Source of the DNA: Bradyrhizobium ottawaense
Lineage (GTDB): Bacteria > Pseudomonadota > Alphaproteobacteria > Rhizobiales > Xanthobacteraceae
Reading direction: 5' to 3'
Assembly (NCBI RefSeq): GCF_900099825.1
Contig: NZ_LT629693.1
Location: forward strand, 7,885,001-7,949,000
Length of the DNA: 64,000 bases
The translations under genes were made by a program, and so were the position numbers. Shown piece by piece: positions 1 through 64,000 of this stretch (positions are counted from its first letter, which is position 1; each line of letters opens with the position of its first letter). The notes beneath the pieces are model-generated. The model was not told where the DNA came from. It worked only from the letters and a program-made list of their open reading frames with translations, and searched no databases.

Positions 1-1
1 C

Positions 2-166
2 GAGGAATTGCCGTTGCTGCAGCCGCTGGTCCGCGACGGCCTGGTGCAAATCGACGGCCGCGTCGTCACCGCGACCGAGGCCGGCCGCGCGGTCGTTCGC
101 GTCATTGCCGCGGTGTTCGATTCGCATACGCGCCAAGATGCCGCGCGATTCAGCAAGGCGGTCTGA
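2..166 (+). CDS. hemN: Oxygen-independent coproporphyrinogen III oxidase, C-terminal end (partial)
   Basis: Only the last 54 codons are inside the window; the gene begins upstream. The tail has the winged-helix-like pattern of the HemN C-terminus (LQPLVRDGLV, then a phenylalanine-aspartate stretch and an RFSKAV end) that I know from Bradyrhizobium HemN. HemN is a radical-SAM enzyme that makes protoporphyrinogen precursors without oxygen. Its place beside the cbb3 oxidase genes and a FixK box fits haem supply at low oxygen. No catalytic residue is visible, so the call depends on tail similarity and context. Confidence 0.65.
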   Translation, partial: EELPLLQPLVRDGLVQIDGRVVTATEAGRAVVRVIAAVFDSHTRQDAARFSKAV

Positions 167-203
167 CGAGCCAGCCGGCTTGATGCTGGTCCTTTGCAGG
201 TCC

Positions 204-217
204 TTGATACAGGTCAA
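204..217. promoter_or_regulatory. FixK/FNR-type box
   Basis: The 14-mer TTGATACAGGTCAA matches TTGA-N6-TCAA. It ends 54 bp before the GTG start at 272 and follows the hemN stop by about 40 bp, so it probably drives the DUF6455-like gene. Confidence 0.75.
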
Positions 218-271
218 GGTGCGGATCGCCGCGATCTGCTTGGATGAAGCCCGATCCTGTGAGGCCTTCCC

Positions 272-604
272 GTGACGTTGGATTCCGGCGACAGCGCAAG
301 GTTACCCCACCCCGGCCGTCTTGGCGGCTGGATGCGGGGCGTCGTCGCGCGATGGCGGCATCTGAATCGGCTGCAGGGAATAAACCGCACCGAGTTCGAA
401 CAGGTCGCGCGCGATCTCAATCTGTCGCATCCGGAACTTTACGGGCTTTTGACGGGACGCAACGTTTCCGCTGAGCTCACGGAACAGAAATTGGCGGAGC
501 TCGAGATTTCGCGAGACCGCATCCGGGCAGCGCAAGCGTCCGAAGCAAAACAGATTTCCGCGCGAAAGCAGGCGCTGCTGCCGATCGGCCCGTCCTGTTG
601 CTGA
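272..604 (+). CDS. Small DUF6455-like protein lacking the cysteine region
   Basis: A 110-residue soluble protein. Its middle (about residues 40-75, FEQVARDLNLSHPELYGLL) resembles the N-terminal helical part of DUF6455 proteins, such as the one at 9236. The C-terminal cysteine motif of that family is absent and the protein ends in CC. The GTG start at 272 is 54 bp behind a FixK box; an in-frame ATG at 332 is an equally possible start. The function is unknown. It may be a shortened DUF6455 member, since no frameshifted remainder is readable downstream. The position between hemN and ccoN is consistent with low-oxygen expression. Confidence 0.55.
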   Translation: MTLDSGDSARLPHPGRLGGWMRGVVARWRHLNRLQGINRTEFEQVARDLNLSHPELYGLLTGRNVSAELTEQKLAELEISRDRIRAAQASEAKQISARKQALLPIGPSCC

Positions 605-670
605 ATGCAGCGTTCCGGCAGGGCCTGTCCGGTCGATGTTTTCCCAAAAACTCTGCAAAAGCTTTCGACT

Positions 671-684
671 TTGACTTCGATCAA
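671..684. promoter_or_regulatory. FixK/FNR-type box upstream of ccoN
   Basis: TTGACTTCGATCAA fits TTGA-N6-TCAA and lies 73 bp before the ccoN ATG. FixK2 is the known activator of ccoNOQP in Bradyrhizobium, so control of the operon from here is a strong inference. Confidence 0.85.
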
Positions 685-757
685 ATCTCCGCTCTCGGAG
701 CTGTGATCATTGGAGCATGCTTTTGTAGAAAACGCGTCTGCAGAAAAGAAGCCAGGC

Positions 758-2407
<1,650 letters not shown>

Positions 2408-2418
2408 GGAGCGCATAA

Positions 2419-3153
2419 ATGTCTTTCTGGGCACGGCATCAAGTCTTCGAAAAGAACTCGATCATCCTGATCGCGGGCATTCTCGCGGTGATCGCAATCG
2501 GCGGCCTGGTCGAAATCACCCCGCTGTTCTATCTCAAGAGCACCATCGAGGTGGTCGACGGCATCAGGCCGTACACGCCGCTGGAGCTTGCGGGGCGCAA
2601 CATCTATGTCCGCGAGGGCTGCTATCTCTGCCACTCGCAGATGATCCGCCCGCTGCGCGACGAGGTCGAGCGTTACGGCCATTTCTCGCTGGCGGCCGAG
2701 AGCATGTACGACCATCCCTTCCAGTGGGGATCCAAGCGCACCGGTCCCGATCTGGCGCGCGTCGGCGCCAAATATTCCGACGACTGGCATGTCACGCACC
2801 TGACCAATCCGCGCGCGATCGTGCCGCAATCGGTGATGCCCGGCTATCCGTTCCTGGCCGAAACCGAAGTCGATGCCTCGATCATGGCCGCGCATCTGGG
2901 CACCAGCCGCAGCGTCGGCGTGCCCTACACCGACGATCAGATCGCCAACGCGGTAGCGGACCTCAAGGCGCAGGCCGATCCTGATAATGCCGGGGTCGAC
3001 GCCTTCACCAAGCGCTATCCGAAGGCGGTGGCGCGCAACTTCGACGGCAGGCCGGGCGCGCCGACCGAAATGGACGCCCTGATCGCGTACCTGCAGATGC
3101 TGGGCACGCTGGTCGACTTCAAGCTTTACAACGAAAAAGCCAACCTTCGCTGA
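2419..3153 (+). CDS. ccoO: cbb3 oxidase mono-haem cytochrome c subunit (CcoO/FixO)
   Basis: A membrane-anchored c-type cytochrome that passes electrons from CcoP to CcoN. The 244-residue protein has one N-terminal transmembrane helix (about 14-36) and one haem-binding motif, CYLCH, at 68-72. The probable axial methionine lies in the VMPGYPF stretch. Its length is normal for the family. It starts 11 bp after ccoN and is followed by ccoQ after 17 bp, so the four genes are probably transcribed together. Confidence 0.97.
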
Positions 3154-3170
3154 GCTGAGAAAGCAGAACG

Positions 3171-3335
3171 ATGAAAGCCATTCTCACTGTCCAGAACATC
3201 ACCTCGGACTTCGTGACCACCTTCTGGACCCCGATCTTCGTCGCGATCTTCATCGCCATCGTGACTTACGCGCTGTGGCCGCGCAACAAGAACGACTTCG
3301 ACGAAGCGGCGAAAATGCCATTGCGCGAGGAGTGA
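3171..3335 (+). CDS. ccoQ: cbb3 oxidase small subunit (CcoQ/FixQ)
   Basis: A 54-residue, one-helix protein (hydrophobic segment FWTPIFVAIFIAIVTYALW) with a charged C-terminal tail. CcoQ stabilises the assembled cbb3 oxidase in the species where it has been studied. Size, position between ccoO and ccoP, and the WPRNKNDFDEAA-type tail are typical. It starts 17 bp after ccoO and ends 7 bp before ccoP, where AGTGAGGGGA provides the ribosome binding site. Confidence 0.93.
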   Translation: MKAILTVQNITSDFVTTFWTPIFVAIFIAIVTYALWPRNKNDFDEAAKMPLREE

Positions 3336-3342
3336 GGGGATC

Positions 3343-4215
3343 ATGACCGATCACAGCGAGACTGATCACGTCACCGGCACCGCCACCACGGGCCACGAGT
3401 GGGACGGCATCAAGGAACTCAACACTCCGCTGCCGCGTTGGTGGATTCTCACTTTCTACGCGACGATCCTGTGGGCGATCGGCTACTGGATCGTGTATCC
3501 GGCGTGGCCGCTGCTGTGGAGCAACACGACCGGCGTGCTGGGCTATTCGTCCCGCGCGGATGTCGCCGTCGAGTTAGCCAATCTGGAAAAGATCCGCGGC
3601 GACAAGATGGTGGCGCTTGCGGCGGCGCCGCTGGCGGAGATCGAGAAGGACCCGGCGCTGCTTGCACTGGCGCGCGCCCGCGGCAAGACCGTGTTCGGCG
3701 ACAATTGCGCGCCGTGCCACGGCTCCGGCGGCGCCGGCGCTAAGGGCTTTCCCAACCTGAACGACGACGACTGGTTGTGGGGCGGCTCGCTCGACCAGAT
3801 CATGCAGACGATCCAGTTCGGCGCACGCTCGGGGCATGCCAAGACCCACGAAAGCGCCATGCTGGCCTTCGGCAAGGAAGGCGTTCTGAAAAGGGACCAG
3901 ATCGTCACCGTCGCCAATTATGTGCGATCGCTGTCGGGGCTGTCGACCGGCCCCGGCTATGACGCCGCCGCCGGCGCGAAAATCTTCGCCGATAACTGCA
4001 CCGCGTGCCATGGCGACAAGGCCAACGGCAACCAGGAACTCGGCGCGCCTGACCTGACCGACAAGATCTGGCTCTATGGCTCGGACGAGGCGACGCTGGT
4101 CGAGACCATCACCAACGGCCGCGCCGGCGTCATGCCGGCCTGGGTCGGGCGTCTCGATCCCTCCACCATCAAGGCGCTGACGGTTTACGTGCACTCGCTC
4201 GGCGGCGGCAAATAG
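3343..4215 (+). CDS. ccoP: cbb3 oxidase di-haem cytochrome c subunit (CcoP/FixP)
   Basis: This subunit takes electrons from soluble or membrane cytochromes and feeds CcoO. The 290-residue protein has one transmembrane helix near residues 33-60 and two c-type haem motifs, CAPCH (122-126) and CTACH (219-223), each within a cytochrome c fold. Length and layout are those of the family. It closes the ccoNOQP operon; a new FixK box follows 31 bp after its stop, so ccoGHIS probably has its own promoter. Confidence 0.97.
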   Translation: MTDHSETDHVTGTATTGHEWDGIKELNTPLPRWWILTFYATILWAIGYWIVYPAWPLLWSNTTGVLGYSSRADVAVELANLEKIRGDKMVALAAAPLAEIEKDPALLALARARGKTVFGDNCAPCHGSGGAGAKGFPNLNDDDWLWGGSLDQIMQTIQFGARSGHAKTHESAMLAFGKEGVLKRDQIVTVANYVRSLSGLSTGPGYDAAAGAKIFADNCTACHGDKANGNQELGAPDLTDKIWLYGSDEATLVETITNGRAGVMPAWVGRLDPSTIKALTVYVHSLGGGK

Positions 4216-4246
4216 CCGCCGGGCAGAGGCCTGATCCCGGTCTTGC

Positions 4247-4260
4247 TTGAGGTGGATCAA
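4247..4260. promoter_or_regulatory. FixK/FNR-type box upstream of ccoG
   Basis: TTGAGGTGGATCAA fits TTGA-N6-TCAA, ends 56 bp before the chosen ccoG start and lies just behind the ccoP stop. It would give ccoGHIS a FixK-dependent promoter of its own, as in Bradyrhizobium fixGHIS. Confidence 0.82.
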
Positions 4261-4316
4261 ACGCGTTTGCGGGGGCGGGTCTAGAGTCAGTTCAATTGAC
4301 GAGTTTAACCCCTGCA

Positions 4317-5780
4317 ATGAACAAGCCCGTGAACCCGACCGAGCTGCAACTGGACGATGAGGGGCCACTTTATGTGGCCCAGAAGAAGGTCTATCCGCAG
4401 AGCGTTTCCGGCACCTTCCGCCGCGTCAAATGGGGGCTGATGGCATTCTGCCTCGGCGTCTATTACCTGCTGCCCTTCGTGCGCTGGAACCGCGGCCTCG
4501 GTGCGCCGGACCAGGCGGTGCTGGTCGATCTTCCCAACAGCCGCTTCTACTTCTTCTTCATCGAGCTGTGGCCGCAGGAAGTCTATTACTTCACCGGCCT
4601 GTTGATCGTGGCGGCGCTGACGCTGTTTCTGATGAACGCGGTCGGTGGCCGCATCTGGTGCGGCTATCTCTGCCCGCAGACGGTCTGGACCGATCTGTTT
4701 TATGCCGTGGAACGCCTGATCGAAGGTGACCGGCGCGAGCGCATGCGCAAGGACGCCGCCCGGGGCACCATGAAGCTCGAGCGGTTTGCCGAGATCGTGC
4801 TGAAGCATTCGATCTGGCTGATGATCGCCTGGTGGACCGGCGGCGCCTGGGTGCTCTATTTCAACGACGCGCCGACGCTGGTGAAACAGCTCGTCACCTT
4901 CCAGGCGCCGATGATCGCCTATATCTGGATCGCGATCCTGACGGCCACGACCTATGTCTTTGCCGGCTTCATGCGCGAGCAGGTCTGCACCTATATGTGC
5001 CCGTGGCCGCGTATCCAGGCGGCCCTGACCGACGAATGGGCGCTCACCGTCAGCTACAAATACGACCGCGGCGAGCAGCGCACCTCGCTGAAGAAGGCGA
5101 ACGAACTCAAGGCGCGCGGCCAATCCGCCGGCGACTGTATCGATTGCTATCAATGCGTCGCGGTATGCCCGACCGGGATCGATATCCGCAACGGGGCGCA
5201 GCTCGAATGCATCCAGTGCGGCCTGTGCATCGACGCCTGCGACAACGTGATGAAGAAGATCGGCCGGGAAACCCGCCTGATCGGATACGACAACGACATC
5301 AACATTCACCGCCGTAAGGGAGGCAAGGCGCCGGTCTACCGGCCGGTGCGGCCACGCACCACCGTCTATGCGCTATTGATCGCTGGTGTCGGCGCCATCA
5401 TGCTCTATGCGCTGCTGACGCGCACGCTGCTCGACATCAACGTGCTGCACGACCGCAACCCGGTCGCGGTCAAGCTGAGCGACGGCTCGATCCGCAACGC
5501 CTATACGGTTCGTCTCCTCAACAAGCGCGGCTTCGATCGCGTCATCGCGATCGACATCGACGGTCCGGTCAATGCCACCGTCCATGTCGTCGGCGCCGAT
5601 TCCATCACCCAGGACCGGCCGATGATCGTGCTGGGCCGGGACCAGACCTCCGAGTTGCGGTTGCTGGTGACCGCGCCCGCCGAAGGCAATCCCGAGAAGT
5701 CCATCCCGGTGCACTTCCACGTCACCGACATCGGGCTCGGCGAGGTCGCCTCCGCGACCGACAATTTCGTGACGCCATGA
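4317..5780 (+). CDS. ccoG: Cytochrome c oxidase accessory protein CcoG (FixG)
   Basis: A membrane iron-sulfur protein needed for cbb3 oxidase biogenesis; in Rhodobacter its counterpart reduces copper for insertion into the enzyme. The 487-residue protein has several membrane segments, the conserved CGYLCPQTVW and CTYMCPWPR motifs, and a double 4Fe-4S ferredoxin-like region from C274 (CIDCYQC...CP, then CIQCGLC...C). An Ig-like C-terminal domain follows the last membrane segment. I chose ATG 4317 (MNKPVNPTEL); a TTG at 4296 in frame is possible. A damaged second copy of this gene type lies at 29052-29766. Confidence 0.95.
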   Translation: MNKPVNPTELQLDDEGPLYVAQKKVYPQSVSGTFRRVKWGLMAFCLGVYYLLPFVRWNRGLGAPDQAVLVDLPNSRFYFFFIELWPQEVYYFTGLLIVAALTLFLMNAVGGRIWCGYLCPQTVWTDLFYAVERLIEGDRRERMRKDAARGTMKLERFAEIVLKHSIWLMIAWWTGGAWVLYFNDAPTLVKQLVTFQAPMIAYIWIAILTATTYVFAGFMREQVCTYMCPWPRIQAALTDEWALTVSYKYDRGEQRTSLKKANELKARGQSAGDCIDCYQCVAVCPTGIDIRNGAQLECIQCGLCIDACDNVMKKIGRETRLIGYDNDINIHRRKGGKAPVYRPVRPRTTVYALLIAGVGAIMLYALLTRTLLDINVLHDRNPVAVKLSDGSIRNAYTVRLLNKRGFDRVIAIDIDGPVNATVHVVGADSITQDRPMIVLGRDQTSELRLLVTAPAEGNPEKSIPVHFHVTDIGLGEVASATDNFVTP

Positions 5781-5820
5781 GCCATTACCTCGCGGCTTCG
5801 AGGGCGAACAGGAGTTTGAC

Positions 5821-6318
5821 ATGAACCAAACGCGGGCTCCGAGACCTCTCACCGGGCGCATGGTGTTTGCCATGCTGGTCGCCTTCTTCGGCGTCGTGAT
5901 CGGGGTCAACCTCGTCATGATGCGGCTCGCGATCAAGACGCTGCCCGGCACGGAGGTCGACAGCGCCTACAGCGCCAGCCTGGCCTATGAGAAGGAGATC
6001 GCGACGGCCCGCGAACAGGCCGCGCGCGACTGGAAGGTCGACGCGCATGTCGAGCGCAGCGGGCAGGGCGGCGCGACGCTGCAGGTCGAGGCCCGCGACA
6101 ATGCCGGCCGTCCGATGACCGGCCTGACGTTCGAGGGCCGCTTCGAGCGGCCGACCGACCGGCGGGCCGATCTGCCGGTCACGCTGGCCGAAGTCGGGAT
6201 CGGCATCTATCGCGGCAGCGCGCCGGCGATCGCGCCGGGCCAATGGGACCTGGTGCTGGAAGGCGCATCGGCCGGCCAGCGCATGTTCCTGTCCAAGAAC
6301 CGCGTTGTGTTGAACTAG
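5821..6318 (+). CDS. ccoH: cbb3 oxidase maturation protein CcoH (FixH)
   Basis: A 165-residue protein with one N-terminal transmembrane segment (about 13-36) and a periplasmic beta-rich domain, as expected for FixH family members. CcoH interacts with the oxidase during assembly in other species. It sits between ccoG and ccoI, with AACAGGAGTTTGAC giving a good ribosome binding site before ATG 5821. The family's YExGLAYN-like region is seen as SASLAYEKEI. Confidence 0.93.
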   Translation: MNQTRAPRPLTGRMVFAMLVAFFGVVIGVNLVMMRLAIKTLPGTEVDSAYSASLAYEKEIATAREQAARDWKVDAHVERSGQGGATLQVEARDNAGRPMTGLTFEGRFERPTDRRADLPVTLAEVGIGIYRGSAPAIAPGQWDLVLEGASAGQRMFLSKNRVVLN

Positions 6319-6328
6319 GAAACGCACG

Positions 6329-8521
6329 ATGCAGGCGACGCGCGACTTTTCACATTACGTCAGGAACTTGGACTCAGGCCTGTCGCACATCGATTTGGCC
6401 GTCGAGGGCGTCAGTTGCGCCGGCTGCATGTCGAAGATCGAGCGCGGCCTTTCCGCGTTGCCGGACGTGACGCTGGCGCGCGTCAATCTGACCGACCGCC
6501 GGGTGGCGCTGGAATGGAAACAGGGCGCGCTGGATCCGGCGCGTTTCATCGATCGGCTGGCCGAACTCGGATACAAGGCCTATCCGTTCGAGCCGGTCCG
6601 CGCCGAGGCACTGGAGACGGAGCAGGCGAGCTTTCTCTTGCGCTGTCTCGGCGTCGCCGCCTTTGCCGCGATGAACGTGATGATGCTGTCGGTTCCGGTG
6701 TGGTCCGGCAACGTCAGCGACATGATCCCGGAACAGCGCGATTTCTTTCACTGGCTGTCGGCGTTGATTGCGCTGCCGGCGGCGGCCTATGCCGGCCAGC
6801 CGTTCTTCCGCTCCGCCTGGCGGAGCCTGCGGGCGCACAGCACCAATATGGACGTGCCGATCTCGATCGGCATCGTGCTGGCGCTGGCGATGTCGGTCTC
6901 CGAGACCATCAGCCACGCCGAACACGCCTACTTCGATGCCGCGCTGATGCTGATCACCTTCCTGGTGGCGGGGCGTTATCTTGATCAGAGCATGCGCCGC
7001 AAGACCCGCGCGGTTGCCGGAAACCTTGCCGCGCTGAAGGCCGAGACCGCGACCAAGTTCGTCGGTGCCGATGAAATCAGCGAGGTGCCGATCGCCGCCA
7101 TTCAGGCCGGCGATATCGTGCTGCTGCGCCCCGGCGAGCGTTGCGCGGTCGACGGCTCGGTGATCGAAGGCCAATCCAAGATCGATCAAAGCCTGATCAC
7201 CGGCGAGACGCTGCCGGTCAAGGCCGAGCCGGGCACTGCCGTCTATGCGGGAACGCTCAATCTCTCCGGCGCGTTACGGGTGCGGGTCGCTGCATCAGCG
7301 GAAGGCACGCTGCTGGCCGAAATCGCGCGTCTGCTTGAAAATGCCGTACAGGGCCGCTCCCGCTATGTGCGGCTGGCGGACCGGGCCTCGCGGCTTTATG
7401 CGCCGGTCGTGCACGCTGCGGCGCTGTTGACCATGCTGGGCTGGGTCGCGTTCGGCGCGAGCTGGCATGATGCCATTATCACCGCGATCGCGGTCCTGAT
7501 CATCACCTGTCCCTGCGCGCTGGGGCTGGCGATTCCCGCCGTGCAGACCGTGGCGTCGGGCGCCATGTTCCGGAGCGGCGTGTTGCTCAATTCCGGCGAT
7601 GCCATCGAGCGGCTGGCCGAGGTCGACAGGGTCGTGTTCGACAAGACCGGCACGCTGACTTTGCCCGAACTCGACGTCAGCAACGCCGCCGCAATTCCCG
7701 AATCCGAATTCGCGCTGGCGGGCCGGCTCGCGCTGTCCAGCCATCATCCGGTCGCCGCCGCGGTGGCCCGCGCGGCCGGCGCCAACAAGCCGTTGTCGGG
7801 AATCGAGGAAGTGCCGGGCCAGGGCGTGCGCGGCGCTGTCGGCGGCATCGAGGTGAGACTTGGGAGGCCGTCGTTCTGCGATGCGGACCGGCAGGCCAAC
7901 GAGATTTTGTGCAGCGATCCGGAGGCCTCCGTGGTCGCCTTCAGGCATGGCAACGACTGCCATGTCTTTGCGGTGCGGCAACGCCTGCGCGCCGATGCGG
8001 AGGCGGCAGTGGCGCAGCTTTTGCGGGCCGGGATCGCGGTTGAGATCCTTTCCGGGGATCGCGAGCCCGCGGTGAAGCACGCCTCGTGCTTGCTCGGCAT
8101 TCAGGAATGGCGCGCCGGGGTCACGCCCGCCGACAAGATCGCCCGCATCGACGAGCTGAAGCGGCAGGGTTTCAAGGTGATGATGGTCGGCGACGGCATG
8201 AACGATGCGCCGGCGTTGGCCGCTGCCTACGTGTCGATGTCGCCGATCAGCGCCACCCATCTGAGCCAGGCCACGGCCGATCTGGTTTTCCTCGGCGACC
8301 GCCTCGCGCCCGTGGTGGCGGCGATCGGCTACTCGCGCAAGGCGCTGCGGCTGATGCGTCAGAACCTGTGGCTCGCCGCCGGATACAATCTGCTCGCGGT
8401 GCCGCTGGCGATTGCCGGTCTGGCAACGCCGCTGGTGGCGGCGGCCGCGATGTCGGGTTCGTCGCTGCTGGTGATATTGAATGCGCTACGCGCGCACCGC
8501 GGTGTCGAGGAGTTTGACTGA
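6329..8521 (+). CDS. ccoI: Copper-exporting P1B-type ATPase CcoI (FixI)
   Basis: This pump moves copper to the periplasm for insertion into the cbb3 oxidase. The 730-residue protein has an N-terminal heavy-metal-associated domain with CAGC (30-33), the membrane CPC motif (394-396) that binds the metal, the phosphorylated aspartate D438 in DKTGT, the TGET actuator loop and a GDGMNDAPAL hinge. The N-terminus starts 10 bp after ccoH, and the stop TGA overlaps the ccoS start by one base, which implies translational coupling. Confidence 0.96.
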   Translation: MQATRDFSHYVRNLDSGLSHIDLAVEGVSCAGCMSKIERGLSALPDVTLARVNLTDRRVALEWKQGALDPARFIDRLAELGYKAYPFEPVRAEALETEQASFLLRCLGVAAFAAMNVMMLSVPVWSGNVSDMIPEQRDFFHWLSALIALPAAAYAGQPFFRSAWRSLRAHSTNMDVPISIGIVLALAMSVSETISHAEHAYFDAALMLITFLVAGRYLDQSMRRKTRAVAGNLAALKAETATKFVGADEISEVPIAAIQAGDIVLLRPGERCAVDGSVIEGQSKIDQSLITGETLPVKAEPGTAVYAGTLNLSGALRVRVAASAEGTLLAEIARLLENAVQGRSRYVRLADRASRLYAPVVHAAALLTMLGWVAFGASWHDAIITAIAVLIITCPCALGLAIPAVQTVASGAMFRSGVLLNSGDAIERLAEVDRVVFDKTGTLTLPELDVSNAAAIPESEFALAGRLALSSHHPVAAAVARAAGANKPLSGIEEVPGQGVRGAVGGIEVRLGRPSFCDADRQANEILCSDPEASVVAFRHGNDCHVFAVRQRLRADAEAAVAQLLRAGIAVEILSGDREPAVKHASCLLGIQEWRAGVTPADKIARIDELKRQGFKVMMVGDGMNDAPALAAAYVSMSPISATHLSQATADLVFLGDRLAPVVAAIGYSRKALRLMRQNLWLAAGYNLLAVPLAIAGLATPLVAAAAMSGSSLLVILNALRAHRGVEEFD

Positions 8522-8685
8522 TGGAAGTCCTGGTATTCCTGGTTCCGCTGGCGCTGCTGCTGGGACTGCTCGGCCTGATGGGATTTCTCTGGTCGCTCAA
8601 GAACGGTCAGTACGAAGACCTTGAAGGGGCTGGATGGCGCGCGATTGCGGACGATGAAGCGGTAGCGGACAAACCGGCGCGCTGA
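8521..8685 (+). CDS. ccoS: cbb3 oxidase maturation protein CcoS (FixS)
   Basis: A 54-residue single-helix protein; CcoS is required for haem and copper insertion into CcoN. It has a strongly hydrophobic N-terminal helix (VLVFLVPLALLLGLLGLMGFLW) followed by SLKNGQYEDLEG, the signature tail of FixS proteins. The start overlaps the ccoI stop by one base. It ends the ccoGHIS operon. Confidence 0.93.
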   Translation: MEVLVFLVPLALLLGLLGLMGFLWSLKNGQYEDLEGAGWRAIADDEAVADKPAR

Positions 8686-8688
8686 AAT

Positions 8689-8841
8689 TCAGCTGCCATG
8701 CACCCAGATGTAGACTCCGACGCTGACACGCAAGATCAGTGTCAGCATGCTGCTTACGGCGCGCATTGCGCCGATTTGTCGCGATGAACTCCGACGGGCG
8801 GCAAGACAAGTGATCATCATCTTGAGCATGAATTGTCGCAT
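8689..8841 (-). CDS. Small basic single-helix membrane protein, FixK-linked
   Basis: A 50-residue reading frame convergent with ccoS, whose stop lies 3 bp away. It has a basic N-terminal half (RRSSSRQIGAMR) and a hydrophobic C-terminal stretch ending VGVYIWVHGS. The FixK box at 8918-8931 lies 76 bp upstream of this ATG but 304 bp from the next plus-strand gene, so the box fits this gene better. I do not recognise a family. The function is unknown; a real small protein is likely but not proven. Confidence 0.45.
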   Translation of the reverse strand: MRQFMLKMMITCLAARRSSSRQIGAMRAVSSMLTLILRVSVGVYIWVHGS

Positions 8842-8917
8842 CGAGGAACCTTGCCAAGCTCGGTCCAAGCCCTGTGCCAAACTTGACGCAGAGTGCGCCC
8901 AAGAATGATCAGGCGAT

Positions 8918-8931
8918 TTGACTTGAATCAA
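8918..8931. promoter_or_regulatory. FixK/FNR-type box
   Basis: TTGACTTGAATCAA fits TTGA-N6-TCAA. The element is nearly palindromic and could act either way. The distance favours the minus-strand small membrane protein starting at 8841 over the plus-strand gene at 9236. Confidence 0.7.
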
Positions 8932-9235
8932 ATCGCGAGCGACGCAGCGGCTCATTCTCGACGCTAGTCCCATACCTTCAAATATGATCAAGTTTATTGC
9001 CGGCGGCTTCCTAGTCTCTGCGTTGGGTGGTAGCCGCTACCAGATCGGAGGGCCCGCGGCGCTTTCATCGTTCTGGTATCGGCGACTTCGGGCCAGATTC
9101 GGTCTCGAGGGACTTTTACTGACCGTCCATGGCGACGGGATCCTGCTTTCTTTTTGCGCTGAATCAAGGATTGTCGTCGGAATATTTCTTAGGTTGCCAT
9201 CATGGGGTCGACAGTTGGCAATCGAGGAGGCGAAT

Positions 9236-9652
9236 ATGAGTGCGAGAGAGGAGAACTATCCGATCGTCGAAGGTCTCATCGGCGTCTTCGGTGACTGGTT
9301 AAATCATCGCCGCGAAAGGGGCGATTACGACCAGCTCGACTCGCGCACGTTCGAGGACATCTCGCGCGACCTGCGCCTTCCGCAGGGAGAGCTCAGCGCC
9401 CTCATCAAGCTGCCTCCTCATTCGGCTGACGAGCTGCCAAAGTTGCTGAAAGTTCTCGGATTCGACGAGGCGGATCTCATTCGCTCCGAGCCGGGAGTGC
9501 TGTGTGACATGGAGCGCGTCTGCAGCCAGTGCGTACGGAAAGCCCAATGCAACAACGACATCAAGACCGGCGCTGCGGCGAGAGACTACGAGGACTACTG
9601 TTCGAATGCTCCGACGATACAGGCGCTAGGCAAGAGCCTCGCGCGCCGTTGA
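9236..9652 (+). CDS. DUF6455 family protein with C-terminal cysteine motif
   Basis: A 138-residue soluble protein. The first two thirds are helical with the DUF6455 pattern (FEDISRDLRLPQGELSALIKL). The C-terminal part carries a cysteine set (CDMERVCSQC, KAQC, then DYCSNAPT) that may bind a metal or iron-sulfur centre, as I infer from spacing only. ATG 9236 is preceded by GGAGG at 9226-9230, an ideal ribosome binding site, which overrules longer in-frame starts. Members of this family often sit near low-oxygen genes in Bradyrhizobium, but the function is not known to me. Confidence 0.75.
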   Translation: MSAREENYPIVEGLIGVFGDWLNHRRERGDYDQLDSRTFEDISRDLRLPQGELSALIKLPPHSADELPKLLKVLGFDEADLIRSEPGVLCDMERVCSQCVRKAQCNNDIKTGAAARDYEDYCSNAPTIQALGKSLARR

Positions 9653-9732
9653 GGAGGGCTTGTTGTGAACCGATTGCGAACCGATCGGTGCCGGGCGAGC
9701 TCATCGCCTTAATGTGAAATGGAGAGATAGCC

Positions 9733-9996
9733 GTGACAAAGTACATAGCCCGCTTCATGAAGAATGTTCTCGGCGAAAACGGACACGAAGTGGAAATTTG
9801 TCAGCGCGTGGTGAAGGTCGAAGCGTCGACAAAAAATCAAGCTTGTGAGATGGCAAAACTCAGCTTTTGCCAGCTGGAGAACGTTAGCGAATGGTGGTTA
9901 CATGCGGACAGCTTCATAGTTTCGGCGGTAAGAAATCCGGGCGACGCTCCGCGCAACCCGGCGGGCGCAGTCTCCAAAACGTTAGTAACGAGCTAA
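9733..9996 (+). CDS. Conserved hypothetical protein
   Basis: An 87-residue soluble protein starting at GTG 9733, with ATGGAGAG about 10 bp upstream as ribosome binding site. It is probably a small alpha/beta protein: an alternating N-terminal strand pattern (TKYIARFMKNVL, VEICQRVVKVEAS), then a helix (NQACEMAKLSFCQLENV) and a WWLHAD turn. I do not recognise a family. It follows the DUF6455 gene by about 80 bp on the same strand and its 3' end overlaps the convergent small reading frame at 9993 by 4 bp. Confidence 0.55.
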   Translation: MTKYIARFMKNVLGENGHEVEICQRVVKVEASTKNQACEMAKLSFCQLENVSEWWLHADSFIVSAVRNPGDAPRNPAGAVSKTLVTS

Positions 9997-10127
9997 ACAA
10001 TGCTATAAGAAAGGCAAAGAATGACAGCGACGAGTGTCTCGATAACGTCAAGGTTCAGGGCGCCGCGGGGCGCCCACAGCGCCCCGATGATCCCGGCGAA
10101 GAGTAGGAAGATCCGCGACACGATCAT
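9993..10127 (-). CDS. Possible 44-residue membrane protein
   Basis: The reading frame starts ATG at 10127 and encodes two hydrophobic stretches (IFLLFAGIIGALW and VIETLVAVILCLSYSIV) separated by APRGALNLD. It follows the CBS/BON gene by 64 bp on the same strand and could share its transcript. There is no clear ribosome binding site. A GC-rich inverted repeat at 10058-10075 (GGGCGCC, loop GCGG, GGCGCCC) lies inside it and could instead be a terminator for the plus-strand gene. Function unknown. Confidence 0.35.
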   Translation of the reverse strand: MIVSRIFLLFAGIIGALWAPRGALNLDVIETLVAVILCLSYSIV

Positions 10128-10191
10128 CAACTGATGTGTTTAGGCTTCTCTCGGTATGTTACCAAGTTTTTCGCTCCTTGCTGCAGGAAGT

Positions 10192-10920
10192 CTAGCTGGC
10201 CCTTGCCATTTCGTTATCTTCGGGCGATTCGACGTACATTCCGCACATTGTGTCGACCCAGCACAGATGGTCGTGAACCTTCCTGACTCCGGTAACGTTC
10301 TCCGCCGCGACGATAGAGGCCAGCCGTGAGCGTTCCTCGGTGATGACGCCGCTGAGATGGGCGATGCCGTCGCGCACGATGACATTGAGCCCGAACGGGC
10401 TCCAGTCGTTCTTTTCGATCGCGGCGACGATGCGGCTGCGGATGTGGTCGTCGTCGGCGGTCGGATCGGGGATGTCGCGGGCGAGGCCGGCGACCGCCTG
10501 CAGCAGATTGGCGCGCGACACGATCCCGACCAGCTTGCCGTCCCGCATCACCGGCAGCCGCTTGACCCCGTTGCTCTCCATCGACGACACGATGTCCTCG
10601 AGCGGCGTCTGCTCGGTGATGGTGATCGGATCCAGGGTCATGACCTCGGAGATCTTGCGGCCGTATTCATGGACGTAGTCGGTGGCAGCCTTGCCCGCTC
10701 CGAGCAGGAACTTGAGCCAGCGGCCGCGCTTCTTCTGGGTGCCGATCTCGCTGCGGCGGATGAAGTCGCCTTCCGAGACGATACCGACGAGCCTGCCGGC
10801 CGTGTCGACGACGGGAAGTCCGCTGACGTGATACCGCAGCATCAGATTGGCGGCCTCGAGCACGGTGGCATCCGGTGTGACTGTGATGACCGACCGGGTC
10901 ATGATCTGATGGGCGCGCAT
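10192..10920 (-). CDS. CBS-pair and BON domain protein
   Basis: The 242-residue protein has two CBS motifs (about 1-60 and 90-150; MTRSVITVTPDATV and MTLDPITITEQTP) and a BON domain at about 155-225 (VRDGIAHLSGVITEE). CBS pairs usually sense adenosine nucleotides; BON domains bind membranes or partner proteins. Such proteins are common in low-oxygen or stress clusters. It lies 68 bp behind hsp20 on the same strand, with a hairpin between, so it could be read from the same FixK-box promoter. The partner it controls cannot be told from sequence. Confidence 0.85.
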   Translation of the reverse strand: MRAHQIMTRSVITVTPDATVLEAANLMLRYHVSGLPVVDTAGRLVGIVSEGDFIRRSEIGTQKKRGRWLKFLLGAGKAATDYVHEYGRKISEVMTLDPITITEQTPLEDIVSSMESNGVKRLPVMRDGKLVGIVSRANLLQAVAGLARDIPDPTADDDHIRSRIVAAIEKNDWSPFGLNVIVRDGIAHLSGVITEERSRLASIVAAENVTGVRKVHDHLCWVDTMCGMYVESPEDNEMARAS

Positions 10921-10956
10921 GGGACGATCTCCTGTTTCGTGGCCTTTGGAAATGGT

Positions 10957-10978
10957 GGAGCGCCGCGGACGGCGCTCC
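10957..10978 (-). other. GC-rich hairpin between hsp20 and the CBS gene
   Basis: GGAGCGCC and GGCGCTCC pair perfectly around a 6-base loop. There is no run of T on either side, so it may be a weak terminator, an attenuator or an mRNA-stabilising stem rather than a standard rho-independent terminator. Confidence 0.45.
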
Positions 10979-10988
10979 GTCTGTGATC

Positions 10989-11459
10989 TCAGGCGGCGGT
11001 CTTGATCTCGATCTGCTTGACCTGCGTGGGCGCCGGCTTCGGCACGGTGACCTTCAGCACGCCGTTGGCAATCTCGGCCGTAATGTCCTCGACCTTGACG
11101 CCGGCCGGAAGCTCGACCGAACGGGAGAACGAGCCGTAGCTGCGCTCGACGAGGTGATAATCCTTGTTTTTCTCCTCGCGCTCGTTTTTCTTCTCGCCGC
11201 GGATGGTCAGCAGGTTATCGGTCACGTTGAGCACGACGTCCGTTTTTTCCAGCCCCGGGAGTTCGGCGGTGATCTCTATGACCTTATCGGTCTCGCCGAT
11301 ATCCATGCTCGGCATGGCGGTTGAGCTCAAGCCGGGGATATTGCGTGTCACGCCCTCAAACAGCCGGTCGATTTCCTGCTGCAGAAGTGCGAACGGGTTG
11401 GTCTCGCGGCTGGCAACGGCGCGCTGGGTTCCAACCGGGATCACGGATTTCGTCGTCAT
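10989..11459 (-). CDS. Small heat shock protein, Hsp20/alpha-crystallin family
   Basis: The 156-residue protein contains the alpha-crystallin domain at about 50-150, with DIGETDKVIEITAELPG at its start and the family's C-terminal GVLKVTVPK motif. Hsp20 proteins hold unfolding proteins in large oligomers. The start at 11459 has AGGAGGTCCAC just upstream; a longer frame from 11570 lacks this. A FixK box lies 64 bp upstream, so the gene may answer to oxygen limitation as well as heat. It is divergent from the alcohol dehydrogenase. Confidence 0.93.
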   Translation of the reverse strand: MTTKSVIPVGTQRAVASRETNPFALLQQEIDRLFEGVTRNIPGLSSTAMPSMDIGETDKVIEITAELPGLEKTDVVLNVTDNLLTIRGEKKNEREEKNKDYHLVERSYGSFSRSVELPAGVKVEDITAEIANGVLKVTVPKPAPTQVKQIEIKTAA

Positions 11460-11523
11460 GTGGACCTCCTGGTTAAAGCCTTCCTGGCAGGATGATATGA
11501 TAGAGAGGACAGGCCGACGCTGT

Positions 11524-11537
11524 TTGACGAGGATCAA
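11524..11537. promoter_or_regulatory. FixK/FNR-type box between divergent hsp20 and adh
   Basis: TTGACGAGGATCAA fits TTGA-N6-TCAA. It is 64 bp upstream of hsp20 and 56 bp upstream of the dehydrogenase start, so a single box could serve both directions. Confidence 0.8.
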
Positions 11538-11593
11538 ATCCGGGCCGGGTTGGCCCGCTAGGTTGCACACGGTTGCGTGAGGTGACGTACAGA

Positions 11594-12577
11594 ATGCACG
11601 CCATGGTCCTGACAGCGCCCGGCGCGCCGCTCCGGTTTGAACCGCGGGAGGACCCGGTACCCGGGCCGGGGGAGGTGCGCGTCACGGTCAGCGCCTGCGC
11701 CGTGTGCCGCACCGATCTGCATGTGGTCGACGGCGAATTGCCCGATGTCGCCTATCCGATCGTCCCCGGCCATGAAGTCGTCGGCCGGGTCGATGCGCTC
11801 GGCCCCGGCGTCACCGCGCGGAAGATCGGCGACCGGGTCGGCGTGCCCTGGCTCGGTTCCACCTGCGGGGAGTGTTCCTATTGCCGGAGCGGTCGGGAAA
11901 ATCTCTGCGACCGTCCCCGCTTCACCGGCTATACCCGCGATGGCGGCTTTGCGACGCATCTTCTGGCGGATGCCGGATTCTGCTTTCCACTGGGAGAGAT
12001 CGGCGACGACGTCGCGATCGCGCCGCTACTCTGTGCAGGCCTGATCGGCTGGCGCTCGCTGGTGATGGCGGGCGAAGGCAAGCATCTCGGTATATATGGC
12101 TTCGGCGCGGCGGGGCACATTATCGCCCAGGTGGCGCGCTGGCAGGGTCGCTCGATCTATGCCTTCACGCGCGCCGGCGATGTCGACGCGCAGCGCCTGG
12201 CGAGATCGCTTGGCGCCGATTGGGCGGGAGCGTCGGAGGACGCGCAGCCGGTGGCGCTCGACGCCGCCATCATCTATGCGCCGGTCGGCGGACTGGTGCC
12301 GCTGGCGTTACGCGCCGTGCGCAAAGGCGGGCGCGTGGTCTGTGCCGGCATTCACATGTCGGATATTCCTTCGTTTCCCTACGATATCCTGTGGGGGGAG
12401 CGGCAACTGCTTTCGGTCGCCAATCTGACGCGCAACGATGGCGTGGAATTTTTCAAAATTGCTGCGCAGGCTGGAATCAAGACGCACACCACGGTGTTCC
12501 CGCTGCAGCAGGCGAACGAGGTGCTGGCGAAATTGCGCGCGGGACAGATCACCGGCGCCGCGGTGCTGCAGCCATGA
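11594..12577 (+). CDS. Zinc-dependent alcohol dehydrogenase
   Basis: A medium-chain NAD(P)-dependent alcohol dehydrogenase of 327 residues. Catalytic zinc ligands lie in CAVCRTDLH and PGHEVVG; the structural zinc site is CGECSYCRSGRENLC; the Rossmann motif is YGFGAAGH. I chose ATG 11594, which has GAGGTGACGTACAG upstream. The FixK box suggests use as an electron sink or stress enzyme at low oxygen. Its stop overlaps the following APH/kinase gene (ATGA), which points to an operon. The substrate cannot be told from the sequence. Confidence 0.9.
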   Translation: MHAMVLTAPGAPLRFEPREDPVPGPGEVRVTVSACAVCRTDLHVVDGELPDVAYPIVPGHEVVGRVDALGPGVTARKIGDRVGVPWLGSTCGECSYCRSGRENLCDRPRFTGYTRDGGFATHLLADAGFCFPLGEIGDDVAIAPLLCAGLIGWRSLVMAGEGKHLGIYGFGAAGHIIAQVARWQGRSIYAFTRAGDVDAQRLARSLGADWAGASEDAQPVALDAAIIYAPVGGLVPLALRAVRKGGRVVCAGIHMSDIPSFPYDILWGERQLLSVANLTRNDGVEFFKIAAQAGIKTHTTVFPLQQANEVLAKLRAGQITGAAVLQP

Positions 12578-14136
12578 CGGCGCCGGCAGCAGCCACGCTG
12601 GCGAACGGCTCCGGGGCCGCGACCCAGGCGCGCGTGCTCGGTTTCCTTGATGGCTCCGGTTTCAAACGGATCGACACCCACGCCTCCGCGGTATTCCTGG
12701 GTGGCGACCGCGTGCTGAAGATCAAGCGCGCCGTGAAACTGCCCTTTCTGGATTACTCGACGCTCGAAAAACGCCGGCTTGCCTGCGAGGAGGAACTGAA
12801 GGTCAACGCCGGCAACGCTCCGGAAATCTACCGGCGCGTGGTCGCGATCACGCGCAAGGGCGACGGTGGCCTTGAAATTGGCGGCGCCGGGACCGCGGTC
12901 GAATGGGCAGTCGAAATGGCCCGCTTCGACGAGGCGCAGACGCTCGACCATGTCGCCGTGGCGAACGCTATCGATCAGCCGCTTGCGCTGGCGATGGCGG
13001 ATACGATCCTGCAATCGCACGACAAGGCGCCGCGCGCTGGCGGCGAAACCTGGCTCGATTCCATTCCCGGTATCATCGACCGCAACACCGATAAATTCCA
13101 CGCGGTGCGCGGTCTCGACGTCGCCGCCATCGACCGGCTCGACGCCGCCAGCCACGATCACCTCACGCGTCTGCAATCCCTGCTCAGCCGTCGCGCCCAA
13201 CAAGGTTTCGTGCGGCGTTGCCATGGCGATCTCCATCTCGCCAACATCGCGCTGGTGAACGGCCGGCCGCTGCTGTTCGACGCCATCGAGTTCGATCCTT
13301 CGATCGCCACCACCGATATGCTCTACGATCTCGCCTTCACGCTGATGGATCTGGTTCATTTCGGCCAGCGGCATGCCGCCAACGTCCTGTTCAACCGCTA
13401 TCTCTCCGGCGCGGCGGAGGATCATCTCGACGGCCTCGGCCTGTTGCCGCTGTTCCTGTCGATGCGGGCGGCGATCCGCGCCCACGTGCTGTTCACCCGG
13501 AGCGAGCAGGCGGCGCACGGCGAAGCGGCCCGGCAGGAAGCGAAGCGCTATTTCGACCTCGCCGGACGGCTTATCGAGCCGGAGCCGGCGCGCCTGATTG
13601 CGATCGGCGGCCTGTCGGGAACCGGCAAGTCGGTGCTCGCGCGCGGGCTTGCCGGGCTGATCGGGCCGCCGCCGGGGGCCGTCGTCGTCCGCTCGGACGT
13701 GGTTCGCAAGCGCCTGTTTGGTGTCGGCGAAACCACGACGTTGCCGGAAGCCGCCTATCGGGCCGATACCACCAAGCGTGTCTATGATCTTCTTTCGTCG
13801 ACCGCGGAGCGGATCCTCGCGCAGGGCCATTCGGTCGTACTCGATGCGGCCTTCATCCAGGAGACGGAGCGGAACGCCGTCGGGGGTATCGCGCGCAAGC
13901 AGAATGCTGAATTCTCAGGACTGTTCCTGACGGCTGATCTTGCGACCCGGATGGCGCGGATCGAACGCCGTCAAGGCGATGCATCGGACGCCACGCGCGA
14001 GGTCGCGGCGATGCAGGAGACTTTTGCGACCGGCCATGTGGATTGGCAAATGGTCGATGCTTCCGGTGCGCCCGGCGACACGCTGCGCCGCGCCTGTGCC
14101 GGTGTGCCCGGTCTCGCACCGGGCGTGGGCCGATGA
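12574..14136 (+). CDS. Aminoglycoside-phosphotransferase-like/P-loop kinase fusion
   Basis: A 520-residue two-domain protein. The N-terminal half is APH-like with the catalytic loop CHGDLHLANI near residue 216 and the DAIEFDPS metal-binding segment. The C-terminal half, from about residue 340, is a P-loop kinase with Walker A GLSGTGKS, related to zeta-toxin or gluconate-kinase-type folds. Such fusions are common in alphaproteobacteria, but the substrate is unknown; despite the name, resistance is not implied. The start overlaps the adh stop by 4 bp and its stop overlaps the CHAD gene start by 4 bp, so three genes are coupled. Confidence 0.85.
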   Translation: MTAPAAATLANGSGAATQARVLGFLDGSGFKRIDTHASAVFLGGDRVLKIKRAVKLPFLDYSTLEKRRLACEEELKVNAGNAPEIYRRVVAITRKGDGGLEIGGAGTAVEWAVEMARFDEAQTLDHVAVANAIDQPLALAMADTILQSHDKAPRAGGETWLDSIPGIIDRNTDKFHAVRGLDVAAIDRLDAASHDHLTRLQSLLSRRAQQGFVRRCHGDLHLANIALVNGRPLLFDAIEFDPSIATTDMLYDLAFTLMDLVHFGQRHAANVLFNRYLSGAAEDHLDGLGLLPLFLSMRAAIRAHVLFTRSEQAAHGEAARQEAKRYFDLAGRLIEPEPARLIAIGGLSGTGKSVLARGLAGLIGPPPGAVVVRSDVVRKRLFGVGETTTLPEAAYRADTTKRVYDLLSSTAERILAQGHSVVLDAAFIQETERNAVGGIARKQNAEFSGLFLTADLATRMARIERRQGDASDATREVAAMQETFATGHVDWQMVDASGAPGDTLRRACAGVPGLAPGVGR

Positions 14137-15001
14137 TGCCGGCCGGCCGAGCCAAAACCTCCGGCCGGCGCAAGGCCGATCCGGTGGCCGACCTCGATGG
14201 TGCGGCCGCCTTTCAGAAGATGGCGCTGGATTGCGTTGCCGGCATCAAGGCGCATCACGGCAGCGCTTGTGCCGGCGATGCCGAGGCCGTGCACCAGATC
14301 CGCGTCGCCATCACCCGGTTGCGCGCGGCCGTGTCGTTCTTTGCGCCGATCGCGGTTGACGCGGAATGGCATCGCCTGAAAGGGGAATTCGCCTGGCTCA
14401 ACGCCTCGCTCGGCGCTGCGCGCGACAGCGATGTGATGGTGGAGTATGCAAGCGGCAAGCGCTATCAGGCCTAGGCCGATCGCGTGATCGGCGAGCGTCT
14501 CCGTCGGCGACGGGGCAGGATCATCGGCGGCTGGTTCGCTGCCTGCGGTCGGCCCGTACTCCGCGCCTGATCGCGGCGCTATCGGTCTGGACCAGGCAGG
14601 GGCCGTGGCTGGCGCGCTGGGAAGCGGCCGCCCGCCGCGGCGACGCTGAGCCGCTGCAAGCCTATTGCGAGCGCGAACTCAATCGCCGACGCGAGCGGTT
14701 GATCCGCAAGGGAAAGCATCTTTCGAGCCTGAACGCCGAGCGCCGTCACCGCCTCCGGATCAGGGCCAAGCGCTTCCGCTATATCCTGGAAGCATTGGCG
14801 GATATCGTCGCGATGCACAGCCGTGCCGAGGTTCGCGACATGCACAGTGCGGCGAAACGGCTGCAGCGCAAGTTGGGCGATCTGCGCGACCTCAAGCGTT
14901 TTGCCGGGCTGTCGCCATCGGCAGACAAGCACCGCCCACCGGGCTATCGCCGCCAACGGGAACAGCTCAGAAGCGCCGCGGTAGGGGCCTGGCGCGCCTG
15001 A
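14133..15001 (+). pseudogene. CHAD domain protein, broken
   Basis: CHAD proteins bind polyphosphate. The N-terminal part (14133-14471) has the histidine-containing motifs AVHQIRVAITRLRAA and DSDVMVEYA, then an in-frame TAG at 14472 cuts it (probably CAG originally). The frame stays readable to about 14,535, where the similarity moves to another frame (LIAALSVW, RHRLRIRAKRFRYILEAL, RKLGDLRDL) that runs to 15001. Two independent lesions, one nonsense and one frameshift, make a working protein unlikely. The start overlaps the kinase fusion stop. Confidence 0.8.
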
Positions 15002-15052
15002 AGCAGGCCAGGGCGTGCTGACGCCGGATCTCACCTGCGCCGGCCGCCGGGC

Positions 15053-15066
15053 TTGATGTGCGTCAA
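15053..15066. promoter_or_regulatory. FixK/FNR-type box upstream of the universal stress gene
   Basis: TTGATGTGCGTCAA fits TTGA-N6-TCAA and ends 87 bp before ATG 15154. Confidence 0.78.
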
Positions 15067-15153
15067 CGTCCGCCGTGGACGCGGCGTCTAGTCTTCCCGT
15101 CATCGTTCGGATGTGCGCGGGCTGCGCATCCCATCAATGTCGGGAGAATGGCG

Positions 15154-15987
15154 ATGTTCAGAAACCTGTTGGTCCACATTCCGACCGAGCGAGCGGTCAG
15201 GCCGGTCATCGACGTTGCCATCGCGCTGGCCGCCGCGCGCCGGTCGCACCTTGATGCGGTTGCGATCGGCTACGAATCCATGAGCGCGGTCGGGATGGTG
15301 GTGGAGGGCGGCAGCGCCGCTGTCGCCGCCGTCATGGGCGTCGAGGAGGAGCGGGCCCAGGAGCGGGCCAATGCCGCGATCTCGGTGTTCGAGGTCGAGG
15401 CCAAGCTCGCCGGGATCGAATACGGCACGCGGACATTCGCGGCCATCCCCGCCGATGCCGAACAGCACGTCGGCGCGCTGTCGCGGCTTTACGACATGAC
15501 CATCGTGCTGCAGCCGGAAGGCGGCAATGCCAGTTATGACGACATCATTCCGCAGGGAGTCTTGTTCAATTCCGGTGGACCGATGCTGATGGTTCCCCAC
15601 ACCCACAAGGGACCGCTCGAAACCCGCCATGTCGGGATTGCCTGGGACGGCAGCTGGCTGGCCGCGCGCGCGGTGCGTGATGCGATGCCATTCCTGATGG
15701 GCGCCAAGGCGGTCACCGTGATCGCGGTCAATGAGGACGCGCGCACGGCTTCGTCGAACGATCTGGTCAGCCATCTTGGCCGGCGCGGCATCGCGGCGCG
15801 TGTCCAGGGGGTGACGGTCGATCGCGGCAATATCCAGGGCGCCATTCTGTCGATCGTGGCCGAAAGCGCTATCAGCCTGCTGGTGATGGGCGGGTTCGGA
15901 CATTCGCGGCTGCAGGAGCGGATTCTGGGCGGCGTCACGCGAGAGATGTTCCAGTCGATGACGGTTCCGGTGCTGATGTCTCACTGA
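15154..15987 (+). CDS. Universal stress protein, tandem UspA-type
   Basis: The 277-residue protein has the length of two fused Usp domains. The N-terminal part starts MFRNLLVHIPTE. The C-terminal domain has the nucleotide-binding pattern LLVMGGFGHSRLQERILGG near its end, with the GxxGHSR motif of ATP-binding Usp proteins. ATG 15154 lies 7 bp behind GGGAG; ATG 15148 is too close to it. The FixK box in front suggests induction at low oxygen, as for Usp genes in other FNR/Dos-type regulons. Confidence 0.87.
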   Translation: MFRNLLVHIPTERAVRPVIDVAIALAAARRSHLDAVAIGYESMSAVGMVVEGGSAAVAAVMGVEEERAQERANAAISVFEVEAKLAGIEYGTRTFAAIPADAEQHVGALSRLYDMTIVLQPEGGNASYDDIIPQGVLFNSGGPMLMVPHTHKGPLETRHVGIAWDGSWLAARAVRDAMPFLMGAKAVTVIAVNEDARTASSNDLVSHLGRRGIAARVQGVTVDRGNIQGAILSIVAESAISLLVMGGFGHSRLQERILGGVTREMFQSMTVPVLMSH

Positions 15988-16063
15988 TCTTCCGACCTGG
16001 CGCAACTGCCTTCGGGGCGTGGCAACTACGCTCCTGACTTTTATTCAAACCAAGAGAAAAACC

Positions 16064-16456
16064 ATGACTGTTCACAATCACGCTGTCGTCTGGGTCGATC
16101 ACCGCACCGCCAAGATATTTTATCTGGGTTTGGACACCGCCGATGAGCGGAAAATCGATGCCAAGCTGGACAACGAACATCTGCATCACAAGGCCAATAC
16201 CATCGGCTCCGGCAAGACCCACGACGATTCGACCTTCTTTCCACGCATCGACGAGGCGTTGTCACATTGCGAGGCGGTGCTTCTTGTCGGTCCCGGAAAC
16301 GAGAAGACGCTGCTGCTCAAGCATCTTCAGGAGGCCGGCGGCTCCCACAAGGGACGCGATCTCCATGCCGAGCCCATCGACCACCCCAGCGACCGCGAGA
16401 TCGTCGCGTTGGGCCGCCGCCACTTCCATCTCGGCGAGGCCGTACGCGAAAATTGA
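16064..16456 (+). CDS. Conserved hypothetical protein, possibly eRF1/Pelota-like
   Basis: The 130-residue soluble protein starts MTVHNHAVVWVDHRTAKIFY, with CAAGAGAAAAACC upstream. It has a central LLVGPGNEK segment followed by a helix and the ending IDHPSDREIVALGRRHFH. This pattern fits the short bacterial proteins annotated as translational machinery or archaeal release-factor-like (baeRF), but I give that at low certainty. It follows the stress-protein gene on the same strand by 76 bp and converges with the broken ATPase at 16463. Confidence 0.6.
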   Translation: MTVHNHAVVWVDHRTAKIFYLGLDTADERKIDAKLDNEHLHHKANTIGSGKTHDDSTFFPRIDEALSHCEAVLLVGPGNEKTLLLKHLQEAGGSHKGRDLHAEPIDHPSDREIVALGRRHFHLGEAVREN

Positions 16457-16462
16457 GGCCGT

Positions 16463-18924
16463 TCAAGCGCCTTGCTTGAGTGCGAAGTGCTTGGCGACCT
16501 CCGCGCTCGCGAGATAGGCTACCGTCACCGCAGCCATGGCCCCCACCAGCGGCCAGGGCAGCGGGACGAAGCCGAACAGGCTTTGCAACGGGCCGAGAAC
16601 CACAAAGAACGCCGCGGCGAGTGCGCCGAGCGAGGTGACCACCAGCGCGATATGCGGCGCACGCGATCGCCACGGCACCCTTGCGGTTCGGATCAGGAAT
16701 ATCACCAGGATTTGCGTCGCGATCGATTCGAGGAACCAGCCGGTCTGGAATTCCGCCGCACCTGCGCCAAAGCCCTTCCAGAGGATGAGAAACGTCGCCG
16801 CATCGAACAACGACGAGACCACGCCCATCACGATCGTGAAGCGCAGGACGGCGGCCATGTCCCAGATATGCGGGCGGGTGGTTTCCTCCGCATCCACGGA
16901 ATCGAACGGGATGCCGATCTCCGAGAGGTCTGCAGCGGTAACAGCGGCAGGAACGGAAGCACCAGTGAGGCCAGCGCCATCGACAGCATGTTGCCGAAGT
17001 TGGAGCTGGTGCCCATGCGGACATACTTCAGGATATTGGCGAAGGTTCGCCGGCCCTCGCGGACGCCTTCCGCCAGCACGTTGAGGTCGGACGCCAGCAG
17101 GATCATGTCGGCGGCGGCACGGGCGACGTCGGTGGCACCCTCGACCGACAGGCCGACATGCGCGGCGTGGATCGCGGGCGCGTCGTTGATGCCGTCGCCG
17201 AGGAAGCCGGTGACATGGCCGCGCTTGCGAAGCGCCTCGATGATGCGCTTCTTCTGATCCGGATCGACGCGCGCGAACAGGTCGATCTGTTCGACCTTTG
17301 CCGCCAGTCCGGCATCGGTGAGCTCCGCGATCTCGGCTCCTGTCAGAACGTTGTCGCTGCGCAATCCGACGGCGCCGGCGACATGCCGCACGACGGCAGC
17401 ATGGTCGCCCGAAATCACCTTGAGCCGGACCCCGAGTGCCGACAGCTCCGCGACCGCTTTGGTGGCATCGGGCTTCGGCGGATCGGCGAAGACGCAGAAG
17501 CCCAGGAAGGTCAGGCCCCGCTCGTCATCCAGTGTCAGAGCTGTGTGGCCGGCAGGGACCGATTTGACGGCAACGCCGAGCAGCCGGAACCCCTGCGCGT
17601 TGAGGCGCTGTTGCGCGGCATCGATGCGGGTCCGCAAGGATTCATCGAGCGGGTGGGCGAGGCCGTCGATCTCGACCGCCACCGCGCGGGACAATACCGC
17701 TTCCGGCGCGCCCTTGGTAACTAGCAGCGTGTCCTGGCCGCGTTCGGCCAGGACCGAAAGGCATCGCCGGCTGAAATCGAACGGCAGTTCGCCGCGTCGT
17801 GTCCAGTCCGTACCGGCGATGCAGTCCGCCAGGATCGCGTCGTCGAGCCCGCTGCGCGCGCCGGTCTGAAACCGGCTGTTGACGCGCGCCAGCTCGAGCA
17901 CCTGGTCGCTCTTGATACCTTGCCAATCGACGCACTCGGCGAGCGATATCTTCGCTTGCGTCAGGGTGCCGGTCTTGTCGAAGCACAGCACGCCCATGGC
18001 ACCGAGATCGTGGATTGCCGACAGCCGCTTCACGATCACCTTTTGCCGAGCCATGCGCTGGGCGCCGCGCGCCAGCGTCACGGTCATCACCATCGACTGC
18101 ATCGCCGGCCGGTCCGAAGCGAGATGGGCGAGCAGAACGAACAGGGTGAGAAAGATCGTGAGTCGCAGGATCAGCAGGCCGAGCCGCCGGACGCCCTGCT
18201 CGAGCGCCGTCGGCGGCACATTGGCGGCCAGTGCCGAAGCAATCGCCCCGAAGCGGGTCCGCTGGCCGGTTTCGACCAGCAGCATTGTGGCCTTGCCGGC
18301 AACGACGGACGTGCCGGCGAACAACGCATTCTGCGCGTCTGCCGCATCCTTCGCCGCACACGGCGCATTGTTCTTGCGCGCCGGAAACGGCTCGCCGGTC
18401 AGGATCGACTCGTCGAGCTGAAGATTCTCCGAATCGAGCACGAGACCGTCTGCCGGCACCAGATCGCCGATGCGCAGCAAAACGATGTCGCCGGGCACCA
18501 GCTGGCTTACCGGCAGGGCCACCGGGGTTCGATCGCGCACCACGTCAGCGCGAACCGCCACCGAATGCCGGAGCGCCTCGGCGGCCTTTTCGGCGTGATA
18601 TTCCTGGACGATATCGAGCGTGATCAACGGCGTCAGCACCGCCAGAATGATGAAGAAACTGCCGAAATCGCCGCTGATACCGGAGATCGCCGCCGCCGCG
18701 ATCAGGAGCGCGACAAGCGGATTGAGCAGGCGCTTGCCGAGCTTGAGCAGGACAGCCTCGCCATGGGTGGCTTCGATCAGATTGGGGCCATAGGTCTGCA
18801 ACCGTCTGTCGGCTTCCTCCTGCGTCAGTCCGGTCAGCCGGGACCCCAGTCGGGTCAGGAGCCCGTCTGCGGTCTCATGCCAGAAGGCGTGGTCGGCTCT
18901 CTTCACCTCGTGCGAAGCCTGCAT
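16463..18924 (-). pseudogene. Magnesium-type P-type ATPase (MgtA-like), broken
   Basis: The N-terminal 680 residues show the P-type ATPase actuator motif (LTGEPFPA), the phosphorylation site CFDKTGTLTQ and the hinge GDGINDAP. Two lesions are visible. First, an in-frame gap of about 17 residues near 18,090 joins RPAMQS directly to MVMTVTLARGA, removing the membrane segment with the conserved proline (PELLP in relatives). Second, near 16,930 the frame changes just after FLPLLPLQ and about 8 residues are missing; the C-terminal membrane part continues in another frame to 16463 (DLSEIGIPFDSVD onward). The pump is unlikely to work. Its start has a FixK box 59 bp upstream. Confidence 0.8.
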
Positions 18925-18983
18925 CGGTCATCTCCGGGAACTGGGCAGCGTCCGCTGTTTGCCCGGAAATGCCCGGCCGGCCG

Positions 18984-18997
18984 TTGATGTGCCTCAA
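18984..18997. promoter_or_regulatory. FixK/FNR-type box (ATPase side)
   Basis: TTGATGTGCCTCAA fits TTGA-N6-TCAA and is 59 bp upstream of the minus-strand ATPase start at 18924. Confidence 0.7.
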
Positions 18998-19030
18998 GCG
19001 GCAAATCCGGGCGCAGAGCTTGATCCGTAT

Positions 19031-19044
19031 TTGATGCATCTCAA
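19031..19044. promoter_or_regulatory. FixK/FNR-type box (phasin side)
   Basis: TTGATGCATCTCAA fits TTGA-N6-TCAA and is 58 bp upstream of the plus-strand phasin-like start at 19103. Together with 18984-18997 each divergent gene has its own box. Confidence 0.72.
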
Positions 19045-19102
19045 TGTCCGGATGGATGCCAGCCGCTATCGTTTCTAAAGACCCCTGAAATCGGAGATCG
19101 CC

Positions 19103-19471
19103 ATGACCGAACTATCTGAACAGGTTGCTTCCGGTTACGCGGAATCGGCCGCCAAGGGCGAGGCACAGGCTTCCCAGATGAACCAGAGTGCCGCTGAATT
19201 CATGATCGGCGCGCAAAGGCTGATGTTTGAGGAATTCGTGTTCTACACCGACGAGATGCTGGAGCGGACACGGATCGAGATGAAGCTCTTCACCGAATTC
19301 GCCGCGAAAATGGGCGGCGCGCATTCCGTCAAGGACATCAAGACGATGTGCCGGGAATGCGGCCAGCACCAGCTCGATTTCCTGCATCGCGATTCCGAGC
19401 GGCTGTTCAAGCATGGCGAACGGATCATCGCGACGACGTCCCACCTGATCAGCGGCGATCCCTTGAATTGA
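19103..19471 (+). CDS. Phasin-like protein
   Basis: The 122-residue, almost fully helical protein has no cysteine-rich or catalytic motif apart from CREC near residue 88. The amphipathic pattern (FMIGAQRLMFEEFVFYTDEMLERTRIEMKLFTEF) and the position 47 bp in front of phaC suggest a phasin, which coats polyhydroxyalkanoate granules. ATG 19103 follows GGAGATCGCC. A FixK box sits 58 bp upstream. Similarity alone is modest; the neighbour supports the call. Confidence 0.65.
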   Translation: MTELSEQVASGYAESAAKGEAQASQMNQSAAEFMIGAQRLMFEEFVFYTDEMLERTRIEMKLFTEFAAKMGGAHSVKDIKTMCRECGQHQLDFLHRDSERLFKHGERIIATTSHLISGDPLN

Positions 19472-19518
19472 CGGCTGCGTATCCAGCATCCGGCGAAACC
19501 AGACAAGCGATAGACAGC

Positions 19519-20991
19519 ATGCAGCCGAAACCGACCCAGCCGCCGGAGGAAGTAACCGTCCTGCCGTTTCGTACCCGTGCCCCGACCCAGGGCGATAATC
19601 GGCAACCGGTGGCGCTGCCCGAGCCGCAGATCGCACCGGCACAGCAGGAGACAGAAACCTACCAGGCGGACAGGGCGTTTCACGCGATGCTGGCACGGCT
19701 GAGCGGCGGCATTTCGCCGGTGGCGCTTTTGTTGGCCTATACCGACTGGCTTTCGCATCTGGCGACATCGCCGCAACGGCAGATCGATATCACCCGGGAA
19801 GCGGCGACGGACGCGAAGAAGCTTGTCGAAGCCGCGCAGCACGTCTTTTCGCCGAAACAGGCGCCTTGGGACCTGATCAAGCCGCAGCCGCAGGACCGGC
19901 GTTTCGCCCGGCCGGAATGGGAGACGCCGCCGTTCAATTGGATGGCGCAGGCGTTTCTGCTCGGCGAGCAATGGTGGCACAACGCCACCACCGGCGTGCG
20001 CGGTGTATCGAAACAGAACGAGGCGATCGTCGAATTTTCGGTGCGGCAGATGCTGGACGTGCTGTCGCCGTCGAATTTTGCCGCGACCAATCCGGAGGTG
20101 CTGCAGAAGACGCTGAAGAGCGGCGGCGCGAATTTCGTGTCCGGCTGGCAGAATTTCTGCAGCGACTGGATGCGCGTGGTGTCGGCGGGCAAGGATCCGG
20201 TCAAGGCGGGCGATTTCGTCGTCGGCGAAACCGTGGCGGCGTCGCGCGGCAAGGTGGTTTTTCGCAACGCGCTGATCGAACTGATCCAGTATCAGCCAAC
20301 CACTGCCAAGGTGCATCCGGAACCGGTCCTGATCGTGCCGGCATGGATCATGAAGTATTACATTCTGGATCTGTCGCCGCACAACTCGCTGGTGAAATAC
20401 CTGACCGGCGAAGGCTTCACCGTGTTCATGATTTCATGGCGCAATCCCGGCGCCGAGGACCGCGACATTGCCTTCGACGATTATCGCAGGCTCGGCGTTG
20501 AGGCGGCCCTTGACACGATCGGAAATATCACGCCCGATCGTCGGGTTCACGCGCTGGGCTATTGCCTTGGCGGCACGCTGCTGTCGATATCAGCGGCCAC
20601 CATGGCGCGCGACGGCGACGACCGCTTGAAGTCGGTGACCCTGCTGGCGGCGCAAACCGATTTTACCGAGGCCGGCGAACTGACTTTGTTCATCAACGAA
20701 AGCCAGGTTGCCTTCCTCGAAGACATGATGTGGGAGCGCGGCGTGCTCGACACCACGCAGATGGCCGGCGCGTTTCAGCTGCTGCGTTCCAACGATCTGA
20801 TCTGGTTGCGGCTGACCCGCGACTATCTGATGGGAGAACGGACGGCGCCGAACGATCTGATGGCGTGGAATGCGGACGCCACCCGCCTGCCATACGTCCC
20901 GCTCCAGCAACCCGTTGCGTACCATACGCGACTGGTTCAGAAAGGCCGGCACCGGCCGGATAACAAACACCGATGTCGACCTATCGCCTGA
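19519..20991 (+). pseudogene. phaC: Class I polyhydroxyalkanoate synthase, C-terminally truncated
   Basis: PhaC joins hydroxyacyl-CoA units into polyester granules. The 490-residue product matches the family up to about residue 459 (NADATRLPY), including the lipase-like box GYCLGG with the nucleophile C349. The last 31 residues are unrelated, and the next gene starts inside them at 20973. The catalytic aspartate (GTxxDHVAP region) and histidine (SGGHN region), which lie in the missing C-terminal part of about 130 residues, are absent in all frames before 20973. A deletion that fused phaC to the front of the next gene is the simplest reading. It is probably inactive. Confidence 0.82.
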
Positions 20992-23666
20992 AAAATCTGC
21001 TGTCGCCGCGTTCGGTTGCACTGGTCGGTGCCAGTCCACGTCAGGGCTCCGTCGGCCGCGCCATTCTCGGCAACATCCGCCAAGCGGAATTCAAGGGCGA
21101 ATTCGCCCTGGTGAATCCGCGCTATCCCGAGATCGATGGCCTTACGGCGGTCGATCGCCTCGACAAGCTGGCCTTTGCGCCGGAACTGGTCGTCATCACG
21201 ACGCCGGCCAAATCGATCCCCGGCCTGATCGACGAGGCCGGCCGTTGCGGCGCTGCGGGCGCGCTCATTGTCAGCGCCGGGCTCGGCCACGGTCCGGGCT
21301 CGCTGGCGGATGAGGCGGAAAAAGCCGCGCAGAAATACGGCATGCGGCTGATCGGCCCGAATTGCCTCGGCATCATGATGCCCTGCGCCGCCCTCAATGC
21401 CAGCTTTGCCGCGCACATGCCCGCCAAGGGAAATCTGGCGCTGATCTCGCAGTCGGGCGCCATCGCCGCGGGTATGGTGGATTGGGCGACGCAGCGCGCG
21501 GTCGGCTTTTCCGGCATCGTGTCGATCGGCGACCAGCTCGATGTCGACATCGCCGACCTGCTGGATTATTTCGCGCTGGATGAGAAGACCAACGCCATCC
21601 TGCTCTACATCGAAGCCATCAAGGACGCGCGCAAGTTCATGTCGGCGGCGCGCGCCGCCGCCCGGATCAAGCCCGTCGTCGTGGTGAAATCCGGCCGCAT
21701 GGCGCAGGGCGCCAAAGCGGCCGCGACCCATACCGGCGCGCTGGCCGGATCGGATGCCGTCTACGACGCCGCCTTCCTTCGTGCGGGTATTCTGCGCGTC
21801 TCCGATCTGCGCGAACTGTTCGACTGCGCCGAAACGCTCGGACGGCTCAAATCGCCGCCGGGCAGGCGGCTGGCGATCCTGACCAATGGCGGCGGCATCG
21901 GCGTGCTGGCGGTCGATCGTCTGGTCGAACTCGGCGGAATTCCCGCGGCGATCTCGCCGGAAGTCAAAACCAGGCTCGACGCGGTATTGCCGCGGACCTG
22001 GTCGGGCTCGAACCCCATCGATATCGTCGGCGACGCCGATGCCGCGCGCTACGCCGCGGCGCTTGAAATATTGCTGGCCGATCCCGGCAACGACGCCGTG
22101 CTGGTCATGAACGTGCAGACCGCGATCGCGCGTGCCGACGAGATCGCCGCAACCGTGATTGACGTGGTCCGGAATTACCGTGCCGCGCATCGGATGTCGC
22201 CGAAGCCGGTGCTGGCGGCCTGGGTCGGCTCGGAGCCTGCAATCGGCGATCTCCTGAGCGGCGCCGGGATCCCCAATTATCCGACCGAAGACGACGCGGT
22301 GCGCGGCTTCATGCATCTGGTTCGGTACCGCGAAGCGGTCGAGACGCTGGCGCAGGTACCTCCGGCAATGCCGAGCGAGTTCGCGCCCGACATCGATGCC
22401 GCCAGGCAAATCGTCGCGGCGGCGCTGGCCGATGGCCGCCAATGGCTCGACCCGATCGAGATCAAGCGGCTGTTCGACACCTCCGAGATTGCGATGGTGC
22501 CGACCTTCGCCGCCGCCGATGCCGAGGAAGCGGTCGCCCATGCCGAGGCGATCTTCGCGCAGGGCTCGACCGTCGTGCTCAAGATCATGTCGCGCGACAT
22601 TGTGCACAAATCCGACGTCGGCGGCGTCGTGCTCAACCTCACCAGCGCCGACGCGGTGCGCCGGGCGACAGCCGATATCATGGCGCGGGCGCGGTCGATG
22701 CGGCCGGACGCCCGGATTTCAGGCGTGATGGTGCAGGCGATGGTGGTGCGGGCGAAGGCGCGCGAACTCATTCTCGGCCTCGCCGACGATCCGACCTTCG
22801 GCACCGTCGTGGTGTTCGGCCGCGGCGGCACCGCCGTCGAGATCATCAACGACAAGGCGCTGGCGCTGCCGCCGCTCGATCTGCAACTGGCGCGCAGCCT
22901 GATCGAGCGCACCCGGGTCTCCCGGCTGTTGCGCGCCTATCGCGACGTGCCGGCGGTGAAGCAGGACGCGGTCGCGATGGTTCTGGTCAAGCTGGCGCAG
23001 ATGGCAGCCGACATTCCGGAAATCCGCGAACTCGATATCAATCCGCTGCTGGCCGATGAGAATGGCGTGCTTGCGGTCGATGCCCGCCTCGCGGTCGGGC
23101 GGGTGGCGCGCAAGTTTCGCGGTTCCGGGCCGGCGAATTTCGCCGTGCGGCCCTATCCGTCGCAATGGCAGCGCCATATCGACGTCAAGGACGGCTGGCG
23201 GGTATTCGTCCGCCCGATCCGGCCCGAGGATGAGCCGCTGATGCACGAGTTTTTGCGGCATGTGACCGCCCATGACCTGCGGCTGAGATTTTTTGCGGTG
23301 ATGAAGGAGTTTTCCCACGAGTTCATCGCGCGCCTGACGCAGATCGACTATGCCCGTGCGATGGCCTTTGTGGCGTTCGACGAGATCACCGGCGAGATCC
23401 TGGGCGTGGTCAGGATTCACTCGGACTCGATCTACGAGACCGGCGAATACGCGATCCTGCTGAGATCCGGTCTCAAGGGCAGGGGGCTCGGCTGGGCCCT
23501 GATGCAGATGATCATCGAATACGCGAAGTCTGAAGGACTGAAGACCATCTCGGGAGATGTACTGGCCGAAAACAGCGTCATGCTGGCGATGTGCCGCAGC
23601 CTCGGCTTCGAGGTCAAGACCGATCCGGTCGAGCACGACATCTGCGACGTCAGGCTGACGCTTTAG
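20973..23666 (+). CDS. ADP-forming acyl-CoA synthetase-like/GNAT fusion (Pat/AcuA-type protein acetyltransferase)
   Basis: The 897-residue protein has a CoA-binding domain (SVALVGASPRQGSVG), a ligase/CoA domain with ATHTGALAGSD, an ATP-grasp domain (about 490-700) and a C-terminal GNAT acetyltransferase (about 735-890; GRGLGWALMQ acetyl-CoA motif). This layout matches bacterial protein lysine acetyltransferases that control acetyl-CoA synthetase, and also ADP-forming synthetases. The histidine in the HTGAL motif is kept, unlike in some Pat proteins where it is lost, so catalytic synthetase activity cannot be excluded. The start lies inside the truncated end of phaC and has no strong ribosome binding site. 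Confidence 0.88.
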   Translation: MSTYRLKNLLSPRSVALVGASPRQGSVGRAILGNIRQAEFKGEFALVNPRYPEIDGLTAVDRLDKLAFAPELVVITTPAKSIPGLIDEAGRCGAAGALIVSAGLGHGPGSLADEAEKAAQKYGMRLIGPNCLGIMMPCAALNASFAAHMPAKGNLALISQSGAIAAGMVDWATQRAVGFSGIVSIGDQLDVDIADLLDYFALDEKTNAILLYIEAIKDARKFMSAARAAARIKPVVVVKSGRMAQGAKAAATHTGALAGSDAVYDAAFLRAGILRVSDLRELFDCAETLGRLKSPPGRRLAILTNGGGIGVLAVDRLVELGGIPAAISPEVKTRLDAVLPRTWSGSNPIDIVGDADAARYAAALEILLADPGNDAVLVMNVQTAIARADEIAATVIDVVRNYRAAHRMSPKPVLAAWVGSEPAIGDLLSGAGIPNYPTEDDAVRGFMHLVRYREAVETLAQVPPAMPSEFAPDIDAARQIVAAALADGRQWLDPIEIKRLFDTSEIAMVPTFAAADAEEAVAHAEAIFAQGSTVVLKIMSRDIVHKSDVGGVVLNLTSADAVRRATADIMARARSMRPDARISGVMVQAMVVRAKARELILGLADDPTFGTVVVFGRGGTAVEIINDKALALPPLDLQLARSLIERTRVSRLLRAYRDVPAVKQDAVAMVLVKLAQMAADIPEIRELDINPLLADENGVLAVDARLAVGRVARKFRGSGPANFAVRPYPSQWQRHIDVKDGWRVFVRPIRPEDEPLMHEFLRHVTAHDLRLRFFAVMKEFSHEFIARLTQIDYARAMAFVAFDEITGEILGVVRIHSDSIYETGEYAILLRSGLKGRGLGWALMQMIIEYAKSEGLKTISGDVLAENSVMLAMCRSLGFEVKTDPVEHDICDVRLTL

Positions 23667-23908
23667 CGAACTGGCTTCGTCGGCGAACGCCCACCGAACC
23701 ACGCCGCGAGGCCCGCCACCAGCACCAGGACTATTCCGCCAAGGCCGATCAATTCGATCGACCTCAGCACAAAGGCAAGCTGCAGATACCATTGCGGCTG
23801 TTCGCTGTCGGCGACAGGCACGGCGTTGGGCACCAGGAGGCGGCTTGCCAGATACGCCGCGCCGGCAGTCAACGCGAACAACAGAAGCAGACGCAGATAG
23901 GCCCGCAT
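23663..23908 (-). CDS. Small two-helix membrane protein (copy 1)
   Basis: The 81-residue protein has two hydrophobic helices (LRLLLLFALTAGAAYLASRLLV and LIGLGGIVLVLVAGLAAWF) around a polar loop. CGGAGAGAAACC provides a ribosome binding site. I do not recognise a family. Its sequence is identical to the copy at 23949-24194 because the region is tandemly duplicated. Its upstream region is the right copy of the synthetase end, not a natural promoter, so expression may depend on read-through from copy 2. Confidence 0.65.
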   Translation of the reverse strand: MRAYLRLLLLFALTAGAAYLASRLLVPNAVPVADSEQPQWYLQLAFVLRSIELIGLGGIVLVLVAGLAAWFGGRSPTKPVR

Positions 23909-23948
23909 GGTTTCTCTCCGTCGGATTCGCCGACGTCAGGCTGACGCT

Positions 23949-24194
23949 TTAGCGAACTGGCTTCGTCGGCGAACGCCCACCGAACCACGCCGCGAGGCCC
24001 GCCACCAGCACCAGGACTATTCCGCCAAGGCCGATCAATTCGATCGACCTCAGCACAAAGGCAAGCTGCAGATACCATTGCGGCTGTTCGCTGTCGGCGA
24101 CAGGCACGGCGTTGGGCACCAGGAGGCGGCTTGCCAGATACGCCGCGCCGGCAGTCAACGCGAACAACAGAAGCAGACGCAGATAGGCCCGCAT
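23949..24194 (-). CDS. Small two-helix membrane protein (copy 2)
   Basis: Identical 81-residue protein to 23663-23908. This copy keeps what looks like the original upstream sequence (24217 onward). A longer in-frame start at 24227 exists but the internal ATG at 24194 has the GGAGAGAAACC site. Function unknown; it lies with other small membrane or envelope proteins on the same strand up to 25490. Confidence 0.65.
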   Translation of the reverse strand: MRAYLRLLLLFALTAGAAYLASRLLVPNAVPVADSEQPQWYLQLAFVLRSIELIGLGGIVLVLVAGLAAWFGGRSPTKPVR

Positions 24195-24262
24195 GGTTTC
24201 TCTCCGTCGGATTCGCCTGGTGTGCAACCGGCCTGCGAAGGCGCGCCGGGATTTCCCTGGCG

Positions 24263-24673
24263 TCAGATGTGCGACGACGTCGTGACGCGATAGGTGTGCA
24301 TCTTGCCGTGTTCGTTGAGCGAAACATATCCGCCGACGACGAAACGTTCGTCGGCGAAATGATGGCCGACCTCGTCGGCCGGCGCGGCTTCGCCGTCATA
24401 GTGGAACGCCCAGCCGCCGCCTTGCCGGTGAACGAGATGACCCCAGCTGTCCTGCTCGTCCGGTCGCCGTCGTACCACGCGGCAGGCGTCGCGATGTGCT
24501 TTCCACAGTCTGGCGTCGATGCGATCTTCGGCATCGAGCGGCGCCACCAGGATATAGGCCACCTCGGCATCGCCGTCGGGATGGTCGGGTTCGCGCGCAA
24601 GCGCGATGCGGATCTGCCGGAACTGGGCCGGCAGCGATGCGTTCAGGATCGGTTGGCGCTGGGTCTTGGACAT
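24263..24673 (-). CDS. Conserved hypothetical protein
   Basis: The 136-residue soluble protein starts MSKTQRQPILNASLPAQFRQIRI, with GGAGCACCACCGAG upstream. It has a AYILVAPLDAEDRIDARLW core, WAFHYDGE, and ends with a beta-rich VGGYVSLNEHGKMHTYRV segment. I have seen this type as hypothetical protein in Bradyrhizobium but no domain name comes to mind. The nearest neighbours are the phage-holin-like and DUF883-like membrane genes on the same strand. Confidence 0.65.
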   Translation of the reverse strand: MSKTQRQPILNASLPAQFRQIRIALAREPDHPDGDAEVAYILVAPLDAEDRIDARLWKAHRDACRVVRRRPDEQDSWGHLVHRQGGGWAFHYDGEAAPADEVGHHFADERFVVGGYVSLNEHGKMHTYRVTTSSHI

Positions 24674-24724
24674 CTCGGTGGTGCTCCCTGGTGTGGCGGC
24701 GTAAGGCGCATGCCTTCGTTGCGA

Positions 24725-25213
24725 TCAGCCTTGTTCGGGCGTGGCAGCAGCGGCGGCGGCCGCTCTGGTTTTCCTCAGGCTTTTGACGATGATCGTGATC
24801 AGCGGCAGCAGAATGAGCGGCAGCGCGCTGTTGAGGGGATGATGGACCATGCCGGCGAATTGCTGCTGCATGCCGCGCGCCTCGGTCTGCAGCGCTTCAA
24901 CCGCCGAGCCGTGGATTTCGTTGGCGAGTTCGAGTTCGCGGCCTGCCGGCGGCCTCCCCGCGATCACGAACAAGACCGCGGCAATCGTGAAATTGACCGC
25001 GCCGAGGATCGCAGCCGCGGAAATCGCGTTCCAGATCTGCACCAGCGCGAAATAGGCCGCCAGTTCCAGCGTCAAAAGGCCGAACGCTGCGATCAGCGCG
25101 GCGAAGGCCCGCAGGCCCAGTCCGACCAGCATGTGCCGCATCCGCAGCTCGGCGATGATGCGGTCGGTGCGCCACAGCGCGCGCAGGTTCTTGACGACGT
25201 TGTCGCTGTTCAC
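24725..25213 (-). CDS. Phage-holin-family membrane protein (DUF1469-like)
   Basis: A 162-residue protein with two adjacent transmembrane helices (about 28-60 and 65-85), a soluble helical part and a third C-terminal hydrophobic segment (LPLILLPLITIIV). This layout fits the phage holin family/DUF1469 proteins that go with DUF883 proteins in stress-related envelope operons. It begins one base after the stop of the DUF883-like gene, a sign of co-translation. It is unlikely to be a lysis holin because no phage genes are nearby. Confidence 0.68.
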   Translation of the reverse strand: MNSDNVVKNLRALWRTDRIIAELRMRHMLVGLGLRAFAALIAAFGLLTLELAAYFALVQIWNAISAAAILGAVNFTIAAVLFVIAGRPPAGRELELANEIHGSAVEALQTEARGMQQQFAGMVHHPLNSALPLILLPLITIIVKSLRKTRAAAAAAATPEQG

Positions 25214-25214
25214 G

Positions 25215-25490
25215 TCAGTGTCTCCTCAGCATGAAGCCGATAACGACGCCGAGCGCGAAAGCCGAGGCCATGGTGGTGATCGGGCGTTCGGCGATCAACT
25301 GTTCGACGTGCCCTTCTTCCTCACGCAGGGTCTCGCCGAGTTCGGTCAGCGCGGCCTTGATCTGGTCGCCCAGCGCGTCGGCGCGGTTCTTCGCGGCGTC
25401 GAACATGTTGCCGCCGTCCGGATTCAAGAGGCGCGATACCTCGCTTTCGAGAGTTTTCAGCTCGTCACCCAATTCGCTCGATCGGAACAT
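25215..25490 (-). CDS. DUF883/ElaB-YqjD-like membrane-anchored protein
   Basis: The 91-residue protein has a long helical charged stretch with a coiled-coil look (ELGDELKTLESEVSRLL) and a C-terminal membrane anchor (ITTMASAFALGVVIGFMLRRH), the usual layout of ElaB/YqjD-type proteins, which bind ribosomes at the membrane in E. coli. The FixK box at 25548-25561 is 57 bp upstream of its start, so low-oxygen expression is plausible. Confidence 0.75.
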   Translation of the reverse strand: MFRSSELGDELKTLESEVSRLLNPDGGNMFDAAKNRADALGDQIKAALTELGETLREEEGHVEQLIAERPITTMASAFALGVVIGFMLRRH

Positions 25491-25547
25491 CGCGCCACTC
25501 TCGTTGTTTGACCAAGGCGAACTCTACGCGCGTGCGCGCATTTTCCA

Positions 25548-25561
25548 TTGATTTGGGTCAA
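25548..25561. promoter_or_regulatory. FixK/FNR-type box between DUF883 gene and mlaE-like gene
   Basis: TTGATTTGGGTCAA fits TTGA-N6-TCAA. It is 57 bp upstream of the minus-strand DUF883 start and 103 bp upstream of the plus-strand transporter start, so it may serve either or both. Confidence 0.75.
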
Positions 25562-25664
25562 CAGGCGGCGTGCCGGGGACGGCATCGACGCTTTGAGGCA
25601 GGTCAACATCGATGCCGCACCGCCGCCTAGAACAGGGCGCTATCCAATTGAGGGAACAATCATC

Positions 25665-26801
25665 TTGACGTCCACACCTTTGCTAACGGCCACAGCGTCG
25701 GGCGACACGCTTGAGCTGCGCCCGGGCGGGTCCTGGACCGCGGTCAATGCCGCAGCGCTGGAACGCATGTCCAGCGACGTGACGCCGCAGCTCGATCAGG
25801 CCCCCAGCGTCAAGGTCGACATGACAGGGTTGCGCGAGCTCGACACGCTCGGCGCCTGGATGCTGGAGAAGATGTCGCGCAGGGTGACTTCAGTCGGCCA
25901 TCGCGCCGACGTCGTCGGTGTAGCCGACAATTACGCCGGCCTGATCGAGGAAGTCCATCAGGTCAATCGCCACAACGCGGCCGCGGTCCGGCCGCTCAAC
26001 CCGGTCGTGCTCAAACTCAACGACATCGGCCGCTCCGCCATCAGCGCGACGGGTGATGTCGGTGCGTTCCTGCAGATGCTGGGCTCGCTCTTCATGGCCC
26101 TGATCGGCGTGCTGCGCCGGCCGCGATCGCTGCGGATCACGTCATTGGTCTATCAGCTCTACCGGGTCGGCTGGCAGGCGATTCCGATCGTGGTGCTGAT
26201 CACCTTCCTGATCGGCGCCATCATCGCCCAGCAGGGCTTTTTCCATTTTCGGAAATTCGGCGCGGATTCCTATGTCGTCGACATGGTCGGCATTCTGGTG
26301 CTGCGCGAGCTCGGCGTCCTGATCGTCGCCATCATGGTCGCCGGCCGTTCCGGAAGCGCCTACACCGCCGAGCTCGGCTCGATGAAGATGCGCGAGGAAA
26401 TCGACGCCCTGTCCACGATGGGCCTCGATCCGGTCGAAGTGCTGATCCTGCCGCGCGTCATTGCGCTGGTGCTGGCGCTACCGATCCTGAGCTTCATCGG
26501 CTCGCTGGCCGCGCTTTACGGCGGCGGCCTGGTGGCGCAGTTCTATGGCGGCATGGGGCCGCAAATCTACCTCGCGCGGTTGCACGACGCGGTTTCCGTC
26601 ACCCATTTCGAGGTCGGCATTCTCAAGGCGCCGTTCATGGCGCTGGTGATCGGCATCGTCGCCTGCAGCGAAGGCCTGCGGGTGAAGGGAAGTGCGGAGT
26701 CGCTCGGCAAGCAGACCACGACGTCGGTGGTGAAGTCGATCTTCCTGGTGATCGTGCTCGACGGCCTGTTTGCGATCTTCTTCGCATCGATCGGAATGTA
26801 A
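25665..26801 (+). CDS. Mla-type ABC transporter permease with N-terminal STAS domain (MlaE-like)
   Basis: The 378-residue protein begins with a STAS-like domain (MTGLRELDTLGAWMLEKM, about 40-110) and continues as a MlaE permease with five to six membrane helices (GWQAIPIVVLITFLIGAIIAQQ, ALVIGIVACSEGLRVKG). Mla systems move phospholipids between membranes. I chose TTG 25665, where GAGGGAACAATCATC gives a site; longer frames from 25548 contain no better start. It forms an operon with the ATPase and the MCE protein. Confidence 0.9.
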   Translation: MTSTPLLTATASGDTLELRPGGSWTAVNAAALERMSSDVTPQLDQAPSVKVDMTGLRELDTLGAWMLEKMSRRVTSVGHRADVVGVADNYAGLIEEVHQVNRHNAAAVRPLNPVVLKLNDIGRSAISATGDVGAFLQMLGSLFMALIGVLRRPRSLRITSLVYQLYRVGWQAIPIVVLITFLIGAIIAQQGFFHFRKFGADSYVVDMVGILVLRELGVLIVAIMVAGRSGSAYTAELGSMKMREEIDALSTMGLDPVEVLILPRVIALVLALPILSFIGSLAALYGGGLVAQFYGGMGPQIYLARLHDAVSVTHFEVGILKAPFMALVIGIVACSEGLRVKGSAESLGKQTTTSVVKSIFLVIVLDGLFAIFFASIGM

Positions 26802-26803
26802 CG

Positions 26804-27583
26804 ATGCGGGAAGAGCTCCCCGAGTTTGCCATTCGTGTGCACGACCTTGTGGTCGGCTTTGGCCGGCAGATCGTGATCGACCATCTGACGCTGGATGTCC
26901 GCCGCGGTGAAATCCTCGGTCTGGTCGGCGCTTCCGGCGGCGGCAAGTCGGTATTGATGCGAACCATCATTGGCCTGATTCCGCGGCGGAGCGGCGACAT
27001 CGAGGTGATGGGCGCCATGATCGGCGGCGCCAATCAACTGGTCACGCAGAGTGCGGCGGGCCGATGGGGCGTTCTGTTCCAGCAGGGCGCGCTGTTCTCG
27101 TCGCTGACGGTGCGGCAGAACGTTCAGTTTCCGCTGCGTGAAAACCTTGTGATGTCGCAGCCGCTGATGGACGAGATCGCCACCGCGAAACTGGAAATGG
27201 TCGGGCTCAAGCCAGAGGATGGCGACAGGTTTCCGTCCGAATTGTCCGGCGGCATGACCAAGCGCGTGGCGTTGGCCCGCGCGCTCGCGCTCGATCCGGC
27301 GATCGTCTTCCTCGATGAGCCGACCTCGGGGCTCGACCCGATTGCCGCCGGCGAGTTCGATACCCTGATCAAGACCTTGCAGAAAACGCTGGGGCTGACG
27401 GTGTTCATGGTCACCCATGACCTTGCCAGCCTCAATGTCGTCTGCGACCGCGTCGCGGCGTTGGCGGACGGCAAGATCGTCGCCATCGGACCGATGCGCG
27501 AACTGCTTCAATCCGGGCATCCCTGGGTGCGGGCCTATTTTCACGGCAAGCGCTCCCAGATGCTGCAACCCAAAGCGAGTTAA
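26804..27583 (+). CDS. Mla-type ABC transporter ATP-binding protein (MlaF-like)
   Basis: The 259-residue protein has Walker A GASGGGKS, the Q-loop QQGALF, the LSGGM signature and the Walker B DEPTSGLDP followed by the H-loop THD. It powers the permease encoded two bases upstream. Length and motifs are complete, so it should be active. Confidence 0.95.
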   Translation: MREELPEFAIRVHDLVVGFGRQIVIDHLTLDVRRGEILGLVGASGGGKSVLMRTIIGLIPRRSGDIEVMGAMIGGANQLVTQSAAGRWGVLFQQGALFSSLTVRQNVQFPLRENLVMSQPLMDEIATAKLEMVGLKPEDGDRFPSELSGGMTKRVALARALALDPAIVFLDEPTSGLDPIAAGEFDTLIKTLQKTLGLTVFMVTHDLASLNVVCDRVAALADGKIVAIGPMRELLQSGHPWVRAYFHGKRSQMLQPKAS

Positions 27584-27586
27584 CAG

Positions 27587-28690
27587 ATGGAAACCCGCGC
27601 TCCCTTCGCCGTTGTCGGCGCTTTCGTTCTGGCGGCCATCGTCGCCGTGTTCGGCTTCGTCTACTGGCTGAATGCCTCCGGCGGGCTCGGTCCGCGCACC
27701 TCCTATCATGTCCGGTTCGACGGACCGGTGCCGGGCCTGTTGGTCGGCGCCGGCGTGCTGTTCAACGGCATCCGCGTCGGCGAGGTGACGGAGCTCGGGC
27801 TTGCGCCGGACGATCCGCGCCGCGTCAACGCCACCATTTCGGTGACGACGACCACGCCGGTGCGATCAGACACCAAGGTCGGCCTTGAGTTCCAGGGCCT
27901 CACCGGTGTTCCCGTCATCGCGCTGGAAGGCGGCGTGATGCTGGCGAATAACGGCGAGGTGCCGACGCTGATCGCCGAACCCGGCGCAGGACAGGGCATG
28001 ACCCAGGCCGCGCGCGACGCGCTGCGCAAGGTGGATTCGGTGCTGACGGAAAATTCCGGCGCGCTGAAGGACACCATCGGCAATTTCAAGATTTTTTCGG
28101 AAGGCCTGGCGCGCAATACCGGCAAGCTTGACGGCATCGTCGCCGGCCTCGAACGGATGACCGGCGTCACCGCGCCGCCACCGAAGATCACCTACGATCT
28201 GCGCGCCGTGCCGAGCGCCGGCCCCGCCGGCAAGACCATCAATGTGCAGTGGGCCATTCCGGAGCCCACCGCAGTGGTGATGCTGGAGACGCAACGCTTT
28301 CTGTTTTCGCCGCCGCAGGAAGTTCCCGGGTTTGCCGAGGCCATGTGGGCCGATGCGCTGCCGAAGCTGATCCAGGCGCGGTTGATCGAGAGTTTCGAGA
28401 ATTACGATCTTGCGCACGCACCGCTGCGCGTCGCGGATTTGGGCCAGCCCGAATTTCAGCTGCTGATCGATGTCAGGCGGTTCCGGATTGCACTCGACCA
28501 GCAGCCGACGGCCGAGATCGGATTGTCGGCGCGGATCGTCGACAAGAACGGCAAGGTTGTCGCCTCCCGCTTATTTGAGGGTAGCAATAAAATCGATTCG
28601 GTCGCGCCGGCGCCGGCAGTTGAAGCGTTCAGCGAAGTGTTCGGCCGGATTGCCAAGGAGATGATAGCGTGGACGACGGAGATATTCTAA
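27587..28690 (+). CDS. MCE/MlaD substrate-binding protein fused to a PqiC-like auxiliary domain
   Basis: The 367-residue protein has one N-terminal membrane helix (about 8-28), an MCE domain (about 38-115, with GLLVGAGVLFNGIRVGEV) and a long linker region. From about 195 on, a domain resembling the ABC-type transport auxiliary lipoprotein (PqiC/YmbA type; LFSPPQEVPGFAEAMWADALPKLIQARLI) follows. In many bacteria this last domain is a separate lipoprotein, so here it appears fused. MCE proteins form a ring that carries lipids in the periplasm. The start is 3 bp after the ATPase stop. Confidence 0.82.
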   Translation: METRAPFAVVGAFVLAAIVAVFGFVYWLNASGGLGPRTSYHVRFDGPVPGLLVGAGVLFNGIRVGEVTELGLAPDDPRRVNATISVTTTTPVRSDTKVGLEFQGLTGVPVIALEGGVMLANNGEVPTLIAEPGAGQGMTQAARDALRKVDSVLTENSGALKDTIGNFKIFSEGLARNTGKLDGIVAGLERMTGVTAPPPKITYDLRAVPSAGPAGKTINVQWAIPEPTAVVMLETQRFLFSPPQEVPGFAEAMWADALPKLIQARLIESFENYDLAHAPLRVADLGQPEFQLLIDVRRFRIALDQQPTAEIGLSARIVDKNGKVVASRLFEGSNKIDSVAPAPAVEAFSEVFGRIAKEMIAWTTEIF

Positions 28691-29051
28691 AGGCCTCGTC
28701 AGCTCGATTTTCTCAATCAAATTGGGCTTGAGAGCCAAACTAGGCCTGTAACGAGTGCTTCGATTTGTCGTTCGTGCCGCAGGCGGTTTCTATTCTGTTC
28801 TTGCTGAGCAATGGCTTGATCTTGATCAAGAATGGGAAGAACAAAAAGGAAATTGATACGTTCACATGGTCGCGCGGCGCTTCATTGATCCAAGCAACCG
28901 AAATTGAGTCTGTCAGCCAAAAAATCTGAGCGAATTCAAGGGGCCTGCGTATTCGACTTTGAGTCTAGTTGAGCCGAAAATCCGAGTCCCGAGTCTCTAC
29001 ACGGGATGAAATATGAGTCCCGAGTCATCCTGCGCTTGAGATAACGGTAAG
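28691..29051. other. Non-coding stretch with an orphan FixK box
   Basis: No convincing gene was found on either strand. It carries a perfect FNR box (28816-28829), short degenerate repeats of GAGTCCCGAGTC near 28,980-29,030, and then the cut end of a ccoG-like pseudogene on the minus strand. Confidence 0.6.
28816..28829. promoter_or_regulatory. Perfect FNR/FixK box without a nearby gene
   Basis: TTGATCTTGATCAA is the ideal TTGAT-N4-ATCAA palindrome. The flanking genes end towards it, and no gene start lies within 200 bp, so it is probably left over from a lost gene. Confidence 0.75.
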
Positions 29052-29766
29052 TTACTGAAAAGAATAAAAACCCCGCTGGTGCAGGGCTTGCTGAACTTCG
29101 ATGGCGTCCGGATCCCAAATCGCGCCCTGGAGGCGGGGCCACGGACACATGAAGGTGCAGACCTGGTCGCGGGCGAAGCCGGCCAAGCCGTACGTCGTTC
29201 CGGCGAACACGGTGATCCAGGTCCAGGCTGATAGCGATGCTTCGCCGCCGGTGCCGAACGAGATCAGCAGCCAGACGGCGTGCTTGGCGCCGATCTCAGC
29301 GATGCGCCGGATCGTGAGAGGTGCGTTCATTTTCTTCAGGCGATCACGACGGTCGCCTTCGATCTGGCGCTCCACCAACAGGAAGGGATCCGTCCAGACC
29401 GTCTGCGGCAGGCGAAGCCGCACCACACGCCACCGGCCAGTGCATTTGTCAAAATCAGGACCGCCGCGGCCAGGATCATCAGCCAGGTGACGTAGTAGAG
29501 TTCTTGCGGCCAGATCTCGATGAATAAACCGTAGAGGCGGCCGTGTTCAAAATCCAGCAGGATGGCCTGGTTGGGTTCACCGGCGTCTCGGTCCCAGCGC
29601 AGGAAGGGCGCGATGTAGTAGCGCCGAGCGTCAGGACCAGGATCACCCATTTGAGCCGGCGGATCCGGCCCTTCACGGATTGCAGGACGACCCTGGTGGT
29701 CGTTCCGGACGCGGCTGCCTTCTTGGCACGCGTGCGGGCGTGGTCGATCTCGATGGTGAGCGCCAT
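29052..29766 (-). pseudogene. Second ccoG-like gene, frameshifted and truncated
   Basis: The N-terminal segment (29766 to about 29,630) reads MALTIEIDHARTRAKKA and continues to ILVLTLG; then the frame changes to YYIAPFLRWDRDAGEPNQA...GGVWCGFAC; near 29,413 a lost base shifts it again to PQTVWTDPFLLVERQIEG and CTFMCPWPRLQGAIWDPD, where similarity stops. The ferredoxin and C-terminal domains are missing. Two frameshifts and a cut end make it a pseudogene. It starts 2 bp after nirV, so it was once the third gene of a nirK-nirV-ccoG-like operon, probably handling copper or iron-sulfur work for that locus. Confidence 0.82.
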
Positions 29767-29768
29767 GG

Positions 29769-30647
29769 CTAAAGGAGAGCTTTGACGCGGCTGACGAGAT
29801 GCTGCACGCCGGGCCACCTGTCGCGCTCGACGACCAAACGGAAGCCGAGATTGTTGGGAGGAACGCCGACGGCGCAGCCGCCCGCCTTGGCGTCGCGGAT
29901 GAAGTCGGTAACGTAGGCGCGATGCTGGCCCTCGACGACGCGCACGCCGCAGTTGGGGCTTTCCGAGACGACCTTGCCGGCATCGTCAAGCACGCGGCGG
30001 ACGAAGCAGGATGCCGTCCATTCCCAGACGTTTCCGCCGACGTCCTGCAGGCCGTTCTCGTTGGAGCCAAAGCTTCCGAATGAACGGGTGCCTGGGTCGG
30101 ACGGAGCGCGGTCGGCTTCTCGTTCGTAGCGGGCGATCCAGCGTTTTGACGGATCGTTGTCGTCGATGACAATGCCGTCGTCCTTGAACTTGCTGCCCGC
30201 AGCAAATGCCCATTCTTCGTCGGTCGGCAGCCGCCAGGTCTCGCCGCTCTTGCGCGATAGCCAAGCGGCATAGCCGTTGGCATCGTGCCAGGAGATCTGT
30301 ACGGCAGGGCGGTCCGCGGCGACGACCACACCGCGGTCAAGCGCGCGGCAGGCGCCATCATCGACGCAAGCCTGGTAGTCGGTGGACGAAACCTGGTGTT
30401 TCATGATTGCGAGCGGCTTGGGAAGACTGACCTGAATCAGCGGCGCGGACGCCTGCTTGCCAGCGTGGGTGAAGTCGCCGTTGACGCGGTAGGGGGACGA
30501 TCCGGAATGCAGTTCGACGATGGCCTGGCGATCTCGAAGGTTCGCGTCCAGAGCGCTGTTCTCCATCACCAGCGGCGCCACCGCCAGCGGACCCGCAAGG
30601 CCCGCTGCGCAGGCCAGAGCGAACTTGATTTTGAATGCGATCAGCAT
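29769..30647 (-). CDS. nirV: NirV-like formylglycine-generating-enzyme family protein
   Basis: The 292-residue protein has a probable signal or membrane segment at its N-terminus (IKFALACAAGLAGPLAVAPL) and a C-terminal FGE/SUMF1-type domain, with PAVQISWHDANGYAAWL, RLPTDEEWAFAAG and GNVWEWT as typical signatures. NirV genes are regularly found next to nirK, though their exact role in nitrite reduction is not settled. It follows nirK by 62 bp on the same strand and precedes the ccoG-like remnant. Confidence 0.85.
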   Translation of the reverse strand: MLIAFKIKFALACAAGLAGPLAVAPLVMENSALDANLRDRQAIVELHSGSSPYRVNGDFTHAGKQASAPLIQVSLPKPLAIMKHQVSSTDYQACVDDGACRALDRGVVVAADRPAVQISWHDANGYAAWLSRKSGETWRLPTDEEWAFAAGSKFKDDGIVIDDNDPSKRWIARYEREADRAPSDPGTRSFGSFGSNENGLQDVGGNVWEWTASCFVRRVLDDAGKVVSESPNCGVRVVEGQHRAYVTDFIRDAKAGGCAVGVPPNNLGFRLVVERDRWPGVQHLVSRVKALL

Positions 30648-30709
30648 GACGTGTTCGATTCAAGAGAGGAGGGGTGCCGGCGAAAGGCCGGCACCCGAGT
30701 TCGTCGTTC

Positions 30710-31489
30710 TCAGTTCGTCTTCGGGGCCGGGATTTCCGCCGGCGCCTTCACCTGAGTCATCAGATCGTCGTTCCACTTGCCTTCGACCTTGAAGTGGGCG
30801 GTGGCGCCGAGTTCGACGGCCTCGATCAGGTTGTGGGTGACGTAGGCGTAGATGCCGGGCTCGAGGAAGGTGTACATCGCGGCACCTGCGGATCCGCCGC
30901 GGATGAACCAGGTCTCGAGACCGGTCTGCGGGGCGTTGCCGATCTTGCCCGTTTCCCAGACGTAGTCGCCGTGGCCACCGATCAGATGCGGGCGGCTGTC
31001 GCGGTTGGCTTCGGAGTGAACGATCAACACCGTCTCGCCGACCTTTGAGGTCAACGCGTTCTTGCCTGTCAGGGCGCCGACCTTGCCGTTGAACACGACG
31101 TGGGTCGGAACGAGCTTGCGCATCACCTCGACGGTGTCGGTGTAGGCGTCACCCGGCGAGTCATAAGACTTGTATTTGCCCTTCTCGTCCTTCGGGATGT
31201 AGATGTCCTGCTCGCCGATGTAGACGGCCTTGTCGTAGTGTAGGGACTTGCCCTTGCCGTCGGTCAGCCCTTCGCGCGGCAGCACCATCACGGCACCGTT
31301 CATGCCGGAGACGACGTGCCAAGGAATCATCGGACCGCCCGGGGCGCAGTGATAGACGAAGGTGCCGGTGCGAGTGGCCTTCCAGCGGATCGTGACCTGC
31401 TCGCCGGGATTGATCAGGGAGAGCTCGGCGCCGCCAAGGGCGCCCGTGGCGGAGTGGAAGTCGATGTTGTGCGGCATCGAGTTGGTGGC
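30710..31489 (-). pseudogene. nirK: Copper nitrite reductase NirK, N-terminus lost
   Basis: NirK reduces nitrite to nitric oxide in the periplasm. From [12 protein letters not shown] onward the sequence follows NirK closely and keeps the copper ligands: [20 protein letters not shown], then GGHGD and YVTHNLIEA. The start of similarity at about 31,489 corresponds to about residue 120-150 of a normal precursor. The signal peptide, the first part of the first cupredoxin domain and the promoter are gone. Upstream of the break the minus strand is only antisense of the RTX gene. No export or function is expected. Confidence 0.85.
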
Positions 31490-34091
31490 TGACGGCGGCC
31501 TCGCGGGAACACTGGTTTTCAGCGACATCGCCTCGACAGACGTTAGGTTTTCGCAGGACGGTACCAGCCTGGTCATTACAGGCCTGCTGACCGAGAAGAC
31601 CGTGACGGTGCTGGGAGAGTTTAGTCCTTTCCGCGGTGGAAGGTTGCAGACAATCAGCTTCTCCGATGGAGTCAGCTTGACGCCGGGCGATGTCAAGAAA
31701 ACCCTGATCGACCAAGAGAGTGCCGCGGATGGCGGCGCGGTCTACGGCTTTGACTACAGCGACGATACTATCGCGGCCGGACTTGGCGACAAGTATCTCT
31801 ACGGTGGATTCGGCGACAACGACACCTACATCTACACGCCTTCTGGCGGCAATACCACGATCGATGACGATAGCGGGACGCTGGTGATGCAGGATATCGC
31901 GTCGACCGGAGTGACGCTGTCAAATCCGAGCAATAGTTACGATGTGATCTTGACGGTAACGTCGACCGGAAAAGCGGTAACATTAAAGAACGAGTTGACC
32001 CCGTGGTATAGCGGGCTGACAGTCAACTTCTCTGACGGAGTAAGCTGGAATCGTTCGCAGATCAGTAACTTGGTATTCGAGCCAGTGCCGACAGTCATCA
32101 CATCGGAAGTATTGGCGAACGATAAAGGTCCGTCGCACACGGACTATGTGACCAGCGACGGTCACGTCACGTTGACGGGAACGGTGCGGAGCGGGTCGAG
32201 CGTTTCGATCTTCGACGGCACCAAAAATGTCGGCAGCGCGATCGTTTCTGGTACAGGCTGGACTTTTTCAACCGATCTAGGGGACGGGACACACCAACTC
32301 CAGGCGACAGCGACGGGCTCTAACGGAACCTCGACGACGAGCGGGCCAGCGGCCACTATCGTCGTTGATACCACGGCTCCCCAGCCGGTGACCTCCGGAA
32401 TAGCCCAAGGGCAAAACGCGGCCCTGGTCCTGAACGGAACGTCGGAAGCCAGTAGCGTGGTGGAGATTTTCGACGGGACGACGCTCCTTGGCGCCGCAAC
32501 GGCGGACGCCTCCGGATTGTGGAGCTTAACTACAGCCTCACTGGCGGATGCGCTGCACACGTTCTCCGTGACCGCGAGTGATCTCGCCGGAAACGTCGGT
32601 TCCGGTGCGAGCATCGTGCAATATGGCGGTTCAGGCGTCGATGTTGTCGATATCGCCACGACGCTGCAAGCCTCGAACTTCGTCTATGACGCGACCAATG
32701 CTGATTGGCATGTCAGCGCGACAGGCGTTGCAGAGACCCTTTCGAGAGTGGAGTCTGTCGTCGATGGGGCGGGTCATCGGTTCTTGCTGGTGGGCGGCGG
32801 CAGCCAGTACGCCACGATCCAGGCCGCGGTAAACGCTGCTTCGAACGGCGATACCATTTTGATTGCGCCGGGAAGCTACACGGAGAATGTAGCCATTGTC
32901 GGAAAGGCGTTAAGTCTCGAAGGTTTCGGCGGCACGACCCTTCACGGCAGCATTACCGAAACCGGTACACTCAATGGCGCGTTGACCATCGACGGCATTG
33001 CCATTGATGCCACCGGCCAGCAATACGGTGTATTGGTGTCGGCAAATTCGACCGGCTTCGCCGGCTCCGTGATCCTGGATCATGCATCCATCGCCAATGC
33101 CCAGTTGAACGGCTTTGCCTACATCGAAAGCGGAAACGGTTCGACGCCTACACACACAGACACGGTCGGATCGATTTCAATCCTGAATTCCGTATTTTCC
33201 GGGAATGCGACTCAAACCAGTGGATCCAATGGCCGAGGAGACATCCTTCTTTACGGCTACAACGGGAATTTCACCGCCAACGGCGTAACCATCGAAAATC
33301 CTGGTGCGGGAGCGCAAAAGGCAATCCAGATGCGCGGCGTTCAGACCGGTGCAAATACGGTCAACGTCGGACCGTATCAGTCGAGCGGTGATATCGCTCT
33401 GACAGATCTAAATGTTTCCGGAACGTACACGCAGGATTTGCTGGCTTTCTATAGATATGCGGATCTCGGATCATTCAATGCGAGTGGAGTCACATTGAAT
33501 GCTGCCGCGCCCTGGGGCCTGCTCAATTTCGATGAAGTTGGCGGCACGGTCGATTTGTCGAACGGGATCAGCGCTACCAACCTCGCGGCGGGAGCTCCTG
33601 TCGCAGTTGAACAAGGCCTTAATTCGGGCAACACGTTCGTTGGTACGAGCGGAAACGATATTCTCGTGAGCAATGGCGGGACTGACACTTTGATCGGTGG
33701 GGCAGGCAACAACACCTATGTTGCTTCCAGGTCCGGCCAAACAACGATTGACGCAAACTGGGCTGCTGGAGCGACAAACGTACTTGATTTCGTCGGCGGG
33801 ATAACAGACCAAAATCTTTGGTTCCAGCAATCCGGAAACGATCTGAAGATTGATCTGATCGGAACAAATACGCAGGTGGACGTGAATGGTTGGTTCGCTA
33901 ACAGCAACAACCAGTTGCAAGAGATTTCTGCAGGGGGGCTAAAGCTCGACAGTCAGATTTTGCAACTGGTTCAAGCGATGGCAACTTACTCGGCGGCCAA
34001 TCCCGGGTTCGACCCAACGAATTCAAGTATCCACACAGCACCCAATGACACCAGCTTGCAGAATTCAATGGCGGCCGCTTGGCATGCCTGA
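31490..34091 (+). pseudogene. Large secreted RTX/beta-helix protein, N-terminus lost
   Basis: The readable part of 867 residues starts at the break with nirK (the frame upstream is antisense nirK). It has decayed RTX-type repeats (LYGGFGDNDTYIYTPSG), two Ig-like repeats at about 32,160-32,600 (HTFSVTASDLAGNVG), a parallel beta-helix part from 32,800 (YATIQAAVNAASNGDTILIAPGSYTENV), then GNDILVSNGGTDTLIGGAGNNTY at 33,650, and a C-terminal end of type I secretion style. Such proteins are exported by an ABC exporter and used in adhesion or biofilms. With its start and promoter missing it is probably silent. GC is lower than in its neighbours. Confidence 0.8.
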
Positions 34092-34269
34092 GGATCGCCG
34101 CCGACGGCCGATGGGAAGAAGGTGCTCGCCTGGGTGGAGCGATCATCAACGCCAGAATTGCTGCGGCGCTTACTCCTGGAGATCATTTTAGGAGTATTAA
34201 GTCGCCTTCGGAGCAGCACCAAGCTTCGGCAGATGCAATCCGCCTACTGTCAAATGTGAGGGGCCAGAA

Positions 34270-34437
34270 ACTGGCAGATCTCGCCGCTGGCGCTGGAAGC
34301 GGTCCACCGGATCGACGTCTTATTTGAGATCGAGCGAGGCATCAACGGCCGGAACCCCGCACGGCGCCGGGCCGTCCGCCAGGAACTCAGGGCGCTGCCG
34401 GATACTTGCGAACTCTCGACAGAACTTTCGTCTCTCA
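34270..34437 (+). mobile_element. IS66-family transposase remnant
   Basis: In one plus-strand frame, SPLALEAVHRIDVLFEIERGINGRNPARR followed by RAVRQELRAL matches the end of the IS66 TnpC transposase, a common element in rhizobia. The match is short, no inverted repeats or other IS66 genes were found, and it ends in sequence that I cannot place. It is a fragment. Confidence 0.6.
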
Positions 34438-34440
34438 AAC

Positions 34441-34847
34441 GACTTGGCGGGGTCAACACCATTGGGATGGGGTCAGTTCATCCGATGGGCCACAACCACA
34501 TCGCGGCGGACGCTTCCATTTTCAGTGACTAGGTGACCACAAAAGCTTGCGAGTGCGTGTATGGGTTTATGTTTGGGTGAGGGTTAGTTTTTCAAAAAAA
34601 TCGTAATTATATCAATGATAGTGGCGGAAGGGGTGTCAACCGAAGGGCACGGGAAAAGCTACGGTATTTTCATTTTTTGGGTTTGATCCCACGGACTATT
34701 CCACGACGAGAAAGCACGCCTGTCTTAGGCGAGACCCAAAACGCGCAGCATGGTGTGCAGGTAAGAGCAGCCCACCGATAAAGAGAGCGCGCAGAACGCT
34801 GGCGTGAAAGAGCAGAAGGACGCTGCCAATCAACCGGAGTCTCCCGG
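34441..34847. other. AT-rich non-coding stretch
   Basis: No supported gene. The part 34,590-34,690 is markedly richer in A and T than the surroundings (for example TTTTTCAAAAAAATCGTAAT), which marks the start of the accessory region. Confidence 0.5.
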
Positions 34848-35019
34848 TGAACCGGCAGGTGGAGTGCAAACACGACTGCTTCCAGGTCGTCGATGCTACC
34901 GGAAGGTTTATCCTGGCCGTCACCCACCGACAGGACTTATCCGCTACACCCACGCAGGCAACTATCTGAGTGCCCGTGAGGCGGAGACGATTGCTAATGC
35001 GGTGGCGAAGCTTCGCTAA
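34848..35019 (+). pseudogene. Degenerate small protein gene
   Basis: A reading frame here ends AREAETIANAVAKLR, which looks like the end of the short bradyrhizobial proteins of the form REAxxIAxxIAKLPEL. The part before it (VECKHDCFQVVDATGRFILAVTH) is readable only in another frame, so the gene seems frameshifted. The last 40 bp recur at 36324-36364. Confidence 0.4.
34979..35019 (+). repeat. Left copy of a short direct repeat (gene 3' end)
   Basis: The 3' end coding AETIANAVAKLR is similar to 36324-36364 (AETIANAVANLR), with the third codon positions differing. The copies bracket the genes from 35074 to 36269. Confidence 0.55.
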
Positions 35020-35073
35020 GTGCTCAATTGGTGGTAGAGAGCCCAATAGTACTCTCTAGCTCCGGTTTGCTTT

Positions 35074-35568
35074 ATGGACGCCTTGAAGGATTTTCTCACG
35101 AAAGCTGCGGACTTGTATTTGGCCGCGCCCGCATTTTTCAATTGGGCGGCGCCGATCTTTATAGCAGCGATAGGTGGTCTTATCGGACTGGCTTATTGGT
35201 TGGGCGGAAAATTTGCGGACTCTGAGATTAACGGCCTTAAGGCTCAGATGGCAGCGCTCGACCAACGTTTCAGCCTGGCAAAGGAACAGACGGCGGTATC
35301 TGCGAAAGAAGCGTCAGACCTCAAATCGCAACTCGAAAAGCTTCAGCATCAGATAACAAACCGCGAGTCGACAGAGGTATTGACGGAATCTAGCAGAGTT
35401 CTGACGACAAACCTAAACCGCATGATAAGCGCCAATAATGCAGCTCAAGGATACCTAGTCAGCACTGGATTCGACAAAAATGGAGAATTGAGCTGGCGTC
35501 CCATGACGAAAGAAGAGGCCCGCGCAGAGGTTGACTATAGAATCAAGAAGCTAAATGACCCGCGGTGA
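35074..35568 (+). CDS. Hypothetical protein with one membrane helix and a coiled coil
   Basis: The 164-residue protein has a hydrophobic helix at about 22-44 (FNWAAPIFIAAIGGLIGLAYWLGG) and a long charged helix, likely coiled coil, at about 50-110 (NGLKAQMAALDQRFSLAKEQ, DLKSQLEKLQHQI). The tail is polar. I do not recognise it. Such anchor-plus-coil proteins occur in phage-derived and defence regions, but no role can be assigned. Confidence 0.6.
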   Translation: MDALKDFLTKAADLYLAAPAFFNWAAPIFIAAIGGLIGLAYWLGGKFADSEINGLKAQMAALDQRFSLAKEQTAVSAKEASDLKSQLEKLQHQITNRESTEVLTESSRVLTTNLNRMISANNAAQGYLVSTGFDKNGELSWRPMTKEEARAEVDYRIKKLNDPR

Positions 35569-35636
35569 CCAAATTATTTGGCCACGTTGTTCCGGTGGGT
35601 GGCTAGACATCACTCACCGTCCTTTGCCACGGCTAG

Positions 35637-35867
35637 GGCTGCGCGCTCTGCACCTATCGTTGCGTCCATGTGCACGTCCATCATGGGGCAGGGATGGCCA
35701 TCAAGTCTAGCGACTTCGATACGATGCCGCTCTGTCCGTCACACCACCAGTTCGAAGGCTACGGTGTTGCTCTCCATGCTGGTCAGAAGCGCTGGGAAGC
35801 TCTGTACGGTACCCAGGATGGCCACATCGCGGCCACACGTAGGCTGATAGACGAGAAATCATTTTAA
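35637..35867 (+). pseudogene. HNH/Ref-type nuclease fragment
   Basis: In the frame ending at 35867 the sequence CALCTYRCVHVHHGAGMAIKSSDFDTMPLCP, then SHHQFEGYG, shows the HNH pattern with CxxC, HxHH and PLCxxHH. It resembles the phage-type recombination-enhancing (Ref) or DUF968-like endonucleases. A stop at 35634 directly precedes it in frame and no start with a ribosome binding site is seen, so it is a 3' remnant. Confidence 0.5.
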
Positions 35868-35873
35868 ACAGCT

Positions 35874-36011
35874 ATGGCTCATCAGGCACGAATCACCCCT
35901 CGGAAGGTCTGGAATAAATTCACAAAGCCGCAGGAAAGCCACAATCTCCGCATTTTGGCGCAAGGGGTTCTGCCACTCGAACTGTCCAACAAGTCTATGA
36001 TTTTATTTTAA
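35874..36011 (+). CDS. Possible short protein of 45 residues
   Basis: A reading frame from ATG 35874, 6 bp after the HNH remnant stop, encodes a basic peptide (MAHQARITPRKVWNKF...). I do not recognise it and the ribosome binding site is poor. The 130 bp behind it hold nothing I can support. Confidence 0.2.
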   Translation: MAHQARITPRKVWNKFTKPQESHNLRILAQGVLPLELSNKSMILF

Positions 36012-36143
36012 AATTCCGAATACGGCTCAAATCACCACGGGATAAGTCATATTGATATTCCCTCGCGCCCTTGCCAACGGTTCAGGCCAACCCCACACAT
36101 CTAACTCCCCCCGAAAGGCATGTTTCTTTTTCAATGGAGAACC

Positions 36144-36269
36144 ATGCCTGTGTCAGACAAATTACTGGTCAATCTCTGGGGAGCAAGCATCAGCGCCGAT
36201 GGCGTCTGGGCGATCGGGGCTGCGGTTCTGATTGTGGTGGTTATCGCGCTTTGCCGGAAGCGGGCTTAA
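36144..36269 (+). CDS. 41-residue single-helix membrane protein
   Basis: ATG 36144 is 5 bp behind GGAGA. The protein MPVSDKLLVNLWGASISADG... has a C-terminal hydrophobic helix (VWAIGAAVLIVVVIAL) and a CRKRA basic end. The good ribosome binding site and codon pattern support a real gene. The function is unknown; it could be a small toxin-like or envelope peptide, but there is no antitoxin beside it. Confidence 0.45.
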   Translation: MPVSDKLLVNLWGASISADGVWAIGAAVLIVVVIALCRKRA

Positions 36270-36323
36270 TCCACTCATTCCTCGTGATGATCATCTCTCG
36301 AATGCCCGCATTGTATGGTCGTT

Positions 36324-36364
36324 AGGCGGAGACGATAGCGAACGCAGTTGCCAACCTTCGCTCC
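36324..36364 (+). repeat. Right copy of a short direct repeat (gene 3' end)
   Basis: Codes for AETIANAVANLR in one frame, as at 34979-35019, but without the rest of the gene upstream. It ends 42 bp before the HEPN-type gene at 36406. Confidence 0.55.
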
Positions 36365-36405
36365 TGAAGTGGTAAAAGCCTCCTGACACTACTTTGGGGG
36401 CTTCG

Positions 36406-36966
36406 ATGACCAACAGCGCTCAGACCAAAAGGGGAGGTAGACGCTACCGCGCCAAACAACGCGGTAAGCTCGGTGTTGGCCGCATGAACAAAGCCATGGG
36501 CGAGTTTCTGACCGCACAAGGCCGTGTCGAGCTGACCATGATCCTCCTCCTGATGATGATGAGGGACGAGGACTACGAGTGGATTTTCGACCAGATGTCG
36601 GAAAAGCCGTTCGGGGACAAAATCAAGTTCTTCAAAAAATACACGGCGGACGAAAGCCAGTTCTCGCCCGAAAACCTCATTCTGCGAAACCAAATCTACG
36701 AAGACCTCGATGCCCTGTTGCCCCAAAGAAACTCAATCGTGCACGGCGAAACCTACGAGGATCAGTTTAAGGGTCGGCCAAAACAGTCTTACCGGGTCGG
36801 GGTGATAAAAAATAACATCGAGTACCTCGAAGACTACTCGATGGATAAGCACGGCTCCAACGTCTTCTCCGTTAAACAGGTGCAGGACGCTACGGCGCTG
36901 GCAAACCAAACGTGGCGGAATATCAACCGGATTAGAGGTATCGAGGGGTCTCTGTGGTGGGATTAA
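36406..36966 (+). CDS. HEPN-type protein with R-x4-H motif
   Basis: The 186-residue soluble protein is basic at its N-terminus and then helical. It has QRNSIVHGE at R108-H113, the R-x4-H signature of HEPN ribonucleases, inside a helix-rich region (FFKKYTADESQF, RNQIYEDLDALLPQRN). HEPN proteins cut RNA in toxin-antitoxin and abortive-infection systems. The ATG at 36406 was preferred to an in-frame TTG at 36394. There is no obvious antitoxin directly beside it. The motif is clear; function is inference. Confidence 0.6.
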   Translation: MTNSAQTKRGGRRYRAKQRGKLGVGRMNKAMGEFLTAQGRVELTMILLLMMMRDEDYEWIFDQMSEKPFGDKIKFFKKYTADESQFSPENLILRNQIYEDLDALLPQRNSIVHGETYEDQFKGRPKQSYRVGVIKNNIEYLEDYSMDKHGSNVFSVKQVQDATALANQTWRNINRIRGIEGSLWWD

Positions 36967-37224
36967 TCAGCCCCGGTGTTGTCATGCTGGGCGGCCAGCA
37001 TGGCGCTTGTCCAAGCCGTTGCCACTAGCCCTTTAGTCCTCAAACAACCGCCGCAACTTTCCGATCACGTGTTGCATAATACGCAGCATGGAGCCCTGAC
37101 CGCGTTCGTGAGGTCTTGAACACTCGACACATGCAGGTCTCGACAATCTGGATGGCGTTCTTGGTTCGCTCGTCCTTCTTCAAATTTCCGATGTATTTGT
37201 CCCGGGCGGTAGTCGTTGCACGGT
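36967..37224. other. Intergenic stretch, possible decayed gene on the minus strand
   Basis: On the minus strand the frame RDKYIGNLKKDERTKNAIQIVETC looks like coding sequence but has no start and is out of frame with the small reading frame at 37225-37335. It may be the frameshifted rest of that gene. Nothing else supported. Confidence 0.3.
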
Positions 37225-37335
37225 TTACAACTCCAGAAGCTTATCACGCTGCTCGTCGGAGATTTCCAAGTCCACCGTCATAAAGCTTGCATTCTTCAAC
37301 TCGGCGGTGAGCAGGGCGGTGATGTCCTCAGTCAT
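37225..37335 (-). CDS. Possible 36-residue protein behind HEPN gene
   Basis: The frame starts MTEDITALLTAELKNASFMT and ends LEISDEQRDKLLEL. It begins 13 bp after the stop of the HEPN-type gene on the same strand, as a partner gene would. There is no strong ribosome binding site. It may be the N-terminal part of a frameshifted gene. Confidence 0.25.
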   Translation of the reverse strand: MTEDITALLTAELKNASFMTVDLEISDEQRDKLLEL

Positions 37336-37348
37336 GTTAGTGACGTGG

Positions 37349-38062
37349 TCAATCCTTGGTCTTCTTCTTCCGCCACCGACTCGACTTGGGCGGTGGCTGT
37401 TTTCTTGTCGGTAGATCCGAGAGCAGCTTGAATTTTGGTTGAGCTGGGATTGTTCCGCCATTACGTCTGACGCTGTCAACGGCTGCTAGATGCCTTCCCA
37501 TGTCATCGCAGAACGAGAGAAGCCACCTCGTGAGCTGGAATAGTTCCTTGCCTGCCATTTTCTTGGCGCGAGGATTTGAATAAACGTCCGTTACGACCGC
37601 CTCAAACTGACCGTCAGCGGAGGAAAAATATAATAATATGGGTGAGTGGATAAGATCATTCCGCGTGTGCGATTGTTTGCCGATCTGGTCAGAAATCCAA
37701 ACATATTCGGCGAAAACGGCTTGTTGAAACTGGTTGTGAGTGTCGGCCTGTTGCTTCTTTAATTCTTCGATGGACGCTCTAAGCGCTGCGGTGAGCATGT
37801 TCCGTTGCGCGGCGTCACTTTTAGATGAGTGCCATATCGCATTGGCGACGGACGTTTCAGCACCTGACGCTAATTGAAAGGTGCCAGCCAATTGCTCATG
37901 CAGCCACGCCCAACGGCGAACCAGTTTACCGAGCTCTGAATGAAGCCTTCGTTCGTCTACCGCGTTTTTCTGCTTTTGGGCCGTCGTGCGTCCCGGTACG
38001 ACTATAGTGCGTGACTTAAGAGCAGGCTTGAATGGTTTGCCTGGCGGGAAGCCTACGGTCAT
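37349..38062 (-). CDS. Second HEPN-type protein with R-x4-H motif
   Basis: The 237-residue protein is basic at both ends and helical in the centre. TRNDLIHSP (R134-H139) is again the R-x4-H motif of HEPN nucleases; the helices before it (KLVRRWAWLHEQLAG, QRNMLTAALRASIEELKKQQ) fit the fold. The overall sequence differs from the protein at 36406. It is convergent with that gene, 383 bp apart, and divergent from the DUF5681 gene. A role in RNA cleavage is inferred from the motif only. Confidence 0.6.
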   Translation of the reverse strand: MTVGFPPGKPFKPALKSRTIVVPGRTTAQKQKNAVDERRLHSELGKLVRRWAWLHEQLAGTFQLASGAETSVANAIWHSSKSDAAQRNMLTAALRASIEELKKQQADTHNQFQQAVFAEYVWISDQIGKQSHTRNDLIHSPILLYFSSADGQFEAVVTDVYSNPRAKKMAGKELFQLTRWLLSFCDDMGRHLAAVDSVRRNGGTIPAQPKFKLLSDLPTRKQPPPKSSRWRKKKTKD

Positions 38063-38092
38063 GATTCACAAATCCGAAAAGATGTGAGCATA

Positions 38093-38344
38093 ATGCACCC
38101 AACAGGTGCAAAACAGGTGAGCTTCCTGAATAAAGACACGCAGTTCCAAAAAGGCAAGTCCGGCAACCCGAATGGGCGGCCTAAGGGCGAGACTATCAAG
38201 TCAATTCTCAAGCGCCTGCTGGCAACAAACCTGAAGAATGAGCCTGACTTCCTGCTGGACGGGGAGCCGTCCTTCGTGCTGACGTTGAATTTCGGGATAT
38301 TACCTCGGACGGGCTACTCCAGCAGAGTTCTTTTAAAGGTCTGA
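38093..38344 (+). CDS. DUF5681 protein, probably truncated
   Basis: The N-terminal FQKGKSGNPNGRPKG is the signature of DUF5681, found in phage or mobile-element genes next to terminase-type genes. The 83-residue product is shorter than usual, and the last 30 residues (FVLTLNFGILPRTGYSS) do not look like the family. ATG 38093 was chosen; GTG 38084 and GTG 38117 are possible. Probably a left-over of a mobile element. Confidence 0.55.
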   Translation: MHPTGAKQVSFLNKDTQFQKGKSGNPNGRPKGETIKSILKRLLATNLKNEPDFLLDGEPSFVLTLNFGILPRTGYSSRVLLKV

Positions 38345-38361
38345 CGAAAAAGTAGGCGGAC

Positions 38362-38598
38362 TTACCGTTTGGTCTTAAGTTTGTTCAGCTTTGCCAATAT
38401 TGCTTTGTGTTTACTCTGACTGTCCGCCAGCGTGCCCAAGACGATCTGCATATTGCGCTCCGCACCCCTCTTTTCGACGGGAGACCTCGGATTGTCCGCA
38501 AGTTTCTTGAAACGGTCGTAGCGCTTCCTGGCTTCGCCTAAGAGCTTCTCGTTTTGGACTTCGAGTTTTTTTATGATTACGTCGATATCGCTCGCCAT
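38362..38598 (-). CDS. Small coiled-coil protein behind gajB
   Basis: The 78-residue protein is almost entirely charged helix (DVIIKKLEVQNEKLLGEARKR, SQSKHKAILAKLNKLKTKR) and likely forms a coiled coil. GGAGAACTACC precedes ATG 38598. It starts 84 bp after the gajB stop on the same strand and could be a third gene of that unit. It resembles no Gabija protein I know; it may simply be a separate small gene. Confidence 0.5.
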   Translation of the reverse strand: MASDIDVIIKKLEVQNEKLLGEARKRYDRFKKLADNPRSPVEKRGAERNMQIVLGTLADSQSKHKAILAKLNKLKTKR

Positions 38599-38682
38599 GG
38601 TAGTTCTCCGGAAAAGAGGAAATGAAGGCTTCGTCCCCGACGTAAAAGGCTAATCCTTCGCCCAGGGCCAGCCGTACACAAT

Positions 38683-40107
38683 TCACCATTTTGGGCTGAG
38701 CGACGAATTGCGTCCACAAACGACGAGTTGTTTGGACCCGCGCGTCATGGCGACGTACAGGTTTCGGGCATTTAAGCTGTCGGCATCGAGAATTACTGCG
38801 ACCTCCGCTTCAAGGCCTTTGAGCAACAACGTGCTGCCGACGGCGCGACGTGGTAACGAGCGACCGACGAAGCGACCTTGTTCGCGAATTCGAACGGCGG
38901 CATCATAAAACTCGATTACGTCCGGCCCACAGCACAGTTCCAACGCGCGGAAACAGGAGCGCAGCACCGCGGGTCTATATACCCGCACTCCGGCTTCCTT
39001 GTTAATCTCCACCAGAAGGTCCAGGACATTTCGATGACTGCGGTCGTTCTGAAAAGCGACAGCCGAGCGTTCGACCGCACTTGGTTCTTTTCGACCGGAC
39101 CCGCGCGTGACGACTTCAACGCGCTTCACAAGGTCAGCGGCTCCGACGTTCGTCATGATCTTTTCGGCAAATTCGGCAATTGTCCGTAAGGCGCGAGGTG
39201 CCGCCAAATCCAATTGACCTGCGAATGTCACCAAATCGCGCAAATCCACGGCCTCCACGGTTACCGCGCCCGGAGTCTCACTAGCATATTTTTGTTGGCT
39301 AGCTGGGCTAGTGCTTTCGCCGATAATCAATACGGAGCCGGTGCCGGACGGCGCCTTCACGCGTCCGGCCTTCAAGAGCTTTGCGTAGTCGTTCTGACTG
39401 CCATCGAGCTTGGTCCAGACCACAGCGGCGGGAGCGGTGGTCAGATCTATGGGCTCTTTAGCGAGGAGCCGCTTTCTTGCCTCTAGCAGCCAGTACCCGA
39501 GCTCATCTGCACCCGCATTGGCCCATCGCCAGGGATGTGCGAGCTCACCAGCGACCGAGAAGTGACTGCAAACATCATCGTCCCAACTGGCAAGAGGGTC
39601 ATCACCGAATCCAAAAATAGCCTGGACCGGATCGCCGACAACACACGTCGGCAAGATCGCGGAGGCGTGGCAAATGATAGCGTGCTGCCTTGTTGAGCAA
39701 TCTTGATATTCATCAACGAGCAACCGCGAATAGCTCGCGGCAATGACGTCGTTAATATGCCCCGCTTGCAAGAGGGCGGAAGCAGCGTCTCGGATGGCGC
39801 GGTAATTGGGACGACCTCCTTCAATGATGTTGGGGTCGTGCCCGGCTCGGGCAGGAAAGGTCGAAATCAGACGTATGGCCCATCCGTCGATCGTGGAGAT
39901 GCGATAGGCGGAGCCAACGACGTTTGCCTTATCGAGGCGATCGCGCAAGGCAGCTACGCCAGAGTTTGTATGCGTCAGGACAAGGATTGGCCGTGGGGAT
40001 GTGTGTTCTTGCAGGGCTCGTGCGATGAGCTGGGTCTTACCGCAACCGGCAGGGGCGATAACCAACCCTCGTTCTACATCGAGGAGATTTGGGTCAGGCG
40101 TTGCCAT
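38683..40107 (-). CDS. gajB: Gabija protein GajB (UvrD-like helicase)
   Basis: The 474-residue superfamily 1 helicase has Walker A APAGCGKT (18-25), motif II DEYQD (132-136), GDPVQAIFGF, and the C-terminal YVAMTRGSKQLVV. Its length equals that of GajB (about 490 residues). In Gabija it works with GajA to sense phage DNA and nucleotide loss. ATG 40107 overlaps the gajA stop by 14 bp, so the two are co-translated. All helicase motifs are present. Confidence 0.87.
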   Translation of the reverse strand: MATPDPNLLDVERGLVIAPAGCGKTQLIARALQEHTSPRPILVLTHTNSGVAALRDRLDKANVVGSAYRISTIDGWAIRLISTFPARAGHDPNIIEGGRPNYRAIRDAASALLQAGHINDVIAASYSRLLVDEYQDCSTRQHAIICHASAILPTCVVGDPVQAIFGFGDDPLASWDDDVCSHFSVAGELAHPWRWANAGADELGYWLLEARKRLLAKEPIDLTTAPAAVVWTKLDGSQNDYAKLLKAGRVKAPSGTGSVLIIGESTSPASQQKYASETPGAVTVEAVDLRDLVTFAGQLDLAAPRALRTIAEFAEKIMTNVGAADLVKRVEVVTRGSGRKEPSAVERSAVAFQNDRSHRNVLDLLVEINKEAGVRVYRPAVLRSCFRALELCCGPDVIEFYDAAVRIREQGRFVGRSLPRRAVGSTLLLKGLEAEVAVILDADSLNARNLYVAMTRGSKQLVVCGRNSSLSPKW

Positions 40108-41812
40108 CCGCCGCCCATTCAAAAATAGCGGTGATCTTGTCGGAAAATTCATCGTCAGCTTCGGTGAGATCGGGACCAATAACATCGCGCGCGACAGTCT
40201 CCATCGCGCCTATGTTTTTGAACCAACCGGCTCCGCTTTTAGCTGCCGTGGCAAGGATCACGCAGCTCTCGTAGGAGATGCCGGTGCCCAATTCCTCTCG
40301 CATGCCATTCAAGTTTTTTGCGTTAGCCGAGGCAGATTTTATATGATCGTTGATAAGTGCTTCTTCCTTAAGCTCGACAGCTGTTTCCAAGAGGCCACGG
40401 GTACCGGAGTTTGATAGGCATTTGAACAGTTCGTCTTCGAGCGCGCTTCCTGGTGCCCATGCGAAGATTTGTCCGCCACCATCGGTAAACCTCTTTTCGG
40501 CCCGCGCCGATATCTGCCTGTCGCTGTCGCGGAGGACGGCAGTTCTGTAACCCAGCGAGAGAAAGGCGTTGGCGCGTTTGAAGGTGTTCGTGCCGCCTCC
40601 ATCAACAAGGCTGACGCCGAGTGCCGTGATCGCCGTTTTGCTCTGCGCGATTCTGTGTTGATCCAGTCCACGCAGAAGGCCAATTTCGGTTGCCCCTTCA
40701 CAGACTATGATGGTTGGCGCGAGCAGGGCGTCCGGCGACAGCCTTATTGTCCCTTGAATGTCGTCGGCGGTCCCGACCACAGTTGCTCGATGTTCCTCGC
40801 CAACCTTGCGGAGTACGTAGAGTTGGCTACCAGATAGCTCTCGCACGGCGACAGGGGAATGTGTCGTGATGAAGGCCTGTAGTGGAGGCGTGCGTTCCTT
40901 GGCGCCAAGGGCATCGATAAGGCGAATGATGCGGTGGGGTTCAAGACCGTATTCGAGCTCATCGACGATTGCGACCGAGGCGTTCTTGGAGGCGCGTCGT
41001 TGAAGGCCAGCGATCAATAGGCGCGAAGAGCCGAGGCCCAAGCCTTTAAGCGGGACTCCGTTTTGGTCATGGAGCGAAATCGTCCCTCCGCTGATCGAAA
41101 CGGAGTGAGCGTCGAGGAGAGCTTTGACTTCATTGCCTATGGGGATGCCGAGTTCGTTAGCAGTCTCGGCAACAACTTGCAACGCGTCCGATAGCTCCTC
41201 TTTTGCTCGCTCACCAAACGTATTCCGCATTTCTCGCGCCGCCGCTATGAGCGCGGTCGAAGTGTCGGCTCGCTCTTCTGAGATACGATTGAGAATGGAG
41301 CCACGTCGCCAGCTAAGGTGATTTTCTGAGAATGTGCCTAGTCTCGTGGGTGCAATACGTTGCCGGTCTGTCCAGTTGAGATTTCTAAACTGACCTTTTG
41401 CGCTGGAACGCTCTGAAACTAAACCCCATTGTGGTTCAAGGTCACTTCCTATCGTCAGAGCAAGCTTCAGGACCGTTTCGAGCCCAACTTCCGGTTCCTC
41501 AGTAACGTCGCCGGTTAGTTCATCAAACCCACTGAGATAGGAGCCGTAGGTCTCGACGTTCTTTAGCGCGTCGTCAAGCGCGCCAAGCGTTACAGCAATG
41601 TTGATGGGGTTTGCGACGTCCATGAGATGGAAATCAGTATCGTTGATTTGCAGATTGCGTCGAGCGCCGAGGCAGTAGTCAATCGCGTCGAGGATGCTGG
41701 ACTTTCCGGTATCGCCAGGACCGATGATGCAATTCACCCCCGGTGAAGGTTCCCAGCTAAACTTCTTCAGGCATCGAAAGTTCGCGATCTCGATTTTCCT
41801 GATGATCGGCAT
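40094..41812 (-). CDS. gajA: Gabija protein GajA (OLD-family ATPase/TOPRIM nuclease)
   Basis: The 572-residue protein has an ABC-type ATPase part with Walker A GPGDTGKSS (31-39) and ITTHSPVAV after the signature region (LKGLGLGSSR), and a C-terminal TOPRIM domain with VCEGATEIG, LVDGGGTNT and RDSDRQ. This pairing with a UvrD helicase gene is the definition of Gabija; GajA is a DNA-nicking endonuclease held back by nucleotides. ATG 41812 (MPIIRKIEIANFRCL) follows AGGACCACCTCA; an in-frame start at 41869 is weaker. Confidence 0.88.
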   Translation of the reverse strand: MPIIRKIEIANFRCLKKFSWEPSPGVNCIIGPGDTGKSSILDAIDYCLGARRNLQINDTDFHLMDVANPINIAVTLGALDDALKNVETYGSYLSGFDELTGDVTEEPEVGLETVLKLALTIGSDLEPQWGLVSERSSAKGQFRNLNWTDRQRIAPTRLGTFSENHLSWRRGSILNRISEERADTSTALIAAAREMRNTFGERAKEELSDALQVVAETANELGIPIGNEVKALLDAHSVSISGGTISLHDQNGVPLKGLGLGSSRLLIAGLQRRASKNASVAIVDELEYGLEPHRIIRLIDALGAKERTPPLQAFITTHSPVAVRELSGSQLYVLRKVGEEHRATVVGTADDIQGTIRLSPDALLAPTIIVCEGATEIGLLRGLDQHRIAQSKTAITALGVSLVDGGGTNTFKRANAFLSLGYRTAVLRDSDRQISARAEKRFTDGGGQIFAWAPGSALEDELFKCLSNSGTRGLLETAVELKEEALINDHIKSASANAKNLNGMREELGTGISYESCVILATAAKSGAGWFKNIGAMETVARDVIGPDLTEADDEFSDKITAIFEWAADGNA

Positions 41813-41981
41813 TGAGGTGGTCCTGACGGGAAGGAAGTGACGCCCCATACGGCCTAGAAGCCGTACCAAGGGAGAGCCCCCAAAGGTTGTTTAGCAGGAC
41901 ATTACACTATGGTTGTAGAGTCAATTCTTGGCTGAGAATACGGGCGCTTTTTGTTTGGGTCGCCATTATCGGTTGAGGAGC
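41813..41981. other. Upstream region of gajA
   Basis: No gene seen. It should hold the promoter for gajA-gajB on the minus strand. Confidence 0.4.
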
Positions 41982-42090
41982 GCACTCACCGACCGCGCGA
42001 TGCAACGTGGACGACGTCGTGGATGAAACACACGAATCGCCGAATTTCAAAGCGAGATCAATAGCGCTTGGCGGAAAGTACGTCCGCCGT
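41982..42090 (+). repeat. Left copy of a diverged direct repeat flanking the RT/DISARM cassette
   Basis: This segment matches 56453-56557 over about 105 bp at roughly 80 percent identity with one small indel. The similarity is also seen after translation (NVDDVVDETHES against NVDGAVGETHES, then NFKARSIALGG against NYKARSVTLGG), so both copies come from one coding sequence. The left copy continues in frame to 42255 (YVRRWRPARLDWLRKLNGNISGVMEA); I do not recognise this protein. Confidence 0.75.
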
Positions 42091-42255
42091 TGGCGTCCAG
42101 CGCGTTTAGATTGGCTGAGGAAGCTGAATGGAAATATTAGTGGGGTGATGGAGGCCGTGTTTCTTACAGCGGCCCTAAGCAAGGCGGAAGCCGGGCGATT
42201 GTTCGGACGATGCGAACTCGCGTCTCTGAGCTACCTCGTCTTGAGAGACCCTTAA
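42007..42255 (+). pseudogene. Fragment of an unknown gene containing the left repeat
   Basis: An open frame of 82 codons (MDDVVDETHES... through KYVRRWRPARLDWLRKLNG and ISGVMEAVFLTAAL). A comparable but shorter, stop-containing version lies at 56469-56550, which argues that it was a real gene whose pieces now flank the cassette. Upstream, the left copy appears frameshifted relative to the right one (extra bases at about 41,997-42,001). Function unknown. Confidence 0.4.
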
Positions 42256-43256
42256 GGGAGACCAAGGCTAGTTCGTAGACGCTTTTCCTGCTCTGGATTT
42301 ATAGACCGAATGTAATCGCCGAACAGCTTCTCGTAGAGATGTAATTTGTGCTCCGCGTCTTCACCCTTTACGAAGCTCGCCGCCTGTTCGAGAAATTTCC
42401 ACATTCGCTCGTCGGTAAAACGTAGCGTTCGGTGAGACATTCGAAGGTTGAAAATGTCTACTTCAGCTCTGGCTGTCTGAGTCTTCGTAGGATTGATCGC
42501 AAAGTGCGACCTACGCAAAAGCGCTATCGCTTGCGAATGTTCGTCTGCGAGCGTTTCAAAATCATTTGAAGAAAAAATGATATCGTCGCTGTAGACGGTA
42601 ACTTTTGATTCGAAGCGGTTGCCAGTCAAGGCTGATCCGAATAGCGATTTCTCCAATACTAGGGTCGCGAGCAGAGAAGATTGTCTAAATCCACGCGGCA
42701 ATGTGCACTTATCGCCTTGGCGTATTGTGCTTTCGCCTGCAATCTTGAACGCCGATGAACGTGCCAAGCCGATAGCTTCAAGTGCGCGGCAAACCTTTGT
42801 GCGGGTGACGTGATCGAAGAATCCCTTCAGGTCGATAACTGCGAAGCATTTGTTGACAAGATGTGGTCGAAGAGCCGCTACGTGAGCCCGCTTGGCGAAG
42901 GCGGTGAATGCCGCGTTCGGCTGCCAATGACTGAAGACGCGCTCCTTAAGTAGTCGCCATTCCTCTTCGCCGTCATAGGCAGCGCGGCCACCCTCTGAAA
43001 AAGTACGCCATCCGGCATAGGACTTCGTGAGGACAAAGTATCGGGTTCCGTCTTTGAGAAATGACCGAGCGACGTTTCGCATGTTTTCAAGAAAGATGAC
43101 AATTGGGGCGAGGTGAAACCTGCCCCAACGCCATTTGGCAGGTATGGCCGTGAAGCCACGAGGAATGCGCCTAAGCGCGCCCTTGCGCAAGGGACCGTCT
43201 CTTTCGCTTGAGAAGGAAGATTTGTCAACGCGGGCCGTATTTTCCTCGTCCCACAT
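42252..43256 (-). CDS. Reverse transcriptase of uncertain defence-type class
   Basis: The 334-residue protein has the RT palm motifs: FAVIDLKGFFDHV (D142), LPRGFRQSSLLATL (186-199), VTVYSDDIIFSS (222-225, with YSDD instead of YADD) and INPTKTQ after it. It has no maturase or endonuclease part. The retron NAxxH motif is not canonical here (ALRPHLVNK at the place) and I see no VTG thumb motif. An in-frame TAA lies directly before ATG 43256, fixing the start, and no ribosome binding site is seen. It diverges from drmD, 230 bp away. An unknown-group or defence-associated RT is the best reading. Confidence 0.82.
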   Translation of the reverse strand: MWDEENTARVDKSSFSSERDGPLRKGALRRIPRGFTAIPAKWRWGRFHLAPIVIFLENMRNVARSFLKDGTRYFVLTKSYAGWRTFSEGGRAAYDGEEEWRLLKERVFSHWQPNAAFTAFAKRAHVAALRPHLVNKCFAVIDLKGFFDHVTRTKVCRALEAIGLARSSAFKIAGESTIRQGDKCTLPRGFRQSSLLATLVLEKSLFGSALTGNRFESKVTVYSDDIIFSSNDFETLADEHSQAIALLRRSHFAINPTKTQTARAEVDIFNLRMSHRTLRFTDERMWKFLEQAASFVKGEDAEHKLHLYEKLFGDYIRSINPEQEKRLRTSLGLP

Positions 43257-43486
43257 TTAACGGGATAACTCGCTGAACAAGCGCGGAAGGGGACGATGGC
43301 CATGACCTGCGAATTGGTTGGCGTATCCAAAGAAATCGGTGGAACGTTGCTCGCCCCTTTTTTAACACCTACCAATTTGGGATAGTTGTTGACGATAATC
43401 GCGCGATGCCCGGTTGACCTTGGGAGCGGATGGCCCGACTATCTTTATGATTGAAACGTCAAATTAGACACGCTTAGGAAGAGAAA
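43257..43486. other. Divergent promoter region between RT and drmD
   Basis: The 230 bp have no gene. AGGAAGAG at the right end is the ribosome binding site of drmD. A T-rich run (CCCCTTTTTTAACACC) near 43,355 could end or start a small RNA. Structured RNA cannot be confirmed by eye. Confidence 0.4.
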
Positions 43487-46400
43487 ATGGGGTCCGTACC
43501 GCAACGCGGTGATTTCGTCCGCGTGCGTTCCCGTCGTTGGCTTGTCGAGGATGAGCGCCCAATTGATGGACTGAAAACCCTTCGTTTGGCATGTGTAGAC
43601 GACGACGCCCAAGGCGAAATAGCCGAAGTCTTGTGGGACGCCGAGATTGACGGCTCAGTTCTTGGGGATGAAGGCTGGGCCAGCGTTGCCAACCTGGGAA
43701 CCGACGACCCCAGCGTCTTTTCGGCCTATTTCCGCACGCTCCGTTGGAACACCGCCACGGCTGCCGATCGTGACCTGTTTCAGGCTCCATTTCGCGCAGG
43801 TATCCATCAAGACACCTATCAGCTGCTTCCCCTGCGGAAGGCCCTTCGTCTGCCTCGCGTCAACCTCCTGATCGCCGACGATGTCGGCGCAGGAAAGACG
43901 GTCGAGGCGGGGTTGGTGTTGCGCGAGATGCTCCTTCGCCGGCGGATTGACTTTGTCCTGGTGGCAGCGCCGGCAGGCATGGTCCGCCAGTGGCAGGAGG
44001 AATTGGACGCGAAGTTCGGCCTATCCTTCACCATCGTCGATCGTGAGTATTTGGCTTCGCTTCGTCGGGAAAGGGGTTATAGCGCGAGCCCATGGGCATC
44101 GGGTTCGCGCTTTATCATTTCGCATTCGCTGCTGGCTGATGAGACCTACGTCGGCGGTCTTTGTGATCTTCTCGGAAATTTCCGGCCTCGCGCGCTTCTA
44201 ATCCTGGATGAAGCACATCACGCAGCACCAGCGAGCGGCTCGCGCTACGCGATAGACAGCCAATTCACGCGCGCCGTGCGCGGGCTGGCCGAGCGCTTCG
44301 AGCACCGTCTCTTCCTGTCGGCCACCCCACACAACGGTCACTCTAATTCGTTTTCGGCGCTGCTGGAAATCCTCGATCCCCAGCGGTTCACACGCGGTGT
44401 CCCGGTGAAGCCCCGCGATCTCGACCCCGTTATGGTGCGGCGCCTGAAATCCGATCTGCGATATTTCGGCGAAACGTTTCCTGAGCGGAGGGTGGAGCCC
44501 ATCCGCATTTCAGGGCTGCCGAGCAATACGCCGGAGCTCGTCCTCTCACAAATGCTCACGGCTTATGGGGAGGCTGTCCGTGCGCGGACGGCCAATCTGC
44601 CGCCGAAAGAGGCGGGCTATATTCGCCTCACATTTGTCGGCCTTCAGCAACGGTTGCTTTCATCGATTGCGGCTTTCGCCAAAACCTTAGAGGTCCATCG
44701 CAAGGGGCTGCTGAAGTTGGATAAATTGGCCTCAATAGCTGCTGCGGAAGCATTCGTCCGGGGTGGCGCCGAGACCGAAGACGACCCCGAAGACGTCGAA
44801 ACCGGGGAAAAGCTGATCCAGGAGGAAGAAGACCAGGCTGCGGAAGCTGCGGGTGCCCTTGCGGCCGGCGTTTCAGACCTGGCCATCATTGATCAGATGT
44901 TGGAAATCGCCCGTAAACACGCGCACGGGCCCGACGCCCGTATCGACAAGCTTGTGGAGTGGATTCGCGCGAACATGGCACCGGCGGGCCAATGGAATGA
45001 GCGCCGGCTGGTTCTCTTCACGGAATACGAGGACACACGCCGCTGGCTAGAAAAGCGGTTGGCCGAAGGTCTCGATGAACTGCACCCCGATGACCGGATC
45101 GCATCGTTCACTGGCTCTACACCAAGCGATCGCCGCGAGGAGTTGAAGCGCCGGTTCAATTCAGATCCCGCCAAGGATCCGCTTCGGATCCTGATCTGCA
45201 CCGACGCGGCAAGGGAGGGCATCAATCTCCAGATGCGCTGCTACGATCTCATTCACGTCGATCTACCCTGGAACCCGGCGCGACTGGAACAGCGCAACGG
45301 CCGGATCGATCGCAAGCTGCAACCCTCCAAAGAAGTATGGTGCCGCTATTTCGTGTACGAGCAACGCCCGGAGGATGTCGTGCTTCAGGCGCTTGTCAGA
45401 AAGACCGAGCGTATCCGCGACCAACTGGGTTCTGCCGGGCAGGTAATCGGCTTCAGGCTGTCGGAGCGCCTGGAGCGCGAGGGCATCTGGCGGGCGCAAA
45501 CTCTTGCACGTGAGATCGACGAGGAGGCGGAAGAAAGTCTCCAGACGACCGCTTTAGTCGAGATGGACGACGAAACATCGGCCCGTCGAGAACGGCAGGC
45601 CCGGGAGCTTGATGATCTCCACGATATCCTTGAGAAGTCGCGGGTAAAGGTGGGCGTGGACCCTAATCTGCTCCACGCGGTCGTCGCGAAAGCCATGTCG
45701 CGCGCTGGTACCTCTCTCGACGCGGTTCGGGTCAGTGACTTCAATGGCACTGCGCTCTACCAGCTCAATCCGTCGGACCCCGCGTTTGCCGGCGGCGGCT
45801 GGCCTGACGCCCTCGACGATCTGAGGGTTCGCCGCCGCAAGCGAAACGAACGGCTGAAGGACTGGCGCGCCACGGCACCTCTGCGTGCGATTTCGTTTCG
45901 GCCGGCGACCACCAAAGAGGGCGCGGATGCCGAGGGCGTGCTTCAGGTTCATCTTGAGCATCGGCTGGTGCGGCGGCTTTTGTCGCGGTTCCTTAGTCAG
46001 GGCTTCGCATCGGGCCTCGCCCGCGCCAGCGTTGTGATCGGGCCGGGCGCCCAGCCGCGCGTCGTTTTGCTCGGTCGGCTGGCGCTCTATGGGCCGGGCG
46101 CAGCGCGGCTGCACGAGGAGATCATCCTGGTGACAGCGGCCTGGACGGAGGCGGGGCGTGGCACAAAACCGTTGCGGCCATTCGGAACGGTGCGTGAAGA
46201 GGCCACCATCGATCAACTCGACAAGGCGTTCGCGAACCCTCGCGAGCCTTCGCGACCGATCGTCGAACGGATCCGGCGATGGGCTGCCCAGGATGCCGCC
46301 GACCTGGAGGCGGAATTACGCAGCCGCGCAGAAGCGCACAAGACCGAAGCCATCAAGGATCTGACCGCTCTCGGCGAGATAGAGGCCAAGTCGCTCCAGC

Positions 46401-46648
46401 GTCTGCTCGAAGACCAGCGCGCTCGGGTCTCCAAGGCCGACGCCGAGCCCGATGATGCACAGCTCTCCCTTTTTGTTGACGCCGAAGCCGAACAGCGGCG
46501 GCGGGACCGGCGCCACTGGAAGACCAAGCTTGAAAAGCTGACGGCGGACATCGCTCAGGAGCCGGATCGAGTGCGCCGCAGTTATTCCGTCGTGGCTGAT
46601 CGGTTAGAGACCATCGGCCTGGTCTACCTGTGGCCAGAAGGTAATTGA
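43487..46648 (+). CDS. drmD: DISARM class 1 SNF2-like helicase DrmD
   Basis: The 1053-residue protein has the SNF2-type helicase core: Walker A DDVGAGKTVEAG (131-142), motif II DEAHH (241-245), SATPHNG, and in the second RecA domain ILICTDAAREGINLQ with ERNGRIDR-like motif VI (LEQRNGRIDRK). The extended C-terminal third is helical and charged. DrmD, with the adenine methylase DrmMI, marks class 1 DISARM, which blocks incoming phage DNA. The order drmD-drmMI-drmA-drmB and tight spacing support this over a lone helicase. Confidence 0.87.
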   Translation: MGSVPQRGDFVRVRSRRWLVEDERPIDGLKTLRLACVDDDAQGEIAEVLWDAEIDGSVLGDEGWASVANLGTDDPSVFSAYFRTLRWNTATAADRDLFQAPFRAGIHQDTYQLLPLRKALRLPRVNLLIADDVGAGKTVEAGLVLREMLLRRRIDFVLVAAPAGMVRQWQEELDAKFGLSFTIVDREYLASLRRERGYSASPWASGSRFIISHSLLADETYVGGLCDLLGNFRPRALLILDEAHHAAPASGSRYAIDSQFTRAVRGLAERFEHRLFLSATPHNGHSNSFSALLEILDPQRFTRGVPVKPRDLDPVMVRRLKSDLRYFGETFPERRVEPIRISGLPSNTPELVLSQMLTAYGEAVRARTANLPPKEAGYIRLTFVGLQQRLLSSIAAFAKTLEVHRKGLLKLDKLASIAAAEAFVRGGAETEDDPEDVETGEKLIQEEEDQAAEAAGALAAGVSDLAIIDQMLEIARKHAHGPDARIDKLVEWIRANMAPAGQWNERRLVLFTEYEDTRRWLEKRLAEGLDELHPDDRIASFTGSTPSDRREELKRRFNSDPAKDPLRILICTDAAREGINLQMRCYDLIHVDLPWNPARLEQRNGRIDRKLQPSKEVWCRYFVYEQRPEDVVLQALVRKTERIRDQLGSAGQVIGFRLSERLEREGIWRAQTLAREIDEEAEESLQTTALVEMDDETSARRERQARELDDLHDILEKSRVKVGVDPNLLHAVVAKAMSRAGTSLDAVRVSDFNGTALYQLNPSDPAFAGGGWPDALDDLRVRRRKRNERLKDWRATAPLRAISFRPATTKEGADAEGVLQVHLEHRLVRRLLSRFLSQGFASGLARASVVIGPGAQPRVVLLGRLALYGPGAARLHEEIILVTAAWTEAGRGTKPLRPFGTVREEATIDQLDKAFANPREPSRPIVERIRRWAAQDAADLEAELRSRAEAHKTEAIKDLTALGEIEAKSLQRLLEDQRARVSKADAEPDDAQLSLFVDAEAEQRRRDRRHWKTKLEKLTADIAQEPDRVRRSYSVVADRLETIGLVYLWPEGN

Positions 46649-46650
46649 GC

Positions 46651-49600
46651 ATGGCCGTAGTAGACTTGAATGAGGAATGGCTCGGCCACGTCCAGCCGAT
46701 CGGCTTGGTCGTTGCGCCCGTGGTGCTGGCTCGCCACGGTCTCAATCCTGAAACACAAACGCGCGCCGACACGGAAGAGGTGCGCAAGCTGTTATCCTCG
46801 AAGGAGGAAGGCGCAACCGCGAAGAACGATGATCTTCGTGCTCTCAGGGACCCTTGGGCGTTCTTTGAGAAGATTCTGGGTTGGCGAACCGCCCTGGTTG
46901 CTGGCGCACCCGGTGGGCCGCCCGTGCCAGAGGGGCTTTCGCTCAGGATCGACGAGAGCGACACCGAAATCGCCCCACACTGGGCAGCGGTAAAACCCGA
47001 CGGTGGATGGCAGATCCTCGCCCGGATCGAAGCGGTTGGCGTAAATCCGGATGCACGTGGCGCCATCGAAGGCTGGGAGGCGTCACCACATCAGCGTCTG
47101 GAGCGCCTGCTTCGGGAAACGGAGGTGCCGATCGGCCTGCTCATCACCGACGACGAGCTGCGGTTCATCTACGCGCCCCGCGGCGAAACCAGCGGCTGGA
47201 TGTGCTTTCCACTGCGCTCGCTTGGAGAGGTTGGCGGGCGCCCTATGCTGGGCGGTCTGAAGCTGCTGCTCTCGTCCTTCCGTTTATACAATGATGCGCC
47301 GAACCGCCGTTTGCCCGCGCTGCTGAAAGCCAGCCGCGATGCACAGGCCGAAGTCTCAACCAAACTGGCCTCGCAGGTGTTGGGCGCGCTCCACGAATTG
47401 CTCCGCGGCCTGCATGCCACTGATGCCAGGAGGGTTGAGACGCTGGCCGCGACCCGGCAAGAACATCTTTACGATGGTTTGCTGACTGTGCTGCTTCGCT
47501 TGGTGTTCCTGCTTTACGCAGAGGACCGTGACCTGATTCCGTCGCGCACCGACGCCGCCGCCCGGGCTTTTTACGATCAAGGCTACGGAGTCCGAACGCT
47601 TTATGCCCGTCTCTTGGACGACAAGGCCCATTACCCTGATACGATGGATGAACGGCGGGGCGCCTGGTCTCGCTTGTTGGCCTTGTTCCGGCTGGTCCAC
47701 GAGGGCGATAGCACCGGCATTTGGATTCGAGGCAGGGGCGGGAAACTCTTCGACACCGCTGAATTCCCCTTCCTGCAAGGCCAGGAGCAAGCATCTCATC
47801 CACCGTCTCCCGCCGCAGTCTCAGACGGGTGCATTCTGCGGATCCTTGATCTTCTCCTGAACCTTGGCGGCGAAAAGCTTTCATATCGCACGCTCGACGT
47901 GGAACAGATCGGCAGCGTCTATGAAACCGTGATGGGCTTTACGATCGAGACCCGGACAGGGCCGGCCCTCGCCATCCGCGCTGGCAAGAACGACCGTACA
48001 CCAGTTTTCGTCGATATTGCCGATCTAACGGCAAAGAAGGCATCGGATAGAGAAAAATTTCTCAAGGAGGAGGCTGGCCGCAATGCGCTGAGCGACAAGG
48101 CCAGCAAGGCCCTGTCAGCGGCTACTAATGCGACGGCGGTGGTCGAGGCACTGCGGCCTATCGTCGACGAGCGCGCCTCGCCGGGTGGGGCGCTCTCTCC
48201 GCCTGGCTCCCCGCTTTTGCAGCCGACGGACGAGCGCCGGCGCACCGGAAGCCATTACACTCCTCGCTCTCTAACGGCGCCAATTGTCGAGTATGCGCTG
48301 AAGCCCGCCTTCGACCGATTGGGACCTGATGCTCGTCCGGAAGAAGTCCTCGAATTGACGGTGTGCGACCCCGCAATGGGATCGGGCGCATTTCTAGTGG
48401 AGGCATGCCGTGCGCTTGGCGAGCGGCTGGTCAAGGCATGGGACCGTTGGCCGGAGAGGCGGCCGATTATTCCGGAGGACGAAGATGAACAACTTCATGC
48501 TCGCCGTCTTGTCGCGCAACGTTGTCTCTACGGCGTGGATAAGAACCCGCGTGCAGTTGACCTCGCCAAGCTTTCGCTCTGGCTTGCGACGCTGGCCCGC
48601 GATCATGAATTCACCTTCCTCGATCATGCGCTAAAATGCGGCGACTCTCTCGTCGGCCTGACAACGTCTCAGATTGGGGCGGCAAATTGGGACGAGTCCA
48701 AGCCAGGGCTGCCGTTGTTCCGACAACTCGTGAAAGATCGCGTAGCCGAAGCGATGAAGGCTAGGGCAGAGATTCAGGCCGCGCCCGACGACACCACGCG
48801 AGCCATCCAAGAAGCGAGGCATCGTGGCGCTGAAGTACGGTTAGCGCCGATTCGCACTATGGGTGATGCTGTGATTTCGGCCTTCTTTGCCGCAGATAAG
48901 TCGAAAGCGCGCGAGAGGAAACGTACTGAGATCGAAAGCTTTTTGACCGGCTCGCTCGAAGCCCAAGTGGAAAAGCTCGAAGCTGCCGTGGCAAGTCTCC
49001 GAGATGGCATAAATCCAGTCCCACCATTTCATTGGCAGATTGAATTCCCGGAAGTCTTCGCCCGGGCGAACAGCGGGTTCGATGCTATCGTCGGCAATCC
49101 GCCGTTCGCCGGCAAGAATACGATCATTCGCAGTAATAGAATGAACTATTTGCCTTGGCTGCAAGCTTTACATGAAGATGCGCACGGCAATGCTGATCTC
49201 GTCGCCCATTTTTTCCGCCGTGCCTTCAAATTGCTCAGGAACAATGGCGTCTTTGGCTTAATCGCCACTAACACCATTGGCCAAGGCGACACTCGTGCGT
49301 CCGGCCTAACGAAGATTCTGTCAGGCGGCGGCTCGATCCTCCGCGCGACGCGACGATTGAAATGGCCGGGCGAAGCAGCCGTGGTGGTCTCAGTTGTACA
49401 CGTAGCGAAGGGTGGCGCGACCAACCCGGTATTAGACAATAGACCGGTTAGTCGCATTTCCGCATATTTAGTGGAAGGAGATCTCGACGGGTCCGCCATA
49501 CGGTTGGCCGCGAACTCGCGGAAGGTTTTAATTGGCTCCTATCCATTGGGCGCGGGCTTTCTATTCGATGATCGGGAATCGAAAAACGGAAAGTGTGAAC

Positions 49601-50643
49601 CACTGGCAAAGGCGGAGGCTCTGCTTGCTCATTCGCCCCACGATGCAAAGAGAGTCCGTCCATTCATAGGCGGCAGCGACTTGACAACAAGCCCACAGCA
49701 AAAATCGAGCCGTCTTATAATCGACTTTAGAGACCTCCCATTAAAACGAGATCAATCGCTTGATAGCTGGATTTCGATGTCCATAGACCAGAGGGCATCT
49801 TGTCTGAGACAAGGTATTGTGCCGGCAAACTATCCGGAGGATGTTTGCTCTGATTGGCCCGACCTATTGGCTATAGTGGAAAAATATGTGCATCCAGAGC
49901 GCGACGCTCAAGGCGACAAGTCAGCAAAACGGAAATGGTGGAAATTTAAGCGACCTAATATGTTCCTATACCGTTCTATCGCGGATGCTGATTTCGTAAT
50001 TGCACGATCTCTCACCAGCACACATTTTTCAACCTTTGCAAGAGTGAGAGCTGATCAAATCTTTGACCAAACGGCGTTGATATTTTTGGGTGAGCCGCAC
50101 AAGACATTGGCGATGCTGTGTTCTCGATTGCATGAAACATGGGTTGATTTCTTTTCAGGTACTCTAAAAGATGACGGACGGTATAACATAGAAGATTGTT
50201 TTGAGACTTTTCCCTTTCTGCCTAACTCTGATTCTTCAGTCGCCATTATGGATGCCGGGAGCGCCTACGATGCCTTCCGCGCCGAACTGATGGTTGCTCG
50301 CAACGAAGGTCTCACCAAGACCTACAATCATTTTCACGCACGCGGAGATAACACGCCGGGTATCGCGCGCCTCCGCGAACTGCACGCTCAAATAGATGCT
50401 GCGATCTTGCGCGCATATGGCTGGAACGACCTCGCCGATAGTGCCGCGCCCGAATTCATTGAACAGGACAGCGATGAGGGAAAGACGCCCAAGACCCACC
50501 TAGACTGGCCGGAAGAGTTCAAGGACGAAGTCCTGGCGCGTCTTCTTTCCCTCAATGCAGAACGTGGCGCCGCTGAACGCTCGGCAGGCGTGACGCCTGT
50601 TGTCACAGACGATGACGAAGAAAATGAAGAGGTCGAGGCCTGA
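46651..50643 (+). CDS. drmMI: DISARM class 1 N6-adenine methyltransferase DrmMI
   Basis: The 1330-residue protein carries the gamma-type N6-adenine methylase motifs: CDPAMGSGAFL (D573 and on) for SAM binding and VGNPPFAGKN (N816-F819) for catalysis, preceded by TGSHYTPRSL, a common signature of type I/IIG-like enzymes. In DISARM the methylase marks host DNA so that the other proteins attack only unmarked DNA. ATG 46651 follows the drmD stop by two bases; TTG 46645 is an alternative. Part of the C-terminal third (49,700-50,200) has lower GC than the rest. Confidence 0.87.
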   Translation: MAVVDLNEEWLGHVQPIGLVVAPVVLARHGLNPETQTRADTEEVRKLLSSKEEGATAKNDDLRALRDPWAFFEKILGWRTALVAGAPGGPPVPEGLSLRIDESDTEIAPHWAAVKPDGGWQILARIEAVGVNPDARGAIEGWEASPHQRLERLLRETEVPIGLLITDDELRFIYAPRGETSGWMCFPLRSLGEVGGRPMLGGLKLLLSSFRLYNDAPNRRLPALLKASRDAQAEVSTKLASQVLGALHELLRGLHATDARRVETLAATRQEHLYDGLLTVLLRLVFLLYAEDRDLIPSRTDAAARAFYDQGYGVRTLYARLLDDKAHYPDTMDERRGAWSRLLALFRLVHEGDSTGIWIRGRGGKLFDTAEFPFLQGQEQASHPPSPAAVSDGCILRILDLLLNLGGEKLSYRTLDVEQIGSVYETVMGFTIETRTGPALAIRAGKNDRTPVFVDIADLTAKKASDREKFLKEEAGRNALSDKASKALSAATNATAVVEALRPIVDERASPGGALSPPGSPLLQPTDERRRTGSHYTPRSLTAPIVEYALKPAFDRLGPDARPEEVLELTVCDPAMGSGAFLVEACRALGERLVKAWDRWPERRPIIPEDEDEQLHARRLVAQRCLYGVDKNPRAVDLAKLSLWLATLARDHEFTFLDHALKCGDSLVGLTTSQIGAANWDESKPGLPLFRQLVKDRVAEAMKARAEIQAAPDDTTRAIQEARHRGAEVRLAPIRTMGDAVISAFFAADKSKARERKRTEIESFLTGSLEAQVEKLEAAVASLRDGINPVPPFHWQIEFPEVFARANSGFDAIVGNPPFAGKNTIIRSNRMNYLPWLQALHEDAHGNADLVAHFFRRAFKLLRNNGVFGLIATNTIGQGDTRASGLTKILSGGGSILRATRRLKWPGEAAVVVSVVHVAKGGATNPVLDNRPVSRISAYLVEGDLDGSAIRLAANSRKVLIGSYPLGAGFLFDDRESKNGKCEPLAKAEALLAHSPHDAKRVRPFIGGSDLTTSPQQKSSRLIIDFRDLPLKRDQSLDSWISMSIDQRASCLRQGIVPANYPEDVCSDWPDLLAIVEKYVHPERDAQGDKSAKRKWWKFKRPNMFLYRSIADADFVIARSLTSTHFSTFARVRADQIFDQTALIFLGEPHKTLAMLCSRLHETWVDFFSGTLKDDGRYNIEDCFETFPFLPNSDSSVAIMDAGSAYDAFRAELMVARNEGLTKTYNHFHARGDNTPGIARLRELHAQIDAAILRAYGWNDLADSAAPEFIEQDSDEGKTPKTHLDWPEEFKDEVLARLLSLNAERGAAERSAGVTPVVTDDDEENEEVEA

Positions 50644-53600
50644 TGACAATCGCTCCAGCCCCCGCCAACGCCAATGCAATCCGGAGACGGCTCGTCGATG
50701 TACTCCGCCGCGATCTGATTGGACCGGATCCATCGGACGTTGACCTTCACAACGAGCGGCTGACGGACAATCCGTCCCGCTGGTATCTCGCTGGCTTCCT
50801 TGCACCGGCGCCAGACGGAGCAGGAGAAGAAGCGGAAACCATCGAAGATGTCGGTGATCCACTTTTTGGCGATGATGAAGGTGCCGATCCAGAAGTTGGC
50901 GGCGGGCGAGCCGCGGACGATACGCCGGATGACGAGCCGTCTGCGCGGAAGAGCAGGGCGCCTTCCTCCTGTGGGTTAACGGTGATGATCAACGCTTCAG
51001 TGCGCGAGATCGAGGTGACCCTGAGCTGGGGTGACTATGTCACCCTTCCGCCCTTGCCCGACGAAGTATTCCTCAACGAGAAGGCCCAGTTCGACCCCGC
51101 TTATCGGAATGTTCAATGGCAGCGGATGCCAGGCAAGGAAACGGTACGTTTGACCGTGCCCGAGAACGGTCGCGGTCACCCAGTGATCGTGCCTAATTCC
51201 GCCGGGCGGCAGCACCCCGGGGGCGGCATGGTTTTGGAGGTTCACGCTCGTCCATATTCTCTCGACCAACCCGACGGCAGCAAGAAGCATGTGCGGGCCG
51301 TTACCATTATGGTCGTAAACCGTCGTAAGAGCACGGTTCGCCGTTTTAGTGATGTTACTTTCGCTTTCCAAGTTCGGCTGGAAGTGCATTGCCCTATCGG
51401 TCTGCATCCACGCGGTGACCTGACGGGCTACGGTTCTAGGGATCCAGACGCGGCTCTAGCCGATCTGCACTATCGCGACGTCGCCGAGTTTGCTGTCGGA
51501 TGCAATACGTCGGCCGGCTGGAACTTCGAGGAGGCAGGCCAAGTTCGCACTGCGTTTACTGATTTTCTTCCCGCTGCCGAGGTCGAGCGCGTTGAGCCAA
51601 ACGAACAGATCCCAGACGTTGAATTCGGGATGGAAGCCTTGGCGGCGCTAGCGGCCAGTGGCCCCGACGTCCTTGCAGACGCCCTGCGGCTTCTGCCGCT
51701 CCACCATGAGACCTGGATCGCCGCCCAGGATAGCGGGATTGTTGGAATTCCGGGTGCGTCGCGACAAGTCACGGCTCGGCGCTTGGTTGCCTCTGCCCGG
51801 CAAGCACGAGATCGAATTGCCGCAGGCATCGAGCTTTTGCGGACCGATCAATATGCGCGTCTCGCGTTCCGTGCGATGAATGAGGCTGTCGCTCGCGCCG
51901 CTCGTCAGCGCGACGCCGGCGCCGGCGGCGATCCAAGTGCCCAACGCAAACCCACTTGGCGTCCTTTTCAGCTAGCTTTCATCCTCCTCAATCTGTCTGG
52001 CTTGCAGGAACCGTTGCATTCCGAGCGTGAGATCGTCGATTTGCTGTTCTTTCCGACGGGCGGCGGCAAGACGGAGGCTTACCTCGGTCTGGCAGCCTGG
52101 ACGATCGCCCATCGCCGCATCACCAACGGCGGAACGCTTGGAGCCGGTGTCGCCGTGCTCATGCGCTACACGCTGCGACTGCTCACGCTGGACCAGCTTT
52201 CTCGCGCCGCGGGTGTCGTCTGCGCCCTGGAGCTGATGCGCGACGAGCTTGCTTGGCAGCAGGGCGAAAAGAAGATGCTGGGAGACTGGCCAATCGAGAT
52301 CGGCCTTTGGGTCGGTTCGGCAGCGTCACCAAATCGGCTTGGCAAGACCGGCGACGGTCGAAATGACACCGCGGTGGCGCGCGTCCGACGTTATCGTAAG
52401 GACGGCCGTGAAGCGCCGGCTCCCATCAAGGCGTGCCCATGGTGCAACGAACCGTTTTCTCGCGAAAGCTTCGCCTGTCATCCGAACAATACTGCGCCGC
52501 AGAATATGGAGATCCGCTGTGCCAGCGTCGCGTGTCCTTTTACCGGTAAACGCTCACTGCCCATTCTGACCGTCGACGAAGTCATTTACCGTCGTTTGCC
52601 CGCTTTCGTGATCGCTACGGTCGATAAGTTTGCTGGATTGCCTTGGCTCGCCGAAGCTGGCGCGTTCTTCGGTAATGTCGACCGGGAGGATCAGTGGGGT
52701 TTCTACGGTGCGGCCGACCCGGTTGGCGTTGGCCGGAAGCTCGATGGTGGGGCAAGTCTCTTGCCACCGGCATTGATCATCCAGGACGAGTTGCACCTCA
52801 TTAGCGGCCCGCTCGGGACCGTGGCCGCGCTCTATGAAGTCGTGCTCGACCGCCTGGCGACTCGGCGGAGAGAGGGCAAGCTCATCCGTCCCAAGGTAGT
52901 TGCAAGCACTGCTACTGTCCGAAGGGCGAGCGCGCAGATTGAGGCGCTGTTCGACAGGCACCGGACCGAAGTATTTCCACCACCTGGACCGGATCGGCGC
53001 GATAGCTTCTTCGCCAAGACCGTGTCACCTGCGACGAAACCGGCACGGCTCTATTTGGGGCTCGCAGCGCCCGGAAAGGGTCCGAAGCTGATTTTTATGC
53101 GGGTGCTCACGACGCTGTTGGCTGCGGCTGAGAAGGAGGCCCAGGCCGGAGGCGACGCCGACGCTTACCTTACCGCGCTCTGTTATTTCAACGCGCTTCG
53201 CGAACTCGGCGGGGCTCGCCGGATCGTGGAGGACGAGGTGCGGACACGTCTCGCCACTTACGGCTCCAAGCGGCGAAGAGAAATTCCACACGATCAGCCC
53301 TTCGCCGACCGCCGTTTGCGTGAGGTGCTGGAGCTGACGTCGCGTGAAAACACCGACAAGGTTGCAGCGGCCAAGGAAGCGTTGGGTAAACCGTGCTCGG
53401 ACCCAAAAAACGGAGTCGACGTGGCGCTGGCCACCAACATGATTTCGGTCGGCCTGGACATTGGTCGGCTCGGGTTGATGGTGGTGCAGGGGCAGCCCAA
53501 AGCTGCCGCTGAATATATCCAAGCGACAAGTCGCGTCGGCCGTCAAACGGATAAGCCTGGCCTGGTACTGGTGCTCCTGAATGCCCACAAACCACGCGAC

Positions 53601-54110
53601 AGGTTGCACTACGAGGGGTTCCGGCATTTCCATGCCTGCTTCTACCGCGCCGTAGAGGCCACCAGCGTCACCCCGTGGGCAGCGCGAGCGATGGATCGTG
53701 CTCTGGCCGCAGTCGTCGTTGCTGCCGCTCGCCATCTCATTCCGGATTTGACAGCCGATGGTTCGGCTGGAGAGGTCGGTGGTTACAAGACCGCCCGGGC
53801 GGATATCGTGAAGATGATCCTGGATCGGGCGCCGCCCGCCGACGTCGTCGGCGGACATGCGGCGCTTAGCGCTGCAATTAATGTGCTTATCGATTCCTGG
53901 GAAGGTCTCGCCGCCGACAAGAAGAACAACGCGGAGCGTCTTTTCTACGGCTACCCCAGAGAGAAAGCCCTACTGCATGATCCGCTCGATCCTCTGCTTG
54001 CATCGCTCGATCCGGAATTCCGGAAGTTTACGGCAGGCCGATCAATGCGTGATGTCGAACACGCCGCGGCTCTGAAGATCACCGATCCCTACGGCCAGAC
54101 CCTGACCTGA
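50643..54110 (+). CDS. drmA: DISARM helicase-domain protein DrmA
   Basis: The 1155-residue protein has an N-terminal part without known domain and a central superfamily 2 helicase: Walker A PTGGGKTEA (471-479), motif II QDELHLISG (D715), STATVRRA, and MISVGLDIGRLGLMVVQGQ followed by YIQATSRVGR. A cysteine set (CPWCNEPF with later CASVACPF) around residues 600-635 may bind zinc. DrmA is the core translocase with DrmB in both DISARM classes. Its ATG overlaps the drmMI stop by one base. Confidence 0.9.
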   Translation: MTIAPAPANANAIRRRLVDVLRRDLIGPDPSDVDLHNERLTDNPSRWYLAGFLAPAPDGAGEEAETIEDVGDPLFGDDEGADPEVGGGRAADDTPDDEPSARKSRAPSSCGLTVMINASVREIEVTLSWGDYVTLPPLPDEVFLNEKAQFDPAYRNVQWQRMPGKETVRLTVPENGRGHPVIVPNSAGRQHPGGGMVLEVHARPYSLDQPDGSKKHVRAVTIMVVNRRKSTVRRFSDVTFAFQVRLEVHCPIGLHPRGDLTGYGSRDPDAALADLHYRDVAEFAVGCNTSAGWNFEEAGQVRTAFTDFLPAAEVERVEPNEQIPDVEFGMEALAALAASGPDVLADALRLLPLHHETWIAAQDSGIVGIPGASRQVTARRLVASARQARDRIAAGIELLRTDQYARLAFRAMNEAVARAARQRDAGAGGDPSAQRKPTWRPFQLAFILLNLSGLQEPLHSEREIVDLLFFPTGGGKTEAYLGLAAWTIAHRRITNGGTLGAGVAVLMRYTLRLLTLDQLSRAAGVVCALELMRDELAWQQGEKKMLGDWPIEIGLWVGSAASPNRLGKTGDGRNDTAVARVRRYRKDGREAPAPIKACPWCNEPFSRESFACHPNNTAPQNMEIRCASVACPFTGKRSLPILTVDEVIYRRLPAFVIATVDKFAGLPWLAEAGAFFGNVDREDQWGFYGAADPVGVGRKLDGGASLLPPALIIQDELHLISGPLGTVAALYEVVLDRLATRRREGKLIRPKVVASTATVRRASAQIEALFDRHRTEVFPPPGPDRRDSFFAKTVSPATKPARLYLGLAAPGKGPKLIFMRVLTTLLAAAEKEAQAGGDADAYLTALCYFNALRELGGARRIVEDEVRTRLATYGSKRRREIPHDQPFADRRLREVLELTSRENTDKVAAAKEALGKPCSDPKNGVDVALATNMISVGLDIGRLGLMVVQGQPKAAAEYIQATSRVGRQTDKPGLVLVLLNAHKPRDRLHYEGFRHFHACFYRAVEATSVTPWAARAMDRALAAVVVAAARHLIPDLTADGSAGEVGGYKTARADIVKMILDRAPPADVVGGHAALSAAINVLIDSWEGLAADKKNNAERLFYGYPREKALLHDPLDPLLASLDPEFRKFTAGRSMRDVEHAAALKITDPYGQTLT

Positions 54111-54123
54111 AACGAGAGCACCT

Positions 54124-56028
54124 ATGGCAGATAATAAGGTCAGGCTGAGCCAGATCGTGGGCACCTTTGGACCGGGCTCGATGCTCGATCTTCCGGAACG
54201 ATCAGTGCTCGTCCTTGGTCTCGATCATTGGGAGATGTTCGGAACGGGGACATTCAAGGTCATTCAGGAACCGCGTCTTCAGCGGCTGCTTCACCAGCGC
54301 CTCAAGGACGATGCCCGCATTATCGGCGACCGGCCACCGGAATTCAGGACGCCGCCGATCGATGCTGGCGATCCGAAACGTCCGTCGCCGGCGATAAAGG
54401 TGACTGTCTTTCCGCGATGGTTTGCTTGTGATGCCATTGCCGGCGATCCGCCGAACCGCCGCCGGCTAGCGCGGTTCCAGGACCTCGAACCGCCGAAGCG
54501 GCTTGAGTACAAAGGCGACGACGGCAAGAGAAGAAAAGCCTCGCCTATCCGTTTCGTCTGTGGTTGCGAGAACGGCCACCTTCAAGACATCGAATGGCGT
54601 GGGGTAGTCCATCAGAACTTCCGCGGTGAGGCGGGCGGAACTGCCGGCCCTTGCCGCAGAGAAATGTGGCTTGAAGACTCTGGGACCAGCGCTGATCCGC
54701 GAGACACCCGTATTTCCTGCGACTGTGGAGCGTCCCTGTCGCTGGAAGAGCTGTTTCAGCCTGGTCGTCTTGGCTCTTGCCCGGGGGAGCGCCCCTGGAT
54801 CATCGATCGGGAAGTCGAAAAGTGCAACGCTGAGAAAGGACTGAGATTACTTACGCGAAGTGCCACCAATACCTACTTCCCCCAGGTCGCCCGGGTGATT
54901 TCGCTCCCCCAGACAGTTGACGAACTGGCGCGGCGAATTGAGGTGGTTTGGTCCGTTTTGAGCGACTGTAAGGCGATCGGTGATATTCAAGCCGCACGAC
55001 GCTTCAATCCGGAAGTGAGGGCGAACTTGGATGGCTACTCTGACGAGGAGATACTCGCGAGCGTCCTTTCCATAGCCAACGGGGGTAATAGGGCGGAAGC
55101 AGCGGATGTAGAGGATCCGAGGATCGCCGAATTCAAATTGCTCGCAAGTGGCAATACATTAATCGGTGAAAACGCGTCCGGTGCTCATCTGCACGCACAA
55201 ACGCTCGACCGGTCAATCTGGGATCCTGCCTCTGACCCGTCGCTGAGCGGAATCAATTCACTCGTTGCGGTACATCGATTGCGGGAAGTGGCTTGCCTCT
55301 ACGGTTTTACGAGGTTTGAGCCTGCCCCTCTAGCCAATGAGGATTTGGAAGACGTCGGTCTCGCCGTGAACGGGGCCGCTCTCGGGCAAAATCCCGAGTG
55401 GCTTCCTGCGGTGGAGCAATTCGGCGAGGGCTTCTTCATTCAGTTCTCTACAGAGGCGCTGGCGCAATGGTTAGCTCGGCCCGCTGTGCTCGCGCGCGCT
55501 CAGCAGCTTCAGGCTGGGGCTACGGCTTGGATAGACGCCAAACGAGCTAGGGGCATGGCGGTCAGCGCAAACATTCTCAACGAGCGCGAGCGACCTGAAT
55601 ACATCATGGCGCACAGCCTGGCTCATGCCCTCATGACCGAGGTGGCGATCGACTGCGGCTATCCGGCCAGCGCCTTGAAAGAACGCATATATCTTCTTCC
55701 GCGGCTGCCCGGCCAGCCGATCCAGTGCGGCATCCTGATCTACACCGCGAGTGCCGGAAACCAGGGAACCCTGGGCGGCCTAGTCGAAATCACTCACCGC
55801 TTTGCCAAGGTTCTGAAGTCCGCCCTCGAACGCGAACGCCTGTGCTCTGGCGATCCAGTCTGTGCAGATCATGATCCAGTGAGAGCGGACGATGACAGGA
55901 TGCTGCACGGCGCCGCCTGCCACGGATGCTTGCTGATCTCAGAGACGAGTTGCGAGGCGCGAAATGTGCTTCTTGATCGGGTGCTGTTGGTCGATACCGT
56001 GGGACCCACCGGTGCGGCATTTTTCTAA
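54124..56028 (+). CDS. drmB: DISARM DUF1998 protein DrmB
   Basis: The 634-residue protein has the DUF1998 domain at its C-terminal third (MAHSLAHALMTEVAIDCGY, LPRLPGQPIQCGILIYTAS) and a cysteine/histidine cluster (CSGDPVCADHD, HGAACHGCLLISETSCEARN) that probably binds zinc. Earlier CGCENGHL and CDCG motifs suggest a second site. DrmB forms a complex with DrmA that loads on DNA ends. It starts 13 bp after drmA. The usual drmC (phospholipase D-like) gene does not follow. Confidence 0.9.
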   Translation: MADNKVRLSQIVGTFGPGSMLDLPERSVLVLGLDHWEMFGTGTFKVIQEPRLQRLLHQRLKDDARIIGDRPPEFRTPPIDAGDPKRPSPAIKVTVFPRWFACDAIAGDPPNRRRLARFQDLEPPKRLEYKGDDGKRRKASPIRFVCGCENGHLQDIEWRGVVHQNFRGEAGGTAGPCRREMWLEDSGTSADPRDTRISCDCGASLSLEELFQPGRLGSCPGERPWIIDREVEKCNAEKGLRLLTRSATNTYFPQVARVISLPQTVDELARRIEVVWSVLSDCKAIGDIQAARRFNPEVRANLDGYSDEEILASVLSIANGGNRAEAADVEDPRIAEFKLLASGNTLIGENASGAHLHAQTLDRSIWDPASDPSLSGINSLVAVHRLREVACLYGFTRFEPAPLANEDLEDVGLAVNGAALGQNPEWLPAVEQFGEGFFIQFSTEALAQWLARPAVLARAQQLQAGATAWIDAKRARGMAVSANILNERERPEYIMAHSLAHALMTEVAIDCGYPASALKERIYLLPRLPGQPIQCGILIYTASAGNQGTLGGLVEITHRFAKVLKSALERERLCSGDPVCADHDPVRADDDRMLHGAACHGCLLISETSCEARNVLLDRVLLVDTVGPTGAAFF

Positions 56029-56102
56029 AGACTCTGCGGTTGGGAGGTCGTGCGTAGGCGCGGTGCCATCCGTCCATTCTTCAACAGCTCTTGCGGTAGG
56101 GG

Positions 56103-56441
56103 GTGATTACAGCAAACCAACACTCGGTCGCCGACGTATTGGGCGACACTTTTCTTCACGAGATTCCACCTTATCAACGCCCCTACGCCTGGACGCCCGA
56201 ACACGCTCTCCGACTGCTGGACGTTCTCAGGGAGGCAATGCAGTATGGTGATGGAGTGCCGTATTTTCTAGGAAGCATCGTTCTGATTGAGGCGGCCGGG
56301 CAGAACATCGGCCAGGTGGTCGACGGGCAACAACGCCTGACCCTCGCGATTTTGGCGGCCGTCTTGAGAGACGTGGCAACGGACAAACTGGAGCGTAAAG
56401 CCCATTCTGCGGCCGCACCCCCGCGGAAAGTTTGGTGCTAG
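56103..56441 (+). pseudogene. DUF262 (GmrSD/ParB-nuclease-like) protein, truncated
   Basis: GTG 56103 with GGTAGGG upstream begins a protein having the DUF262 motifs IPPYQRPYAW and VVDGQQRLTLAIL. Such proteins belong to type IV restriction (GmrS) and related defence nucleases and are normally several hundred residues long. Here the frame stops after 112 residues; the end (KAHSAAAPPRKVWC) no longer looks like the family, and the direct repeat begins 12 bp later. The rest was lost at the cassette edge. Confidence 0.75.
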
Positions 56442-56452
56442 ACAGCGCCCGT

Positions 56453-56557
56453 GCACTCTCCGACCGAAGCAACGTGGATGGCGCCGTGGGTGAAACACAC
56501 GAATCGGCGAATTACAAAGCACGATCAGTAACGCTTGGCGGAGGGTAGATCCGCCAA
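56453..56557 (+). repeat. Right copy of a diverged direct repeat flanking the RT/DISARM cassette
   Basis: It matches 41982-42090 (see that entry), in the same orientation, 14.5 kb apart. It contains the inverted piece GGCGGAGGGTAGATCCGCC, also present in the left copy with changed loop. The coding frame ends here with TAG, so this copy is the shorter one. Confidence 0.75.
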
Positions 56558-56747
56558 ATGCGGGAAGGCCAGTTCTGAACTGTTCGCTCTCCCGAGACCT
56601 GCACAGTACGTCGGTTATTCTCCCGGAAGCGGGTAGAGTCGAAGTGTGACGCGGTAGTTTTAGGTTCGAACATATCTGTTTCCGCCCCTTTCGTTTGGCG
56701 GTGCCTTACTGGTTCGACCATGGCCCCGTTTTCACACTCCGCTCATC

Positions 56748-56780
56748 GAACCGGACAGGCGGATTTCCCGCATCCGGCTC
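56748..56780 (-). ncRNA. Group II intron domain V
   Basis: Read on the minus strand, GAGCCGGATGCGGGAAAT and TCCGCCTGTCCGGTTC form the two-part hairpin of domain V, with the 5' end GAGCCG pairing with CGGTTC and a GAAA tetraloop-like turn. This element is the catalytic centre of the intron. Confidence 0.78.
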
Positions 56781-56792
56781 TCGGACAAAACG

Positions 56793-58124
56793 TCACGCCT
56801 TCACCCACGGCACGTCGTGCCCAAGCATGCTCAGCCGTACGAGCCCGAAGTGCCCGTAGAGATGCGGGAGTGGATAGGTCCCGCCCTTGCGTCGCCTGAC
56901 CTTGTGCTTGATGCGCAACCACCGGCGCAACCGCATCGCGGTGTAGCTATCGAGTGCCCGATACGCCTTGCTGACAGTGCCTACTTGGAAGTAGTTCGAC
57001 CATCCGCGCAGCGTGCGGTTCACCTTGCCCACCAGCTTTGTGGTTTCTTGCCATGTCCCCGTTCGGTCTGTCAGTGCGTGGATTTTCTCAACCATGCGCT
57101 TGATGCTCTTCTTCGATGGCCGGTATCCCAGGCGCGCCTGGCCGGTTCTCTCTGAGAACATCCGTCCGAACGTGTAGCCCAAGAAGTCGAACTCACCTTC
57201 CGGAACCCTGCAGATTCGTGTCTTCTCCTCGTTGACCGTGAGCTTCAGCTTGCTCATGATCTTGCGCAGTTGCTGCAAGGCTTCTTCGGCTTTGCCTCTC
57301 CGACACAGGATCACGAGATCGTCGGCGTAGGTCACGATACGAGAGCCGAGGCTTTGCTCCAACCCGAGCATATTCCATCCCAGCACAAACCGGCGCATGT
57401 AAATATTCGCCAGTAGTGGGGAGATGGGTGACCCTTGCGGGATGCCTCGCCGGTTGTCCCGGGCTTCGGTCGTGCGTGTCTTCCTTCCTCGATCATCGGT
57501 TTCTTCTACGGGGCATTCCAGCCACATCTTGATCAGATGCAGCACGCGCCGATCAACAATCCGGCGCGCTACCGACTTTAGTAGTTCGGCATGGGGGATG
57601 CTCCCGAAGTAGTCCGCGAGGTCGGCGTCAACGACTTCCGGATGGCCTCGGAACAGCAGCCGGTCCACCTCAATTACCGCCTGCTGGGCATTTCGCCCAG
57701 GACGGTACGCGTACTGTTCGGGTGGAAGGTCGGCTTCGAAGATCGGTTCCAGCACCAGCATCGCTGCCGTCATGCAGACCCGATCCCGCACGGTCGAGAT
57801 GCCCAGCGGCCTGAGCTTGCCGTTGGCCTTCGGGATGAACACTCTTCTGATAGGATCCGGTCGGTAGCTTTCCTCCCGGAGCGCAAGCGCCAGTTCGCCA
57901 AGCCATCGCCCTACGCCATACGCATCGATATCCGCAAAGTCTTGACCGTCCACACCCGGTGCGCCCTTGTTGGAGCGGCACTGGGCATAGGCATGGGCCA
58001 GAATGTCCTCGCGGCTGATCTTGTCGTACAGGGCATAGAACCGATAGCCGGCTTCTGCCTTCGCTTTCGCGTGCAACGCCTTCTGCAGTTTCTGAACAGT
58101 TTTCGGAGTTGATAGGTTACCCAA
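56793..58124 (-). CDS. ltrA: Group II intron reverse transcriptase/maturase
   Basis: The 443-residue protein has the RT motifs [33 protein letters not shown] and [12 protein letters not shown], followed by the maturase domain ([19 protein letters not shown]). It has no HNH endonuclease domain, as in many bacterial introns. The intron-encoded protein helps splicing and inserts the intron RNA into DNA. It appears complete. Confidence 0.93.
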
Positions 58125-58666
58125 TCTCCAAATCCCTCACTACTTGTTGCGTCTGTCTTGAACTGAGGTCCCTTCCCTCCACCGGCGTTACCCGGCTTCA
58201 GCGGTACTGCGAACCTCTCCGCCACCCCAAGGCGCCCGACCTGTCCCTCGCGGGCGTTCGGTTGGTCATCGCTGGCCACGCCATGGGGCTTCCCGTGTTG
58301 CGTACGCTTTCCTTGTGTACATGCCGTCGCCACTACCCCGGCGCAGCGGCTGGGAGTATTAATTCGCTCTTGCACCCAACCGTATCAGCCTTCCCCGAAA
58401 GAGTGGTCGGGTCGGCCTGCGCATCGTCCTTTTCGAGGTTTGCTCGGCGTTTACTCGCGTTACGGCCTGCACACTCGCGCTGTCACCAATTCGTGACACG
58501 CATACCGAAGGCTTCAGCCACTTTGTTACCTCCATGACTGCTCCGGTTGCTTCCGGCTGGAGCGGTTGCCGGGTGGGACTTACACCCACTGGAAAGCGCC
58601 GCCTTTCCACGGCGCACACTCAACTCGGACGTCGCGGCAGGTCCGAAAAGTGCCAACAGCGGAAGT

Positions 58667-60136
58667 TTATGCGGTTCTTAAGGCACCGGCCAAGCGGGCA
58701 ACGCCCTGCCGAATGTCCCGTTCTTCGAGTGCAGCGTACCCGAAAACGAACCCGGCTCTCCTTTTCGCGGCAACTGCTCGTGGGTGTTCGTATAAATCGG
58801 AGATAGGATAGATGCCGACACCTGCGGACCTGGCTTTTTGTACCAATTGCTCTTCCTGCGCCGAACCGTATTTTCTAAACCACGCGACCACATGGAGCCC
58901 GGCCTCCGAACCTTGAACCGTGATCGTGCTGCCAAAATTTTCGCTGAATGCATCGAGTAATGCGGCCCGGCGCTGCGCGTTTTTCCGCCGCAGCTTTCTG
59001 ATATGCCGTTCATAGGCACCCGATTGGATAAATTCTGCGAGAGCGGCTTGCTCCAGCGTCGGCGAGTGCCGATCGGTGAGACGCTTCGCGGCACGGAAGA
59101 CGTCAACGAGTTCTGGCGGCAGTACGAGGTATCCTAGACGCAACAGTGGCGAGAGCGTCTTTGAAATCGTCCCGAGATAGATTACGGGAGCGGCTTCATC
59201 GATCGCATGCAACGGTCGTATGGGCCGAATGTCGTATCGGTACTCGCCGTCGTAATCGTCCTCGACGATATAGGCCCCCGCATTGCTGGCCCAACGCAAC
59301 AGTTGAGCCCGTCGCGATGCTGAAAGGACGTGACCCAACGGAAATTGATGCGATGGCGTCACATAGCAAAGGCGGGCTTTCTTAATACTCTCAAGGATCT
59401 CCGTCCGCAGCCCTTCTTCATCGACAGGCACGAATTGAGGTGAGGCACCGACGCTCTCAAAAACATGCCGGGCAGCCCAATAACACGGAGTTTCGATCAC
59501 AAACCGGTCACCGGTGTCGAGCAACAACCTGGCACAAAGATCGAGCCCCTGCTGTGATCCATTGACGATAATGATCTGCTCACGGCTGCACCGCAAACTC
59601 CGGGCGCGCCACAAATACGCTTGTAGCGACGTTCGCAGCTCTATTGATCCTTGTGGCTCCTGATAGCGAAGGCGGCGTGAACCCGACGTTGTCGCGGCCT
59701 TCGTTAAAGCACGCCGCCATGCCAAGCTCGGAAAGTCGGCGGCGGCAATATCACCGTAGCGAAAGTCGATCGGCAGAGGCTCGCTCACGACTGGCGGTCC
59801 CGCTAAGTCGGCGACCTGTCTTGCGTAAGCCGATAGTCGAGCCGTTCTTAGCGTTCGTTTGCTGCTTTGCCGTAAGGAGCGTGCCACTCGGAGCGTAGGC
59901 GTGACCCGTGCCCGGCGTCCTTGTCCCGTCTCTATGAAGCCTTCCGCTAGAAGCTGCTCGTAGGCAGCAGTAACTGTCGTTCGGGAAGCTCCAAACTCGT
60001 TGGCGAGGGTGCGCGTCGAGGGTAGCTTGTCGCTCGGCCCGTAAACGCCATCCTCAATTTGCGTTTTTAATGCTTGGCAGATTTCCCGTGCCCCATGTGG
60101 CCTAGGGAGCCTCTTAACCGCAGACTGGTCCACCAT
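58667..60136 (-). CDS. MocR/PdxR-type GntR regulator with aminotransferase fold
   Basis: The 489-residue protein has a GntR winged helix (about 20-80; PSTRTLANEFGASRTTVTAAYEQL) and a class I aminotransferase-like domain with the PLP lysine K326 in GTISKTLSP. MocR proteins sense PLP or amino-acid ligands and control divergent genes. The start at 60136 is preferred to 60199, as MVDQSAVKRLPRPHG is a usual beginning. The gene is divergent from the PaiB-like gene. An inverted repeat, CTGGTCCACC (60125-60134) and GGTGGTCCAG (60160-60169), may be its operator. The group II intron lies just behind its stop. Confidence 0.88.
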   Translation of the reverse strand: MVDQSAVKRLPRPHGAREICQALKTQIEDGVYGPSDKLPSTRTLANEFGASRTTVTAAYEQLLAEGFIETGQGRRARVTPTLRVARSLRQSSKRTLRTARLSAYARQVADLAGPPVVSEPLPIDFRYGDIAAADFPSLAWRRALTKAATTSGSRRLRYQEPQGSIELRTSLQAYLWRARSLRCSREQIIIVNGSQQGLDLCARLLLDTGDRFVIETPCYWAARHVFESVGASPQFVPVDEEGLRTEILESIKKARLCYVTPSHQFPLGHVLSASRRAQLLRWASNAGAYIVEDDYDGEYRYDIRPIRPLHAIDEAAPVIYLGTISKTLSPLLRLGYLVLPPELVDVFRAAKRLTDRHSPTLEQAALAEFIQSGAYERHIRKLRRKNAQRRAALLDAFSENFGSTITVQGSEAGLHVVAWFRKYGSAQEEQLVQKARSAGVGIYPISDLYEHPRAVAAKRRAGFVFGYAALEERDIRQGVARLAGALRTA

Positions 60137-60169
60137 AAACACTCCAAACTGGCCCTTCTGGTGGTCCAG
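60125..60169. promoter_or_regulatory. Possible MocR operator (imperfect inverted repeat)
   Basis: CTGGTCCACC and GGTGGTCCAG match in inverted orientation at 9 of 10 positions with a 25-bp spacer. They overlap the regulator's start codon, so binding there would repress the regulator and possibly control the divergent gene. Confidence 0.45.
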
Positions 60170-60246
60170 TGTGCCTGTTAAAGCAGCACGTATCAACACC
60201 TAAACTGACTTCGTTAGTTCTCACTTGGCACCGAGGAGCCTTGCCA

Positions 60247-60873
60247 ATGTACATTCCGCCGGCGTTTCGCGTTGACGACATCGCCGATGTTCATCGGACC
60301 ATGCGTGAAGCACGCTCGGCAACGCTTGTTACCGCGACGCAAGAAGGGCTTATTGGAACGCCGCTCCCTATGCTTCTCAACGAAAGCGAAGGTCCGAACG
60401 GCACGCTTTACGCGCACGTGGCAAAGGCCAATCCGCAGTGGAAGCTGACGCCATCAGGCGAGGCGATGGCTATCTTCGTTGGGCCGGAGGCTTATGTTTC
60501 CCCATCTTGGTATGCGACCAAGCAGGAGACGCACAAGGTCGTGCCAACGTGGAACTACGTCGCCGTTCACGCCTATGGCCCTGTCGAGTTCTTCGACGAT
60601 GCGGAGCGGCTACTCGACGTGATAACGCGACTGACGGATTTGCACGAGCAACCGCGAAAGGATCGCTGGGCGGTGACGGACGCCCCGGCTGATTTCATCA
60701 AAGCGCAGCTCAGAGGAATTGTCGGTTTGCGGATGCCGATTTCGAGGCTCGATGGCAAGCGGAAGATGAGTCAGAACCGCAACTTGGCGGATCGCGCTGG
60801 CGTCATCAATGGATTGTCTGAAAGCCATCGTCCAGAGGACCACATCGTCGCGTCTCTGATACCGCAGGACTAA
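60247..60873 (+). CDS. PaiB-type FMN-binding negative transcriptional regulator
   Basis: The 208-residue protein has the FMN-binding split-barrel pattern of PaiB proteins: MYIPPAFRVDD start, RSATLVTATQEGLIGTPLP, LYAHVAKANPQW, SWYATKQETHKVVPTWNYVAVH. ATG 60247 has GAGGAGCC upstream. In B. subtilis PaiB affects sporulation and protease genes; in proteobacteria the role is open, and many are simply flavin-binding enzymes. It is divergent from the MocR gene and precedes the LysE-like gene by 36 bp. Confidence 0.83.
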   Translation: MYIPPAFRVDDIADVHRTMREARSATLVTATQEGLIGTPLPMLLNESEGPNGTLYAHVAKANPQWKLTPSGEAMAIFVGPEAYVSPSWYATKQETHKVVPTWNYVAVHAYGPVEFFDDAERLLDVITRLTDLHEQPRKDRWAVTDAPADFIKAQLRGIVGLRMPISRLDGKRKMSQNRNLADRAGVINGLSESHRPEDHIVASLIPQD

Positions 60874-60909
60874 CAAGCGTCGCGATCGGCGCGATCAAGA
60901 GGTAAGCGA

Positions 60910-61245
60910 ATGCTCGACTCCCAGACGTTCCCGCTGTTCTTGGCAGCGGCGCTCTTGGTTGCGCTTACGCCAGGACCCGGGATATTCTACGTTGCAGCCC
61001 GAACCCTTGCAGGCGGCCGTTCGGAAGGGCTCGCATCAAGCTTTGGCACCGGTGTCGGTGGCTTTGTGCATGTTATCGCTGCGACCGTCGGGGTGTCGGC
61101 GGTTGTCATGGCGAGCGCGGAGGCGTTCACCGTGCTCAAAATTGCAGGTGCGGTCTACCTGATCTGGCTCGGCATCAAACGCATGTCGGGTGCAGTCATG
61201 TTCGGACTCGGGGCTTCACTGCTCATTGCGCGGCGGGATAGTTAA
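60910..61245 (+). pseudogene. LysE/RhtB-type amino-acid exporter with internal deletion
   Basis: Residues 1-91 match the N-terminal three helices of LysE-family exporters (ALTPGPGIFYVAARTLAGG, YLIWLGIKRM). The final SGAVMFGLGASLLIARRDS matches the end of the same family. The roughly 100 residues between are missing, and the join keeps the frame. The product of 111 residues cannot form the full transporter. Before the loss it was probably the target of the MocR regulator. Confidence 0.75.
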
Positions 61246-61409
61246 CTACCGACAACTTCAGCTTTGGGTCAAAATCTGCCCTGACGACCAGAAGTGGCCA
61301 CGTCAGGTCTTCCCCCAAAAGCGGACCTCGACAGCACCCACAGCATTGCCTTGCAGCGTCGGCGCGCGTGGCTGTTGGGTTGGGCGGCGACCAGCGGTAA
61401 GCCAGCGTC
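61246..61409. other. Intergenic stretch
   Basis: No gene, hairpin or repeat was found here. Confidence 0.4.
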
Positions 61410-61673
61410 CTAACTTTTTGGCCGTCGACCGCCCTTCAACGGCCGAGGGGCAGCTTCGCCGGCGCGAGGCACCCTAAACAAGTCCTCAATATTGGCGGAT
61501 AGCGCTTTGGCAAGGCGTTCAAGAACGGCCACGCTTGGATTCTCAAGACCGCGTTCAAGGCGACTAACATAAGTTCGATCAATCTGAGCATCTACCGCCA
61601 AGACTTCCTGCGACAGTCCCCGCGCGACCCTCAACCGACGAATGTTTCTAGCGACAAGAGCGCCTGCTTTCAT
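61410..61673 (-). CDS. XRE-family helix-turn-helix regulator
   Basis: The 87-residue protein is a single HTH domain (NIRRLRVARGLSQEVLAVDAQIDRTYVSRLERG, then PSVAVLERLAKAL) with a basic tail. Such regulators often control mobile-element or restriction genes. It is divergent from the membrane-protein gene at 61764, 90 bp away, and could regulate it. Confidence 0.85.
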   Translation of the reverse strand: MKAGALVARNIRRLRVARGLSQEVLAVDAQIDRTYVSRLERGLENPSVAVLERLAKALSANIEDLFRVPRAGEAAPRPLKGGRRPKS

Positions 61674-61763
61674 GAAGACAGGCGATCAGGCTGAGGTCTA
61701 TTAAACCACGGACAATAGTGCTACTATTATAGAAGTCTGATCGAAGCCGGCTTGGGGCGCATT

Positions 61764-62246
61764 ATGTTAGCGATTGCTGGGGGAATTCTGCTCGCCGTTT
61801 TGATCCTATGCTTGCTGCCGTGGCTTCTTGCCGGTGCAGCGTGGACCTTCGGCATTTTAATAGTGGTCGCAGTTGCGGCAGGCGCGCTTTGGGCGTTTTG
61901 GGTCGGTGCCCAGTCCTCAGCGGGACTCTCTGTCGAATTGATGATCGGCGCAGTACTATCGGTCTGGCTGTTTTTCAAAATGCCACCCCGCCCGTCAGGG
62001 CAGCCGAATTTCGCAGTACGGTTTCTCAAGGGATGGGGCAGAATTATATCCGCGCCAGTCCTGGCTCCTATGGAGCACTGGCACTCCATTCAAGATCGAC
62101 GACTTCGGGGTGAGCGCGTGAATGTCGTGGCGGCGGCGGTCGGCCTTAGCTGGTCCTGCTTCGTTGGAGCGTTTTTGAGCTGGCTTGCTATTTCGTTACC
62201 AGCGCTTGCCATCTGGGGTGTCCTATCGACGGTTTGGGCAAAATGA
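61764..62246 (+). CDS. Hypothetical membrane protein
   Basis: The 160-residue protein has about five hydrophobic stretches (GILLAVLILCLLPWLLAGAAW, FGILIVVAVAAGALWAFWVG, LMIGAVLSVWLFF, VAAAVGLSWSCFVGAFLSWLAISLPALAIWGVL) and a polar middle loop. ATG 61764 is preferred to TTG 61752. I know no family. It lies at the edge of the mobile-type genes up to the window end. Confidence 0.6.
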   Translation: MLAIAGGILLAVLILCLLPWLLAGAAWTFGILIVVAVAAGALWAFWVGAQSSAGLSVELMIGAVLSVWLFFKMPPRPSGQPNFAVRFLKGWGRIISAPVLAPMEHWHSIQDRRLRGERVNVVAAAVGLSWSCFVGAFLSWLAISLPALAIWGVLSTVWAK

Positions 62247-62254
62247 CTATTGAG

Positions 62255-62434
62255 CTAGTCGACGATTAACGCGAGGGGTCGCGTATTGCGGGACCTTAGC
62301 ACGCGCTGGGGGTGCTTGCGATCGGGCATTTCCTCATTGGCGCAGGTGGCCCGCAATACCTCGCCATTTTCCAGGCGTTCGCAGATCGTCTCAAAGATTT
62401 CGTCGGTGAATGTAGAAGGTCGTCCCATTTTCAT
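62255..62434 (-). CDS. Short terminase-small-subunit-like protein, truncated
   Basis: The 59-residue frame MKMGRPSTFTDEIFETICERLENGEVLRATC resembles the N-terminal DNA-binding part of phage terminase small subunits (GRPSxYTxExxxxICxRLAxGESLR). After about 36 residues the similarity stops, so it is a fragment. It is on the same strand as the helicase at 62644 and follows it after the repeat array. Confidence 0.5.
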   Translation of the reverse strand: MKMGRPSTFTDEIFETICERLENGEVLRATCANEEMPDRKHPQRVLRSRNTRPLALIVD

Positions 62435-62479
62435 TTCCAGGTTAGGCTAGGTTGCTGCAATTATGTGTTGACGAAGTGC

Positions 62480-62626
62480 GTAACATCGGCGGCTTCGAAT
62501 GTTACGCTTGATGTTACGCTGTTACGGACTTTCGATTTTCGAGCTAAGTGTTTGAAATCATCGCGTAACACTGTAACAATGTTACGCTTCTGTTACGCTG
62601 TTACGGCCCATAATCGCCCCCGTAAC
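62480..62626. repeat. Array of GTTAC/GTAAC repeats, possible iterons
   Basis: Ten GTTAC or GTAAC motifs lie in 147 bp, in both orientations. TGTTACGCTGTTACGG occurs twice (62512-62527 and 62591-62606). The array lies behind the RepA-like helicase gene and in front of the terminase-like gene, which fits iterons of an origin or operators of a mobile element. Confidence 0.65.
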
Positions 62627-62631
62627 ATCAT

Positions 62632-62654
62632 CTACACACCCCTTTAGGGGTGTA
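62632..62654. terminator. Hairpin at the end of the helicase gene
   Basis: ACCCC and GGGGT pair around the loop TTTA, extended by CTAC and GTAG with a small bulge. It coincides with the helicase stop codon at 62644-62646. No long T run follows on the minus strand, so termination is probable rather than certain. Confidence 0.4.
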
Positions 62655-63852
62655 GTGAATGTGACGGACGATGGGTTTGTTGGGATTGAGAGTTGAGTCT
62701 GACAAAATTATTGTCAGCAATTATGTGTTGCCTGAGTGAGTTCTTGAATCGCGCGAACGGTACTCGCGGATTTTTGCCGGGGAGCAAGTCGGCGTTGAAA
62801 AGTTCGGCCTTCCAAAGGTCCATGGACACCGCACCGTCTTGGCCATGCGAGGCGATCACTCGTTTGAGCACCGCAAGCGCCTCGGCATTCTTGCCGGTCG
62901 GTTCGAAAACCAATGGGCGAGCTTCCCTGGTCACCGGAGCGGCGGCAGGCGAATAGGGTGCAAGGATGGAAACGGTAAACGACCTTTCCGGAATGTCATA
63001 CGTGCCGACCTTCTCGGCGCCCCGAGTTACCGTGAACTCTTGCGGCTCGAAAGTCGCAAGGGCGCCCAAGACTATGTCATTGGCTTTGACGACTTCCGCC
63101 ACTCCCTTATTGATGCAAACCGCAAGGTCCATGTGGGCGCGTTTGGCGGAGTTGCCTCTTTCGCCCTTCGTACCGTCTTTGCCGGGATGACCGACCGTCA
63201 GAAAGTGAAAGCGGTTGTTAAAATGGCGATCGCGAATTTTCGTGAGGTTTCCGCAGGCATAATTTTGCGTCGCTGCTAGATTTTCGTCGCATCCGCCCAA
63301 GGCTTTCGACCACGAGTCGATTATGACCAGTCCAACAGTGCAGTTATTTTTCCGTTCGAAATCGTAAATCGTGTCCGATACGATCTCGACACAATCAGGA
63401 TCACAAAGGTTGATAGATTCCGCAATGACGGCAATCGGCAAGTTGCCCGGCAAGTTGTCGCGGATTTTGTACGCCTCCAACCGTCGTCGGTGCAGCGCCG
63501 CCCGCTCCGTGGCGAAAATGATAACGCCACAACTTTCTGTTTCGTCGCGATTGAATTTGTGACCGCGCCAATCGCGGCGGCTTGCGACGTGAACGGCGAT
63601 GTCATCGATAAGGGTCGACTTTCCGCCGCCATCTTTACCGAACCAAGTCGAGTCCTCATCTAGCGCGATGACGCCCTCGATTAGCCAATTCTTAGGCTCT
63701 TCATCCGCGAATTCCGCAAAGGTCTTGAAACTGAGTGCTCGCATGACGACAACATTATCGTCGTCGTCGTAGGTGATTCCGTTCTCAACGGACGTTTTAG
63801 TGAGATTGCCGGTTTCGTCGTTATATACTTTGCCGTTTTTGATGACGTGCAT
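62644..63852 (-). CDS. RepA-like AAA family ATPase (hexameric helicase type)
   Basis: The 402-residue protein has a Walker A GKDGGGKST (about residue 72-80) inside the RepA/RSF1010-like pattern (IALDEDSTWFGKDGGGKSTL, VIIFATERA, VGLVIIDSWSKALGG, FLTVGHPGKDGTKGERGN). Such ATPases occur on plasmids, phages and integrative elements as replicative helicases. The C-terminal part (NAEALAVLKRVIASHGQDGAV) resembles a winged-helix end. It lies next to the GTTAC array. It appears complete. Confidence 0.82.
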   Translation of the reverse strand: MHVIKNGKVYNDETGNLTKTSVENGITYDDDDNVVVMRALSFKTFAEFADEEPKNWLIEGVIALDEDSTWFGKDGGGKSTLIDDIAVHVASRRDWRGHKFNRDETESCGVIIFATERAALHRRRLEAYKIRDNLPGNLPIAVIAESINLCDPDCVEIVSDTIYDFERKNNCTVGLVIIDSWSKALGGCDENLAATQNYACGNLTKIRDRHFNNRFHFLTVGHPGKDGTKGERGNSAKRAHMDLAVCINKGVAEVVKANDIVLGALATFEPQEFTVTRGAEKVGTYDIPERSFTVSILAPYSPAAAPVTREARPLVFEPTGKNAEALAVLKRVIASHGQDGAVSMDLWKAELFNADLLPGKNPRVPFARFKNSLRQHIIADNNFVRLNSQSQQTHRPSHSLHP

Positions 63853-64000
63853 TTTCTAAGGGCCTTGCCGCACAGTGGCGGTATGAACCCCCCGACGCGA
63901 AAGCGCTTGATTTTTGGGGCCGGTTGCATTATAAAACTGGTTGTTGTGTTCCAGCCTTGCAATGAATCAGCCTCGGTCGCGCGCCAACGCGGTCGGGGTT
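63853..64000. other. Upstream region of the helicase gene
   Basis: No supported gene in the last 148 bases; they should contain the promoter of the helicase and possibly the end of a further gene outside the window. Confidence 0.35.

Follow-up and report, generated by a model that had tools for sequence, protein, structure and literature searches.

Defence genes are known to cluster in genomic islands, in which the joints between neighbouring systems are rarely readable. Integrons are one point of comparison: as at the locus described here, the integrase lies at one end and the units stand in a row, each ending in one site and all in one orientation. Composite islands are a further point of reference: according to the accessible part of PMC5704250, several modules can lie behind one target gene, modules without an integrase keep their attachment sites, and decay is part of the accepted model of accretion and of cis-mobilizable elements (CIMEs). 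The Dehalococcoides ssrA islands, in the portion of PMC3146451 available to us, are series of modules marked by repeats, with 15 of 31 lacking an integration module and being proposed as cis-mobilizable. In this study, a site of 96 bp, in which core and arm are a fixed distance apart, was found to mark the ends of defence modules in at least four islands, one of which lies in Bradyrhizobium ottawaense and is probably composite.

The DNA that was analysed (the window) is a stretch of 64,000 nucleotides, which contains most of a 31-kb island spanning positions 34622 to 65695. On the right, this island reaches a tRNA-Ser(UGA) gene (65695-65784, minus strand) and an integrase gene with Arm-DNA-bind_3 and Phage_int_M domains (64384-65523), both past the window end. 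The island left end consists of a core, TGGCGGAAGGGGTG (34622-34635, plus strand), which is a copy of the tRNA-Ser(UGA) 3' end, and an arm pair CCACG-N7-CCACG (34689-34705, plus strand) at 66 bases from the core start. The same tRNA 3' end recurs leftward in two related genomes, designated G108 and G032 (G108:C1 5570930 and G032:C34 1440). In all three genomes, copies of the repeat that is the subject of this study (REP) lie left of an Arm-DNA-bind_3/Phage_int_M integrase adjoining tRNA-Ser(UGA), and the three integrases are 76-86% identical in pairwise comparison. Pfam gave no catalytic-domain match in these three integrases; by eye, they contain HGMR and AYRRS stretches that we take to correspond to known motifs.

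With up to two mismatches, the left-end motif was present in 14 of 265 genomes of the genus, and a tRNA-Ser lay to its right in all ten of these 14 that were fetched. DNA shared with three relatives (G285, G216, and G184) starts exactly at the tRNA 3' end (65695) and continues over 1.7-2.0 kb, which fits the right border of the island; for a fourth, G137, sharing from this position extends over 141 bp. An empty site was not recovered, since nothing left of 65695 in these four genomes matches the window. Because of this, and because the genes left of the island are placed elsewhere in relatives, the left flank is not demonstrably ancestral. Genes in this flank (window 2419-31000) include those for FixO, FixP, a heavy-metal P-type ATPase, a cation ATPase, an acyl-CoA ligase-acetyltransferase, and MlaE/MlaD. 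In G108 a second integrase, ∼40% identical, lies just outside the island left end (L074 9570-10772), which suggests tandem islands at tRNA-Ser.

Two modules of the window island end in a REP. The left one is a Gabija system, with gajB (helicase; 38683-40185, minus strand, PADLOC E 6e-185) and gajA (ATPase/nuclease; 40094-41869, minus strand, PADLOC E 7e-226) adjacent to each other and left of the first repeat, REP L. The right one, between REP L and REP R, was correctly described by the sequence-only reading as holding a reverse transcriptase (RT), drmD-drmMI-drmA-drmB, and a cut DUF262 gene, with nothing else. The RT is retron-like (open frame 42252-43256, minus strand), and many of its relatives start at a methionine corresponding to 43082. 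It is followed on the plus strand by drmD (43487-46648; NCBIfam E 1e-297, above cut-off), drmMI (46645-50643; PADLOC E 0), drmA (50643-54110; NCBIfam DrmAS above cut-off), and drmB (54124-56028; NCBIfam DrmB family above cut-off). The four genes match curated models and stand in the order of class 1 DISARM, while drmC was not found among the 16 island ORFs scanned with PADLOC. The truncated DUF262/GmrSD_N gene (112 aa; 56103-56441, plus strand) comes last, its end adjoining the arm side of REP R. At 75 bp to the right of REP R lies a group II intron (56633-58591, minus strand; maturase 56793-58124), and beyond it are a GntR/aminotransferase gene, an FMN-binding gene, and an AAA_25 (RepA-like) gene (62644-63852, minus strand) that is common to the other islands.

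Other islands have other cargo in their REP-ended modules: McrBC and a DndB-type gene with a borderline HATPase in G032, and a HEPN/Toprim gene in G108. PADLOC returned only weak restriction-enzyme matches among the G032 and G108 module proteins, for the McrB-like protein. A single REP in a further genome (G105:C33, L096), in an island with the same integrase, is surrounded by genes that look phage-like by eye, and some of these islands may be prophages or satellites.

The direct repeats that had been reported to border the RT-DISARM block are real: 41982-42088 and 56453-56555 align over 107 bp with 81.3% identity (E 4e-23). Their ungapped part covers 96 bases at 82% identity and corresponds to the two predicted attachment half-sites, REP L (41993-42088, plus strand; core 42070-42088, overlap AAGTACG, arm pair 42006-42022 on the minus strand) and REP R (56460-56555, plus strand; core 56537-56555, overlap GGGTAGA, arm pair 56473-56489 on the minus strand). 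A search with 41900-42150 (E 0.001) found two copies in the 8.34-Mb single-contig genome, both at the block borders. No match was obtained in a plasmid search with 41900-42252, and an order-wide search at E 1e-4 (249 genomes, few of the same genus) matched only the own genome (1 of 249). When the left repeat was read as protein against 265 genomes of the genus, copies a few kb apart emerged in G108 and G032, which were confirmed as DNA.

Altogether we counted 11 REPs: two in the window, four in G108, three in G032, and one each in G105 and G124. This count leaves out 16 of 30 matches to the REP model that had E-values between 1e-4 and 0.01, and also G124:C4 (1e-5), G048, and G240 (both 1e-8), which carry the tRNA overlap and were taken as left ends. 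The ten REPs in the four tRNA-Ser islands (window, G108, G032, and G105) all have the same orientation, which is inverted relative to the left end of the island itself. For the REP of G124, no tRNA and no relative of the island integrase (at E 1e-8) was found in the 20 kb around it. This REP (L133 6749-9999, G124:C2) lies beside an AlbA_2/Schlafen gene and a gene that is also present in a G032 module.

Homology between REP regions ends at the outer core edge, and one case allowed this edge to be compared with DNA that has no REP. One REP of G108 is followed on its right by DNA with an XRE-type regulator gene, whose stop codon touches the core. Over 315 bp, this DNA shows 85% identity to window 61409-61723, where the corresponding gene (61410-61673, minus strand) has no REP. 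The match begins at most two bases from the outer edge of the REP core, and in this one case the edge thus behaves as a recombination junction. A joint of two elements is seen in G032, where a second, internal left end begins 8 bases after a REP. The possibility that REP R marks a fixed chromosomal target was considered and rejected, since its core half plus overlap occurred at only seven places in six of 60 genomes, two of these places being REPs.

Read on the minus strand, a REP consists of GGCGGA, seven variable bases, and TCCGCC, with a CCACG-N7-CCACG pair at 66 bases from the core start. This layout is that of the left ends of the tRNA-Ser(UGA) islands, and for this reason the REP looks, from its sequence, like an attachment half-site (core plus one arm, attL-like) of Arm-DNA-bind_3 tyrosine integrases, and not like the copy of a target gene that had been supposed earlier. 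With up to two mismatches, the arm pair is found at 66 (in one case 65) bases in nine of the 11 REPs and, again with one at 65, in ten of 13 listed left ends; among the remaining left ends, G108 and G121 have their best pair elsewhere and G240 was read at the wrong place. In five right ends the pair occurs at a single place, 142 bases before the tRNA core, and likewise in a sixth, that of G247. Exact arm pairs were counted on both strands of 182 kb of island DNA, and all 19 belonged to left ends (seven), right ends (six), or REPs (six), with none elsewhere; in random 160-bp windows the frequency of an exact pair is 0.25%. The same 182-kb scan revealed no integrase-side end (arm pair) of any module inside the islands.

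A weight matrix built from eight left ends, which were collected by core pattern alone with the overlap ignored, was run over both strands of 62 stretches (1,216,053 bases, some stretches overlapping). All ten REPs were among the 27 best unique positions, and only two positions unrelated to them scored above the weakest REP. Once the core was removed from this matrix the signal became weaker and counted against the assignment: the ten REPs ranked 14 to 39 (the two of the window at 23 and 31), with several unrelated positions among them. A core-free matrix from 11 left ends placed nine of ten REPs in the top 25, G032a not being listed, and this result is partly circular because G048, G240, and G182 came from the REP model; the eight-end repeat omits all three. 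In the reverse direction, a matrix made from REPs only ranked ten of 11 left ends high, and G121 failed. Further observations against the half-site reading are the decayed arms of G032a and G032b and the site G108w1, in which the outer half-site varies along with the inner one as though it were part of the site. Moreover, the tRNA-Ser overlap AGGGGTG is present in none of the 11 REPs, which speaks against a plain tRNA-Ser attachment site and means that the REPs are not plain scars of tRNA-Ser accretion.

The RT was compared with known families and with its neighbours. Against the retron St85 model it scored 47.9 bits with a cut-off of 235, and no retron family cut-off was reached; the nearest solved chain is that of retron Ec86 (E 6e-10). 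The region 5' of the RT (43083-43330, minus strand) folds better than 200 of 200 shuffles, with a weak z of -2.5, and gave no Rfam match at gathering score; an RT-linked RNA at this place is possible. Close relatives of the RT have 80-89% identity, and the named ones are Bradyrhizobium. In annotated relatives the N-terminus falls in differing frames of 43083-43330, as if DNA rather than protein were conserved, and two relatives (P0028 and P0029) are listed with both the RT domain (PF00078) and an AAA ATPase domain (PF00004) in one protein. Plasmids yielded nine records, all below 60% identity, genome contigs four distant loci, and viral contigs no relative. Plasmids of Agrobacterium and Phyllobacterium carry a distant relative of the RT that is convergent with the gene of a ∼205-aa protein (L008 9797-10411, L009 9764-10384); the two proteins resemble each other and have, by eye, hydrophobic, membrane-like ends. 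The left repeat does not encode this protein, and the idea of such a partner gene of the RT at the repeat was rejected.

The RT and DISARM genes are divergent neighbours between two REPs with nothing else between them, and the sequence-only reading had regarded them as one transferable unit. Their distribution makes one functional, transferable defence unit very unlikely. Matches to the RT (E up to 0.001) and to DrmB (E up to 1e-20) were each found in 14 of 265 genomes of the genus, the own genome included, and only the own genome had both, with 0.7 expected by chance; the other 13 RT matches are distant (31-37%). For nine of the 13 other DISARM loci, stretches with flanks were fetched (four loci are distant, about 29-39% identity), of which seven show 1-4 kb upstream of drmD and two are cut inside drmD. 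None of these nine had an RT match, and none of seven RT stretches had drm matches, one of the seven giving no RT match at that threshold. Within the genomes and stretches searched, RT and DISARM are thus rarely adjacent in relatives, an outcome that the earlier reading had itself named as refuting its claim. The RT next to DISARM looks like a chance neighbour within one module and not like part of a joint system.

As to the repeat itself, a small structured RNA, a MITE-like repeat, or a duplicated gene fragment would be in line with the 19-base hairpin in the REP core and with a frame that is open in two copies, and yet we consider any of these highly improbable. The hairpin pairs show no covariation above shuffles (94 of 500 shuffles reach the value). 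It is formally right that both window copies encode one short protein stretch, as the sequence-only reading had it, but no coding signal accompanies it: eight of ten aligned copies have a stop codon in the frame (winL and G032c are free of stops), in winR, G108a, G108b, and G032a this stop falls inside the core hairpin, and differences among seven strong copies are spread over codon positions 1, 2, and 3 as 139, 119, and 163. A coding sequence was rejected because the frame is not conserved. Also against these alternatives are the presence of only two copies in the own genome, the clustering in one orientation elsewhere, and the arm geometry of an attachment site.

The reading that we favour, and hold to be probable, is a composite defence island in which the modules each kept one predicted attachment end through capture and decay. 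Modules that were once separate and integrative would have been captured by site-specific recombination, with related integrases acting, and would later have lost their integrase ends. The cut DUF262 gene, which lies next to REP R on its arm side, agrees with such a loss, whereas the absence of any integrase-side module end in the 182-kb scan and the failure to recover an empty site count against this reading. Each module (Gabija; RT plus DISARM with the DUF262 remnant) has a single REP at its right end, always in one orientation. Site anatomy, recurrence, orientation, and, in one case, an outer edge of recombination type were observed directly, whereas we infer that an integrase once used the REPs and in which order modules were captured and ends lost; doubt concerns the history of the island more than the nature of the REP site. 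The island could alternatively be an active, integron-like array of large defence cassettes, each ending in a one-armed site, but this seems doubtful. In such an array, cassettes would enter and leave through recombination of one REP with another, carried out by the tRNA-Ser integrase or by a relative that acts in trans. That each unit has a single site, that ten of ten REPs point the same way, that an integrase lies at one array end, and that the defence cargo varies would all agree with this. So would the overlaps, which recur between genomes (GGGTAGA in the window, G108, and G032; AAGTACA in G032 and G124; TGCTGTA in G108 and G105), differ by one base between G108a and G108b, and in the case of AAGTACA accompany a homologous gene of unknown function that the G032 and G124 modules have in common. 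Against the array stand site arms unlike integron attC and the finding of no cassette in two array contexts beyond this one G032/G124 gene. A further difficulty is that the two overlaps of the window differ at four of seven bases, the remainder of the site being 85% identical. Since tyrosine recombinases as a rule require matching overlaps, excision between REP L and REP R is unlikely. REP L also has its closer match in a different genome, being 89% identical to G108b and 85% identical to REP R, and the earlier proposal that the whole block travelled together between these two copies is unsupported. What stands of the proposed cassette between target-gene copies is that its borders are of recombination type, belong to a mobile island, and are found again in relatives, where they flank other cargo. 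Only with little probability would the island be a working modular platform, on which an arm-binding integrase loads and unloads multi-gene defence cassettes through one-armed, palindromic, inverted sites; overlap types serving as addresses that set which cassettes (Gabija, RT-DISARM, McrBC, DndB) can exchange is an equally tentative idea.

If the composite reading is right, the assembly of defence islands becomes directly testable by sequence search and by PCR for circles, and a check of this kind would be needed before neighbours of the RT and DISARM type are regarded as a single system. Literature searches limited to titles and abstract openings, with subscription papers largely outside, turned up no description of such sites; they covered RTs paired with DISARM, tRNA-Ser islands of Bradyrhizobium, tyrosine-recombinase arrays resembling integrons, and attachment sites in defence islands. 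Compared with CIMEs, which keep attL and attR of the same specificity according to the accessible part of PMC5704250, the window modules show one half-site each, inverted to the island left end and with overlaps other than that of the tRNA; attL and attR are not both kept, while the modules do share their target gene with an integrase-bearing element, to which they lie in tandem. The Dehalococcoides ssrA islands, as far as the available part of PMC3146451 describes them, use a serine recombinase and have repeats that are copies of the ssrA 3' end with one specificity, unlike the REPs. The tripartite ICEs of Mesorhizobium are a rhizobial parallel, in which attachment sites that differ in specificity border the parts and several tyrosine integrases are present; in the accessible part of PMC5882170, however, they occupy three separate chromosomal regions with full attL/attR pairs and three integrases, whereas the window island shows one integrase and half-sites only. 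The island integrase, judged by its Arm-DNA-bind_3 and Phage_int_M domains, does not look like an integron integrase; in contrast to integrons, the sites carry arms at a fixed distance and the window units are whole operons of 7-14 kb. Were the platform reading true, the island would represent an integron-like capture system derived from another recombinase and carrying whole defence operons.
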